Assembly: GCA_025765595.1 (NCBI GenBank)
Contig: JAIVFH010000118.1
Coordinates: 33,821-97,820, forward strand
Source of the DNA: Obelidium mucronatum
Lineage: Eukaryota; Chytridiomycota; Chytridiomycetes; Chytridiales; Chytriomycetaceae
Direction of reading: 5' to 3'
Length of the DNA stretch: 64,000 bases
Shown: one piece after another, positions 1-64,000 of the stretch
Layout: each line of letters starts with the position of its first letter
How positions within the stretch are numbered: the first letter of the stretch is position 1
Made by a program: the position numbers and the translations under genes
Notes under the pieces: generated by a model
Databases searched by the model: none
Told to the model about the DNA's origin: nothing
The model's input: the letters and a program-made list of their open reading frames with translations, nothing else

Positions 1-615
1 TTTGTTGACAAACGTAGAAGTATTTGCTTTCGCACTTGAGTTTGGGATATAGAAGGAGGTTTTGCGACGCATCTTTCCGAAAAACTTTTCCTTCTCTGTT
101 TTCGATGGAGGATGATGAGATGATGAGACGATGTACCCAAAAAGCAAAAAAGAAAGAAAAGTACCGTTGTTGCTCGCATGCACGTCGGAGCCGGCGTCGT
201 CGGCAAAGACGACGCTGTTCCCGGCGCCGGCGCCGACGCCGACGCCCGGCGGCTTTTGCGGCGCCGACATTTGCTGCAGCGCCGGCGACGACGCGACTTT
301 CGAGGCGGCGGCGAGCGGCGCTGCGGCTTGATCGGGCGCGGCGTCTGGCTTCGGCAGCGAGCGCACCGTCAGGAAGGAGACGGACGTTCCTGCGGGGAGA
401 GTTAGTTGTCCCTAGCAACTACTACCAACAACAACAAGAACACTACGGTAGTGCGGGCTGACGGCAAAGGCGTAGCTGGCTGCGCCGCGCAGCGCATACG
501 CGCCCTCGAGCGTGTCGAAGCGCGTGGCGTCCGGCGCTGCGAGCGACGCCGTGGACGCTGACGCTGAAGCCGCGGCGGCGGCGGCGGCGGACGGCGGCAG
601 CACAAAGCTGCTCAT
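1..615 (-). CDS. Unidentified protein, N-terminal part (runs off window)
   Basis: Three exons read in one frame: 615-447, 389-165 and 95-1, joined by GT-AG introns whose phases agree (phase 1 at both junctions). The protein starts MSSFVLPPS, has an Ala/Ser-rich stretch, then a better-structured segment (ATRFDTLEGAYALRG) and an Ala/Pro/Gly-rich linker. The third exon reads KEKFFGKMRRKTSFYIP and continues beyond the window edge. No family was recognised. The coding sequence is very GC-rich compared with its flanks. It is divergently transcribed from the SEC12-like gene, and about 120 bp separate the two start codons. The exon model rests on open frames and matching intron phases only. Confidence 0.5.
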
Positions 616-735
616 CTTGATTTCTCGTTGCTGAAAATAAACAAATAATTGAAGAAATAAATGAGTAAATAAAATAAATAAAATAAATAAAATAAATAAA
701 TAAGTAGCAGCAAATTAATAGATAATCAACGTCCG
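616..735. promoter_or_regulatory. Short divergent intergenic region with AAATA repeats
   Basis: About 120 bp separate the divergent start codons at 615 and 736. The middle is an (AAATA)n-type AT-rich simple repeat (about 655-705). By position it must hold both promoters or 5' leaders. No specific factor site was recognised. Confidence 0.4.
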
Positions 736-1549
736 ATGGCTGCTCCAAAAACAAAGCTGAGCACAACGATCGGCTTTCCAGTGTTTGCGCTTGCTTTTGC
801 GCCAAAGAAAGCCAAAGTCTTTGTCGGCGGAGGCGGAGGTGCTTCGAGGTCTGGTGTCAAGAACACTGTGGTGCGTTTCACTTCTACTACAACTATACGC
901 ACACGCACACACACCAACGACAACTACAACTGCTACAACTACTATAGGCAATGTACACCGTCAACGAACACTCTTTGACTCTGGAACAAGTTGCTAAACA
1001 TGAATTTGGATCTGACGAAGACAGCGTTCAGAGCATTGCCATCCATCCAAAGGTTGGTCTCGAAATATGTCTCCACACTCTTTTTACACAATGATCACTA
1101 TGATTGATTGATTAATTGATTGGATTTGATGTGTTTTTTTTTTTTTGTGTGTGTAGGAGAAAACTATTGTTGTTGGTGCGAATAATTCGCTCGATCAAAT
1201 CAATCAAGGAATTAATAACAATTGTCGCATTTTTACTCTCAAGGATGATAGGTTTTTTTTTATTTTTATTTTTATTTTTTTGTGGTCTTTCACAGACACG
1301 AATGGGCATCCCAACTGCCTTCGCCGAAGGCAGTGTTCTCCTCACCCTGATCCATAATCAATTTGATCTCTCAGTATTTCACTCAATCCCCATGTTTTTT
1401 CACAGCTTACTGTTTCAAGCGGCGATTTCGACTGTCGACGGATTAAAGGACTCGTTTCAAAAAGTTGCCCGATTCAGTCCAGATGGAAAATACTTGCTGA
1501 CGGGTGGAACGGATGGAAAGGTGATTATTATTTTTGTTCAATTCTCTCT

Positions 1550-1591
<42 letters not shown>

Positions 1592-2770
1592 TTAACCAAT
1601 ACACACTCACGCACGTGCAAAAAAACAGTTGAGCCTTTGGTCATGGCCGGAATGCAACAGTGTATTGCCTCCTTTTGATGTCGAGGGGGAGATTTCTGAT
1701 GCAAACTTTGATTCTGCTTCGTCAATGGTAAAAAAAAACACTTTGACTTTTTATTGAAAACAGAGTTCTTATTGAACATTCTTCTTTCGTCATTCTCTCT
1801 TTTTTTTCCTCTTCTCTTCTTCTTTTTTTTTTTTTTTTTTTTGGTCAACAGTTTGTCGCCTTGTCCTCCAAAAAGTGCTTTGTCATCAACATTGCGAAAG
1901 GCAAGACGGTTTGGTCCATTGATAAGCCTGTCGTCTCACAAAGCTCTGACGCCGCTGAATTTCGAAGTGCCAGGTTCGGTTTTATTTTTATTTTTATTTT
2001 ATTGTATACATTATTGAATTTCTCATCTATATATATAATATTTTTTTTCCTTCCAGATTCGGAACAGGCTCAAGCGAGGGTTATCTCTTCCTGGCCGTCA
2101 ATGCCAAATCGAGGAAACAGTCTTATGTGTGCAAGTGGAAAGTTGATAAATGGGTAATGGAGAGAAGCAAGTTGGTTGCAGTTAAACCGATTACTGCCTT
2201 CACAATCAGGTAATTTTGACCCTTTGATTTTTTTTTTTTTTTGCTCCATTTACTGAATTTTTTAAACGTCTTTTTTTTTAAAAAAAGTAACGACGGTGAA
2301 CACTTGGCTTTTGGTGCTGCAGACTCGAGTGTTAATATTTTGAGCTCAAAAGGACTACAGGTACGCTTTGTTTTATTTTTTCTTCACGAGTTTGTTCTGA
2401 TTTTGTATGTATATATATTTATTTTTGTCGTTGCAGTCTCTATTGAAACTTCCAAACGCGCACAACTTCCCTATTACTTCTCTGTCGTTTAGTCCAACTG
2501 GTTTCACGGTTGTATCTGGTTCCGCAGATGGAACTTGTAACGTTATTGCTGTTCCGCAAGGCACAGGTGCGAGTTGAAACATAACATTTTGCGAAAACTG
2601 TCACACATTAAAAGCTTTCTTTTTTTTTTTTTTTTTTGGAATCTAATTGCCGCCTACACCCATCAGATTCATCAAACTTTTCCTTTATTTTGTTTGTTGT
2701 GATGCTCATACTACTTGTTATTTTCTTGGCATATCTGTCAATGTTGGATGGTGGAGGAAATGAACTCTAA
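736..2770 (+). CDS. SEC12: Sec12/PREB-family ER exit-site GEF for Sar1
   Basis: A spliced gene of about ten exons. It encodes a WD40/beta-propeller protein with a single C-terminal membrane anchor, the layout of Sec12 (PREB), which loads GTP onto Sar1 to start COPII coat assembly at the ER. The N-terminus has the family signature of a Gly-rich run followed by ASRSGVKNTV (exon 736-870). Later blades include FSPDGKYLLTGGTDGK and SFSPTGFTVVSGSADGT. The last exon (about 2667-2770) encodes a strongly hydrophobic segment, FILFVVMLILLVIFLAYL, and a short Gly-rich tail. The junction phases I checked agree. Several introns carry T runs, one of about 35 bases near 1554-1590. The region 1297-1390 is probably intronic, though it looks open in one frame. 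Confidence 0.85.
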
Positions 2771-3133
2771 AAAAAAGTTTTCAACACGTGCTGTATGATT
2801 CCAAAAAAAAAAAAAAAAACAATAAAAAAAAAGTCAATGAAAGTAAAATAACAAAGAAAAAAAAAAGGACTTTTGTGACTTGTTTAATTACTGTATATGT
2901 AGTCTTCTTGTTCTTGTTTTTTCATTTTTTTTTTTTTTTTTTTTTTTTTTTTGTAAATATTACTCTACAAATTCCAGAAGTTCCAGAAGAAGGAAAAAAA
3001 AAAAAAAAAGAACATCTAAACAAAAAAAAACACCAGAAAACAAAAAACTTCTGCTACATAACTTTCTTCTGATACACCAAAAAAGCAGCAAAACAGCCCC
3101 CCCGCCCGCCCGCCTTACTTAAAATATTGACAC

Positions 3134-6100
3134 ATGGACGAAGAGTTGAAAACTTCATCCCACCACACGTTGGTTGAATCAACCACTCCTCGGACTAAAA
3201 GCGTGCAGCAAGGTTCCAAGCCGGCATCAAAAGCTGCCTCCAAAGCAGGCTCTCTCGCCAATGTCAACAACGGCAATGATAATAATAACCCAGAAAAGCA
3301 ATTGGAATCATCTCCACTCGCCAAAGAAAGTGAAACTGCTCCTCCTGATTCGGACCCACTTGTTGAGGCATCAGATAGCAATGAAATTGAAGGTTTTTTT
3401 TTTTTTTTGCAGCCCGCCTTTTATGGCCCTTTTTCTCTTTCTTTTTTTTTTTTTTTTTTTGTCAATTTCATTAACGGGGGGGGTTTTTTTTTTTTGGAAG
3501 GAGTCACGGCTTCACAAAGGGCTTCCAAAACTGGATCCGTCTACACGTAAAAAAAAATTCTTTACTTGGACCTGCGAATTCGCTAATCTGTTTTATTCTT
3601 TTTTTTTTTTCGGAAAAAAGGAGCGCCAAGGATTTAAAGGGGGATGCAAAATCAGTATACAGGTTTTTTTTTTTTTGTCAATTTTAGCACATCAACAAAA
3701 CAAAACAAGGTATTAAAGTTTAAATAATATCCAGTAGTGCAGTGGAGCTTCAGGCAGAAGAACCCGATGCAGGAACTCAATACGATGAAGACTTTACCAA
3801 ACAAGAGGAATCAATTACTCAGGCTGAAGTAGCCGAGACTGAACCTACAGGGCATGCCGAGCCTGCTCCAACTGATGAGTCAGTTATTAAAGGATCCAAC
3901 GCCAACCTTCTTAGTGGGGCGGCTTCTAAACCGGGGTCGAAACCAGCTTCTCGGATGGCTTCAAAACCCGTCTCACAAGCTGCATCCCGTGCAAACATCA
4001 CTTCTGGCAAATCAGAGCGTTCTCCATTATCTGAGGAAGCAGCAGCGGCGGCGGCGGCGGTGACTGTCTCAAAACCAGCTTCCAAAGTTGTTTCCAAAGT
4101 TCCATCACAAGTTGCTTCTAGAACAAATCTGACTTCTGGTGGAAAATCTTCAAATGCCTTGAATCCATCTCCTTTGGCTGAGACTGTTATTTCTGCGTCA
4201 AAACCAAGTTCAAGACCGATTTCAAGAGAGCAATCCAAACCAGTCTCGAGAGAAGCATCGAAACCAGCATCTACGCAAGTGTCAAAGCCACCATCTCGAG
4301 AGGCATCGAAACCTGCATCAAAGAATGCCTCAAAGATTGCATCAAAGGTTGCTTCTCGAGCCTCGATGGGTGTAGAGGAAACAAACACTGAAGTACCCCA
4401 GACTGATGAACCGCTTGCGGCTACGCAATCTGGAACACGTCCAACCTCGAAACCATTGTCCAAGACAGCATCCAAAGCGGTATCTCACACCGCATCTCGT
4501 GCCGAATTGGAAGCAGCGGGACCATCTAAACTGTCTTCTCAACAAGCATCACGACCCATTTCTCGACCTGCTTCCAAGCCGGCTTCGATTGCTGGATCAA
4601 ATGCAAATATCACTGCTCCTGCACCGGCCAAAGAATCAAGCCGCACACCACTCCTTCAAGCCTCATACAATGCTTCTGAGGCCGAACTGACAATCAAAGC
4701 CCCCGGCGTCGGCGCCGAGCTCACAATCGATTTCGATGGAAAGTCGAATACTCATTCCCACCAGGCATCCACCTCTGCTGCCGTCAATGAAATGGGGTCG
4801 AAATTCAATATGGCCCAACACGCGCTCGCCAATGACCCCAGACAATACTCCAAAAGCGTTATCGCCCAACAACAACAAGCAAGTACGGCCGCCTTGTCGC
4901 AAGTGGCAAGTAAACCAATGTCTGCTGCCACCTCCTTCAACCAGATTGCTAGTAACCCCATCTCTGGATTCGGATCCCCAACGTTGCAACCGGCGGCTCT
5001 TGCAAAGGCCGCTTCTACGTCTGTTTCGTTGCGTCAAATCGCAGCGCCGACGCCAATGTCGGGTGGGTACGCGACGCCTGGTGGAGGTGGTGGTGCGGCT
5101 GCGGCAGCTGCGGGTATCAGCAAATCTGCATCAGCCGCTGCCTTTTCACAGGCAGTGTCTCCGGCACAGCAGTTTTCTCCGGCACTTTCAAATTCTCGTT
5201 CGAGAATGGAAGTTGCTGCTGCTGCCACCACCACCACATCTGCTGTTCTTTCTAAAGCGTCGTCTGCGGGGATTCAAGCAGCCGTAGCAGCAGTTGAGGC
5301 TGCAGAGCAAGCCGCTTTTGATGAGTTCTTTGGAGGGAATGAAGATGCGGAAGCAGCAGTCGCTCCTATTGAAAGCAATGAAGGACAGGCCCATGAAGAA
5401 ACAGAATATCACGCAGACTATGAGGAGGAAGAAGAGGAAACAATGGCCGAGGTTCACGCGCAAGCTGTTGAAGCTGTTGCAGCTGACGAAGCTGCTGGCG
5501 ATGATGAAGATTTTGAGTATGACGAACGGTATGAAGAAGCACAACAGACTTTGGAGCCAGCTGAAGAGGAGCAAGCCCAAAGCATTCTACCAAATGAAGG
5601 CCTTCGTAGCAGTAGTACAACCGTTTCGAAGCCACCCTCTGGAAAGTTGAAGGTTTGATTTCGTCTTTTCTTTGAACACAAAGGGTCAAAATTCTTCAAC
5701 TCTTTTTTTTACTTTAATCAGGAGGAAATGATGCAAGATCTCACGAATAACATTGACTACGTCACTTTGATTTCTAGCTTACGTCGAGAAATCGCCTTGC
5801 TCAAGAAAGAGATTGGAATTCGCGACGATAAGATTGATGGATTGAAAGACAAGGAGCACGATTTGATGGATATTCTTGAGCTATCAAAGACCAAAGGAAC
5901 GGGTGACGTCTTCAAAAATACTCGAATTTGCTTGGACCGTCAGAAAAAGGTTGGGGGGTTATACTCAAAATTGAATTCTTCTAAAACAAATGGCCAACAG
6001 GCTTATCAAATATTGGTCGCCAAACTCAGAAGGGAGATCCGGCGTCTAAAATTCCAAAGAAATTCAACGTCAGATCCTTTAGTAGAGGTAAAAAGACTGA

Positions 6101-7038
6101 AGACCAAACGAAAATGGGAGCTATCGTAACAACCAACAAACAACTACACCAACAACAACAAAAACAGGCGCGATACTTCCCTTACTTGCCAAGAACGCCA
6201 TTCAGCACAGCTTCACGACAACCACAACCAGGAATCATTGGAAATCTGCCACAAAGGTCTTCAGACTACTTTGCCTTGAACCCACCACCACCTACAGGAA
6301 ACCATCTAGACAGCGGCAACAGATGGTGGTGGGGAAGTGGTCCAAACATTACTCATCGTAAGCTATCAGATAGTTTCTGCCTTTTCCCCAACGACAAGGA
6401 AGAACTAAAAAAAAAAAAACACTATATATTGAACAGCTCGAGAAGCTTCAGCAAAATCAACATGCTCCCGTGAAAAGAAAAAACCAACAACAGCAAACAA
6501 AGCAAAGCAACCCCCAACTGATTCCACCAAGAAAGACGACCATCACACCATGCCGCCCATTGTACCCAATCCAAATCAAGAGGAGCCAAAAGTTGGAGAT
6601 CGAGTTTGCGTTATGATTGATGGTGGTCGTGTTTTGGGTGAGTTAAGCTCCCGAATCATGCTTTCTTTGGTGTTCTTATTTTCTTCTGTTTTTTTTTTCT
6701 TTCCCCCCCTTAAAAAATTCAGGGAGCGTTAAATATGTTGGTATATTTGATCCATACCCTGGTTCGGGGCTTTGGTGTGGAATCAAGCTTCATCTTCCTT
6801 GTGAGTCTTTGTGGAAAAAAATATCGGTGTGACTAAAATTTATGGAATCATAGTGGGAAAACATGATGGAATCGTGAGGGGCAAACGGTACTTTACCTGT
6901 GAAGAAAACCATGGAGTGTTTGTCAAGAGCGATAAAATCATTACAGTAGGACACCTTTCCCCCAAGGTAAATGTGATGGGCCAGGTGACAACATATTTTT
7001 TTGTTCAACTTCTAATCGCTGCTTTTTTGGTGTAGTAA
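3134..7038 (+). CDS. Large Ser/Lys-repeat protein with coiled coil and C-terminal CAP-Gly domain
   Basis: One long spliced model of about 1,000 residues. Exons: 3134-3391, about 3501-3546, about 3622-3664, 3733-5652, 5725-6088, then short exons to the stop at 7036-7038. The N-terminal half consists of repeats of the type SKPASK/SRMASK, often closed by AN[IL]. It is followed by poly-Ala and an acidic stretch. The 5725-6088 exon is coiled-coil-like (SSLRREIALLKKEIGIRDDK). The C-terminus is a clear CAP-Gly domain: VGDRVCVMIDGG, GSVKYVGIFDPYPGSGLW, and GKRYFTCEENHGVFVKSDKI, which holds the tubulin/EEY-binding pocket region. This suggests a microtubule or centrosome-associated protein. The join between the coiled-coil exons and the CAP-Gly exons is inferred from continuous open frames, so two genes cannot be excluded. 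Confidence 0.65.
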
Positions 7039-7369
7039 AGGCGACAGGAAAAAGACTCATTCCGTTATTGGCCAAATGATTCCTTGCTTTTTAATAATTC
7101 TCCTTAATAATGTTTTAAGTTTTTTGTCCCTGACTCTTTTCTCTTTTTATTCGTAAATAAACGCTTAAAGTAAGTAATTGGTTGGGAAAATAAACTCTTG
7201 AATTTGAAGATGCAACTTGGAACTGCTATCGGTGGTTTGATGACTTTCTTTTTTCAAGTACTTATATAATTCGTTAAAAATTATTAAGTATCAGTTAGGT
7301 ATAGATGGGATTATATATATTTTTTCGTTTTGTTTTTTCTCTGTGAAAGGAAAGGGTGGGCTACACGGG

Positions 7370-8820
7370 TCATACAGAATACAAAACAACCGAGCGATCA
7401 TCTCCAACACTGACCAAACGCGATCCATCGTCATTATAGGCAATACCCCATACTTGATCTGTGTGATCTTCAAACGTGTGTACACATTGCCGCTGATTCA
7501 TGTCCCAAATCTTGACTTTTCGATCAGAGGAACTGCAATAAAAAATGTTCAATAACAACATACTCTCTTGCTTCCAAGAAAAAACTTGTTACCTAGAGGC
7601 AAAGTGAAGCGCATTTGGACTGAAAGCGACTGAAAGTACCCACGACTGATGGCCTGCAAGCGTGGCAAGACAAGTTGCGTGATGCCTATTTCGACATTAC
7701 AGCCAGGTTTAAGAAAATTCAAACCCGTCCCCACCACTGCTAATTCATCTTACACATCATATATATTGATACGCTTGTCGTCAGACGCCGTAATCAACGT
7801 GGAAGAGTCTGGCGAAAACGTCAAGGAACGTACGGCCATGGAATGTCCCGGAAGAGAATGAATCAACTTTCCAGTAGCAACTTCGAAAATATGAATGGAT
7901 CCATTTTCAGCTCCACTTGCCAGGTATGCTCCATTGGGACTCTGTTTGCATCCAAGACTGAATATAAGAAGAGCACAAAAAACCATAACCAAACTCCAAT
8001 ATCCACGTACATAGGCTACAGACATGACAAACTTTCCGCGGGTATCCAACGGCTTTTCCTTGACACCGCTTTCGATTGTCCAGAGGTTAATTAGTCCAGC
8101 ATGGGTTCCAGCAGCGATTTGCCGACCATCTGGAGTAAAACACGTTGTCCACGCCTCGACTGATTCAAACAATATGAGAATCATTCCCTTCCTTCAACTG
8201 TTTTTAATACCTGGCCCAGCATCAATAGTTTTCAATAGATTTCCTCCGGCAACATCCCAAATTCGAATCTGACTGTCCAAAGACGTAGAGACAGCAACTA
8301 CAAAACGCAAGACAAGTCAAAATCGAAATTAAAGGGAAAATGACGTGAATTTACTTACATTGCCCAGAATTTGATGAATCCACCGAAACAACACCAAGTT
8401 GGTGGCCACTGAGCGTATGGAGTGGAGTCACCTCCTCAGCATCCCTAAAAGACGAAAAAATAGCATTTCATACAAATTAGTGTATGCGTTTAGTTATGGA
8501 AAAATAACAAAGTAGGACTTCCTGACCAGATCTTGACAGTGTCATCGACAGAACCAGTAATAATCTTGTTTGTTCTGCGGGTCCATGCAACTGACCAAAT
8601 GCCGTCTTCGTGGGCTGGGAAAAAAATGGCGTTTTTAAAGAGAAGGCCAGGATTGGAAGGTGTTTGTTAGTTTACCGTCGTGGACGTGCTTGATTACTGA
8701 GAACTATTGAGTGAGAGTGAGTGAAGACGAACAGAATGAAAAAGAGCAAGAATTTCAGATGGCTTGATGCCTTGCCAGTCTGTCGGTGTGATAAATGAAT
8801 AATGTACTTACATTTCCCAT
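7370..8820 (-). CDS. WD40 protein of the SKI8/WDR61 type
   Basis: An eight-or-so-exon gene starting at ATG 8820 (MGN, then an intron) and ending at 7370. It encodes about 300 residues made almost wholly of WD40 repeats. They include [60 protein letters not shown] and [20 protein letters not shown]. The order and spacing ([10 protein letters not shown] start, [14 protein letters not shown] mid) are those of Ski8/WDR61, a scaffold of the Ski exosome-cofactor complex and, in many species, a Paf1-complex partner. Assignment to this WD40 subfamily is by pattern and could be wrong. The gene converges with the CAP-Gly gene and diverges from RPL18. Confidence 0.75.
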
Positions 8821-9130
8821 TTTGTTTTATCAAATAATAAACACTATTTCTACATAAAAAGAAATACGAGACTAGAAACTATCTTTAACTATGAGTTTGT
8901 TTTTCTTTCAGTCAGTCACAATGAACACTTTTCGAAGTTTGACCTTTCAGTGTTTTGGATCCCGAACGAACTGAGAAGGAAGTGAGACAGAAAGAGATGG
9001 ATAGATTGCCTTGAGAGGAGCAGCAATGAGCAATTAAAGTAAAATCATTCTTTGCAAAAGGGCATGAGACAGCAGTTTACAGCAGTTTGAATAGTGTTAT
9101 CGTGTTTTGGATTTAGAATCTGACAATAAA
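8821..9130. promoter_or_regulatory. Divergent promoter region, SKI8-like / RPL18
   Basis: 310 bp between the two divergent start codons. It should contain the promoter of the highly expressed ribosomal protein gene. No TATA box or named factor site was recognised with confidence. Confidence 0.35.
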
Positions 9131-10047
9131 ATGGTACGCCTCTCACTCCCCATCACCACGGCACGGAGCACCAGCCTCGGCCACGGAAGCGGCTCATCAG
9201 TCGCTACAATGCGAAAACACTGGACTCCTGGGGAGCGCAAGGCCGGGCGATGGCGCGATGCGATGCGGCTCGATGTTCGGCGGAGATGTCTTGTGGCTCA
9301 TGCAACAACCAGCAAACACTCAACAGCCAATGGCGGGATCGCACTACGAATCGATCAAAAACTATGCATCTGCAAACTGCTTCAACCATCTGCAATTCAC
9401 TGAGCTAATCGCTTACGCTTCGAACAGGGTATCGACTCCGGTAAGAAGAACCACGTCAAGAAAAGTGCCAGATCCGCTCCATCTTCCAAGGATGTCTACT
9501 TGGCTTTGCTCGTCAAGGTGTGTTCCTGGCATGGTTTCCACCAGCTTGTGATTCTTCAAACCTAAACATTCGAACACAGTTGTACCGTTTCTTGGCCCGC
9601 AGAACTGACTCCAAGTTCAACAAGGTTGTCTTGAGACGTCTTTTCATGTCCAGAATCAACCGTCCACCATTGTCCGTTTCCCGCATTGCTCGTTACTTGA
9701 AAAACAACGAGGGAAAGACTGCCGTTGTTGTTGGAACCGTTACTGATGACATTCGTCTGTTGGAAGTCCCAAAGCTCTCTATTGCCGCCCTCCGCGTCAC
9801 CGCCTCTGCCCGTGCCCGTATCCTTGCTGCCGGTGGTGAGATCCTCACCTTCGATCAGCTTGCTCTCCGTGCCCCAACCGGAAAGGGAACTGTGCTCCTC
9901 CGTGGACCAAAGAACTCCCGTGAAGCTGTCAAGCACTTTGGAGCTGCCGGTGTTCCAGGATCCTCTGTCAAGCCATACGTCCGCTCCAAGGGCAGAAAGT
10001 TCGAGAGAGCCCGTGGTCGTCGTTCTTCCCGTGGTTACAAGAACTAA
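9131..10047 (+). CDS. RPL18: 60S ribosomal protein L18 (eL18)
   Basis: Three exons: 9131-9133 (the ATG alone), 9428-9517 and 9580-10047. The protein is about 185 residues and matches eL18 throughout. Recognisable blocks are [51 protein letters not shown], and the universal C-terminus [20 protein letters not shown] followed by YKN. It is a structural protein of the large cytosolic ribosomal subunit. The first intron (about 294 nt) directly follows the start codon, an arrangement common in ribosomal protein genes. Codon use is visibly biased to GCC/GTC/CGT, as expected for high expression. No snoRNA C/D motif was seen in the first intron. Confidence 0.97.
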
Positions 10048-10248
10048 ATTGGAGACAAAATGGAAAAAGGATATTGTGCAATATTGGCATGGGATTCCTT
10101 CTTTTGTTATCTTTCGTTTAGGTCTTGAATACGGTCATTGCAATGACCAATTGTTTATGATTGAACAAATAAATACACTTACGCTTTTCTTGAATGGGTT
10201 ATTAATATTATTATTATTTGAATTGATTTATTTTATATTTTAAAAAAA

Positions 10249-10806
10249 ATGCTTCAAACTGCTTGGCAACAACAGTTACCAACTGTGGAAGCAATCAATT
10301 CCAGCATTATCACCACCAACGCGCCCGCGGACACCGCCATAGAGAACGAATACATTTCTTCCTTCACAGTGGTGTACACACAATTCCCACATGGGAACGT
10401 CCAGGAAATCCATGGAAATGGAACAGGCGACATCAACCAAGGCTTTGGCGGCAAATACGTGCACATTTGTTTGAACCGAACGAGCAACCCGGCGCTTGCA
10501 ATCACTGGATTCACATTCCACCGCGAGCCAGCAGCGAATATTCCATTGCCGACAAGCAGTGAGCAGGATTTGGCGAAAGGTGCAGGTGGGGATTACCGGT
10601 ACCTTCGAGCAGTGAAGCAACGCACAGGGGAGGGGGAAGTGCAAGGGAAAGGGGCAGCGGCGGCGCGTAAAGTCAAGGATGTTTGGTTGTGGAGAACGAA
10701 GGATGAGAATGATTTACCGCCAAGCGCGATGGGGTTTGATCGTACGACGGATATTAATGAGGGACGTGGGGGTGATTATTTGTATCTTTGTTGGACGTAT
10801 CATTGA
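10249..10806 (+). CDS. Single-exon MABP-like beta-prism protein
   Basis: An intronless frame of 185 residues. Three related segments carry the motif D-I-N-x-G-x-G-G-x-Y-x-Y/H-L/I: DINQGFGGKYVHICLNRT, AKGAGGDYRYLRAVK and DINEGRGGDYLYLCWTYH at the C-terminus. This threefold pattern resembles the MABP (MVB12-associated beta-prism) domain, which binds acidic membranes in ESCRT-I and DENN proteins. The protein is essentially this domain and nothing else. The family call is by pattern only. The start ATG at 10249 follows an A-rich leader. The gene converges with AAR2. Confidence 0.6.
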   Translation: MLQTAWQQQLPTVEAINSSIITTNAPADTAIENEYISSFTVVYTQFPHGNVQEIHGNGTGDINQGFGGKYVHICLNRTSNPALAITGFTFHREPAANIPLPTSSEQDLAKGAGGDYRYLRAVKQRTGEGEVQGKGAAAARKVKDVWLWRTKDENDLPPSAMGFDRTTDINEGRGGDYLYLCWTYH

Positions 10807-10971
10807 ATTAAATAAAGGAATATGACATTTCTTCTGAAATGGATAGATCATTTGAGTGTAAGCCTTTTTTTTATGAATCTTTTGTTCCAGTTTTTCTTCC
10901 CTCCCCATCTCTGTGCTGCAACAACATACTTCTCACATTTTTATTAAATAGTTGTCAATTTTGCACGTCTC

Positions 10972-12423
10972 TCAACAAACCATGGGAGCATATTCACCCT
11001 CCTCCGTCTCATCCGCATCCCATTTTTCCTTCACAGCTTCTTCCAAATCCCACTGAAACCTTTCCGTAACTAGTTCCACAAATTGTGTCACTCTCTTTTC
11101 CATTTGAACATTTGGTAACCGATCCACCGTGTCTGGGTCTCTCAAAGTTGAAACAAGCTCCACAATTGCCACCCTCAAAAAATTGGATGACGAAAGCGCA
11201 TCTACGAAGAAATCTTCTGGGCATTCTTGCAACTGAGCATGCAGAACGCCTAGGAACTCATAATAGAGCCCCCCTGTCGCGGATGTGGTTGCTTCTTTTG
11301 CAGAACAGAGAAGCTGTACAAGACACTTCCATTGTTCCAATCCGTCATATACTTGTCCAACAAGGAAAAGAATGAACGAAAATTGAAGTTCTCCTAAAAG
11401 AAGCTTGAAATCTGTTGTGTTGTTACGTTTTTAGTGTTGTTACAACAAGGCAATAGCAATAACAGCAACTACTAAATTACCTCCTTTGTAGAATGTCTTC
11501 AATACATGATTCAATAAATAACTCTTGTCCAATGAATATTTTGTTCGTTCCTGTGGAGTTGCATTCGATGGAAACGACCTTTTCAGATCAATTGGAGTGA
11601 ACTGGATATTAAGCGATACTAGATGCTGTAGATTTTGATTCTGCTGCTGCTGCTGTTGTTCCTTCTCCATTACCATATCACCATCCTTTTCCACTCCTGG
11701 CGCTGCCACGCCTGCCGTACTCAAAATCGAGTCATCCAGATCCGAAAATCGAGAAACAGAGACCAGAGAGCTGACTTTCTTTGACGTTGGAAGCAAAGAT
11801 GACAACAAAGGTTGGCTGATGTAGTTTGTCAATCGCAACCATTTCTGGTACGTCGGAAGAGGTTGCTGCGGATGTGGAATCAGAGGATACGCTCCCAAAT
11901 TCGGTTCGAATTGGAGAATGTCTTTGTTGTTATTGTTGTTGGTTGTCTGTTTGAGTTTACTGGGAGACTGCGCAGAAACCCAAAGAAACAAACTCAACTG
12001 TACTTGATCCGCTCTATTTGGTCTTTATCCAAAACAGAATCATCAAGCAAGTCTTCTTCTGCCTTGTCCCATTGCGTGACGTAGATCTTTTTGTCAAATG
12101 CTTAGCCAAAAACCTCTTCAAGAAAGGACCAACCTCTTTGGATGCGAAGAACTTGAAGAAGCCAGTTCGAATGCCCGTTTCACCAGTCGATGAGTTCTTG
12201 GAACTGTTTGGAGAGGTTAAACAACACAAAACAAGTCTTGTGCCAAAAACCTGTAGTGCACAAAGTGTAGCCCAGGAGGGATGAGCTTGAGTCCTTTGAA
12301 GCGAGGACCAGTTTGCCATTCGTTCAAATCAATTCCGAAAGAGATATCTACTGGGGCATCGAGCAGAACCAAGAATGCTCCAGTGGCAAGAAGTTGCTTA
12401 GCTGTGTTCTGATCAATATTCAT
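10972..12423 (-). CDS. AAR2: AAR2 homologue, U5 snRNP (Prp8) assembly factor
   Basis: A multi-exon gene, ATG at 12423. The N-terminal domain carries the family signature: FGIDLNEWQTGPRFKGLKLI then PPGLHFVHY. The next exons give TGIRTGFFKFFASKEV and FDKKIYVTQWDKAEEDLLDD, matching the AAR2 region around the RTGFF motif. A middle exon contains LGAYPL and YQKWLRLTNYIS. The C-terminal exon (from about 11340 to 10972) is helical, as in the family. AAR2 holds Prp8 during cytoplasmic U5 snRNP assembly and is released on maturation, which fits an intron-rich genome. One intron must be only about 29 nt (near 12140) to keep the conserved frame. The gene starts 46 bp from the end of DPM1, on the same strand. 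Confidence 0.85.
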
Positions 12424-12468
12424 CTTTTTTTTTTTGAGGTTGACTTTTCATTTATCACACACACACTT

Positions 12469-13616
<1,148 letters not shown>

Positions 13617-13772
13617 TTTCGATAAACTGTTGATGTCTAGTGAGACCGAGGTGGACTGCCGATGGTGGTTGTTATGGGAGTGAATTTTTGCTGTTTTAAT
13701 TGTTTATTATTTCGTTTTCCTGATAAAACAATAACAAGTTGAGAAAAGAAGAATATCAGGAAATAGCGGGAT

Positions 13773-14385
13773 TCAAGAAAAGCAAAGACCAAAATTGATG
13801 ATTTGAAGAACAAGCACTGGAATAAACACCATGCATTCAAAGACGAGTGAATCTCCACCTCCAAGCAAAATTACAACTTCCCATCCAACCATCAAGACGA
13901 GCGTAATCCAAGTCAAGACTGCAGACCCGTAACTTGAAATACCGAAAATTGAATGAGCGACAGTGGATGCAAAGACGAGCAAGAATGCTGAACGGGTTGT
14001 GCGCGTGAACTGAGCTACTTTGGTGAAGTTCTGTGTATGTTTTTCATTTGTGTTTTGTTGGTATAATGGTAGTGTTCCCACAGAACACGAAAAAACTCAC
14101 ACGATCGGTCATGACACGAGAATCATTTGCTCTATCTTCAATTGGAGCAGTAGGGGCGTCATGCACTGGAATACTACTGTGAGATTCACCTCTACCAGTA
14201 TTTGATTCGTCACGGTCGTGGGAAACAGTGGGTGGTGGAGGTGGAGGTGGGGGTTGTTGCTGGGAGCGCATTTGCGGAAGGGTGGCAATGAAAGGCGTTG
14301 CAAATAGACCAAAACAGTAAAGAATGAAAAGAATGTAAGTGGCTTCCCATTCCAGTTTTTGAAACGCGTTGTTGTTTTGAGACAT
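13773..14385 (-). CDS. Small four-TM membrane protein, unknown family
   Basis: Two exons (14385 to about 14098, then about 14027-13773) give a protein of about 180 residues. It has four predicted hydrophobic segments: YILFILYCFGLFATPFIATL, FLLVFASTVAHSIFGI, VLTWITLVLMVGWEVVILL and VFIPVLVLQIINFGLCF. Between TM1 and TM2 lies a polar loop with a Pro8 run and many Asp/Ser residues. No family was recognised. Hydrophobicity and the clean intron support it as a real gene. Confidence 0.6.
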
Positions 14386-14637
14386 TTGTTTTGGTGCAAA
14401 TTCTTTTATTCAAGAAATAACAGAGAAACGGTGCACCATTGACTTCACTCAAGACAGAGAAAGAGAAATAGAGACGTTCAAGTTTGACACTTTCTATTCA
14501 GATTGACAAGTTTAAGTTAATGTGATGAAAAACTCCGATGCGTCACCATGAGTCAAGCAACAAAACAATTTGATGGTTGAAAAAAGTCAACAAGAAACCC
14601 AATCTTTTTGATCAAAAAATCCCGACAAACAAATCAT

Positions 14638-14856
14638 ATGCATCCAGTTCTTCGCCAATGGCTTCCTTACGTGACTCTCGCCGTTGGAGTGTCAGCCCTG
14701 ACGTTCCAGGCAACCGTGCTGTATCCTTGGCACCACCTTCTTGAAGACGAGTTCAAACAACTCGAAGCGACTCTGCTAAAGAGAGAGGAGGAGAGATTCA
14801 ACAGACTCGAGAGACGCTTGGATTCTATTATGGACAAACTGGAAAAGAAACGATAA
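14638..14856 (+). CDS. 72-residue single-TM coiled-coil microprotein
   Basis: A short intronless frame, MHPVLRQWLPYVTLAVGVSA onward. It has one N-terminal hydrophobic segment, followed by a highly charged heptad-like helix (LEDEFKQLEATLLKREEERF) and a Lys-rich end. The ATG at 14638 is the first in frame. The layout of a short basic N-terminus, one TM and a coiled coil resembles small mitochondrial inner-membrane assembly proteins. No family was recognised, so location and role are inference. Confidence 0.5.
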   Translation: MHPVLRQWLPYVTLAVGVSALTFQATVLYPWHHLLEDEFKQLEATLLKREEERFNRLERRLDSIMDKLEKKR

Positions 14857-15032
14857 CGGAAGTTGAAGGGGGCGTGGTTGGTGGTGTCAGAGCATGTTAC
14901 AGTATGACGTGATGCCTTTCACGAGAAACAGAAATAGTTAAAATTCTAATAAAACGCTTGAGTAGACTTGATTGCATCTTTGATATATCCTTTTGGGAGG
15001 TATACTTTTATTTGAAACACTTGAAAAAAAAG

Positions 15033-17338
15033 ATGGACATCAAAGTCACTGTGGTCTTCTCCACACAAGAAGGGACAACTGAGACATTCGCCGACAAGCT
15101 GGCCGCTGCAGTTTCCAAGCGGGTGCAGGTCCCCAGCAATGCCGTTGAAGTAGTGAACATGAAGAAGTAAGGAAGGCGTGCTGTTGTTCTGTATTGTTAG
15201 CCTTTACCTTACCGTCTATCAGCTTTGACAACGACGACCTGATGAAGCGCAGCAGCTCTCAACTCGTCTTTTTTGTACTTACAACTTACATTGACGGCGG
15301 TCCAGCTGACGATGCTGCCTGGTTCTGGAGGTAACCCGTCCTTCCTTAAGTAATGCAAACATACTCAACCATAACAAAAAAAAAAAAAACACAAAAAAAC
15401 ACAAAAAAAATAGTTGGCTCGAAGATGCCCGCTTTGATTTCCGAGTATCTAAAGCGTCCCTGGCAAATCTTCGTTATTCAGTGTTTGGCGTGGGTGATTC
15501 TGCATACGGCGACACTTGGTGTCTCTTTCCCAAGAACGTCGATGCTTACCTCAAAGAAATGGCCGCTGAACGCGTGGCGCAAAGTGTGTTTGGCGATGTG
15601 TCAGAACGAACAGGTTTCTTTTTTTTTTTTTTTTGGCCCTTTGCTGCTTTAAAGCAAAACAGGCATCTGACAACCCCCCACCCCCACAAACATTAGAGTT
15701 TGATGGCGTGTTGGACTCTTGGATTGATTCTTGTATTGTGGGCATCAACTCCCTCTTATCAAACACTACCGCACTTGGTGCCAACGTTGAAAAGCTGTCA
15801 TTGACCGATGCCGCAGCAAATGAAGATGAATATGAAGAGCTGGAAGATGACTACATATCAAGCGATGAAGAAAACGATGATCTGCAAGGCGCCAACAACA
15901 ACAACCAGAACGAATTAATGGACTTGGAAGACCTGGGTGCATTTGCAGCCGCCGGCCTAAAAGCCGCCGCCGAAGCCAACAAGGAGCAAGAAGAAGGAAG
16001 TAACGGCGTCCAAATTCGAAAAGGCGGCAAAGGAAACGGTCCCGTTGCACACACACGTGAAATGCTCACCCCGAACCTACGCAAGAACTTGGAAAAGCAA
16101 GGGTACAAGCTGATTGGTTCTCACTCTGGAGTCAAGCTGTGTCGGTGGACCAAGGCTCAAATGCGTGGACGTGGGGGTTGCTACAAACACACGTTTTATG
16201 GGATTGAGTCCCATAGATGTATGGAAACTACGCCTTCTCTTGCTTGTGCAAACAAGTGCGTTTTTTGCTGGAGACATCAGACTAATCCTGTTGGTGTTGA
16301 GTGGCGCTGGAAGGCGGATCCTCCGTTGGAAATTATCGAGGGTGCTATTGAAAAGCATAGGCTTATGGTGAAGCAGATGCGCGGCGTACCAGGAGTCACT
16401 ACCGAGAAATTTGAGGAAGGAATGAATGTCGCTCACTGCGCCTTGTCTCTTGTCGGGGAACCCATCATGTACCCACACATTAACGAATTCGTGGATCTCT
16501 TGCACGAACGGAGCATTTCTTCGTTTTTGGTAACAAATGCGCAGTTTCCGGAGTTGATTCGCAAGTTGAAGCCAATCACGCAACTGTACTTGAGTATTGA
16601 TGCAGGAAATAAGGAATCGCTGAAAAAAATTGATCGTCCGCTGTTTTCTGATTTCTGGGAACGATTTAATGATTGTTTGGATGAATTGGCCAAGAAGGAA
16701 CAGAGAACAGGTGAATTTTTGGTTCAAATCTATGGGATCGAGTTTTTAAATACTGTTCTTTTTTTCTTTTTTTTTTTCTTTCTGTTTCATTTTCAGTGTT
16801 CCGTCTTACTCTGGTAAAGGGATTCAACGCTGACGACCTGAAAAACTACGCCGAACTCATCCGCCGTGGAAAGCCCGACTTCATCGAAGTCAAGGGTGTC
16901 ACATTCTGTGGATACACTGGCAACAACCCACTCACAATGTCCAACGTCCCCTTCCACGAAGAAGTAGTTGAATTCGTGAAGCTACTCTGCGCATTCGTTG
17001 ACGATGAATACGAAATCTCTTGTGAACACGCACACACAAACTCGCTCTTGATTTCGCACAAGAAATACAAGATTGAAGGCGTATGGCACACGTGGATAGA
17101 TTATCCAAAGTTCCACAAGTTGGTGAGGTCTGGGGAGCATTTTACGGCGATGGATTATTTGGCGCCGACTCCTGCGTGGGCGGTTTATGGGGATGAAAGA
17201 AAAGGGTTCGATCCTGAGATGACGCGAGTGTATAAGAATAAGGCAAAGTATGAAGGTGATGCGGTGGCGTATAAGGAGAGGGTGAAGCAGGAGATTATGG
17301 CGGCGAATGCGGCAGCGAGCACCAGTAGCAATGTGTAG
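15033..17338 (+). CDS. TYW1: tRNA wybutosine-synthesising radical SAM protein TYW1
   Basis: A spliced gene (exons about 15033-15166, 15223-15331, 15414-15612, 15698-16710, 16797-17338) encoding the two-domain eukaryotic TYW1. The N-terminal flavodoxin-like domain has the FMN-binding STQEGTTETFADKL and the later FGVGDSAYG. An acidic linker follows (EYEELEDDYISSDEENDD). The radical SAM domain carries the cluster motif CANKCVFCW (C-x3-C-x2-C, near 16250). The C-terminal wyosine-forming region includes IEVKGVTFCGYTG and SCEHAHTNSLLI. TYW1 converts m1G37 of tRNA-Phe to the tricyclic 4-demethylwyosine using pyruvate and SAM. The last intron has a T-rich tract. Confidence 0.95.
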
Positions 17339-17518
17339 TTTGGTTTTATGAATACATGCAGAAATTATATGTGCATCTGGAGTGACCCAAAGATAACAAA
17401 CCAGCAGAGTACAACTGCGAAAAGCGTATGCCCCACGCCTTGAAAAAGGGTTCATTTTCGGAAATGACAAGCAAAAACACTTGTTAGCGAAAAACCAACA
17501 TCATCAAATCATCCAAAA

Positions 17519-17910
17519 ATGTTTACCACTGCTACCATCAAGAACTCGATCATTGTCGTTCTCGTTCACCTTGCTGTTGTCAATGCAACTCTATGCCAAT
17601 GTAAGTTCCCATGATCCATTTTGTAACGAGAGGGGTCCTTAAAACTAAGCTGTTGTTGCACACAGGTATCTGCAGCACCAAGACGCAATACTACAACACA
17701 ATCTTTGACACCGATGCTTGCACCCAACAAGCTTGCTACAACCGGTTGAAGAGCGACAACAACAAGTGTCTTGTTTCAGATTACGAAACCAAAGATTTGA
17801 CCGGAATCGTTGCGGGTGGTGTCGTTGGGGGACTCATTTTCATTGCTCTTGTTATTACGTGTTTGTGGTGCTTCTGCCGTGCCATTTGCTGTTGTTGTTG
17901 CATTGTTTAA
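17519..17910 (+). CDS. Small secreted-type membrane protein with poly-Cys tail, copy 1
   Basis: Two exons (17519-17600, about 17667-17910) give a protein of about 108 residues. It has a signal peptide (IIVVLVHLAVVNATLC) and a short Cys-containing outer domain (CSTKTQYYNTIFDTDACTQQ). Next comes a Gly-rich TM segment, TGIVAGGVVGGLIFIALVIT, with GxxxG-like spacing. The cytosolic tail is almost all Cys (CFCRAICCCCCIV). The tail is a likely palmitoylation site. The next gene is its paralogue with the same intron position and phase. No known family was recognised. Confidence 0.65.
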
Positions 17911-18058
17911 AGTTTTTTCATTTCATTAGTCATTTAGATTGTGAGTGTGTGGTTTTTCTTTTTTGTAGTAAAGGCACTTTGACATTGTGATTGCAATATC
18001 GAAACCCCTGAAGAAACAAGTGTTTTTGAGTCGATTTCTTAACTCCAAGTGTTTATAC

Positions 18059-18492
18059 ATGAGTTCTTATTCCCCTGCACACACGAGCCTTACACTGTTT
18101 CTGGCCTTTTTAATCACGTTGAATACTGTCGAAGCAATCCTGTGCCGCTGTTGAGTGCGGAAGGGGGTTTTCCAAAGTTTTGGTTGAAACGTGATAGGTT
18201 TTTTTTTTCTAATATCCCGGGTTTACTTGTAGGTGTCTGCACGATTACAGAGCAAGAATGCATCACTACTATTCTTTCGTTAAGTGCCCCGGGCGACTGT
18301 ACCGCTCAGTCTTGTTTTGACAACCTCCAGAACCAGTACAAGCAGTGCAACCTGACTTCTTACGACGCCACGAATATCACGGGATATGTTGCTGGTGGTG
18401 TAGTCGGGGGACTTGTTTTGATTGCATTGATTGTCATGTGTTGTTTCTTTTGTTGTTGTAAAGCCCTTTGTTGTTGTTTCAAGTCAGAATAA
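18059..18492 (+). CDS. Small membrane protein with poly-Cys tail, copy 2
   Basis: A paralogue of the preceding gene in direct tandem. Exon 1 (18059-18150) encodes a signal peptide ending NTVEAILCR. Exon 2 (about 18233-18492) encodes the Cys-containing outer domain (CTITEQECITTIL, CTAQSCFDNLQNQYKQC) and the conserved TM entry (NITGYVAGGVVGGLVLIALI). The Cys-rich tail is CCFFCCCKALCCCF. The match to copy 1 is strongest at TG-VAGGVVGGL and the Cys spacing, weak elsewhere. The intron falls in the same Cys codon in both copies. Confidence 0.65.
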
Positions 18493-18515
18493 TGATCAAT
18501 TAACAAAGGAAAGAA

Positions 18516-19562
18516 ATGAATACTCTACCGCCAGAAGTCCTCCGTTCGATTGCACTGTTGCTTCCACTCAAGGACGTACCTCAAGCTGCGCTTTCGTCCA
18601 AGTCTTTATTTGGACTTGTGCTGTTGAATGACGCATCGTTTGCAAGAGAGCATTTGAAGCTGGTGTCGAGGCGGTATGCCACTGTTTGGCATATGCTGCA
18701 CCATCAAGGAATCAGAGACGCAGTTTGGAGGGCACTACCGTTTTCTTATAAAGCGGCTGTTTTACCTCTGGTATTTGCTGCTGAGCCCTTGAATCCATTG
18801 CAACAGCAAAGAGGTGTCGTTGATAATGGTGGTGAAGACGGTGAAGATGATGCCTTGAACGACTCGGACTGGGAAGAAGAACAAGAAGAAGAGCAAAGGC
18901 AAACCGCAAGTGCTGCTGCTGCTGTTGCAGCCAAAACCCCGAAAGGCGCAGATTTGGATGATTGGGAACGATGGCGGGTTTCACCGACGTTGGCGTTACG
19001 GCTTTCCCAATACTTGATGTACCAATTACCTTCATTTGACGTCTCGATGCATAAAAACACGCCTCTGGTGGTTGCGTGTGCAATGGGATACGTGGATGTC
19101 GTGAAACTGTTTTTGGCGCACCCACAAGTGGATCCAACAGATGACGACAACAGTGCCGTGTTTTATGCAGCCAGTGAAGGGAATTTGGAGATTGTGTCTC
19201 TGTTGTTGGAGGATGCACGCGTGAATGCAGGTGCTTTTGACAACCAGCCGTTGATGGTTGCCATGGAGGAAGGCAAGCATAGCGTTGCGCAACTGTTGCT
19301 AAGTGATGCGAATGTGAGGCGCAATATGACGGCGGAACATGCGGGCTACTGCCTGTACTGGGCAGCCCACCACGGATACACTGATTTCGTAGAGTCCTTT
19401 TTGGCAGCAGCCAACCTGCGAAAGCGCAGCACGCGGGAGTATATTGGCCGTGCACGCGAGGAGGCGAAGCGGAAGGGGCAGCGTGGTGTGCTGCGTCTTT
19501 TTGATGAAAGTAATATTGATAAAAAAAAAAAAATATCAATTGTTTTAAGTTGCAAGCAATAA
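18516..19562 (+). CDS. F-box-like / ankyrin-repeat protein
   Basis: A single exon of 348 residues. The N-terminus (LPPEVLRSIALLLPLKDVPQ) is F-box-like. An acidic low-complexity insert follows (DSDWEEEQEEEQ), then several ankyrin repeats: NTPLVVACAMGYVDVVKLFL, VFYAASEGNLEIVSLLL and CLYWAAHHGYTDFVESFL. This layout suggests a substrate receptor for an SCF-type ubiquitin ligase; that role is inference. It is a distant relative of the three F-box/ankyrin genes at 38-46 kb. The last residues run through an A tract and may be extended. Confidence 0.7.
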   Translation: MNTLPPEVLRSIALLLPLKDVPQAALSSKSLFGLVLLNDASFAREHLKLVSRRYATVWHMLHHQGIRDAVWRALPFSYKAAVLPLVFAAEPLNPLQQQRGVVDNGGEDGEDDALNDSDWEEEQEEEQRQTASAAAAVAAKTPKGADLDDWERWRVSPTLALRLSQYLMYQLPSFDVSMHKNTPLVVACAMGYVDVVKLFLAHPQVDPTDDDNSAVFYAASEGNLEIVSLLLEDARVNAGAFDNQPLMVAMEEGKHSVAQLLLSDANVRRNMTAEHAGYCLYWAAHHGYTDFVESFLAAANLRKRSTREYIGRAREEAKRKGQRGVLRLFDESNIDKKKKISIVLSCKQ

Positions 19563-19584
19563 AAAAATAAAAAAATAGAAAAAA

Positions 19585-21260
19585 ATGACGACAGTCCCTG
19601 ACGAAGCGGCGCTCGCATCGCGCACCATCATCGCGGACCCGTCGGGCGCAGCGTACAACTGGACGCAGACGGACTCGCACATTCTGTTCAGCGCGCGCGT
19701 GGCGCCGTCGGTGGTCGAAGCGGACGTGGGCGTCGAGTGCCGCGTGGATGCGCTGACGGTGCGCGTGCGCGGACTGCTGCTGCTGCGCGGGCGGCTGTAC
19801 GCGACCGTCAACAAGGACAGCGTCGACGTGCTCGTAAGGCCGATTGCGCTCGGCGCGCTGGCGGACGCCGACTCCGACTCTGTCAAAGACAACTCGGTCA
19901 ACTCTGTTAAAGACAAGCGGCCCAATCCGTTCTTCAACATTGTCATTGTGCGCGTGCCAAAGAGCACGCTAAAGAACCACTGGCCGCTGCCCATCCAAGG
20001 AGGTAAGCCAACCAAAAAAGAAAGAAAACGAAAAAACACTCACTCTCTCTTCTCTCCTCCCCACCCACACACCCACGCACGCACGCATACAGGAATCGAA
20101 TCAAACACCGACACGGATCCACACTCCCTATACCTCCTCGCCAGCTCCCTACACAACCTCGGCGATGCAGGAACACTCAAACTCATGCACACTGCCGCCG
20201 AAAACGGCTCCATCTCTGCAATGCTCAAACTCGCCGCCTGGTACGAAATTGGAAAAGAAGAAATGCCCGGCCTCCCCGTCTCAAAAAGCGAAAGCTCGGC
20301 TCTCCTCTGGCACAAGCGTGCTGGAAACGCTGGAAACCCGGAAGCATGCTACATTCTCATGACTACCTATGCGAGTGGGTCTCACAGTAATCCTAAATCT
20401 TTTTTGGATGCTTTGCAATGGTCGCGTGCTGCTTTGCAGGCTGGGTTTGGTGAGGATCTCGATGGTGGTGCTATGGCGGTGGAACAACCTCGATTGTATC
20501 AGACTCTGCTTTTTCAAACGGGGCTTCTTTTGATGGAAGGAGGGAGTGGGATTGGGGAACCGAAACCAGAAGGCGCTGTTGCCTCGTGGACTGTTGCTGC
20601 AAGAGAAGGACACGCTCAAAGCATGTGGAATTTGGGTATCTTTCATTTGAATGGGTTTGGTTTGGAGGAACCAAATGTTACCAAAGGGATTGAGTTGATT
20701 CGAGAAGGTGTCAAGAAGGTGAAGGAGCTTTCAATGCCTCCTCAATTGTCGGGGTTGAATGAAATTGCTTTGGATGCTCTAGTAGAGATGGATGCTGAAC
20801 TACGGGCTCAAGGAAATTCTTTTGATGTTGAAAAGGTGAAGGCTTTGGCTGCTTTAAAAAAGAATGGTAAAGTAGTTCCTTTTTTTTTTTTTAACAAATT
20901 GTTTAGTACTCAACACTGAACTAACGGAATATGCATCAACATTTTAAATCCAACCAACCTCAAAAAACTTTAGGTCAACTCAATACATCAACTCCAAAAG
21001 TGACTGAACCAATAACACCAACGCAAAAAAAGAACCTGCGTCGCCGAGAAAAGAAAAAGAGTGCCAAGGAAGCAGTTACAACTACTACAACTGCTAGTAC
21101 TAGTACTGTTCCTACTGCAGCAACTACAACTAGCTCAGAAACAGGAGAACAAGAAGCCGCTGGAATGGATTGGGGCGTGGTTGCTAAAAAGAGTTTTGCT
21201 GTAGCGATTATTGGTGTGGGTGTATTTGGGTTGTGGAGAGTGGCCAAAGGAACGGCTTGA
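19585..21260 (+). CDS. CS-domain plus SEL1-repeat protein with C-terminal TM anchor
   Basis: Three exons (19585-20002, about 20092-20866, about 20974-21260). The N-terminal 100 or so residues look like a CS/p23 (NudC-like) domain: YNWTQTDSHILFSARVAP then LTVRVRGLLLLRGRLY. The second exon holds SEL1-like helical repeats (GSISAMLKLAAWYEIGKEEM, GHAQSMWNLGIFHLNGFGLE). The third exon is basic (KKNLRRREKKKSAKEA), Thr/Ser-rich, and ends with one hydrophobic segment, SFAVAIIGVGVFGLWRVAKG. That is a tail anchor, probably in the ER or mitochondrial outer membrane. CS domains are usually Hsp90 co-chaperone modules. Exon 1 is markedly GC-rich compared with exons 2 and 3. Confidence 0.7.
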
Positions 21261-21468
21261 GGAAATTTTTGAAACATATTATATGTACTTGGATCTTTAA
21301 AAAAACTTGTGGAGAGTACAGTAAAAAAAACAAAAAAAAAACGAAATACCGACATCGCTCGTTGTGTTTGAAGGAAAGAAGAAAAAGGAGGGGGGGGGGG
21401 ACTTCCAATCAATTTTTTTTTTGCGATAATTGTAGTTTTATTATTATTGTTGTAGAAAAAAGAACATA

Positions 21469-24400
21469 ATGTCATCGTACGTTGTAAAGCGCGGCTTTTG
21501 CGCCGTCAAGGAAGATGGACTGCGATCGTTTATATGGTCCAAACGATGGCTCTTGTTGCGGGAGCAGACTCTGACTTTCCATAGGAACGAGGTGTGTGTG
21601 TGTTGCAAATGGGCATGTGTGTGTGTGTGCCTCTTTTCAAAAGGGAAACCGAACCCTTGCCTTCGCTGGACCTAAAACTGATTCCTGTTTCTTTTTTTTC
21701 TTCTTTGTTACTTCTTGTTCTTGGGACGGGGTTTTTTTAGAACACGTATCAAGCGCTGGCTCTGATATTTTTGAAGGAGGTTGAAACGGTGCAACGAACT
21801 GATCATAAACCCTACTGCTTCGAAGTAGTCACAAAAGACAAGTCATACTTTATTTCGTGTCGATCAGATGAAGAATTGTACTCTTGGATGGACGAAATTT
21901 ACCAGGTCAGCAAAAGGCAGTTTTATTTTTGTTGTTAGTTTTTTTTTTTCAAGCATGACCTTTTTTTTTTCATTTGGGATAAATGAAAAAAATGACATTA
22001 ACTGAAATCACACACACACACACACACATACACACACAAAATAGAGGTCTCCTTTAATGGGTATTGGAGCTCCTACCAACTTTGTGCATCAAGTTCATGT
22101 TGGATTTGATCTGAATAGTGGTGCTTTTACGGTAAGGAAAAAAAAAAAAAAATATTAGATTTATTTTAGTTTTTTTATTCATTTATTTTGTGTGTGCCTC
22201 ATGTTACTGTAAAAGAAGAGTTTTTTATCAACAAAATTCTTACATTTTTTTTTTTTTAGGGCCTTCCACAAGATTGGCGCAACCTTCTCGAATCGTCGTC
22301 CTTATCAAAAGACGAAATCACCAAAAACCCACAAGCTGTTTTGGATGTGTTGGAGTTTTACACTGAGAATCTGAAACAAGGACAAGAGGATGCGATTTAT
22401 TCGACGCCGAGTCCTAGTAGCTTGACTGGTAGTTTTGAGAACTTGAGTACGGTCAGCAGCAGCAGCAGTAGTAGTGGTAGTAGTGGTAGTAGTACTATGG
22501 TTGGGGAGGGTCGATCCAGATCCGAGTCAGTCACGGGTCGACGAATGCCAGGCGAGGTGCGGCCTGAACGAAACCAAAGCGCGGCAGCCAGTGGGGGCCA
22601 AGGTATATATAAAAAAAGTGAGACGATTGCAAAATGGCAGAAAACTGAAAAGCCAAAAAACGAAACCAAAAAAAAAAAAAAAAAAAAAAAAAAACAAAAA
22701 CAGGCAGCCCGCCGCAGCAGGAGCGCTACTCTGAAGAACGCGACCGCCGCCAGGTGCCGACGCGCGTGCCGCTGCCAGCGCCGCCGCCCGCGCGGCGGCC
22801 GTCGATCGGCGGCGGCGTTGTGGCGTCGGCCGGGCGCGCGGTGCCCGAGCGCACGCCGGCGTCGGCGTCTGCGGCGGCGGCGTCGCGCACGGGGCGGTCG
22901 ACGGAAGACGTGGCGCCGGCGTCGACGGGCGGCCGCGAGTACGACGCGTCGGCGAATCCGCGCAGCAGCAGCCGCCCCGTCGCGCGGCCCGAGCAGCAAC
23001 AGCAAGAAGAGCGCGAGCGCGAGCTGCGCGACAGAGAACGCGAACGGGAACGCGCTGCTGCCGCCGCCCGCGAGAAGGAGCTGCAGAGGGAGAAGGACCT
23101 GCAGAGAGAGAAAGAGCGGGAGCGGGAACGGGACCGGCTCCGTGCCGAACGGGAAAAGGAGCGTGAAAAGGAGCGGGAACGCTTGGAGCGAGATGCCAAA
23201 CAGCGAGAACTGGATGGGGGCTTCTCGCCTTCCCAGCCGCAGCTGGACGCTCCTCCACCCACACCGCCCGTTCCGTCTGTGACGGGGGCTGTTGCCTTGA
23301 CCACCAAAAAGAAGAAGGACAAGGATGTCAGGCTTTCTACTCTTTCAGAAAGCCAAATTATGGATAAATTGCGTAAGTATTTCGTTTTTTTTTTTTTTTA
23401 CGTTATTCAAAGAGTCGCCCTTTGACAATCAAATTTTATGAAGGCTCCATCGTGACAAAAAGCGATCCCACTCTCATGTACCAGAAAATCAAAATGATTG
23501 GTGAAGGAGCGTCAGGCAAAGTATACTTGGCTCGTCCAACAAGCAATGCCAACCCAAACAGTCCTGCCACTGTCGCCATCAAACAAATGGACTTGAAGAA
23601 GCAACCTAGAAAGGAACTTTTGGTCAATGAAATCATGATTATGCGTGACTCTTCCCACCCAAATATTGTAAACTACCTGGACTCGTTTCTTGTCAAAGAA
23701 GATTTGTGGCTGGTTTTGGAACTCATGGAAGGCGGTACTTTGACCAATATTATTGATAACAATACTATTACGGAGCCTCAAATTGCTGTCATTTGTAATG
23801 AGGTTGGTGTCTTTTCAACTAGTGTTGATTCGCCGCAGGCGAAGATTTCTTGTTTCGTCTCATCATTCCTTTTGACGACGAGGTTTTCATTTTCGAGAAT
23901 ACCACTACCTCCTCAGTAAATAATCTCACCACCTACTGTTTTCTAGACTACAAAAGGGTTACAGCATTTGCATGAGCGACAAATTATCCATCGAGACATC
24001 AAGAGTGACAATGTCTTACTTGGTGCCAATGGTCAAGTGAAAATCAGTTGAGTTTTATTTATTTTACTACATTTCTAAAAATGGTTAATTTGTATTGACT
24101 GTTTCTTCCCAACAGCGGACTTTGGTTATTGTGCTCGATTGACTGCTGACCGTGGAAAACGTGCTACAATGGGTATGTTTTAATTTTGTTTGTTCGAGTT
24201 AGGGATTTGACAACTGACTTGTTCGTTTTTTTTTTTTTTAAAAAAATACAAGTGGGCACTCCATACTGGATGGCTCCAGAAGTTGTCAAGCAGAAGGAAT
24301 ACGGACCAAAAGTAGACATGTGGTCACTAGGAATTATGGCCATTGAATGCATCGAAGGAGAGCCTCCCTACCTGGACGAGGACCCCCTAAAGGCTCTTTA

Positions 24401-24675
24401 TTTGATTGCTACCAATGGTACCCCGACTCTAAAAAACCCAGAAAAACTGAGCGCACTTTTCAAAAACTTTTTGGGTCGTTGCCTTGAAGTGGACGTTGCA
24501 AAGCGTGCGTCTAGTGACGAACTTATTCAGGTTTGTTGTTTTTTTTTAAAAAAAGCTTTTTTGCAACCTCTTTGTGACCTCTTTCTATCTTTCGTTCTTT
24601 CAGCATCAATTCTTGAAAACTGCACCAGCTTTGAGTGTATTGGCTCCATTAGTGGCCCCCAAAAAGAGGAAATAG
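21469..24675 (+). CDS. PAK/Cla4-type Ste20 kinase 1 (PH-CRIB-kinase)
   Basis: A multi-exon gene. The PH domain starts at the initiator Met ([38 protein letters not shown]) and continues to [17 protein letters not shown]. The CRIB/PBD follows: [19 protein letters not shown] then GLPQDW, with the HxxH and G residues that contact GTP-bound Cdc42/Rac. A long Ser- and Arg/Glu-rich linker has a GC-rich exon (22704-23000). The kinase domain has the Gly loop [17 protein letters not shown] lysine, [14 protein letters not shown], and [11 protein letters not shown]. It ends [11 protein letters not shown]. Fungal Cla4/Skm1 have this order and act in polarity, septins and cytokinesis. Confidence 0.9.
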
Positions 24676-24809
24676 ACGATGGGCTTTTTTTTTTCTTTGT
24701 GATTAGTCTCTTTGCTTTCGATTTCATTTACCCCTTTACCAAGTAAAAGAAAGTTTATTCAAACATTTAGAGTTTCAATCAATCACACCCAGCGTTATTA
24801 CATTAAATT

Positions 24810-27663
24810 TTATGTTCTCGATCGCCGTGAAGAAATCTTGACCAGTGACGACAATTCATTGACAGGAACAGCCATCTTGAAAAATTCGTGAGCCAAGAGT
24901 TCTTTTCCCGACGCCCGAGCATCTACATCTACTTCCAAGCAACAACCCAAAAACGACTTGAACACTCTACTAAGTGAAGCCGGATCCTTGAGCGTGGGGG
25001 TCCCGTTCGCGGCAATCAGGAAAAGCGCCTTCAAGTGATCTTCATCGAGATAGGGCGGTTCACCCTCAATGCATTCGATGGCGAGGATTCCAGTGGACCA
25101 GACATCGACTTTGGGGCCGTAGGGTTTGCGTTTGACGACTTCTGGGGCCATCCAGTAGGGTGTTCCGACGAGAGTGGCGCGTTGTTTGCGGGTGACGGTT
25201 ATTTTGGCGGAATATCCGAAATCGGCTGTTTTTTTTTTTTTTTTTTAATGTTTAATTTTTTTTAGCGAGGGGTGAGTCATAGCGTTAACGGAAGGGCTCA
25301 CTTAGTTTGATGCTACCGTCGCGGCCCACTAAAACATTATCACTCTTGATATCTCGATGAATGATTCCGCGTTTGTGTAGGTGAATCAAACCCTTGACAA
25401 TCTAAAGCAGATACAACGTCAGTTGAAGGGGACAAAAAAAGCATACAACAATCCTCCTCCTCACCTCTTGACAAATAGTGGCGATTTGTGGTTCAGTTAA
25501 TTTGTTGTTTTCAATAATATCTGTAAGTCGTCCTCCTTCCATGTACTCTAGCAGCAGCCATAAATCGTTTTCAACCAAATAGCAATCAACGTATTGGACA
25601 ATGTTTGGGTGCGAGCTTTCCTTCATGATCAGGATTTCGTTCAGCAAGAGATCTTTTCTTGGTTGTTTTGCGAGGGCCATTTCTTTGATTGCAACGTTGG
25701 GAGCTGTTGAGTCGATGAGATTTCGGGCGAGGTAGACTCTTCCGGATGCTCCTTCTCCGAGTTTTTTGACTTTTCGGAAAATTAGGTTGGGGTCGCCGGG
25801 TGTGACAATGGCGCCTGAATGGAAACAAGGAACCACAAAAATCAAATGTTAGGTTGAGTTATCACACACACAAAAGCAAAACATACGTAATCGATCCATT
25901 GCTTCCGAGTCTGACAACTTTGACGAACGGTGAGCCTTCTTTTCTTTTGCCTTCTTTTCTTCCTCCTGTCGTGCAGCCGCTTCTTCTTGTGCTTTTCGTT
26001 CCGCCTTTTCTCGAGCACGAGCTTCTTTCCTCTGTAAACGCTCCAAGTCTCTCTCTGCTTGAGACTGTTCACCACTGTCGTTCTTGGCGGATCGAGGAGG
26101 AGGAGGTCCAGGTTTCCTGGAATCAGAATATTCGTCTGCATCACCACCACCACCGCCACCACCGCCTCGACGCGGCGGGAGTTCCCGCCTACCACTAGCA
26201 GTACTACCAGTTTGGGAGCTCGAACGTTCTAGTTCCGGAGACTGTTTCGACCTGGATTCACTCCGTTCCAGCTTCCTGCGCGATGAGGACGCCGACGACC
26301 CCTCATCAGATCCACCAGGCCCTGCCCCGCTTCTGTTCATTCGCACACCGCTTCCATTGCTGTTTGACTCTGCATTGCTGTCTCCCCGTTGAGGCCGCGA
26401 TCTTTCTCTAGAGCTTGAGACGGCACGACGGGGAGACATTGAATCGCCGCCGGGGGTTGTAGGTGTGTATGGAGAAGTAGGTGTTGCTGAAGACATGCGT
26501 CCATTTCGCGAGGAGGAGGGGAGATTTCCAAGGGAGAGAGGGGAAACATTGCTACTGTTTGCGGATTCATCGTCATAGTCTCTCCGCTTTTGAGAAGTTT
26601 GCCGCTGGGGACGGCGAGTGTCATCGTATGGACGTTCGCTGCCCTTTGATGACGTGAGTTGTTCGTCAGCGCCGCGGTGGCTGTGGGATTGTGACGCTTT
26701 TCGCTGGGGAAGGGGTCGTCGACTGCCGCTGGCAGATGGTCGTGGCGCTGGGTCTTCTTCATCGTCGTATTCAATGTAATCGGTTTCATAGGCGGATTCG
26801 TTATCGTATCCACTGTATGTGGATTGGTTGCCCATGCCGGAATAGGTTGACTGAGGGCCCATGCTCCCGGCAGTGTAGAAATTGAGGGCGTCCATTACTG
26901 CCTGTGGGTTTTGCTGTAAGGCATCTGAATGGCCGAGTGCCGAAGATTGAAGAATTCCTTTCCACGCTTCAGGAAGACCCTGTTTTGTTTTTGTGTTGTT
27001 GTTGTTGTTGTTGTTGTTGTTTTTTTTTTTTTTTGTGGGTTCCAGGCCATGCAGTGCAAAACAATAAGCACAAGCTTGAGCGATTATATGAAATAAGAGT
27101 TACCCTGAATAATCCATCGTCTCCAACTCCGACATGTACTTCGTGAACAAAGTTGGTTGGTCCGCTGATCCCCGTTCTTGATAACCGCTGTTGTATTTAA
27201 ATGTGTGTGTGTGTGTTTCAAGTCCGCCAATCCAAGTCAAAAAGTCGGTCAGTCATCGAATCTTCATAGCGGCTATCGTTCTTACCTGATATATATCGTC
27301 GATCCAGCCGTACACTTCGTCATCGGAGATGCATGCAAAGTTGAATGTCTTTTCTTCATTGGCCATCGTGAGCTCGAAGGAGTATGCCTTGAGGTCCGAT
27401 CTCTGCACACTCTGCACATCTCTCAGCATGATCATTGTCATTGGCTGCATGGCAGACTAGGGCCAGGGGGCGGGAAGCGGCAGAACACAGGGACGGGAGG
27501 GTCAGTACGAGCCCAATTTAACGCCTTTGGAAGATCTTACCGCATTCTTGTAGATTCCCAGCGTCGCTTCCCTGAGGACCAGCCAGCGCTTGGACCACAG
27601 GAACGACCGCATGCCCTCGTCCTTGGCGCTGGCGGGCCCTTCGCGAACGACAAACGAATTCAT
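24810..27663 (-). CDS. PAK/Cla4-type Ste20 kinase 2 (PH-CRIB-kinase)
   Basis: Starts at 27663 with [20 protein letters not shown], a PH domain whose second part ([14 protein letters not shown]) lies near 27295. The CRIB is [20 protein letters not shown], near 27160. The exon 26895-25870 encodes an Asp/Tyr-rich segment ([14 protein letters not shown]) and a long Ser/Arg-rich linker with a Glu/Arg coiled part. The kinase domain has [29 protein letters not shown] and [20 protein letters not shown]. The tail is ISSRRSRT. It converges with kinase 1, about 135 bp between the stops. The ETDYI-type acidic motif after the CRIB recurs in kinases 3 and 4 but not in kinase 1. Confidence 0.88.
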
Positions 27664-27781
27664 CAAAAGTCACTTTCACTTGTCAAAATTTATTTCACAG
27701 CAAAAGAAAATCTCCAAAGAAAATCTGGGGTCAGATAGAACATGTAAGATGATCTATTCTGCTGCAGGAAAACACTGCAGG

Positions 27782-29391
27782 TCACTCGGCGCGGTGCGAT
27801 GCGAGAGACATGGTGCGTCCCCGTGCCCCGATGCTTGCACTTCGTGCCAATCCACTACTGCTGCTGCTGTTCCTCAATCCCATGGCAGGTTGCAAACTGT
27901 CGTGGAATTCCATTCGTTCGATAGCACCTTCGTGTCCTAGCCGAGCTGCCTGGATCCCCAAAAGACAATGTTAATATTTTCGAAAGTTGGCAGGTTGCGC
28001 ATGTTTGTCACCTCTTGAAACATCATTAGACATCTGTCGTAATCTCTATCCACTCCGACGCCTTTTTCATAACAGCATCCAAGGTTAAATAGACTGTCCG
28101 CATTTCCTTGTACAGCTCCCTCAGAAAACAGTTGTGCGGCAGTTTCTTCGTCAGGCTCGCCATCCTCGGTTCCAATTCCAAGCTGAAGCAGTTGACCCAT
28201 GAGATTAAGAGCTTCGGGTGAGCCTGTAGCGACTGCTTTTTGTAGATATGTCACGGCAATCTCGGCATCATTTGGCCGGGGTGATGGCAATGTTGTAAGA
28301 AGTGTAGCAAGGCGGATTTGAGCTTTTGTTGAATCCTTTTGGGAAAGATAAGGGCTTTAGATATGACGTTATGCGGAAGAAGAAGCAATCACCTTTTCTG
28401 CCGCTTCTCTATACCATCGCAATGCAAGTTCAACATTTGGTTCAACGATAGGGCCATTATTGTCCTCACATCCTGTCTCATAGATAGTTCCAATGTTGTA
28501 TGCTGCGTCGGCACTATTGGTTTTTTTTCAGCCTTTTTTTTTGTTTATTGTTGCTTGTTGGTACTCACCTTCCAAGAGCCCAAGCCAAATAGAATAGTTT
28601 AAGGGCTTCAACCCAGTTTTTTTCAAGTAAATGCATATATCCTAGATTATTTGTTGCGCTGGGATGTTTGGCATCGGATGCTGCCTTGTACCACGTTTTC
28701 GCAAGAACTAAATCTTTCAATACACCTTTTCCTTCTTCATAGCATATTCCCAAATTGTTTTGTGCATGCGCGTTTCCCTATGAAGGTCAAAAAAAGATGT
28801 TAACATCAGCGGCGCAATTGAGAAAAACCTGGGACACTAACCAACTCCGCTGCCTTCTTGTACCATATCACTGCTTCCCCATAATCTTTATCTACGCCTA
28901 CACCTCTATAATAACAACTCGCAAGCGAATTCATGCCCCGTGCATAGCCACTATTTGCAGCAAGTTTATACCACTGCACAGCAAGACCCTCATCCTTCTC
29001 CTTCCCAAGCCCATTCTCAAGAAGATACCCAAGCGACGTCATCCCATCTGGATTCCCCAACTCCGCAGCGCGCAGATAAAAAGTACTACTCAACGAAAGA
29101 TCCTTTTGCACCGACAACCCCGCTTCATAAATACGACCCAAATTCGTGAGCGCTTCAGGACAGTCCTTTTTGGCAGCCTGCGAGAACCATTTGATGGCGT
29201 TGACCATATCCATTTCTCGACCCATCCCCGTCTCACACATGACGCCGAGCATGTTCATGGCGTTGGGGTTATCGCATTGTGCGCTGGCAGTGTATGCTTT
29301 GAAGGCAAGGTCGTAGCTTTTGGGGACGCCGAGTCCTAGAATGTATTTTTCACCACGTGCGTATAGGAGTCTGCCGTCGTCGAGAGTTAAA

Positions 29392-29436
<45 letters not shown>

Positions 29437-30400
29437 CACGTCGGTTAAAAACAGGGTAAAATCTACATACCATCCCAGTCAGGTGCTCCGGCCGCAATTG
29501 CAAGTTTATGAAGATTCCGTGTCGCGTTTTGGGCTGTCCCAGAGGATTCACGAGCAATAGCGAGTGTGAGATGCATCATCTAAGAGAGAAAACCAACAAA
29601 AGGTTAAAGAGGGCTTTGTAAACTATTTTGACTATTATTTTTTTGGTCTCTCACCATTGCTTGCCAATATCTCTCTATATCTGCGTATACTTCAGCCAAC
29701 CGCTGCCTCTTGAAATACACTGGAACGATATTATAATTCCTCTCCAACCCAAGACTTGAAGGACTGATTGGCGACAACAGCTGGGCTAGCGTGAAAGTCG
29801 CGATATACAGACTATAAAGATTCGATTGGAGAAGTGTGAGGCGTTCAGAGGTGGCAGGTGCAGGTTGACTGATGAGTGAATAGGATGATGATGATGATGA
29901 TTCTGCAGCTGCTAGTGTTTGGATGGATCCAGATGCTGTGCTTGGTGATGTGATGTTTGTAGGGACGGGTTTTGTGTGGGCTTTGATGTCATCTTTTCGA
30001 GATACGAATGATTCCTTTGAAAAGTAAAAAATAAATATTGTACATAATTTTTTTTTTAAAATTAAAAAAAAAAAGGAGTTTCTTTTACATAGATATCCTT
30101 CATTTGTTTGAGAAGCTTGCCATTGTCTTTCAGTTTGGGGCCGATTCTTGCCAGTGCCTCACAGACTTCAAAGAGTGATCGATGGACATCGCTCACTTTG
30201 ATAGGATTCTTGATGGTGTATGAAGCCGTTTGTTTTTTGCTTGGAATTGGGACTGGGAGCGCGGAGATGGATATTCGTGGAAGTAGAGAGCTGTATGACG
30301 TGGATTTTAAAGGAGGATGGGACTGATTCAAGTCCTTCTGAGAAGACATGTTGATCGATGAAAGAGATCCTGTGGAATGGAATTGGCTGCTGTTTTGCAT
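27782..30400 (-). CDS. SEL1-repeat protein (Chs4/Skt5-like layout)
   Basis: A many-exon gene starting at 30400. The N-terminal region is Ser-rich and then helical (SLFEVCEALARIGPKLKDNG; ERYWQAM). It is followed by about eight SEL1/TPR-like repeats, such as NPNAMNMLGVMCETGMGREM, CPEALTNLGRIYEAGLSVQK, NPDGMTSLGYLLENGLGKEK and NADSLFNLGCCYEKGVGVDR. The last exon (27961-27782) encodes HEGAIERMEF and a Ser/Arg tail ending SHRAE. SEL1 adaptors in fungi include Chs4/Skt5, which activate chitin synthase; no CAAX box is visible here, so the subfamily is open. It sits between kinases 2 and 3 on their strand. One intron carries about 40 T on the + strand (29395-29434). Confidence 0.75.
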
Positions 30401-30589
30401 CTTTTTTGTTTGGTTGTCTTTTTTATTTATTGTTATTGTTTTGATTCAGACAATTTTTTTTTTTTTTTTTTACTTTCACTTTTTGTTTACAACACGACCC
30501 AAAAAAATAAAAACACAAAGGAAAAAAGAAAAAAAAAGACAAGTATAATAGTATTTCGAAGAGTTTTTTTTTTTTTTCTTCTTCTGTTT

Positions 30590-33500
30590 TCAGTTTTTCA
30601 CAAGAACAGACAATTCAGGAACTGGACAAGCGGTTTTAAGGAAAGCGTGACTTAGAAGGTCCTCTCCAGAAGCTCTTTTATCGACATCCACATCGAGGCA
30701 TCGACTCAAAAACAATTTACAGGTCGTGGATAACGTTTCTGGGTTCTTTAACGTCGGGGTTCCATTTGTGACAATCAAGTAGACTGCCTTCAACGGATCT
30801 TCGTCCAGGTATGGCGGTTCCCCCTCAATACATTCGATTGCTAGGATTCCCGTAGCCCAAATGTCTACTTTCGGGCCGTATGGTTTACCTCGAACAATTT
30901 CAGGGGCCATCCAATAAGGAGTACCAGCTAAAAAACCGTACGTTACTTTGGTGTTAGATCCAGAAACAAAAAAAAATCAAAGTATATTCACCAAAGGTGG
31001 CACGCTGCTTCCGCGTCACGGTCAACTTGGCAGAGTATCCAAAATCCGCTAGATACCAAAATAGAATGAGAAGCAATCCTTGGTGGAAACTCGTTTTAAA
31101 AAAAATTTGGGAAACTCACTTAGTTTGATTTGACCATCTCGACCAATCAAAACGTTATCACTCTTGATGTCTCTGTGAATAATGTTTCTCTTGTGAAGGT
31201 GAATCACACCTTTTATAATCTAATTAAAGAAACGCGCTTAAGATAGGAGAGATTCAGTGGTTAGATTATACCTCGTTACAGATTGACGCAATTTGAGGTT
31301 CCGTAAGTTTGTTGGTTTCAATGATGTCAGTGAGTTTTCCACCTTCCATATACTCGAGAATCAACCATAGATCCCCGCCAGTCAGGTAAGAATCAATGTA
31401 TTTGACGATATTGGGATGTGATGATTCCTTCATGATGAGAATTTCGTTCAAGAGCAGGTCCTTTCTGGGTTGTTTGGAGAGAATCATTTGCTTCACAGCC
31501 ACTACTGGGGCGCTGGGGTCAAACACATTGCGAGATAAATACACTTTTCCAGAGGCACCCTCTCCGACCATTTTGACTTTTCGATAAACCAAGTTTGGGT
31601 CACCAGCCGTGACAACAGTTTCTTTAAGTGATACATTAGAAGGAGAAGACGAAAACAAAGAAGAAGAAGAAGAAGACGAAGAAGAAGAAGAAGACGAAGA
31701 AGAAGAAGAAGAAGACGAAAAAGAAGAAGAAGAAGAAGAAGAAGAAGAAGAAAAAGAAAATAACAACATAAATAATGAAATAAATTCCAAGAAGAAAAGT
31801 GACTTACTTAGTTTTTCCATTGCTTGATCTTCAGTCAATTTTGACCAACGAATAGAATTGGACTCTAGTTCCTTTTCTTCCTTTTCCTTATCCTTTTCCT
31901 TGTCCTTCAGTCGAGCACGTTCTTCTTCCTTCTTGGCTGCAGCTTCTTTTTCCTCTTGGTAGCGCTTTTCTTCCTGCTGGCGCTTCTCTCGTCTCTTTTG
32001 CCTCTCAATTTCACGTTCCCGAGACTTTTGGCGCTCCATTTCAACTCGCTCCAGTTCCTCCTTTTGCTGTTGTAATTTCAGCCGTTCCCGTTCCCTTTCC
32101 CGTTCTCGCTCCCGTTCTAATTCCGCTTCGCGCTCGCGAGCCTTCAGTTGGCGTTCCAACTCTCTTGCCTTTTCTTTTTCAGCAGCAGCGGCCGAGTCTT
32201 CTCGCAACCGGCCTCCTCCCGTCTTTGAATGAGTATCCTCGTACGCCTCGGGGACTTTTGCAATAAAGTCGTCCAGCGAGGCTTGTGCGTCGAAGCGCTG
32301 GTGCAGGTCCTCGCCGCTCTCAGCGCGCGCAAAGCCCGGCCGCGCGGGCAGCCGCGACTCGGCTCGTTCGGGGCGCGGGCGCTCGCGGGTCTGGGCGCGC
32401 AGGTCGGCGGCCAAGAAGTCCGGGTCGCGGTCGCGGTCGCGGTCGCGGTCGCCGCGCTGCGACGCCTGGCGCTGCGGGCGGCGGCTGTCTGGAAACGGGC
32501 GGCTGACGCTCGCGGGCGGCGGCTCGTCGTCGGCGTCCTTCGGCGGCTGCGGCGGCGTCAGCGGCGGCGGCGGCGGCGCGTGGTCGGCGGCCGCATTCGC
32601 GCGGCGCTGCGACGCCTGGCGCGCCGGCAGCGGCCGCCGCTGCGCATTCGCATTCGTATACGTATTGTTGTTGTTCGGCGAGACGGGCGAGATTGGCGTG
32701 CGCGGCGCCTCGAAGTCGCCGTCGCCAAAGTCGTCGCCGTCGTCGTCCGACGCGTGCGCAATGTAGTCGGTGTCGTAGTTGGACTCGTCGTCCGTGGCGT
32801 AGTAGTAGTAGTTGGTGTTGTTGGTGTTGGTGTTGTTCGAGTTGCCGGCGTAGTGGTGGTTTGCTGCGCGCCCGTTGAGCGAGCCGTTGCTGATGCCGTA
32901 GTTGTTGCCGTAGTTGCCGTTGTTGTTGTGGTTCGTGTTAATGACAGGACCATTCGGCTTTCCGTTGCCCGCAATAAACCGCAGCGCATCCATCACGGCT
33001 TCCGGGTTCTTTTCGATCGCATCCGTGCGCGCGAGCCCAGAAGACTTGAGAATACCCCTCCACTCATCGGGTATCACCTATCATCAACCACTGTAAGCAA
33101 ACTTGTACTCGGATCTGATCACAGTCTTCTCGATCCGCCCCCAACCCCAACCCCAACCCACACACACCCCTGCCTTACCCTGTAGATCCCGTCATCATCA
33201 ATGCCAACATGCATATTGTGTGTAAAGTTGGTGGGCTCTCCAATAGCAATCCGAGGACAGCGCTGAAAATACAATAATGAGTTTCTCAACACAAGCACAG
33301 CCAACACCCCCCAGTCTGCGGAAAAGACCCACAGAGGTATAGTCACCTGGTAGATATCATCGATCCAAGAGTAGAGCTCTTCATCTGACCGGCATGAAAA
33401 GTTGAATGTCTTCTCGTTTACCAACACAACCTCAAACGAAAAGGCCTTGAGCTCCGTACGCTGCACTGTCACTACATCCCGAAGCATAATCAAAGACATG

Positions 33501-33734
33501 GACTGGATAGCTGACTATAGATATTAAAAGAAGGGGGGAAGACCCCAAAAAAAAAGGCAATCAGCTAAATTGGTTTCACAGGAGGCCAAGCTTTTAGCTG
33601 TTCACCGATGACTTGTAAAGCCCCAGCGTGTGTTCCCGCAGCATCAGCCATCGCTTGCTCCACATGAAGGAACGCATTCCGCTGCCTTCGCCTGTCGTCA
33701 CAAATCCCTCTCGGACTACGTGAGGTGGTGGCAT
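30590..33734 (-). CDS. PAK/Cla4-type Ste20 kinase 3 (PH-CRIB-kinase)
   Basis: Starts at 33734 ([20 protein letters not shown]), PH domain to [17 protein letters not shown]. The CRIB is the most divergent of the four: [20 protein letters not shown] followed by IPDEW instead of GLPxxW. The linker is Asn-rich (from about 32960), Pro/Arg-rich in a very GC-rich block (32280-32900), then Arg/Glu coiled. The kinase keeps [29 protein letters not shown] and [20 protein letters not shown]. The intron before the kinase exon (about 31620-31806) is a GAA/GAC simple repeat on the + strand. That run looks open as poly-Ser but should be spliced out. Confidence 0.88.
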
Positions 33735-33917
33735 CGAGATTTTTTTTTTTTTTGGTTGTTTTTGGTTTCAGGTCACGAGGAACAATTGAAAATAACTTCC
33801 CCCCAAACAACACTTTTTTTTATTTGACACACACAAACAACAGGTTTTTTTTCCATGTCTTTCTGTTTTTTTTTTTTTTTTTTCCTTTTTTTCAATCTTT
33901 TTTTTTTTGGCGGTGTC

Positions 33918-36900
33918 TCATCGCCGGGATGAAACCTTTACAAGCGACGAAAGTTCGTGCACGGGAACAGCAGTTCGGAAAAACGGATGCGCCAACAGTT
34001 CTCGCCCAGACGCCCGTTGCTCCACATCCACTTCCAAACACCGCCCCAAGAACGACTTGAACATGCTACTCAGAGAGTCTGGGTTCTTTAAAGTCGGTGT
34101 CCCGTTATTGGCAATCAAGTAGAGAGCCTTGAGGTGGTCCTCTTCAAGATAAGGGGGTTCGCCTTCAATGCATTCAATTGCCAAAATGCCTGTAGACCAA
34201 ATATCTACTTTTGGGCCGTATGGCTTTTGTTTGACAACTTCTGGTGCCATCCAGTATGGGGTTCCTACAAGTGTTGCTCTTTGCTTGCGAGTTACAGTCA
34301 GTTTGGCTGAGTATCCGAAATCGGCTGGAAATAAGTTTGTTGTTTTAGTGAGGGAGGAGGAAAAAAAATCAACTGCTCACGACTTTCAAATAGAGACTCA
34401 CTTAATTTAATGGTACCATCTCGGCCAATCAGAATATTGTCACTCTTAATGTCTCTATGGATGATGTTCCTCTTATGAAGATGAATCAATCCGTGGGTGA
34501 TCTGTTATTTCGTATCGTTTTCAATTTAATTGTTTCATTTTTTACCCGACAATTCAAGAAAGATCAACAAACCTCTTGACAAATAGCCGCAATTTGTGGC
34601 TCGTTCAACTTATTGTTATCGATAATGTCAGTTAGTTTGCCGCCTTCCATGTATTCTAGAATCAGCCAGAGATCGCCGCCAACTAAATAGGAGTCCAAAT
34701 ACTTGACAATATTGGGGTGTGACGATTCTTTCATGATATTGATTTCATTGAGTAATAGATCCTTGCGTGGTTGCTTGTCAAGTGCCATTTCTTTAATCGC
34801 AACCGTCGGCGCCCGCGAATCGACGATATTGCGTGAAAGATACACTTTTCCAGAAGCGCCTTCGCCGACTTTCTTGACTTTGCGGTAAATGAGATTTGGG
34901 TCCCCAGGGGTAACAAGAGCGCGAAGCCTCTCCATGGCTTCTGCATCTGGCAATTTGGAAGACCGCAGCGCAGTTTTGGCCTTTCTTTCGGCTCGTTTCT
35001 CTGCTGCCGCAATATCGTCCAATTCTTTCTGCTGTTGCTGTTGCTGCTGCTGCTGTTTTTCCTTTTTCCTTGCCTCCAGCTTCGCGGTTTCCTCCTCCTG
35101 AGCACGTTTTTCCGATTTTTCCCGCTCACGCGCTTCCCGCCGCTTTTGCCGTTCAGCTTCTTTTTCCTTGGCGGCGCGATCTCGTTCTCGTTCTTGTTCA
35201 CGATCCCGATCCCGATCCCCTTTAACGCTACGCTCCCTTTCACGTGGATAATCGCCAACCCTATCCCACTCCCTCTCACGGTCAACATCCATCCGGTCCT
35301 TTTCACGAACTCTGTCCGAAGCTTTTGCATCTCCATCCCGTCGTGCACCACCACTACGCGGCGGCGGCGGCGGCGCCTCTTCATATGAATCCCGAGTATT
35401 CACTCCATCGTCATTCGATTCAGCTCTAGACGCGTTTCGAGGCGGTCTGTTCCGTTCCATGCGTGTAGGCGTGGGAGGCGCCGCTGCACCGCTACGCGAT
35501 CTCTCCATTTTGCGGCCTCCTGATACAGGAGTCAAGTTGCCGCCGCCGGCGCCGCCGCTGCGATCGTCTACGGAGCCACTGCGGTTCATGCGGACGGGTG
35601 ACATTGGCGGGTCGTCGCGGTCGCGGTCCATGTTGTCGCGGTCTCCGCGGTCGCGACGGGGTGGGCGGTCTCCATTTCGAGATGAGGAAACGCCGCGTTG
35701 GCCTGCGGATGCTGTTCGAGGTGGGGATGGGAGTGTTGATTCCACAGTGCTTTTGGAAGTTGTGGTGGTGGGTGAGAAGGGGGAGGATGGTGCCAGTGAG
35801 GAGACGCGGTTTGATCTATAGGAAGGGGCTGTTGGGGAAAGAGGGGTTGTTAGGTATTCGTCTGAGGGGGTTCGGCGATGTTGGTGGTGGTGGTGCTGGT
35901 TATCCGATGGGTCTGGGATCGCACGGCCTTTGGAGGGTCTGCGGAGAGGTCTTCGACTGTCTGGGGGGGAAGGCCGGTTTTCGTCAAACGACCGCTTGTG
36001 TGGATCTGGAGATCGTCCGTACGGGTCTGGAGACCGTCCGTAAGGATCTGGGGAGCCTGTTGATGGGAAATCGTCAGAGGAGGGAGTTGATCGTTCGTCT
36101 CGTCGGCTGCGGGACTGTTGATGACGGGACGACGATGGAACGGGAGGGGGTGGCCCCCGTCTTTGGTCGCCACGTTTTGAAGCCACAGGTGGTATGAATT
36201 CCCCCTCCTCTTCTTCCAAGTCTGATTCATCGTACGTAATATAATCCGTTTCATACGCTGATTCGTCATCGTATCCGCCCTTCTTTGAGAAATTGCCAGT
36301 GTAGAAGCCAAGCGCCTCCCGAACAGCCTGTGGATTTTTCTGCATCGCATCCGTTTTTGAAAGAGACGAAGCTTGTAAAAGACCCTTCCATTCATTAGGT
36401 AGTCCCTGTTAATTATGATGGTTTAATGCTTTGTGTTTCGTTGTTACGAGCCAATTGCTGTCCCAAAGCACATTGACTAAGACAACAAAAATAGTTACCC
36501 TGAACAAGCCGTCATCATCAACACCAACGTGGACTTCATGAACAAAGTTTGTTGGCCCACTGATTCCCATTTGGGGGCATCGCTGAAATAACATTGGTGT
36601 TTCAAGTGCGAAAAAGAGTCAGGCGCTCTTCTCTCCAAGAGACAAACGAATAAAAACAATCACCTCATAGATATCGTCGATCCATCCATAAACGTCTTCG
36701 TCCGTGCGGCAGGCAATGTAGAAGCTCTTGTTGTTCTCCAGCACAATCTCAAAGGCAAACGGCTTTACATCGGACCGCTGCACGCTGACCACGTCTCTCA
36801 GGACAATGACCAGAGTTGACTGAGTTGCCGCCTGGGAGTTGTTTGGATTGGTTTTTAGTTCAGGCTTGGTTGGCGCATTGGCTTTGTGTGATATGCCACA

Positions 36901-37045
36901 CACAGACATCGAGACGTACCGCACTCTTGAACACAACCAGTGCCGCTTCTCGAAGGACCAGCCATCGCTTCGACCACATGAACGACCGCATGCCGCCGTC
37001 TTCTTTGAGGCTGATGAAGCCTTCGCGGACAACATCGTTTGTCAT
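33918..37045 (-). CDS. PAK/Cla4-type Ste20 kinase 4 (PH-CRIB-kinase)
   Basis: Starts at 37045 ([20 protein letters not shown]), PH to [16 protein letters not shown]. The CRIB is [20 protein letters not shown] and then GLPNEW. After it come [20 protein letters not shown], a repeated PDPYGRS motif, and a long Arg/Asp-rich linker ending in a poly-Gln coil. The kinase has [34 protein letters not shown], and [20 protein letters not shown]. It ends VKVSSRR. It is closest to kinase 2 in the CRIB, the YETDYI motif and the kinase tail, which suggests those two duplicated most recently. Confidence 0.9.
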
Positions 37046-37244
37046 CTCGAAACAATCTTGATGAAAGAAAATCGGTTTTCTTTTGTTCCAAACGACACAG
37101 CCTCCCATACTCGCTTTTGCAGTTTGATTCTTTCAAATGGTATTCTTTATTTTTTATTCTGCTGCTTTTGTTGTACTTTCATTCCGTTCATCCTGAGTGC
37201 AATTGTAACCTCGCTTACAAAAATTGAGGGGGGGACCACCGTTC

Positions 37245-37766
37245 TTATTTTGCAGCAGAAAGACGCTTCTTGATTGCTTCACTGATGGCTTGTTTCGTGG
37301 CGCTTCCCTGTGCAATTTCCCCTTCCACAGCCTTCATGACTTTTCCCATTTCCTTAACTGAAGTTGCATTCAACCGAGTCACAACAGTGTCAACAACTTG
37401 CTCGACTTCAGCTGGAGTCATTTGACGCGGCAAGAAAGACTCGATAATCGCAATCTTTTGATTCACAGTCAGTTTTTTTTGTCTTTAGTTTCACGAAGTT
37501 TTCTGTTTTGCCTTTTCCTCACCTCCTTGTCCTCAACTTCACTCAATTCAGTCCGGCCTGCTTCCTTGTATTGAGCAGATGCATCTCTACGTTTCTTGAT
37601 TGCTTTCAAAAGAACTGTTTCTGGGGTTTCAGCGTTGTTTGTTGCTTTTCCGGCGTATGTGATTTCAGAGAGAAGGGATTTGACAACAAGGACACGCGGC
37701 TTGTCGGAAGCCTTCATGCTTTCCTTGAGAGCGGTTTTGAGAGTTGTGACAAGAGTGGCGGGAGCT

Positions 37767-37807
<41 letters not shown>

Positions 37808-37961
37808 GTTTTGGTTTTGTTTCAGTCAACACAATGATGCACGAATCTCTTTTGGGCAGGCTACCATCAGCGGTTGTCGAAAATGAGGAGAAATGTGTGG
37901 CGATTCTGAATGGTGATGGAGTAGTACGGGCTGCTGAACAGATGAATCGTCTTGTAAACAT
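37245..37961 (-). CDS. Mitochondrial GatB/YqeY-domain protein (Aim41-like)
   Basis: Three exons, ATG at 37961. The N-terminus is basic and Ser/Thr-rich (MFTRRFICSAARTTPSPFR), as in a mitochondrial presequence. The YqeY domain follows: MKASDKPRVLVVKSLLSEIT, RDASAQYKEAGRTELSEVED, IAIIESFLPRQMTPAEVEQV and MGKVMKAVEGEIAQGSATKQ. This matches the tRNA-dependent amidotransferase GatB C-terminal-like domain found alone in fungal Aim41; its exact role is poorly known. The intron between exons 1 and 2 carries a run of about 40 A on the coding strand. Confidence 0.85.
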
Positions 37962-38006
37962 GATGATGCTTTTATTTTTAAAAAAAAAACAGCAGACATT
38001 TAGGTT

Positions 38007-38079
38007 AATTCTGTTTGTATACCAGTTAAAACTAGAATTATAACATCAGAAGAGGTTTCTATGCAGTTTGCACGCTGGG
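38007..38079. repeat. About 75-bp duplicated segment, copy 1
   Basis: The stretch beginning AATTCTGTTTGTATACCAG and ending GGGTTTTAT recurs at 41297-41374 with few differences. Copy 1 lies just upstream of the first F-box/ankyrin gene. It is probably part of a segmental duplication or of a mobile element's flank. Confidence 0.7.
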
Positions 38080-38278
38080 TTTTATTTTGATCGGAGCAAC
38101 TTCACTGGATAACACCAAGGATAACACAGGATTCCAATATCTCCCTTTGTTTGAACTACATCCCGTCCAAGAGAGCCCTCGCAATTCCCTCTCACGAAAA
38201 GAGCTGACTGACATTTTTCTAAAAGACGAAGCTATCTTGCTCTATCTTGTGCCAAATTGGGTGGAAGAAAAGTCAACG

Positions 38279-39247
38279 ATGGACATTCTTACGTTCGACA
38301 TCCTTGAACACATCCTGGTCCACCTTCCCATCGATGCCAGCCTAATTACGACCGCATTGGCCTCCAAACAAATGCTTGCCCCGTTTCTCTTGACCAGCGT
38401 TGCATTTGCCAGACGCCACGTAAGGTTGCAACATCAACAATCACACCTTGGTTTCTGGAAGTTCCTGGAGACTGCCAACCTGCAAGTTGGAAACTGGCCA
38501 AACCTGCCTGTTTGCTACAGGATTGCCATCTACCGGGAGGTTCTACAAGAACCTGCCGCGCGTGAGTCAGACGTAGCGAAACCTCGAAATTGGCGTACAG
38601 ACGATCCTCTTCTTGCCCACAAGATCAGTACATATTTGATCAACGACTCCAGCTTGGTTGTTACCTGCAATGAGAATCGTTGTATTGTGTATGGGACTGC
38701 GTCAAACATGGTTGGTTTTGTGCGGAAATGCCTTACTGTCGCTGCTGTAGATCCATGCGTTTACGACCACTACTGCATAAAAGCGTCCGCTCAATGCGGT
38801 TTTATGGAGATATTCAAACTCCTCATAGCAGACCCTCGTGTGGATCCCAATGTGGGTTTGAAGGAGACTAATGGAATCGAAGCAATTCCAATCATCGGAG
38901 CTGCAGATTCGGGGCACACTGAAATCGTAAAGATCCTACTGTCAGATCCACGAGTAGACCCTAGAATCAATAACGGATTTGCTCTGTGGTTGGCATGTCG
39001 AAAAGGCCATGTCGAAATTGTCCGCCTGTTTTTGGCGGATGGGCGAGTTGACCCGACCAGCAGGCGCCAAAACCTCTGCTGCCTTGCCGTAGCTGCACGA
39101 ACCGGGAATCTTACTTTTGTGAACGATCTCATGGAGTGTCCTCGCGTTATCAGGAAAGAAGACTTGGCTGCTGCTGCTCAAGAAGCAATTTCATACAATC
39201 ACTTCAAGCTTGCGAGGTTCATTTTAAGTCACCCGTCACTGGAGTAA
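38279..39247 (+). CDS. F-box-like / ankyrin protein, tandem copy A
   Basis: A single exon of about 322 residues from MDILTFDILEHILVHLPIDA. The N-terminus is F-box-like and is followed by the conserved RRHVRLQHQQSHLGFWKFLE. Ankyrin-like repeats come next (FMEIFKLLIADPRVDPNVGL, HTEIVKILLSDPRVDPRINN, HVEIVRLFLADGRVDPTSR). An upstream in-frame extension to 38087 exists. It is not conserved in copy B, where indels break it, so the Met at 38279 is chosen. Nearly identical to copies B and C. Probable role: SCF-type substrate adaptor (inference). Confidence 0.7.
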   Translation: MDILTFDILEHILVHLPIDASLITTALASKQMLAPFLLTSVAFARRHVRLQHQQSHLGFWKFLETANLQVGNWPNLPVCYRIAIYREVLQEPAARESDVAKPRNWRTDDPLLAHKISTYLINDSSLVVTCNENRCIVYGTASNMVGFVRKCLTVAAVDPCVYDHYCIKASAQCGFMEIFKLLIADPRVDPNVGLKETNGIEAIPIIGAADSGHTEIVKILLSDPRVDPRINNGFALWLACRKGHVEIVRLFLADGRVDPTSRRQNLCCLAVAARTGNLTFVNDLMECPRVIRKEDLAAAAQEAISYNHFKLARFILSHPSLE

Positions 39248-39437
39248 ACGACGGATTTCCAACTAAAATCAATTAAAAATCAATAAAAGCAATCTGTAGA
39301 TTTTACTACAACTGGTTTCAAAGCACAGGATTCCAATATCCCCCTTTGCTTGAACTACATCCCGTCCAACGCAATTCCCTCTCACGTAAAGAGCTGATTG
39401 ACATTTCTCTGAAAGACGAAGCGATCTTGTGCCAACG

Positions 39438-40409
39438 ATGGACATTCTTACGTTCGACATCCTGGAACACATCCTGGTCCACCTTCCCATCGATGCCTGC
39501 CTAACTACGACTGCATTGGCCTCCAAACAAATGCTTGCACCGTTTCTCTTGGCCAGCGTTGCATTTGCTAGACGCCACGTAAGGTTGCAACATCAACAAT
39601 CACACCTTGGTTTCTGGAAGTTCCTGGAGACAGCCAACCTACAAGTTGGAAACTGGCAAGACCTGCCTGTCTGCTACAGGATTGCCATCTACCGGGAGGT
39701 TCTGCAAGAACCTGCCTCAAGTAGTGGGTCAAACGAAGCGAGACCTCGACATTGGCGCATACGCGATCCTCTTCTTGCCCACAAGATCAGTACATATTTG
39801 ATCAACGACTCCAGCTTGGTTGTTACCTGCAATGAGAATCGTTCTATTGTGTATGGGACTGCGTCAAACATGGTTGGTTTTGTGCGGAAATGCCTAACTG
39901 TCGCTACTGTAGATCCATGCGCTTACAACCACTTCTGCATAAAAGCGTCGGCTCAATGCGGTTTTCTGGAGACATTCAAACTCCTTATGGCAGACCCTCG
40001 TGTGGATCCTAATGTGGGTTTGAAGGAGACTAATGGATGCGAACCAGTTCCAATCATTGGAGCCGCAGTTTTGGGACACTCTGAAATTGTAAAGATCCTA
40101 CTGTCGGATCCACGAGTAGACCCTAGAATCAATGACGGATTTGCTCTGTGGTTGGCATGTCGAAAAGGCCATGTCGAAATTGTCCGTCTGTTTTTGGAGG
40201 ATGGGAGAGTTGACCCGACCAGCAGGCATCAAAACGTCTGCTGCCTTGCTGTAGCTGCACGAACCGGGAATCTTACTTTGGTGAACGATCTCATGGAGTG
40301 TCCTCGCGTTATCAGGAAAGAAGACTTGGCTGCTGCTGCTCAAGAAGCAATTTCATACAATCACTTGAAGATTGCGAGGTTCATTTTAAGCCACAAACTT
40401 CTGGAATAA
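39438..40409 (+). CDS. F-box-like / ankyrin protein, tandem copy B
   Basis: A direct tandem copy of the preceding gene, about 190 bp further on, single exon. It starts MDILTFDILEHILVHLPIDA and ends ARFILSHKLLE. The similarity extends about 110 bp upstream of the ATG (GGATTCCAATAT...), so promoter or leader was duplicated too. Scattered replacement differences (for example FLETFKLLMADPRVDPNVGL against copy A's FMEIFKLLIADP) show all copies are still open and diverging. Confidence 0.7.
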   Translation: MDILTFDILEHILVHLPIDACLTTTALASKQMLAPFLLASVAFARRHVRLQHQQSHLGFWKFLETANLQVGNWQDLPVCYRIAIYREVLQEPASSSGSNEARPRHWRIRDPLLAHKISTYLINDSSLVVTCNENRSIVYGTASNMVGFVRKCLTVATVDPCAYNHFCIKASAQCGFLETFKLLMADPRVDPNVGLKETNGCEPVPIIGAAVLGHSEIVKILLSDPRVDPRINDGFALWLACRKGHVEIVRLFLEDGRVDPTSRHQNVCCLAVAARTGNLTLVNDLMECPRVIRKEDLAAAAQEAISYNHLKIARFILSHKLLE

Positions 40410-41350
40410 AATCAATCGTCAGATTTTATTCAATTCAGGAGGGAGCACACACTTGTTGAGACCACGGCAAATAAATATAAATTGGTAAAAGATTTGTTAA
40501 GTATGTACATCTTTAAATATTCCCTATTATTCCTCTGATCTGCCCCAAAAGTGGATAAGATATGCCAAAAAAGTCACTGCCACTGTCCCCTGTCAGCGTC
40601 TTCGGCGCGATCTCTCAGTATGGAATCAATGGTCAAAAGGTTATAGCTTTGGAGCACATGCTAAAGCTGGACAGCCCCGACAGGGCAAAGGTATTCAGCC
40701 CTCCCATCTCAATTAAAGCCAATGCCCCTCCTCATCGAGAATGCTGCACTCAGGTCACCCACATGTTTCAACTAAAATCGCGTTTCGCGCTGATCTTGCA
40801 GCTTCTCTACACCACACCTAACTGCTTCCTTTGAACGCCGTTAAATCAATAAAACCCGGACGGTTATTGACCAGACGATTCAATACGCCCTCTGTGATTG
40901 TGTGCCGCGTCTGACGGAGCACGTACATTCGTTGTTGGATGGCTGAATCTGCTATTCCGTCCAGTCTCCATCCAGTCATGAACTGACTCGCATTGGTGGC
41001 ATGTTTTTCTTTTTCTTCAGAAGTCACGTGATGTCAATCATCATTTGCAGGAATTAAGCCGGGAAGGACCCATTATTCTTCAGAATAAGGGTGTGATGCG
41101 GTGAAGTTGAAAAATCTCTGACTAGCTGAAATTGGGAGTAGCACATCAATGATGCTCTCTACAGCGCTTTATGCTATTTCTATTATAATGAAAATGGATA
41201 TGATATAGTTATGAAGGCACAGAAGTTCCTTCATTGTTCCCCAATCTCCCGCTTTGCTCCTGGATGTGACAAAAAAACAACTAGACTATAGGTTACAATT
41301 CTGTTTGTATACCAGTTAAATATAGAATTATAAGATCAGAAGAGGGCTCT
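40410..41350. other. Intergenic stretch without a supportable gene
   Basis: About 900 bp following F-box copy B. It holds only short frames with no recognisable protein: one of 90 residues at 40562 (+) and one of about 69 residues at 41027-40818 (-), beginning MTSEEKEKHATNASQF. The latter looks protein-like but matches nothing I know and may be a relic. Copy 2 of the 75-bp duplicated segment starts at 41297. Confidence 0.4.
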
Positions 41351-41374
41351 CTGCAGTTTGCACACCGGGTTTTA
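41297..41374. repeat. About 75-bp duplicated segment, copy 2
   Basis: The partner of 38007-38079 in the same orientation. It is followed by a short (GAG/GGA)n run at about 41404-41430. No F-box gene follows this copy; the degraded hAT transposase region begins instead, so the duplicated block was broken or truncated here. Confidence 0.7.
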
Positions 41375-42055
41375 TCACTCACTTCTCTGCAAAATTTATT
41401 TTGATGAGGAGGAGGAGGAGGAGGAGGAGCAAAAAATAAAGTTGTCCAACATCTACACGTTCCAAGGCATCATCGGCGCCTGTTTCTGCCGCTTCTGGGC
41501 GGCGAAACAATGTGTCGGAGGCTCCAGCCATATTGACTGTGTGTAAAAGGAAACATGCAGCTCAAATCGACGCAGATGTAACAGATTCAAAGTGAAGTGA
41601 AACTCTTACCCATCAAACACACTATCCAAGCGGTACGTTTGTCAATTACCCTAGAATCTGGCCAAGAGGGTTGTTGATCTTTTAAAACAGAAAGAGGTTT
41701 TCAATAAGTTATTCACTGTGACGACGACAACGCCAGCAACAATGGGACTATGATGAAGGAAGATCGCAACGGCTATTTTGAAAAGTCGTGGGGAAACTGC
41801 CAGTATTTGAGGGTCCGGTCTTGTTAAGCATGTGGAAGCAATGCATATTTGTTGCTGGTGCCATATTATTGACTTATCTGTGCAAGGTTGTTAAATATTT
41901 GATGCATTTTGATTTAACTTCAATTTCTTTAGCCTGCCTGGACAAATTTCGCAGTGACAACAGTGATTCCAGCAGAGCTCAGTATTGACAAAGCTGCGCA
42001 AGTTTATTGTTGCAGTGAGGGACTTTCCACAATGAGTTGAGAATCTCAGGAATGC

Positions 42056-43155
42056 ATTTGAACGTGTTCAAACTCAAAATCCAGGTCTCAAATTTTTAAC
42101 AGTCATTCTGGATGTGGTTACGCGCTGGTATTCAACATACAACATGATTGATTGTGCCTTATTCCTGAGAACTGCTATTGACTCATTGATGGATTCTGAT
42201 TCAGCGTTTGAGGCCTGCTCTCATTGACAGACTGGGATGAGCTGAAATGCCTCCACGAGTTTCTTGGAAAGTTTAAGTGGGTTTCAATCATGAATATGAA
42301 GAGCAAGTTTGCGACGTCATCAGATACAATTCCGTTGTACGAGATATGTTTTCATCATATTGACAAATGGATGAAAAGATTCACAACCTTGAACAGCTGT
42401 ATTCTGTGGCGTTTGCATCCTGTTTTGAGGCTGCAATCATGACGTGTGACTCTAAATTGGTGGCATACTGGGGAAAAGCATCAACTTCAGCTTCAATTGC
42501 AACTCTCCTGGACCCTCGCTACAACTACAAGTTCTTTGTACGATCTCGAATGGACTATTTCAAGGCTAATAACGTCCACGCAGACTTGGACAAAGTCTCG
42601 AAACGGTTGAAAGCAAAGACTCTTATTGATGGAGAGTTTTTGGATAAAGCCAAGGCAATCTGGAAGTCTGAGTGTGCTTCCAAACTTTAAGTTTTTCATT
42701 CCACATCAGGGAATAAAGTCACTGTCAATTCTGTTGGTGGTAGCTCTTCAAACTACTGTCAGCACGCCGTTTCACTGAACAGAAAACGCCGGTATCTTAA
42801 CTCTGATGCTTCTAGTTCCAGTGAAGATGAATTGGCTGATGAATTGGAGAAGTATTTGCTGCTTCCACAGGAGAACGACAATACAGACCCATTGAAGTGG
42901 TGGGAGGCCCAACGAACAAACTACCCAAACCTGTACAAGATGGCATTGGATTATTTAATGGTTCCAGCAAGCTCTGTTCCATCAGAGCGGTTGTTTTCAG
43001 AGGCTGGATTAATTCTTACTGTCCAGCGCTCTCAAATGACCTCGTCAAATGCACAAGCATTAATATGCTTACACAATTGGTACACTTGTGGAATTGTAGA
43101 GTTTGAATTGAATGCACAAGCCAAAGTTGCCGTTAGTCGTTATAAAAACAAATAA
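42056..43155 (+). pseudogene. Decayed hAT-superfamily transposase
   Basis: Coding similarity runs through several frames. LDVVTRWYSTYNMIDCALFL (about 42110-42170) is followed by an in-frame stop near 42225. LHEFLGKFKWVSIMNMKSKF comes next, then a frame change near 42370, LDPRYNYKFF and a stop near 42690. The C-terminal hAT dimerisation domain is still open (42832-43155): DPLKWWEAQRTNYPNLYKMA and VPASSVPSERLFSEAGLIL. The SVPSERLFS motif and the WW pair are diagnostic of hAT transposases. It has at least one stop and two frame breaks, so it is inactive. Terminal inverted repeats were not found. Confidence 0.85.
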
Positions 43156-43172
43156 TTGTGAGTCGTAGCATC

Positions 43173-43224
43173 CATATACAGAACATATAAATATCTACCA
43201 TATACAGAGCATATAAATATCTAT
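43173..43224. repeat. Two 26-bp direct repeats after the hAT remnant
   Basis: Two adjacent copies, 43173-43198 and 43199-43224, of CATATACAGANCATATAAAT followed by ATCTAY. They differ at two positions and lie just past the hAT stop codon. Confidence 0.85.
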
Positions 43225-43227
43225 AAA

Positions 43228-43331
43228 ATTTTTTTGGGACCAGGTGCCAGGTCAGAAACAACGGAACCTGGTGAAATCTCCACCAGGTCAACCTGGTCTA
43301 TTTCCAACCTGGCACCAGGTTCAAACCAGGA
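43228..43331. repeat. Cluster of ACCTGG/CCAGGT motifs forming imperfect inverted repeats
   Basis: Eight or so ACCTGG or CCAGGT hexamers in about 100 bp, in both orientations. CCAGGTGCCAGGT near 43240 pairs with ACCTGGCACCAGGTT near 43306. It could be a subterminal transposase-binding region of a transposon, or a structured element. Several frames are interrupted, so it is not coding. Confidence 0.6.
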
Positions 43332-43382
43332 AGATGCACTATTCAAATAAAATATTCAATAATAACAATAAATATTGAATTT

Positions 43383-43454
43383 GATTGCAAACTAATAAAC
43401 TAATGGAAGAAATCCTGTGATTGCAAACTAATAAACTAATAGAAGAATTCCTGA
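43383..43454. repeat. Two 36-bp direct repeats
   Basis: Two tandem copies of a 36-bp unit starting GATTGCAAACTAATAAACTA, at 43383-43418 and 43419-43454, with two or three differences. It is AT-rich and non-coding, between the hAT and DDE transposase remnants. Confidence 0.85.
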
Positions 43455-43554
43455 TGCTACGGAAATCAAAGGGAATTAAATTAATGTCAATAGAAGTGAA
43501 TAGTAACCCAAATTTATTTAAATTACACCAGAAGAACAACTAAAAGATGAGTCT

Positions 43555-44205
43555 CTAAGTAATGTCAAAGAGGGGCTCTCTACGGAGTTTTACGTTAGTA
43601 ATCTGAGCCACTGCTGTGAAAATAAGGTTAATCCGTTCTCTGCGACCACGGAATAAGCCAGCCAACACACGAAAGTCCTTCATTCTTTTATTGACAGTCT
43701 CATGGCGAGACCCCAACAGATTCCAGTTTTTATTGTGTTTAATAATGTCTGGTGATGAACCCTTTAATTTAGTAATCACGCGGACATCTCCCACATAACC
43801 CCTGTCAGCAGCCACCTGCTTGTCCTCTTCAAGATCCAGAAGCACTGTTTTTTGAACCTGATCCAGATCATTGTGGAGGCCGCAGGGAGTTCCGCCACCA
43901 ATGAAGACTATCCTTGATGTTCCAATTGCAGTTGCAACTTGGAACCGGTAGCCAGCATGTTTGAACTTGTGGCTGAACAAGCCGGTATCAAGGGGTCTGG
44001 ACTCCGGTACAGGAATGTCCACCCCATCACCATACATTGATGGTGCAAGAATATCCCAGTTGACCCAGCGGTCTTCAAAGCAAATCTAAATAAATAAGAT
44101 TATTCAATGTTGACTAATGAAAAATTTTGGAGGAAAATTTGGTCACACCTGATCCATACTTGCCAAAATTGTGAGAACTGCATTTGACACCCCTATGGAC
44201 CACAT
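43555..44205 (-). mobile_element. DDE transposase domain (IS5/Harbinger-like, DDE_Tnp_4 type), truncated
   Basis: Two exons, 44205-44149 and 44085-43555, with matching phase, give about 195 residues. MWSIGVSNAVLTILASMDQ joins ICFEDRWVNWDILAPS. The catalytic core follows: GDGVDIPVPESRPLDTGLFS and HKFKHAGYRFQVATAIG, then PCGLHNDLDQ, AADRGYVGD and the helix SRHETVNKRMKDFRVLAGLF, which carries the likely catalytic Glu. This arrangement is seen in IS5/PIF-Harbinger-related eukaryotic transposases. The usual N-terminal DNA-binding part is missing, so it is probably a truncated copy, although the remaining frame is intact. Confidence 0.7.
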
Positions 44206-44844
44206 TCAAATCAAATCTACAAGTACATCTATCCAAGTCAGAACTGCGTTATTGCAGATGCAAGATGAGCCAATGCATTGAGTTAAACATGAACCGTAAC
44301 AATCAGCCGCCCTATGATATGCGAGATTTGCTAACACACACCTGAGCTTACAAATTAGAGGACCTGAATTAGTCACCTGAGGTCACTACTGCACTCTCGC
44401 AGTGTGAAACAACAAAGACAGGATTCTCTTACTGTAGCAGAAGTGCTTTCCAGTCATTGGCAACCTTAGCTTGATCCATCACTCTTGCATTGTGAAGCAG
44501 ACATCTTGATCCAGCACTCTCGCATTGCGAAGCAGAAAATGCAATCAAACTCTAGACAAAGAACGTGAATAAAGGCATTTGCTTGCGACGTATTCCATCA
44601 GAAATACTTTCAACTACTCGGGTTGCATCTGAGACGATAACTTCTGTACAGTTACAAGAACGCGACACAGTTGACGTGCTTATGATATGCCCAAAAAACT
44701 TTACGTGACCAACCGTTACCCACTACGAATAAAAAGAACAAGATTGAATTGAAATCATGTCATAAATCTCATTTTTTTTTAATCTGTGTAAAGAGAGAGT
44801 TATCTCTAAACTCTGCATTTTATTATGTAATATTTGATGAAAAA
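44206..44844. other. Intergenic, no gene seen
   Basis: About 640 bp between the DDE remnant and F-box copy C. It has no open frame of note. A short direct duplication is visible near 44470-44530, where GATCCA(T/G)CACTCT(T/C)GCATTG is followed by GAAGCAGA in both copies. Promoter elements were not recognised. Confidence 0.4.
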
Positions 44845-45819
44845 ATGACAGACATTCTTTCCTTCGACATCCTTGAACACATCCTGGTCCACCTTCCCAT
44901 CGATGCCAGCCTAACTGCGACAGCACTGGCCTCCAAACAAATGCTTGCCCCGTTTCTCTTGACCAGCGTTGCATTTGCCAGACGCCACGTAAGGTTGCAA
45001 CATCAACAATCACACCTTGGTTTCTGGAAGTTCCTGGAGACAGCCAACCTACAAGTTGGAAACTGGCCAAACCTGCCTGTTTGCTACAGGATTGCCATCT
45101 ACCGGGAGGTTTTGCAAGAACCTGCCTCGAGTAGTGAGTCAGACGAAGCGAGACCTCGAAATTGGCGCATACGCGATCCTCTTCTTGCCCACAAGATCAG
45201 TAAATATTTGATCAACGACTCCAGCTTGGTTGTTACCTGCAATGAGAATCGTTCCATTGTGTATGGGACTGCGTCAAACATGGTTGGTTTTGTGCGGAAA
45301 TGTCTTGCTGTTGCTGCTGTAGATCCATGCGTTTACGACCACTACTGCATAAAAGCGTCAGCTCAATGCGGTTTTATGGAGATATTCAAACTCCTCATAG
45401 CAGACCCTCGTGTGGATCCCAATGTGGGTTTGAAGGAGACTAACGGAAGCGAAGCAATTCCAATCATCGGAGCTGCAGATTCGGGGCACACTGAAATCGT
45501 AAAGATCCTACTGTCAGATCCACGTGTAGACCCTAGAATCAATAACGGATTTGCTCTGTGGTTGGCATGTCGAAAAGGCCATGTCGAAATTGTCCGTCTG
45601 TTTTTGGAGGATGGGAGAGTTGACCCGACCAGCAGGCGTCAAAACGTCTGCTGCCTTGCCATAGCTGCGCGAACCGGGAATCTTACTTTGGTGAACGATC
45701 TCATGGAGTGTCCTCGCGTTATCAAGAAAGTAGACTTGGCTGCTGCTGCTCAAGAAGCAATTTCTCACAATCACTTCAAGATTGCGAGGTTCATTTTAAG
45801 CCACCCACTACTGGATTAA
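44845..45819 (+). CDS. F-box-like / ankyrin protein, dispersed copy C
   Basis: A single exon starting MTDILSFDILEHILVHLPID. It is almost identical to copies A and B along its whole length, ending ARFILSHPLLD. Upstream sequence differs from copies A and B, so the duplication border lies close to the ATG. It is separated from A and B by about 4.4 kb containing transposon remnants, which suggests those elements took part in the rearrangement. Function as in copy A, by inference. Confidence 0.7.
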   Translation: MTDILSFDILEHILVHLPIDASLTATALASKQMLAPFLLTSVAFARRHVRLQHQQSHLGFWKFLETANLQVGNWPNLPVCYRIAIYREVLQEPASSSESDEARPRNWRIRDPLLAHKISKYLINDSSLVVTCNENRSIVYGTASNMVGFVRKCLAVAAVDPCVYDHYCIKASAQCGFMEIFKLLIADPRVDPNVGLKETNGSEAIPIIGAADSGHTEIVKILLSDPRVDPRINNGFALWLACRKGHVEIVRLFLEDGRVDPTSRRQNVCCLAIAARTGNLTLVNDLMECPRVIKKVDLAAAAQEAISHNHFKIARFILSHPLLD

Positions 45820-46079
45820 AGTAGAATCAATAAAATCAATCGTTAGATTTCCACAGCAGACCCAGCGTGATCAAGAGTGTCAAGCTTGTCAGCACTGAGA
45901 ATGCCAGCATTCTGATCTGGTTATTCGAATGTCAAGCCACCTGTACTGCCGGCGCGTTTACACGTTTCTTGGGAAAGTGATTATCTGCTTTTAGTTTCTT
46001 TCGTTCGAAGAGAAGGAGACTAGATCAACACACTATTCATTTTTTTTGAAACATAGCACAAATAAAATAAAAAGACAAA

Positions 46080-47279
46080 TCAAAAACAACTTTCCAAGTG
46101 ATCCAATTGTCGTAAAACAATTCCGGCTTCTGAAAACAAACGCAGTGTGGTGGTATCCATGCCATATGATAACGAATACACTACTTCGCTGATGCCTACT
46201 TGGATAATCTTTCGAGCGCATTGAATACACTAATTTAACTTTGGTGGTTATTTTGCTTGAATGGTAAGAAAAAGCGCATGAGTACTCACTGGACATGTAT
46301 TGCAGTATAATATTGCTCTGCCTCCATTCGATATTCTGTCTCTACCAGCTTCTAGCAGCGCATTCTATTGCAAGCAAGGGTCAGCTAGATTCCGCTCGTT
46401 CCTCGCGTCATATATCAAGGGAATTCCAAAGACTTCATCGCTTGATTCGAATCTCACCTCCTCAGCATGCAAGCAAATGCACAATTCTAAACCATCGCCC
46501 ATTCTAGAAGTAGCATCATTGCACCGTTTGCAACCACCTTCATTGCAATTCCTCAAACCCTTTGGAGTGCCATTATAGCCCGTAGCAATAACTCTGGTAT
46601 CCTTGGTGACAACACAGCCAACACGACGCTTCATGCAGTTTGAGCGTTGAGCGGCAAGATCGCAGAGAGTCATAAAGTAGTGGTCCCAGTCTGGCCTCAG
46701 TCTGTTTGGGTTTGTGAGGTTGACTTGCGGGGACTCCAGCAGGGCGTACAGTTCGTCGAGCGACGCGAACGAGTTGTTGATGGTGACTGCGGCCTTGTTC
46801 ATGAGCTGGTACATGGACAGCCCGTCTGCCTGGAGAAGGGTGAGTCACGATACGTCAGCAAGAAAAGAACACCGAACCCGCGAGCTGCGGCCGTGCATGT
46901 CCGCGTCGTCGGCGGCCAGCCAGGCGTCCAGACTCTTATCGCCGCGGCGGCCGCCCCTGGCGAAGCGCACGGCAGCGCCGGCTGTGACGGCGACGAGCAG
47001 CACGAACGGCCGCTTGAGCCAGTCCGCGAGCGCGAAGCCGCGGGCCTGCGCGAGCGCAACCACGTCGGCGACCACGAAGCCGGCGTCCCAGTGCGCCGTT
47101 GCGTGCGCGAGCGCGAGCTTCGCGTCGGCGAACGCCGGACAAGCGTCGTTGGCGTCGCGCGCGTCTCCGGCGTCCGACGCGCAAGCAACTCGCAGATGCG
47201 CAAACCCGTGCTGCGCCGCAAAGTACTCGGCGATGGCGTGCTTGCCGCTGTTGCGCGGCCCGACCAGCAAGAGCAGCAT
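46080..47279 (-). CDS. DCD1: dCMP deaminase with N-terminal nucleotide-binding-like extension
   Basis: Exons: 47279 to about 46878, about 46832-46455, about 46363-46296 and about 46236-46080. The N-terminal extension (MLLLLVGPRNSGKHAIAEYF) has a P-loop-like GPRNSGKH, with His where a functional Walker A has Ser/Thr; a comparable kinase-like extension is typical of fungal Dcd1. The deaminase domain has the zinc ligands CLHAEE (His plus catalytic Glu) and CNTCP-CIQCA. It also has NCMKRRVGCVVTKDTRVIAT, GYNGTPKGLRNCNEGGC and the C-terminus VGISEVVYSLSYGMD. It converts dCMP to dUMP for dTMP synthesis. The N-terminal exon is strikingly GC- and Ala-rich. Confidence 0.9.
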
Positions 47280-47534
47280 TTTATTGCTCTCTTTCAATGT
47301 TGTTTGTTTGTTCTTTCGGACAAAATGTTGATGATGTTATCGCACTTACCGGTATTGAATAATCATGTTTCTTGATGTATTTAACAATGGTGTTCTCCTT
47401 GTTTACTCATCTGTCTTGACACTGGGCATTAGACTGTGGCGTCAAAAAAAACCATGGAAAGAAAATTCAGACTTCACCACACCAAACAACCGACATCATT
47501 TCTCCAACCGTATACACACACCCTCTGATCCCAC

Positions 47535-47758
47535 CTAATCCAAAGGTTCCTCCTCCAAAAACTTCCACAGTTCATTGAATAATAAAGGCTCTTTTTGGTC
47601 AATTTCTTGAACTAGAATCGAGTCGGAAGCCGGCGAAAGACGTGATACGCTATGAAAGTGAGGCAATCTTTGGGTGGTTTTCTTGAAGCAATCGGAGAAT
47701 CTCATTTTGTTCTTTCCAAATCGAATAATTATGAGATTTGGCAGAAGTCGGACAGGAG
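47535..47758 (-). CDS. Possible terminal exon of an unidentified small gene
   Basis: An open frame on the minus strand after an acceptor-like AAAAG at 47759. It reads PVRLLPNLIIIRFGKNKMRF, then FKKTTQRLPHFHSVSRLSPA, and ends NELWKFLEEEPLD at a stop (47535). Composition is protein-like and no frame breaks occur over 74 codons. Upstream exons (towards 47960) could not be fixed, and no family was recognised. It may instead be chance. Confidence 0.3.
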
Positions 47759-47987
47759 CTTTTAAAAGTCAGGCGATGCAAAAAGGGTGGCAAGAATACG
47801 ACCGACCAACAAACAATGTTCTATCACATTTGCACTGGGCAAAGAAATATGTTGTCCACTTTAGATGACTGCGCCTCCAAGCACAACCCTTACCAGCCAC
47901 TCGACTCCAAAACTCTTATAAAAAAAAAAAAGAAGCTGCAAATGATCCAACCATACATCCAAAACTATTATTAACAAAAAAGTCAAA

Positions 47988-48542
47988 ATGTACACTGGCG
48001 TAATTCCTCCATCTGCCTTCACAGACCCTCGCATCCGACCCATTCCAACACTTTACCCAGAAACCAAAACTCAAGTTCCAACAGTTCTTTCAGTGTACCT
48101 CTTACTCCTACCCATTATATACCTCATATGGACGCTTGTATATACATTCACGCAACACCATTCCTCCAGTTCCTCTGAATCGATTGCACTCATCTATTAC
48201 ATTTGTGCTACTTTCCTTTCGGCTCTGTTCAGCACCCTCATGTATTTCGCCATCCAACCAACCCGCCTCGCCATCAACTCAATGAAAGCGTTTCTTGTAT
48301 TCACGCTGTTCCGCTGGTTGGCGTCATTCGGGATGGTCATTTACATTTTCGGTTGGATTGACCAGGATACTGGGCGTTACATTGCAATGTTCACTTTTTG
48401 GGCTTTTGACTGTTTTCTGAATTTGAATACCGTAAAGTATTCCGTGGCCATGCGGCGGTATGCGGAGCATGTTCGAGCTATGTTGGACGTGGGTTCACAG
48501 ATGCAACAACTTGAACAAGGAGGCGGGTTCTTGAATGCGTAA
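47988..48542 (+). CDS. Four-TM membrane protein, unknown family
   Basis: A single exon of 184 residues. A short polar N-terminus (MYTGVIPPSAFTDPRIRPIP) precedes four hydrophobic segments: LSVYLLLLPIIYLIWTLVY, ALIYYICATFLSALFSTLMY, FLVFTLFRWLASFGMVIYIF and AMFTFWAFDCFLNLN. A helical C-terminal tail follows (RRYAEHVRAMLDVGSQMQQL). It has tetraspan topology without the tetraspanin CCG motif. Family not recognised. Confidence 0.65.
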   Translation: MYTGVIPPSAFTDPRIRPIPTLYPETKTQVPTVLSVYLLLLPIIYLIWTLVYTFTQHHSSSSSESIALIYYICATFLSALFSTLMYFAIQPTRLAINSMKAFLVFTLFRWLASFGMVIYIFGWIDQDTGRYIAMFTFWAFDCFLNLNTVKYSVAMRRYAEHVRAMLDVGSQMQQLEQGGGFLNA

Positions 48543-48691
48543 AACCGCTTTATACCATAACGACGAATTTTTGCACACATGTTATTATATATAGTCGTCG
48601 ATAAAATAAAAATCCGAGTCAATAATAATGATAATGAGAATAATACATTTTTACTCATTTCTTTATTTTTCAAAAAAAAAAAAACTCAAAT

Positions 48692-51600
48692 ATGGCGACC
48701 ACTGCCGATGAAGAATTGCTCCAAGAGATCAAGAAAGTGTATACACACATTGAACGCAATGAATACAAAGGCGGCGCTGATGGGAAGATTAAAACGGAAG
48801 TAATGCCATGCGCGTGCTCATACCAGCCTGGTATGTTGGAGGGAGTTTTTTTTGGGTGTTGGGAGAGCACTAAAACGAACCACCTTTGGCAGGTGATGAT
48901 CCCGAAACGGCCTGTGGCGATGCATCAGACTGTATCAATCGGTATTCTATATTGCGTTAGAGAGGGTGGAAGGGAGGGGCGTGTTGCTCCAGTGTATTTG
49001 CTCTTCAATGCTTATGTGCCCGTTTTTTTTAGAGCGCTGTTTCTTGAATGTTCGGCAGATGACTGTCCATGTGGATACAATTGTATGAATAGGAGGTGTG
49101 TTATTGGATGCTCTTTGGACGGGAGGGATAGGGGACGCTGACTGACTGTGTTGTTTTTTCTGTGCCTGGCGGGTTGAATTTTAGGTTTTACAACAAGCAG
49201 TACGGCCCCATCAAAGTCATCAAGACAGAGTTGAAGGGCTATGGATTAAAAGCGACAAAGGCGATGAAGAAGTATGTGCTTTTGTCCCACCGCCCTCGCA
49301 CCTCCCTTTGGCCCACCCCCCAAATACAACTGCGGATATCTGCTCAAATTCAAACATCCACTAACGGCCATTTTGCAAACATCGCCTTCGCTTTCAATTT
49401 CCATTCTGTGCGTCAAATAGAGGACAATTCGTAATAGAATATTGTGGGGAGGTTCTATCGCAATCAATGTTCCTCAAACGTGTACGGGATTACAGCGAGT
49501 CTGGAGCAAAACATTTCTACTTTATGAGCATCAAAAGCGATGAGGTGTGACTTATTTATTTTTCCTTCGTTTTGTTTTCTACGTGCACCAATTATTGAAC
49601 TGGTTATTGTATTTTTTTTTACGTAGGTGATTGATGCTTACAAAAAAGGAAATCACGCACGTTTCATGAATCACAGTTGTGTTCCCAATTGTGAACTTCA
49701 GAAATGGGTTGTTGGGAATCAAATTCGGATGGGGTTTTTCACCGTCGCAGATGTAGAAGCGGGGGAAGAATTGACATTTGATTATAAATTCGAACGATAC
49801 GGGTGAGCAGGCATTATTTTTTTTTTATCGTTCGTTTCAGGCGGTGTTTGGCTGATTGGTTTTTTTTTTGGTGGATGATTTAGAGCGGAGCCTCAAATAT
49901 GTTATTGTGGGCATTCTACCTGTAAAGGAATTATTGGGGGACAGCAGAAGACAGTCATCAATATAGAAGGCGGAGGTTTGTTTTCCTCGTTCGGTTGTAC
50001 CAACGTCTGGGTCTTAATTGGCTGTTTGATCTCCAGATGATGATGGCGATGAAATTGACGAAGAAGAAGAAAATCTCACTGCCAAACCTAGACGAGCAAA
50101 GAGTGGATCAGATGACGAGGACTTTGATGGAGGCTACCGAGTAAGCTCTTTCGATGGCAGAAAGGGCAACTCTAAATTTTCCTTGTTTGCTATTTTCAGT
50201 ATGATGAGCGAGGACTGCAAACTGTAGAAGCTGTCAAGTCATTTGTTAAATTAATGCTGTATTCCACAGCCAAACCAACTAAGTTAATTCGTCTGCTTCA
50301 GAAACTTGAGGTTTGTTCTTTTTTTTTCGGTGGAAATTTAAGAGTGGAGTCTCTAACAGTAATGCAAATGAAAACAGCTTACTCAAAATCCGGCTATACA
50401 GCGAAAATTTCTTCAGTATCACGGGCTCCCCGTTTTGAAGTCCACATTAGCTCATCATTGTAAATCTAATCCATCTATTTGTTATCAAGTTAGTGTTTGT
50501 CCCATGTCATTATTGTATGGAAGATTTTTCTCAACCATCACGGAAAACTCTTAGACTTTGCGCATTCTTAAGAATTTACCCCCGGTATCAAGAAACTCCA
50601 TTGTTGACAGTGGGCTTGAGACTATTGTAAAAAAATTGGCGGATCCCGAATGCTCGCCTCCGTCCGTGACAGAGAGTGCTGAAGAGGTTATTGATTTGTG
50701 GATCTCTTTGAAGTATTGATCGATTGTTTACTTATTCCTCTGTGATGATTTTAGCTGCTCGAAATATGGTCGCAGTTTACAACAGTGTACAGAATTCCAA
50801 AGCGGGCTCCAGTAAGTCAAAACAGAAGTTGTTGCCAAATGGACCCTAACGCTAACGAAAAAACACTTAAGCTGCCCCCGTCAGAGTCGGCCGGTACCGA
50901 TCAAGGCAACAATGGGAACAACGCGACCAATTCATCTGCATTAAAACGATCGCCAGACAACCAAACACCATCATCTGAACCCGCCAGCAATCCTTTCATA
51001 TTTTCTGCAGCTGATCTTTTCAACAAACGACCCAAATTTGATCCTCAACGAACAAACTCGAACCCATTAAGTGAATTTGACTCGCGTACGAATTTTAATC
51101 CGGCTCTTCCCCTTCGACCTACTGGCCTTCAAAGAGTCAATAGTGGATCTTCCGTTGATCCCCAGGCGTTTTCGCGCCGCGATAACTCCCCTAGGCCGTT
51201 TGGATTTGATTCATTGAATGGCGGCGGTGGTGCTGGTGGTGGGATGGGACAAGTTCGCGTGGAGTCTGTGATGGACACCCTTCCGAAAGGGTGGAGTTCA
51301 GCAAAGAATGAAGAAGGGAGGCTATACTATTACTGTGTCGCTACAAGTGAAAGTCGATGGGATTTCCCAAGGGACATTGTTAGTGAGAGTAGTCCTGCTG
51401 AAGGGACGAGTATTGGGAGTGGCGTCAGTGGGTCAGGAGGGGTTGCTGTTGTTCCTGAAGTGCGAGTCAAGAGCAGTATGATTGAAGGATTGGATGAGGC
51501 TGCTATTGATTTGATTGTGCAAAGAGCAAATGCCGGGAGTTTGAGGAGTCCCATTGATGAAGAGTCTTCTTTGAAGGCTTTGAGAGGAATGGTAACGAGT

Positions 51601-52036
51601 GTAGTGTGGTTTCGTTTGTGTGTGTATGATGGTTTCTGATGGTTTTTTCTTTGTTTAAATCAGATTTCAGAGTTGGTTGTCAAGACTTTGAGTAGGCACA
51701 AGGAAACTTTGGGTAGTGATACTTTCAAAAATGTTGCGCGTAAAGTAAGTTTGTGGTTGTTGTGTTGTTGTTTGCATTTGTCGGTTGTGGAACTGATTGT
51801 TTTTTAAAGTGTACACACAACATTCTGCAACGAGAGATCAGACATAAGACGCAAGGAAACCATGCAAATGGGTTGAGTGATGAGACCAAAGTTTTAATGA
51901 AGAAGGCTGCACATGTGAGCATTTTTTCTTTCTCCTTTTTCATGTGTGCTTTGTTTTCTCATTCCAAAAAAAAAAAATTCAGAAATATCTCAAATCTTTC
52001 ATGGAAGCAGCCAAGGGAGGAACTAAAAAGAAATGA
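48692..52036 (+). CDS. SET2: SET2-type histone H3 lysine-36 methyltransferase
   Basis: A many-exon gene with the full fungal Set2 layout. The Cys-rich AWS pre-SET region (LECSADDCPCGYNCMNRR) comes first. The SET domain follows: YGLKATKAMK, FVIEYCGEVLSQSMF, RFMNHSCVPNCELQKW with the NHSC core, and EELTFDYKFERYG. The post-SET is ICYCGHSTCKGIIGG. After an acidic linker and a long Ser/Asn-rich region, a WW domain appears (LPKGWSSAKNEEGRLYYYC; SESRWDFP). The C-terminal helices (SELVVKTLSRHKETLGSDTF, LSDETKVLMKKAAH, YLKSFMEAAKGGTKKK) form an SRI domain that binds the phosphorylated RNA polymerase II tail. It writes H3K36 methylation during elongation. Confidence 0.93.
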
Positions 52037-52960
52037 TTTTTGTGTTGTCATAATTTATTGACCTTTCTAAAGCGCGGGCTTTTTTTCTTATTCATAAACC
52101 TGCTTCTTGGAAGAGTTTTACTTTTATTAAGTGTTGCGTGCACTGACTGTTTTGACTGCTAATATCAGCGCCCTTCTTGCAAAGAAGCGAGTGATATTTT
52201 TGGCCCAGCGAGTTGAAAAAGAGAAGGAATGGGAAAGAACAGAGGTTCAACGTCTTTTATGACTGGCCTCGTAAATTAAGCATCTAAATGCAGCCCTCAT
52301 TTACGCTGTGACATTAGTATGGGTTGATTATGTATAGGCCACCAATATGGTACATTGCTTCTCCATTGTTTGACCGGAAAGTTCCTGACGCACGATTCTC
52401 AATAACAGTGTTTTCATCTGTTTATTTTTTTGTAAAAAGATAACTTGGTTCAGAACCTGGTTCGATATGAACAGATGCAGGCGGTCTTTGACAAACAGGC
52501 CAGCTCACCAAACCGCCGCTGGCATCGAGGGTGTCGCCAACAGCTTCGTTTGTGGAGCAGCGTTTGCTGTTCGGAGAAGACGGCTTTTTTGCGCCAGACG
52601 CGGCGCTGCTTCATTTCCCGAGAGCTTATTCGGAGCGCCAGGCGGGGAGTGGTGCGATCTGCAGTCGACAATCTGTCCTGAGATCGTCAACATACTCAGG
52701 TTTGTCACATTTACTGAATTGCAGCAATATATTCTTAGCGAACGAATGCGATTCGTATACCTGTTTTCCGCAGATCGTTGGGATTCTTCTAAAGGTGCTG
52801 AGTTCTTTGTCTCATTAATGTAACAACAAGGACAATTTTGCATTACACCTCAAACCACCTACTCCAACACCAGTTCGTGAACGTTGATACGTATCGATAT
52901 TAGGAAGCGGGGGAGTGTAAAAAGTGGTAAAAAGTGCCGCAACATTCATTCTGCGCAGGA
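52037..52960. other. Unassigned stretch with a GC-rich core
   Basis: About 900 bp following SET2. The core (52470-52680) is much richer in G+C than its flanks and is open in several frames. The longest is 118 residues, 52467-52823 (+). A second frame there reads VEQRLLFGEDGFFAPDAALL. Neither matches a family I know, and the spliced structure, if any, could not be fixed. It may be a gene fragment or an exon of a decayed gene. Confidence 0.3.
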
Positions 52961-53062
52961 TAATTATTGTTAATTTCAAAAAGAAAGACTCAAATAAAAA
53001 ATTGTCAAACCATGACAATTACCAACACCTGCTCAAGGTCTTCACACACTCTAGTGTACAAA

Positions 53063-53585
53063 ATGCGCGTTGTAGCTATCTATCAACAGCTTCTGGCTTC
53101 AGCCTCTACCAACAGTCTAACGACACGTGGTATTGCCGCCAAAGTGGCAGCTGATCACCATTTGTCCAGGTCTACTCTCTCAAAGTGGATCAGATCAATC
53201 CAACTAATCCAGGCTGATGTTAAAGCTAGAGGAAAAGGAGCTGTTCATTTAGGATGGGGAAAACGTATGCCTGGTGGTGGCATAAACCCACTAACCCAAA
53301 GGAAAGCACTAATCCAACAACCAAAGCCATTGTCGCAGACACTAATAGATAGAGATGGAATTGTCTCAACAGCGGTCTTTTCTCCGACCATGCTTCAATG
53401 CCGATTCCCTTTCGAAGAAAGAGAACTGTTTTCAATTGTTGCAGATCAAAGAAATCACGGGCTTACAGTTTCCTTCAGTGACCTGAGGGAGTGGATGTAT
53501 TCTCTTGTTGTTACTAATCACCCAATAGGTGCCAGATTTAAAGCGTCAAGCAGTTGGGTGCATGCGAGTCTGTCAAGTTTTTTTT
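53063..53585 (+). pseudogene. Truncated pogo/CENP-B-type transposase, DNA-binding half
   Basis: The open frame begins MRVVAIYQQLLASASTNSL and has two helix-turn-helix units. The first is psq-like (TRGIAAKVAADHHLSRSTLS). The second is a CENP-B-type HTH (FEERELFSIVADQRNHGLTV, then RFKASSSWVHASL). In pogo-like transposases the RFKAS-xxW motif is followed by the DDE catalytic domain. Here the similarity stops exactly where a poly-T and hairpin sequence begins (53580), and no DDE domain follows. This is consistent with interruption by the element to its right, or with a domesticated short protein. Confidence 0.6.
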
Positions 53586-53589
53586 TGTC

Positions 53590-53624
53590 AATAAATCTCA
53601 TGTGTGCTACACATGATTTTTATT
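53590..53624. repeat. Hairpin palindrome, left copy
   Basis: Sixteen-base arms around GCT. The left arm is AATAAATCTCATGTGT and the right arm ACACATGATTTTTATT, with two mismatches. It is the inverted-orientation relative of the perfect palindrome at 61265-61299; the loops are GCT and AGC. Both copies sit about 25 bp before an A-rich leader and an ATG, and both are bordered by TTGTC and a T run on their outer side. Confidence 0.8.
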
Positions 53625-53649
53625 ATTAACCAACCCAAAAAATCAAAAA

Positions 53650-56428
53650 ATGAACAACCACGCCCAAATCATGCAAAACCGCAAAGAGGCCCTTGCAAAC
53701 AGTAAACGAATCCATGCCCTGGCCCTTATCAATCCATCAGATGCCGGGTCAACAGCAGCAGCTGCATTGGGGCCATTGAAAACTACTGCGAGTGGAAGTA
53801 AGTCCAGCATTCAAAACTCTGTCCAATCCAAGTATAGACTGACAACACACCTCTAGTTGCAACCAGAGAACCAACAGGCTTATCGATAGTAGGAAGGGCC
53901 GGTCTCCTATCAAGTGGTGAGAGAATGCATTCTATTGCCAAGCACTTGATAAAAATAAACCATCAACAGAGAACATACCCAATCTTTCCATTCCCAGGCC
54001 AAGGATTGTCGAAATATTGAGAGGTGAAATCCTTTTTATCACCCAGTCCATGACTAAACAACTAACTAAACCACTCTTTTCTAGAAACAACTCCAAATAC
54101 CCAAAATGATTCCACCGATCCTTCCTCATCAAGTGAACATCTTTTGGAAGAACCATTGATGGAACTTCCTCTGGATCAAACGCGTATTGATCAAAATGCA
54201 GAGGTAAATATTCTGACTTCATCAAAACTGTTTTAATCAAATCACAAAGAACCCCTTTTGCGATGATGCGGAAATTGCTCAGCCGTGCTTATTGGCAGCC
54301 AGACAATATGAGCGCAGCTATAAAATCAAAACGCAAGAAGCTAAAGAGGAGCAAGTAAAACTGGCCTTCTTATGCAGCTATGCTTGGTGAGTTCTTTGTC
54401 TCAATTGCTTGAAGTGATATTCTAATTGAATGATATTCTAATTGAACTGCGCCCATAAGTCTTGTGTCGGATCAATACGATTCTGAAACTCGCGCTACCA
54501 CGGATACCAAGTATATTGCATTCCAAAAAATGTGTCGAAAAGCTGTCAAGCTCACTGGTCAGCCTGTTAACTCCAACTCCGAGGCTAAATTCCGTCAGGT
54601 TGTTACAGCTGGAGTAGCTATTGCAAAGACCCGCTGGTTTGCAACAAACTACTTGGATGGAAAGCAAGTGAAGGAAATGGAGCCGGCTGATTTCCCCTCA
54701 CTCTTGCTTAAAGCATTCAAGGACTTTATGCCTAAACCGTCAATACATCCAGTGGCGGAAATATCCTCAGAGCTTAAAGCTGCGTGTGTACTGGATGCTG
54801 TAACTACCACAAGCCTGTGTAGGCTAATTGAAGTTAACAAACGCGGTATGTTTTAGGGTTACTCTTTTTTCCTTCAGTTTGTTGATGGTGTGAAAACATT
54901 CAGGCAGCAAAAAGGGATCAACTTCTGTTCTAGAGGAAACCATCACAGATGGCGCCGAAGAGGAGGGGAATGATAACAATCAAGGCAGGTATTTCCGTGA
55001 TGCAGAGGATTACTACTGTCCCGAGCCTGAAGATGGTGAAATTCTATGGCCTGTAACACGCGATCGCTCCCCCACTCCTCCTCCCCCAACACCGGATCAA
55101 CCAACTTCAGCTGACATTAATCCAATCCCATCTGTTCAACAAAACCCGCCATCAGCAACTTCACCCCCACCATCCACTTCACCCTTACCAGCAACTTCTC
55201 CTCCACAATCTGCTCCTGCCCCCCCATCACCACCACCACCAGCACCATCACCACCACCACCTCCAACAGCAACCTCACCATCAGCAGTATCCCCACCATC
55301 AACAGCACCTCCACAGTCAAACAATCCCGCTTCCACTGACTCAGCTCCTCCCACTGAAACTGCAACTGCTGAATCTCCCAAGAATGACACAACAAAAACT
55401 GCCAAGGATGTCCCTCCTGCTGCCGCTCCATCCACCAAGCCAAAACCAGCCAGAGGCACCAAGAGGCATAACTATTCACCATCTCCCAGAGTTAGAAAAT
55501 CCCGCACCCGTCCCAGAGAAATAAAAGTCCCCCAACAAGCAGTCAAGCCTGACCCGGATCTATTGATTGCCAAGAATAAGCGCTTCTTTATTGATGCGTT
55601 TGAAGGAACTTTCGACAGCAATGAAGACGACGATGACTGTGTTATTATTGAACACACAGTTGAGCCTGTCTTTGTCAAGAGCGAATTCTATGACGCGGCA
55701 TCTATGTTTCTAAAGTATGGGCACCTATCGATGGAAGAGTTCAGACGGTATGCCGCAGATGCTGGATTTGCTAAACAGCTTGGCCAACTGTATGCAAACG
55801 TTTTCAAAACAGGTTTGATTTACTTATTGTATTATGTGTTTCTGATTTGGTTTTAGCCAAACCCCTTTCCAAGGAGTTTGTATCTGATTCATCTGATCAT
55901 GAGGAGGATAACAATTCAGATGAGGGAAGCATTGTGGTTGAGATGGATGAACCAGAGGATTGTGCTACAGCAGCAGAAGCCAACTTGGAGGTCACGGAAG
56001 CCATTAGAGAGCAGGAAGAAGATGACCCAAATGCTCCTGAAGATACCACCATGGCAGAAGCGGAATCAGTGGAAGAACTGGAATCAGTGGATGGTTTTGA
56101 AAACTTGTTGGGGCAAGTGGTTGTTGTGGATGGGGATTCTGGTCCTGGCACCGGGAGTGATGGTGCTCCTGAAGAATCAGTAGCTGCAAACAACAATGAG
56201 GAGGCAGGTTTGGACATTAGCCAACACTTGGTGGGGGGAGGGATACAGTTGGGAGGTTTGGGTGAGTTAGGAACTTTGGCTGGAAAAGGAGTTGAACCAC
56301 AGGCCAAACAGGCAGGGGTGGAAAATCCTGGTGAAAAGTTGTTGGAAAGTGATGACTACTTTGATTGGGACGCCAGCTCACCCCACCTCCCGTCAACAGC
56401 ACCACAGCCCAACAGTGGTGAGGAGTAA
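53650..56428 (+). CDS. Large, mostly disordered nuclear-type protein; unknown, element gene 1
   Basis: One spliced model of roughly 770 residues in about nine exons with agreeing phases. The N-terminus is Ala/Ser/Asn-rich. A helical core follows (LAARQYERSYKIKTQEAKEE; MCRKAVKLTGQPVNSNSEAK; AIAKTRWFATNYLDGKQVKE). A very Pro/Ser/Thr-rich region precedes a basic block that looks like an NLS or AT-hook (KPARGTKRHNYSPSPRVRKS). The C-terminal 190 residues are strongly acidic (SDSSDHEEDNNSDEGSIVV). No family was recognised. Acidic plus basic-disordered layout suggests a chromatin or transcription factor; that is inference. It is transcribed towards gene 2 and lies directly after the left hairpin. 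Confidence 0.6.
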
Positions 56429-56599
56429 AAGATGATGCACTGTTTTGGGATCTCTTGCCACCAAGTATACCTTTGTTTATTCACACGTATTGCATTAGTT
56501 TAGATGTTTGATTATTACTAGTTTGATTATTTTTAGCATGTATGAAATAAATGTATTTTTTATTTTTAATAATTTAAAAATTTAATCTAGTTCAATTTA

Positions 56600-58950
56600 A
56601 TGAACCCAATCAGTGCTGGCCCACCAGAGAGAAGACCACTCATTGAGTGGGGGACCTTACATGATCCTGCTGCAGTGCGGGCTACACTTCAAGGACATTG
56701 CGAAAAGGGAGGGATCCAAGGAGCAGCCCTCCCAACCCAGTTCTATGTGATTGCCACTCTGTTTGAGCTACCCAAGGATTGGACCCCCGCCATCTGCGTT
56801 ACATTCAAAGAGAGACTAGATGCCATTCTGACTCACAGGACGCAGTTGCGGAAAAATCCAGTCCAAAACCACTGGACAAAGCATGACTGGGTCTGTATCA
56901 TCGATCACAACACATACTCTGTCGAAATGTACATGTGGCCTGTCCTGAATCAATGGACAGTTGACAGTACCATGAAATTGGCCACAGACTGTATTCATGC
57001 CGCTTTTGATGAGGTGTCTGCCACATACCCACCCTTTCCAAGTGAGTCCTCATTTCTGTACTTACTCTTTTGGCTTTAGAATCCTTAAAATGCGGATAAT
57101 TTTACAGCTATTCTTGACTATTCAAACACCAATGAGCTATTATCGCGTCTAAAGCACCATGGAGTCTGTCATGTCATGCATCCTCTGGAAATGGAAGAGA
57201 CCAACATTGTGACACAACTTCTTGCACAAATGGCGGAACGTGTCTTTTGGCCAGAGACCCGTGCAAGGTCAGAATGGCTACAAGAATATCATCGTGCTGG
57301 CAAAAAATTCATGATCTTGAATGGCGTCGAATTACCACTTGGAGTTGAACGGATTTCTGGAAATAATTTCCAATACCATCTCGAAACTTGGTCTGATATC
57401 GAGGAGTGGGCTGCTGATAATTCAGAGAAATTGCAGTTGGGTCCTGGAAAGTTTTCAATCCTCAAGTCTGCCTTAAAGAAAATGAAGTTGAATAGACAAA
57501 ACGCCTACACCCAGTGCATGAGAGAGTTTTTTGGAATCCAACTGGTTGAATCTGATATCAAGAGCACTGGAGTAGCACTGCTGATGAGTATTCCCAAACT
57601 CACGTTTCAGCAACTGGACCATTTTGATGCCCAGGTCATGGGCGTTTATTCAACATTGATGAGCATTGGGAGCACCACAAAAACGACTCTGTTTCATCAA
57701 ACAGACAAATTCATGGAGGAATACCGTCGCAGGTGAATTTGTTTTTTTGGCTTGATTTCTTTCAGATTGTTCTAATTAGTGATTTTACAATAATCAGATC
57801 TCAAAAAATTGGAGAAAGAGATGCAGCTATACTCCAAAGTGCCAGTGGAATGCCTCTTGTTGAGGACGACCTACGCTATGTTGAGGCAAATTATTCACGC
57901 CTGCTTACAGATTCACCACCACAGCAGTGGAGCGCAAGGACTTACATTCCCGGCTCCGAAGTTTCCTTCCTAGGTCTAGCTGCCCATTGTGAAGTGGGAA
58001 ATGAGGCTGACATCCCAAAGTTGGCTGACAACTGTTGGTGCAAGAGACAATCTGTCAAGCCCCAGTATCAAAGCAAGTCGCCTGTTGGCATCTTATTTTG
58101 CAAATGCCAACTGTTTCCCCCCGAATCAAAACCACGCACCGTGACCACCTATGTAGAAGGAGGTAAACCGCAATACAAGTTTTTTGACCAACTGTGTGCC
58201 GACCCTTATGATGATCGCACAATTACATCATATGGGCGGGTCCAAAGTAGCTCAGCAGCTGCCTACATCAAAGGTTTCCGCCATTCTGTCCACTTTGTTC
58301 AACTTGCAAGAAACGTGCTACGTGAGGGTTAGTTGTATCAATTTCCCCTCTACCTGAAAGTAACTGCTCTTTTCTAGGGCATACTATGCTGGGGTTTGTT
58401 GAAAGTGACCGTGAAGTTTTTAACTACTTGCACCGTTATATGCGAGCTGCAAGACTTGTTGATTTGTTTGGTGGTGACAGTTGTTCTGTAGTTGCTGATA
58501 ATTTGGAAGACATTGTGGACATGCCTTTGGAGAGTTGGGAGGAATATAACATGAGAGTAATTGGTGACTCTACTGCAGTGAAGGAAACCCCCACTGTGCT
58601 TGCCGAGTGGAACAATCCCCGGGGTTTCAAAGGCACTCCCATTGATCTTTATCTGGCGGAGTGGGATTCCAGTAAATTTGCCGATTCTGGTTCAGTGAGT
58701 GAGATGGGCTTGTTGGATGGGTAAATTAGTTTTTAGAGTAAGTAAGAATAAAGAGTACTTTCAAAGTTGTGCATTTTGTTTTAATTGATTCCTTCACAGT
58801 GTACACAAGCCCCTCTCGGCCTGGAAGAAAAATCCCATAATGAATGTCAAAGCTGTATTAAAAACCAAGTTAGATATTCCTGAAAGTTTCAGGCTTCCTG
58901 GAGTGGCCGTTGGTTTTGTTGCAGTTGATTCCTTCACAGTTTATTCTTGA
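56600..58950 (+). CDS. Large globular protein of unknown family, element gene 2
   Basis: About 700 residues over five exons: 56600-57042, about 57108-57732, about 57798-58328, about 58378-58720 and about 58800-58950. It begins MNPISAGPPERRPLIEWGTL. Notable parts are HWTKHDWVCIIDHNTYSVEM, a long helical middle (AILKSALKKMKLN-type region near 57460) and a Cys-containing segment (NCWCKRQSV ... GILFCKCQLFPP). It ends VGFVAVDSFTVYS. It is well folded by composition, with few low-complexity parts. I could not see a DDE triad, tyrosine-recombinase, helicase or polymerase motif. It converges with the H3-tail gene, with 46 bp between the stops. Confidence 0.6.
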
Positions 58951-58996
58951 GTCTGTAACCAAAAAAAAAAGAGCTGTAAGCACTTCCCCCTCCCCA

Positions 58997-60083
58997 TCAA
59001 TCATCCATCTTTGGATCATATGGTGGGTCCTCAATAACCCGCACCGCATCCTTCTTGATTTCATCAAGCTCCAACCCAACACTATGAACCAGCTCCTCAA
59101 ACTCCTCACCCAATCCCTTTACCAACTCCCTTTCATTCATGTTGAGTTTGCGACATATATTCAAGCCTGGAGGGATATCATTCACAATGACCCTTTCAAA
59201 GCGACGAGCTTGGCAACGTGACAAGCCACCATTGGGTGGAAGACCCAAATAAAACAAAAGGAATGCGATGCAGCGGTAAGCACAATCGTCAGATGTTGTC
59301 TGTGTTCCATTGACCACGTACAAGCTTCGCATTCGACGAGACGTCAACTTGCTCAACAAGTTTACAGCAGGCAAAGACCACAGATCCCCTGTGTAGTGTG
59401 GTTGAAAAAGAATGACGGAGGTGGCTTCAACAACAACAATGGTGGAATGAGCTGGAATGGTCTTTGTCTGGCTACAGTTTTTTTTAACAGCTTGTAGTCC
59501 CCACCAACAAAAAATCCACAACTTACTTTTTCATTGTGTCATAAACAACCTGCACAGCGCACACTCCAAGAGTTTCCACTAGAGCTTCCATTTCCCTGGC
59601 AACAGCTGCACTAGGGTACACTGCTGCATCTCCATAGTCTGGCAGATCCACATATTGTTTCATTTGTTTCATGGTTGTGAAACAAATGGACTTCTCCATA
59701 AGGTATGGCAGTAAGCGAATAGGGATTCTTGATCTAAATTCGGAAACAGGGAGGCCCGTCTTGATTGGATCAAGAAGTAGGAGTGGGGCGTTCTGGCGCA
59801 ACTCATTCATGGAGAAGGGGGGGAGAGATGGGAGGTTGTCGGGGAGGCCAGATTGCGGTAGGTTGAAGAGCGTGTGCAATCTGTTGAGAAGGTCTTTGGC
59901 AGCCTGGAGATGGATGCTGTGGGGATTGCTGCTTGTTTCAACAATGTGTCTTATCGCTTCACCCCGCTCTCCAAAGACTGCTGCATCTGCTGGCGCACCT
60001 TTCTTGTTTGCTTGGGTTCCAAGCTGCTTGCGTGGCGCCTTTCCTCCAGTGGATTTACGAGCATTCTGCTTTGTTCTTGCCAT
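58997..60083 (-). CDS. Histone H3-tail-mimic protein with possible divergent histone fold, element gene 3
   Basis: Two exons, 60083-59527 and 59471-58997 (1,032 nt, 343 residues, phases agree). The N-terminus [19 protein letters not shown] is nearly histone H3 residues 1-18, followed by [13 protein letters not shown]. In H3 numbering R2, T3, K4, R8, K9, S10, T11, K14, R17, K18 and K27 are kept. T6 is Asn, K23 is Gln, R26 is Lys, S28 is Gly, and K36/K37 are Phe/Gly. After residue 32 the similarity to H3 fades. [32 protein letters not shown] and [14 protein letters not shown] have the spacing of histone-fold helices 1 and 2 and the loop before helix 3. A 130-residue C-terminal extension follows ([19 protein letters not shown] near its end). 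Canonical H3 is about 136 residues, so this is not an ordinary variant. Confidence 0.75.
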
Positions 60084-60136
60084 TTTGATTATGAAAAATA
60101 AAATAAATATTATTTCTATTCACCCCAAACAACCAC

Positions 60137-61118
60137 ACTATTCACCCCCAACAACCCGCGGGGGCACCAAATGAGCTGCAATTTTAAACATGAGCTAGTA
60201 GTAATATATACTAACCAAAAACACGCTCAAAACTGCGATAGGTAGCGTGCGAGATTCTGGTGTGTTGGGTAAATGTCAGTATCGCGAGCGCCCTTTGGCG
60301 CTGCACTTTGCAATTAATATGCGGAGCAGTTTAATATAGTTACTAACCATGGTTGAAAGGGCATGGCGGGGCGGCTTGTAGTTCTTGAGCCACAGATGTG
60401 AAGATGCCTGGTCACCAACACTATTCACCCCCAACAACCCGCGGGGGCACCAAATGAGCTGCAATTTTAAACATGAGCTAGTAGTAATATATACTAACCA
60501 AAAACACGCTCAAAACTGCGATAGGTAGCGTGCGAGATTCTGGTGTGTTGGGTAAATGTCAGTATCGCGAGCGCCCTTTGGCGCTGCACTTTGCAATTAA
60601 TATGCGGAGCAGTTTAATATAGTTACTAACCATGGTTGAAAGGGCATGGCGGGGCGGCTTGTAGTTCTTGAGCCACAGATGTGAAGATGCCTGGTCACCA
60701 ACACTATTCACCCCCAACAACCCGCGGGGGCACCAAATGAGCTGCAATTTTAAACATGAGCTAGTAGTAATATATACTAACCAAAAACACGCTCAAAACT
60801 GCGATAGGTAGCGTGCGAGATTCTGGTGTGTTGGGTAAATGTCAGTATCGCGAGCGCCCTTTGGCGCTGCACTTTGCAATTAATATGCGGAGCAGTTTAA
60901 TATAGTTACTAACCATGGTTGAAAGGGCATGGCGGGGCGGCTTGTAGTTCTTGAGCCACAGATGTGAAGATGCCTGGTCACCAACACTATTCACCCCCAA
61001 CAACCCGCGGGGGCACCAAATGAGCTGCAATTTTAAACATGAGCTAGTAGTAATATATACTAACCAAAAACACGCTCAAAACTGCGATAGGTAGCGTGCG
61101 AGATTCTGGTGTGTTGGG
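60137..61118. repeat. Tandem array of 283-bp units (3.5 copies)
   Basis: Units start at 60137, 60420, 60703 and 60986 (ACTATTCACCCCCAACAACC), the fourth being cut at about 61118. I saw no differences between copies. Each unit contains CAACCCGCGGGGGC and GCGAGCGCCCTTTGGCGC, which are short GC-rich inverted repeats. A partial 20-bp copy of the unit start precedes the array (about 60117). The array lies directly upstream of the H3-tail gene, so it may contain its promoter. The 62-residue frame in each unit is probably incidental. Confidence 0.95.
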
Positions 61119-61264
61119 GAAACCAACACCAGCCCACAACTCCTCCAATTGGGCCCCAATTTGTGAATTGAAAGAGAAATAATCTCCATTTAATGTAATA
61201 AGAATAATGTATATTTATTGTAACCACATTCAAAAGTGATTGGGAAATAGCAATGTTGCGCATT

Positions 61265-61299
61265 AATAAATCTCATGTGTAGCACACATGAGATTTATT
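61265..61299. repeat. Perfect hairpin palindrome, right copy
   Basis: Two perfect 16-base arms around AGC: AATAAATCTCATGTGT and ACACATGAGATTTATT. It is the inverted relative of the palindrome at 53590-53624. An A-rich leader and an ATG (61323) follow, opening a frame of only 47 codons (MTTPSNQPPTQDQHQHCWHW). Confidence 0.9.
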
Positions 61300-62996
61300 G
61301 ACAACCAAAAAAAAACTCAAAAATGACCACACCAAGCAACCAACCACCAACACAAGATCAACACCAGCACTGCTGGCACTGGACCGCTCCCTGCAATGTG
61401 GCTGATTCAACCAACCAAGTGGTTTCGGAGCCTATGATCCTGGGGCTCTGCACTGGCAACTGTTGACAAACAGCCTGGTTTGACAGGCCTCAGTACTAGC
61501 CACCCACCTGCACCCTCTGCTCTCTTTGGTATGTGGCATAATTTTATAAGCACAATGGCCTGCTCCAGCACCAGTACTAATGTTTGTTTATACCACTAGT
61601 CTGCTGCTTGGCACCTGACTTCAAAACTAAAGACCCATTGCGAAAACGCGCTCTGATTAGCCTAAAACCGAGTCTTTTAAAGGTAAAGAGTGCAGGGTTT
61701 TATTTTATTTGATGGGGCAATCTCCAAAAGTGCTGACTTTAAGTTAGACAGTTTACAACACTCATGATGAATCAACAACTGCATCAGAAACGCGAAAAAT
61801 ACCAAACAACAACGCTGTCCTTTTGTCAAGGCTTTCATTAAGACTGGAATCCAAGGTCCATTATGGCTTCACTACCATTCTCATAGTTGAATTGTGCATC
61901 TGGATTTGAAACCACAAACACAACATTCTCACACAGAACCATTGAGGCCTTTTTTAATTCAAGGTATAAATAACTAAATTTTTATTGAATATTGTGCAAT
62001 ATTAACACCTTCAAGTAGGCTGTTTGACTCTTGTTTACCTAAACTGTCCATCTGGTTTCTTTGGTGAGCAACCAAGATTCTGGAGTCGCGTTGGTAAACC
62101 TGGGGAGGGATGGGGATTGTAACTCTTGAGTCCACCAGCGCCCTTGTCACGCTGACCTTGAAGTTGGGGACACTAGCATTGGCAGTTGTTGCGATTTATC
62201 ACGCTGCCTATGCAAACCAGTTTGTTTGGCTGGTGGTGTCTCTGACTTCTATGGCCATATTGTGACTATAATCCCTGGATTGCCTACGCTCTGAAACTGA
62301 GTTTTTGACTCTGTTTCCAAAGTTTGTTCTTTTGAATGAATTTATTCCTCACACCTCCATTTCCATCTCCCTCTCTCCTATATATGGGCACTCGATATAA
62401 GCCAAGGACACCAGCAAATGCAGGTGTTGTGATTTTCACACACTGCGTGGGCAACCAGTTTATCAAGAATGATTGTGGCTGGTGGTGTCTTCTTTTGGCT
62501 TCTATTAAGTTTTTTGGATTGGTCCTGGAGTTTTGGATCCCTAAGCTCCTGTATTGTGGCCAGATTTTATTCATGGTAAAGCCATTTTTTTTTAGTTTTG
62601 TTTTTAAATCTAAGGTGTTATTAAATCTTCCAATTTACAATAGGCTGTTTTACTGTGTTTACCAAAACTGTTGGCTCTGCTATTCATTGTTGGTCCATCC
62701 TTGTGGGTATGAGGCAGACAGGGTAGCAGAGTTGTGTTGGTCTGTCTGGGGGAGGAGGGGGCTGTATTCTTTGAGCCTGCCTACGCCTTTGCCAAGCCAG
62801 GCCCCGAAGCCTTGGACTCCAGGCAATGCAGATGTCCTCTCACGCGCTGCATTGACAACCAGTATGTTGAGAACTCTCACGGCTGGTGGTGTCTTTGTCT
62901 TTTGTTTGGTTTGGTGTGAATCCCTTGATTGGCTACACGTTTGAAACTTTCATGTTTCCATGATTTGTTCTCTTGAATGAATCTCTCCTTTCTCTA

Positions 62997-63042
<46 letters not shown>

Positions 63043-63250
63043 TCTCTCACTTGATTGGCTTTTAATCTCATTGGTTCCCACCTCATGTTACCAAGTGTCC
63101 CCAAACAGGGGCATGTAGGTTTAACTACTGCCATGTCTCTAATCAGAGTCATAGCGGGAGCAATGGGCTTTGTGGAGAACAATAAGGAGAAATTTTCTCC
63201 TTCATCAAAAATCCGTTGTCTTGAAAATGTGCCAAAAAAGTAGCTAAAAA
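61300..63250. other. Non-coding, degenerate repeat-rich stretch
   Basis: Nothing here supports a functional gene. A roughly 330-bp sequence starting TAGGCTGTTT occurs at about 62016-62340 and again at about 62641-62981. A shorter third copy lies at about 62400-62520 around GGCTGGTGGTGTCT. Translations of the copies resemble one another (GNQFIKNDCGWWCLL and DNQYVENSHGWWCLC) but have stops, so these are probably decayed element copies. A (TC)n microsatellite lies at 62999-63052. Confidence 0.6.
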
Positions 63251-63253
63251 ACT

Positions 63254-63857
63254 GTGACGCAAGACTATCACCCCACCCCTGAAATTGGAACACTTTCAAC
63301 AAGCATGCAGCGCCTCCATAGCAAGCCCAAGGCCAACCAAGTGAGTACTGGATCCTTGATTTTCTCTGTTATAGGCCTTGTGCACTCACTAACATTTGAT
63401 GCGCACCAACAGATGCCAGCCCCTTTGATGACAACCGCCACACTCCTTGCTTGCAAGATGATCAAGGATTGCAAACCATGGCACTTCTTGACTGTCTGTG
63501 GCCATTCAAGTGGGGTTGTTGCCAGACACCCTGCCCCTTGTCTCCAAAAACAAGGCTTACAACAACAAAGCTGAACAGGTCGATGCCAGCAATGCAACCG
63601 TTGCTTCAAGAACATGACACAGCATTTCTGTTCCTATGGTATGTGACCTGAATGTTTTGGTTTTGATTGGGTGTTTGTTTACACACACTCACACACACTT
63701 CAACATTTTCCAAAGTCCTCCTCCACCATCGAACAGGAAAAAGGTCTTGAGACATGCTGCTTGCATCAAGTCTAAAGTCCATGTCCAGCTTTTCAACGGG
63801 ACAACTCTGGCCCTGCAGGTGGGCCCTGGACTACTGTTGGTGATGCAAGACAAATGA
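63254..63857 (+). pseudogene. Possible decayed or unresolved spliced gene
   Basis: Several short open stretches separated by plausible GT-AG introns: a first frame at 63254 (MTQDYHPTPEIGTLSTSMQR), a middle frame near 63451-63650, and an end segment at about 63706-63857 (KVHVQLFNGTTLALQVGPGL). The frames could be joined in more than one way, and no family is apparent. It may be a gene remnant of the repeat region. Confidence 0.25.
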
Positions 63858-64000
63858 TTTATTGCAAGACTGGGGTGCCCACGAAACAAACATATTTATT
63901 ATATAAATCCAAAGTACTAAGAGACTGTTGTGTTGCTGTCAGGTACCTTTTTATTTTTTTTTGTATCTTTTACATTTTCCACAACAAGTGACCCTAACCC

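Follow-up and report, generated by a model that had tools for sequence, protein, structure and literature searches.

A histone H3-like tail on a CE-clan peptidase-like protein of a DNA transposon in the chytrid Obelidium mucronatum

Results

A two-exon gene within a transposon

The window, by which we mean the whole stretch of 64,000 nucleotides analysed, comes from the chytrid Obelidium mucronatum (Chytriomycetaceae). It lies on the contig here called C118 and contains part of a transposon, which carries the gene described below (the tail gene). The features of this part are as follows.

52965..64000, unstranded: transposon portion in the window, from left end to contig end
52965..53007, forward strand: left terminal inverted repeat, pairing with the right end (C35:53242) at 81% over 43 columns
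52964..53626, forward strand: ORF at the left end, whose helix-turn-helix match is weak and below cut-off (PF03221, Tc5 transposase DNA-binding, E = 0.026)
54446..58724, forward strand: ORF chain without assigned function, convergent with the tail gene
58997..60083, reverse strand: H3-tail/CE-peptidase-like gene of subgroup A, 343 aa; frame kept though intron length varies between copies
60083-59527, reverse strand: exon 1 of the subgroup A tail gene
59472..59526, reverse strand: intron, GTAAGT...TGTAG, 55 nt, at the same position in subgroups B and C
59471-58997, reverse strand: exon 2 of the subgroup A tail gene
59994..60083, reverse strand: putative H3-tail mimic, the first 30 codons, Met included
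59447..59449, reverse strand: invariant His194, CE-clan-like motif (A, B and C alignments)
59300..59302, reverse strand: invariant Gln243, in Q-x5-C (A, B and C alignments)
59282..59284, reverse strand: invariant Cys249, candidate nucleophile, in D-C-x-Y-x-C (A, B and C alignments)
60135..61122, unstranded: tandem array of a 283-bp repeat (3.5 copies, 99% matches) immediately upstream of the tail gene
62641..64000, unstranded: segment with 92% identity to the B-type element of C35, leading towards a ubiquitin-like ORF and large ORF chain beyond the contig end

Splicing 60083-59527 to 59471-58997 gives a single open frame of 343 residues, in agreement with the earlier note, which had proposed one intron at 59526-59472; the place of this intron is common to subgroups B and C. 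No frame break separates tail from body, as exon 1 runs through without a stop, and in the copy on contig C67 the exons are still in frame with an intron of 47 nt. An in-frame stop lies upstream of the ATG, with 12 sense codons between them. Among public gene models, P0121 (letter for letter the spliced subgroup B gene of C54) and P0122 (the subgroup C protein of C35) contain the tail. The model for the copy on C149, P0001, lacks it because it starts at Met69, a residue that is Met in the C149 copy and Leu in the window copy.

Elsewhere in the window, a host gene at 48644-51636 ends shortly before the left end of the transposon; it has AWS (PF17907, E = 1.1e-4) and WW (PF00397, E = 1.2e-4) matches, both slightly below their cut-offs, and possibly encodes a SET2-type methyltransferase. 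Several adjacent ORFs on both strands at 22260-36408 are Ste20/PAK-like kinases, named by eye from motifs, and 38036-45816 holds three near-identical long ORFs, F-box/ankyrin-like by eye, whose repeat segments are 91-96% identical at the DNA level.

Family members and taxonomic range

A search of the Obelidium genome with the full protein returned 36 exon-level matches, ten of which correspond to the tails of H3-type genes, one on C100 and nine with E = 3.2e-7. Near-identical subgroup A copies lie on C118 (the window), C149 and C67. Subgroup B copies are found on C54, C35 and C75 (B54, B35 and B75 below), and subgroup C copies on C35 and on C53, where the frame appears disrupted by eye. A tail-gene copy with stops is present on C36, and further pieces occur on C14, C207, C392 and C36, with weak ones at C35:31758 and C54:98890. 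These last two (C35:31758-31892 and C54:98890-99024) are weak relatives of the peptidase part, at 43% identity and E-values of 1e-4 to 4e-4, and several kb separate them from the B tail genes; this domain may therefore be present twice in B elements.

The closest public proteins are likewise Obelidium mucronatum models. Among the best 120 of 2929 proteins in the full-length search, the first is an Obelidium model, and the others match over 10-16% of the query and are mostly named H3 or histone-like. Searches with the body returned two and three proteins, all from Obelidium, and no body relative outside this genus; the search that gave three scored only the 7997 candidates with the most words in common and may therefore have overlooked distant relatives. 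A phage origin of the body was considered and set aside, P0121 having no match in phage records, as was a viral origin, for which 111 pattern matches in viral contigs (query A4) yielded none that was confirmed.

The H3-like tail and its variation

The earlier note had described an H3 tail on a protein that is not H3, with the principal modifiable residues kept, and this description holds: R2, K4, R8, K9, S10, T11, K14, K18 and K27 are all retained, the match to H3 ends at about residue 37, and Pfam finds no histone fold in the body. Residues 1-37 match H3 chains in the PDB (E = 1.2e-8, phmmer with the whole protein) and residues 1-36 match nine host H3 genes at 75% identity (E = 3.2e-7, own-genome search), values that exclude a chance likeness. 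Over residues 1-31 the differences from host H3 are T6N, A21G, K23Q, A25N, R26K and S28G, and the protein departs from H3 after about residue 30. All three subgroups begin with MART, that is, with A-R-T directly after the initiator Met (in P0121 and P0122 also), and we infer that this Met is removed.

H3-like N-termini stand at one and the same junction in the three subgroups, reading ARTKQ in A (the window), ARTRQ in B and ARTPQ in C. The subgroup C tail is ARTPQTASRSTGGHAPKRDL, and T15 is found in the tail of B54. Eleven residues are common to the A, B and C tails: A1, R2, T3, Q5, A7, S10, T11, G12, G13, P16 and L20. Position 4 is R in subgroup B and P in subgroup C, and position 9 is R in C. 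Marks on K4 and K9, therefore, cannot be a shared function, which weakens the idea, raised earlier, of docking through such marks.

Body identity is 31% between A and B54, 32% between A and the C35 protein of subgroup C, and 59% between the latter and B54. The corresponding values for the tail are 53% (A and B54), 63% (A and B75), 48% (A and subgroup C) and 62% (B75 and subgroup C), so tail similarity clearly exceeds body similarity only where A is one of the pair. The C36 copy reads KAARK near residue 27, which is nearer to H3. The stretch between tail and body varies in length, P0122 having about 120 extra residues. The subgroup C protein (L044, C35:32585-34172) also has a second H3-like stretch, TGKGPRKKKGGKSAPGD, from near residue 140, with an insert rich in Lys and acidic residues between it and the first tail.

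A body with a possible likeness to CE-clan peptidases

The proposal that the body might be a very divergent histone-fold protein found no support. A Pfam scan of the window protein with E up to 10 found no histone-fold match in the body, its hits being limited to PF15715 (residues 1-28, 0.037) and PF18262 (0.043), both below cut-off, and the locus is absent from the 55 matches to PF00125 in its own genome. No histone fold stands among the best 50 matches of each structure list, an absence that by itself excludes nothing. The histone fold was set aside for want of Pfam support, and the sole body model compared, a low-confidence one, resembles cysteine peptidases of the CE clan (Ulp1/adenain-type). 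A separate open frame of 297 residues elsewhere in the genome (L023, C45:214152-214514) has a very divergent H3-like core with a long C-terminal extension.

On this low-confidence prediction, the body looks like a ubiquitin/SUMO-type protease of CE-clan-like form. A His and a Gln-x5-Cys of CE-clan type (H194, Q243 and C249) are invariant in all three subgroups, which also share a body start of the form P-A/G-D-x-x-V-x-G. The third catalytic residue in this clan is usually Asp, Glu or Asn; in the search for it, a Gln in an F-Q-P-H stretch was found and the acid position was not placed. Profiles gave no match: the C48 profile (Ulp1, PF02902) is not matched by the window protein, P0121 or P0122, the locus is not among the 23 PF02902 matches in its own genome, hhalign to Ulp1 pieces was negative, and nothing was found in the PDB by sequence with queries A4 and A5. 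The body is like NEDP1, Ulp1/SENP, adenain and ASFV pS273R in the fold order predicted by that one model, invariant His and Gln-x5-Cys, and unlike them in having no sequence-profile support, no placed acid position and an H3 tail at its N-terminus.

Origin of the subgroup A tail

Expected levels of codon sharing were taken from codon usage in the three bodies. With the host H3 genes L007 and L010, the subgroup A tail has 17 of 25 codons identical where 8.1 are expected (P about 1e-4 each); the test is small, takes codons as independent and reports, out of ten host sequences, the best. Between 8 and 16 codons (out of 25, or 21 for L014) are shared with each of the remaining eight distinct sequences of host H3. 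No excess with any host H3 was found for the tails of B75, B54 or subgroup C (no P below 0.3), their highest counts being 9/24, 7/19 and 4/15, respectively. The B75 and subgroup C tails have 10 of 17 codons in common (5.3 expected, P = 0.012), and the C36 copy has 12 of 23 in common with L010 (P = 0.037).

Because the excess is present in tail A and missing from B and C, tail A looks younger than the split between subgroups A and B, though the fusion point is identical. This combination would imply either two captures or a gene conversion that replaced an older tail. Silent divergence between tail A and L010 is 0.67 (NG86); for the A and B bodies, dN is 0.81 and no dS value was returned by the same method.

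Among the three A copies, coding-sequence differences number 3 to 5 nucleotides, too few to judge selection. Within subgroup B, dN and dS are 0.021 and 0.088 for B54-B75, 0.016 and 0.088 for B35-B75, and 0.0035 and 0.029 for B54-B35. The tails of B54 and B75 differ by six replacement codon changes and no silent ones, five of the six beyond residue 20, a pattern that speaks against strict constraint on the whole tail.

The transposon and its cargo

That a selfish element carries the gene, as had been supposed, is borne out by terminal inverted repeats, near-identical copies, and divergent relatives with the same type of N-terminus. The last 40 bases before C35:53242 match window 52965-53007 in inverted orientation (E = 9e-5). 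Both boundaries recur: 11 of 14 left-end matches (window included) start within five bases of 52965, and 14 of 44 other matches end at C35:53242 or within three bases of it. A copy with both ends, C67:13046-32482, measures 19,437 bp. TA is outermost at both of its ends, at the left end in the window and at the right end on C35, and could be part of the repeat rather than a target-site duplication. The contig of the window stops inside the element; window 52965-58051 is 97.7% and 58016-61583 is 97.8% identical to the C67 copy. No DDE domain, as expected of a Tc1/mariner-like transposase, was recognised in the transposon ORFs scanned. The 283-bp array has 3.5 copies in the C67 copy also and more in C149, and 140 bp arrays flank the tail gene on C54 and C35.

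Past the contig end of the window, the element encodes a ubiquitin-like ORF (PF00240, E = 1.5e-6 on C35, the same stretch being read on C67), and a long ORF chain is matched on C35, C90, C67, C75, C54, C36 and C149. Where the element reaches its right end on C35 (C35:44526-53174; L061 3527-7348 and L062 1-4175), the ubiquitin-like ORF is followed by this very long chain. A zinc ribbon at the end of the chain is weakly TnpB-like (PF07282, E = 0.034, below cut-off; PDB TnpB-like L79, E = 1.0), and RuvC motifs in the chain were seen by eye only. A PF07282 search of the genome gave no match at 0.001, which leaves Fanzor identity as no more than a lead.

A SET-domain ORF adjoins the tail gene in the three B elements (C35, C54 and C75); on C54 and C75 a stop interrupts the stretch that matches. 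It occurs elsewhere on C31, on C16 and twice on C41, and has no match on C118, C149, C67 or C36. A CenH3-like H3 gene, L009 (C35:36141-36640; MARSKPAPKAQQSQ...), has its tail and core in different frames and sits between a subgroup C gene and a subgroup B gene. This gene and the subgroup C gene were considered as parts of the B element and set aside for want of support, as the stretch of C54 inspected beside its SET gene shows no such ORF.

Discussion

The tail gene joins an H3-like tail to a body of another kind, lies in a mobile setting with the signature of mobility, is present in several copies, and conserves both a core of the tail and the His, Gln and Cys of the body. The reading we favour, and to which we give an even chance, is that this Obelidium DNA transposon protein combines a stolen H3 tail (about residues 1-30) with a CE-clan-like cysteine peptidase body and relieves silencing. 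On this reading it would be a chromatin-directed histone-mimic protease, probably with an anti-silencing role. The fusion suggests that the element has stolen a chromatin disguise, which may help it to evade silencing, and the docking on or disturbance of host chromatin proposed at the outset is plausible for this putative mimic. Such a protein would be expected to act in the nucleus, to have its ART end recognised, and to show peptidase activity on a ubiquitin-like protein. Once Met is removed, host enzymes or readers would mistake the free A1-R2-T3 end for H3, and a tail so mistaken would carry the peptidase to chromatin silencing complexes. There, the peptidase might strip SUMO, NEDD8 or ubiquitin, or perhaps occupy readers, and in either case silencing of the element would be relieved. 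In subgroup B, the adjoining SET protein may modify the tail of the tail gene or host H3. It is tempting to go further and speculate that the family took the host H3 tail repeatedly, or refreshes it by gene conversion, and docks a deSUMOylase- or deubiquitinase-like weapon against heterochromatin, with one subgroup adding a SET-domain writer; this larger scenario is possible, and we hold it only tentatively.

Perhaps, instead, the tail is a mere tag for nuclear import and DNA contact, a basic H3 segment recognised by importin without mimicry of the histone code. The B tails are very basic beyond residue 20 (VARKRRRKPP), subgroup C has its long Lys- and acid-rich insert, and the loss of K4 and K9 would be harmless to such a tag. 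Of the eleven residues shared by all three subgroups, however, only R2 is basic, and a simple basic NLS would have no need to preserve the other ten, so we regard this explanation as unlikely. A built-in substrate or inhibitor, in which the peptidase clips H3 or its own tail and the N-terminus serves as pseudo-substrate or propeptide, would accord with a histone-tail copy placed N-terminal to a peptidase-like body and with a connecting stretch of variable length (about 120 extra residues in P0122). CE-clan enzymes mostly cut after the Gly-Gly of ubiquitin-like proteins, but the GG of STGGK is not C-terminal, and the idea seems improbable.

Just as improbable, in our judgement, is a captured H3 exon fragment without function that persists because its copies are young. 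The A copies are only 3 to 5 coding nucleotides apart, and stops or disrupted frames mark the copies on C36, C53, C207 and C392; yet all subgroups retain an H3-like N-terminus at the same junction with bodies 31-59% identical, and the tail is H3-like down to its codons in A but not in B and C. An artefact of the gene model, in which the ARTKQ stretch would be part of an ordinary H3 gene or of a different frame, might be read from the omission of the tail in P0001, which begins at Met69. This is hardly credible, however, as tail and body share one stop-free exon and the public models of B and C (P0121 and P0122) include the tail.

Histone mimicry and transposon Ulp1 domains are both known ideas; their combination was not met in the open-licence literature, among the matches listed, and a search of titles and abstract openings in that literature found no H3-tail fusion in a transposon among the matches listed. 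The viral H3-tail mimics described in a review, ARSK in NS1 of influenza H3N2 and ARKS in SARS-CoV-2 ORF8, are comparable in that a non-histone protein of a parasite bears an H3-tail sequence with the potential to be recognised by chromatin proteins of the host (PMC10208167). As presented there, these mimics are four-residue motifs, C-terminal in NS1 (PMC10208167), whereas the Obelidium tail comprises about 20 to 30 N-terminal residues, matches host H3 to the codon level in subgroup A, and sits on a transposon peptidase-like protein. Bracovirus H4 and giant-virus H3 and doublets are viral histones, of which bracovirus H4 and several single H3s are argued to be host-captured (PMC9145170); these too are parasite-borne histone sequences, but they have histone folds, and the Obelidium protein has a tail only.

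Comparable genes are known from plant VANDAL (MULE) transposons, in which Kaonashi/KIU genes encode an Ulp1-type domain and KIU is a variant of the anti-silencing gene VANC (PMC6117577; PMC13317346). They set a precedent for the presence of such a domain on an anti-silencing factor of a transposon (PMC13317346). KIU elements are plant MULEs with a C48 domain, and the passages on KIU in these papers mention no histone tail (PMC6117577; PMC13317346); the Obelidium gene lies in a TIR element with TA ends, and its body is not recognised by Pfam. According to one account, VANC targets often form tandem repeats (PMC5735166), and the 283 bp and 140 bp arrays flanking the Obelidium tail genes are a parallel to these, not proof.

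The tail gene is real and unusual. The histone mimics in the review cited are short viral motifs (PMC10208167). With subgroups that differ at K4 and K9, the tail would provide a natural experiment to show which residues of H3 matter for recognition. The protein would also give studies of how transposons of early fungi counter host defence something definite to test, alongside VANC and KIU in plants.
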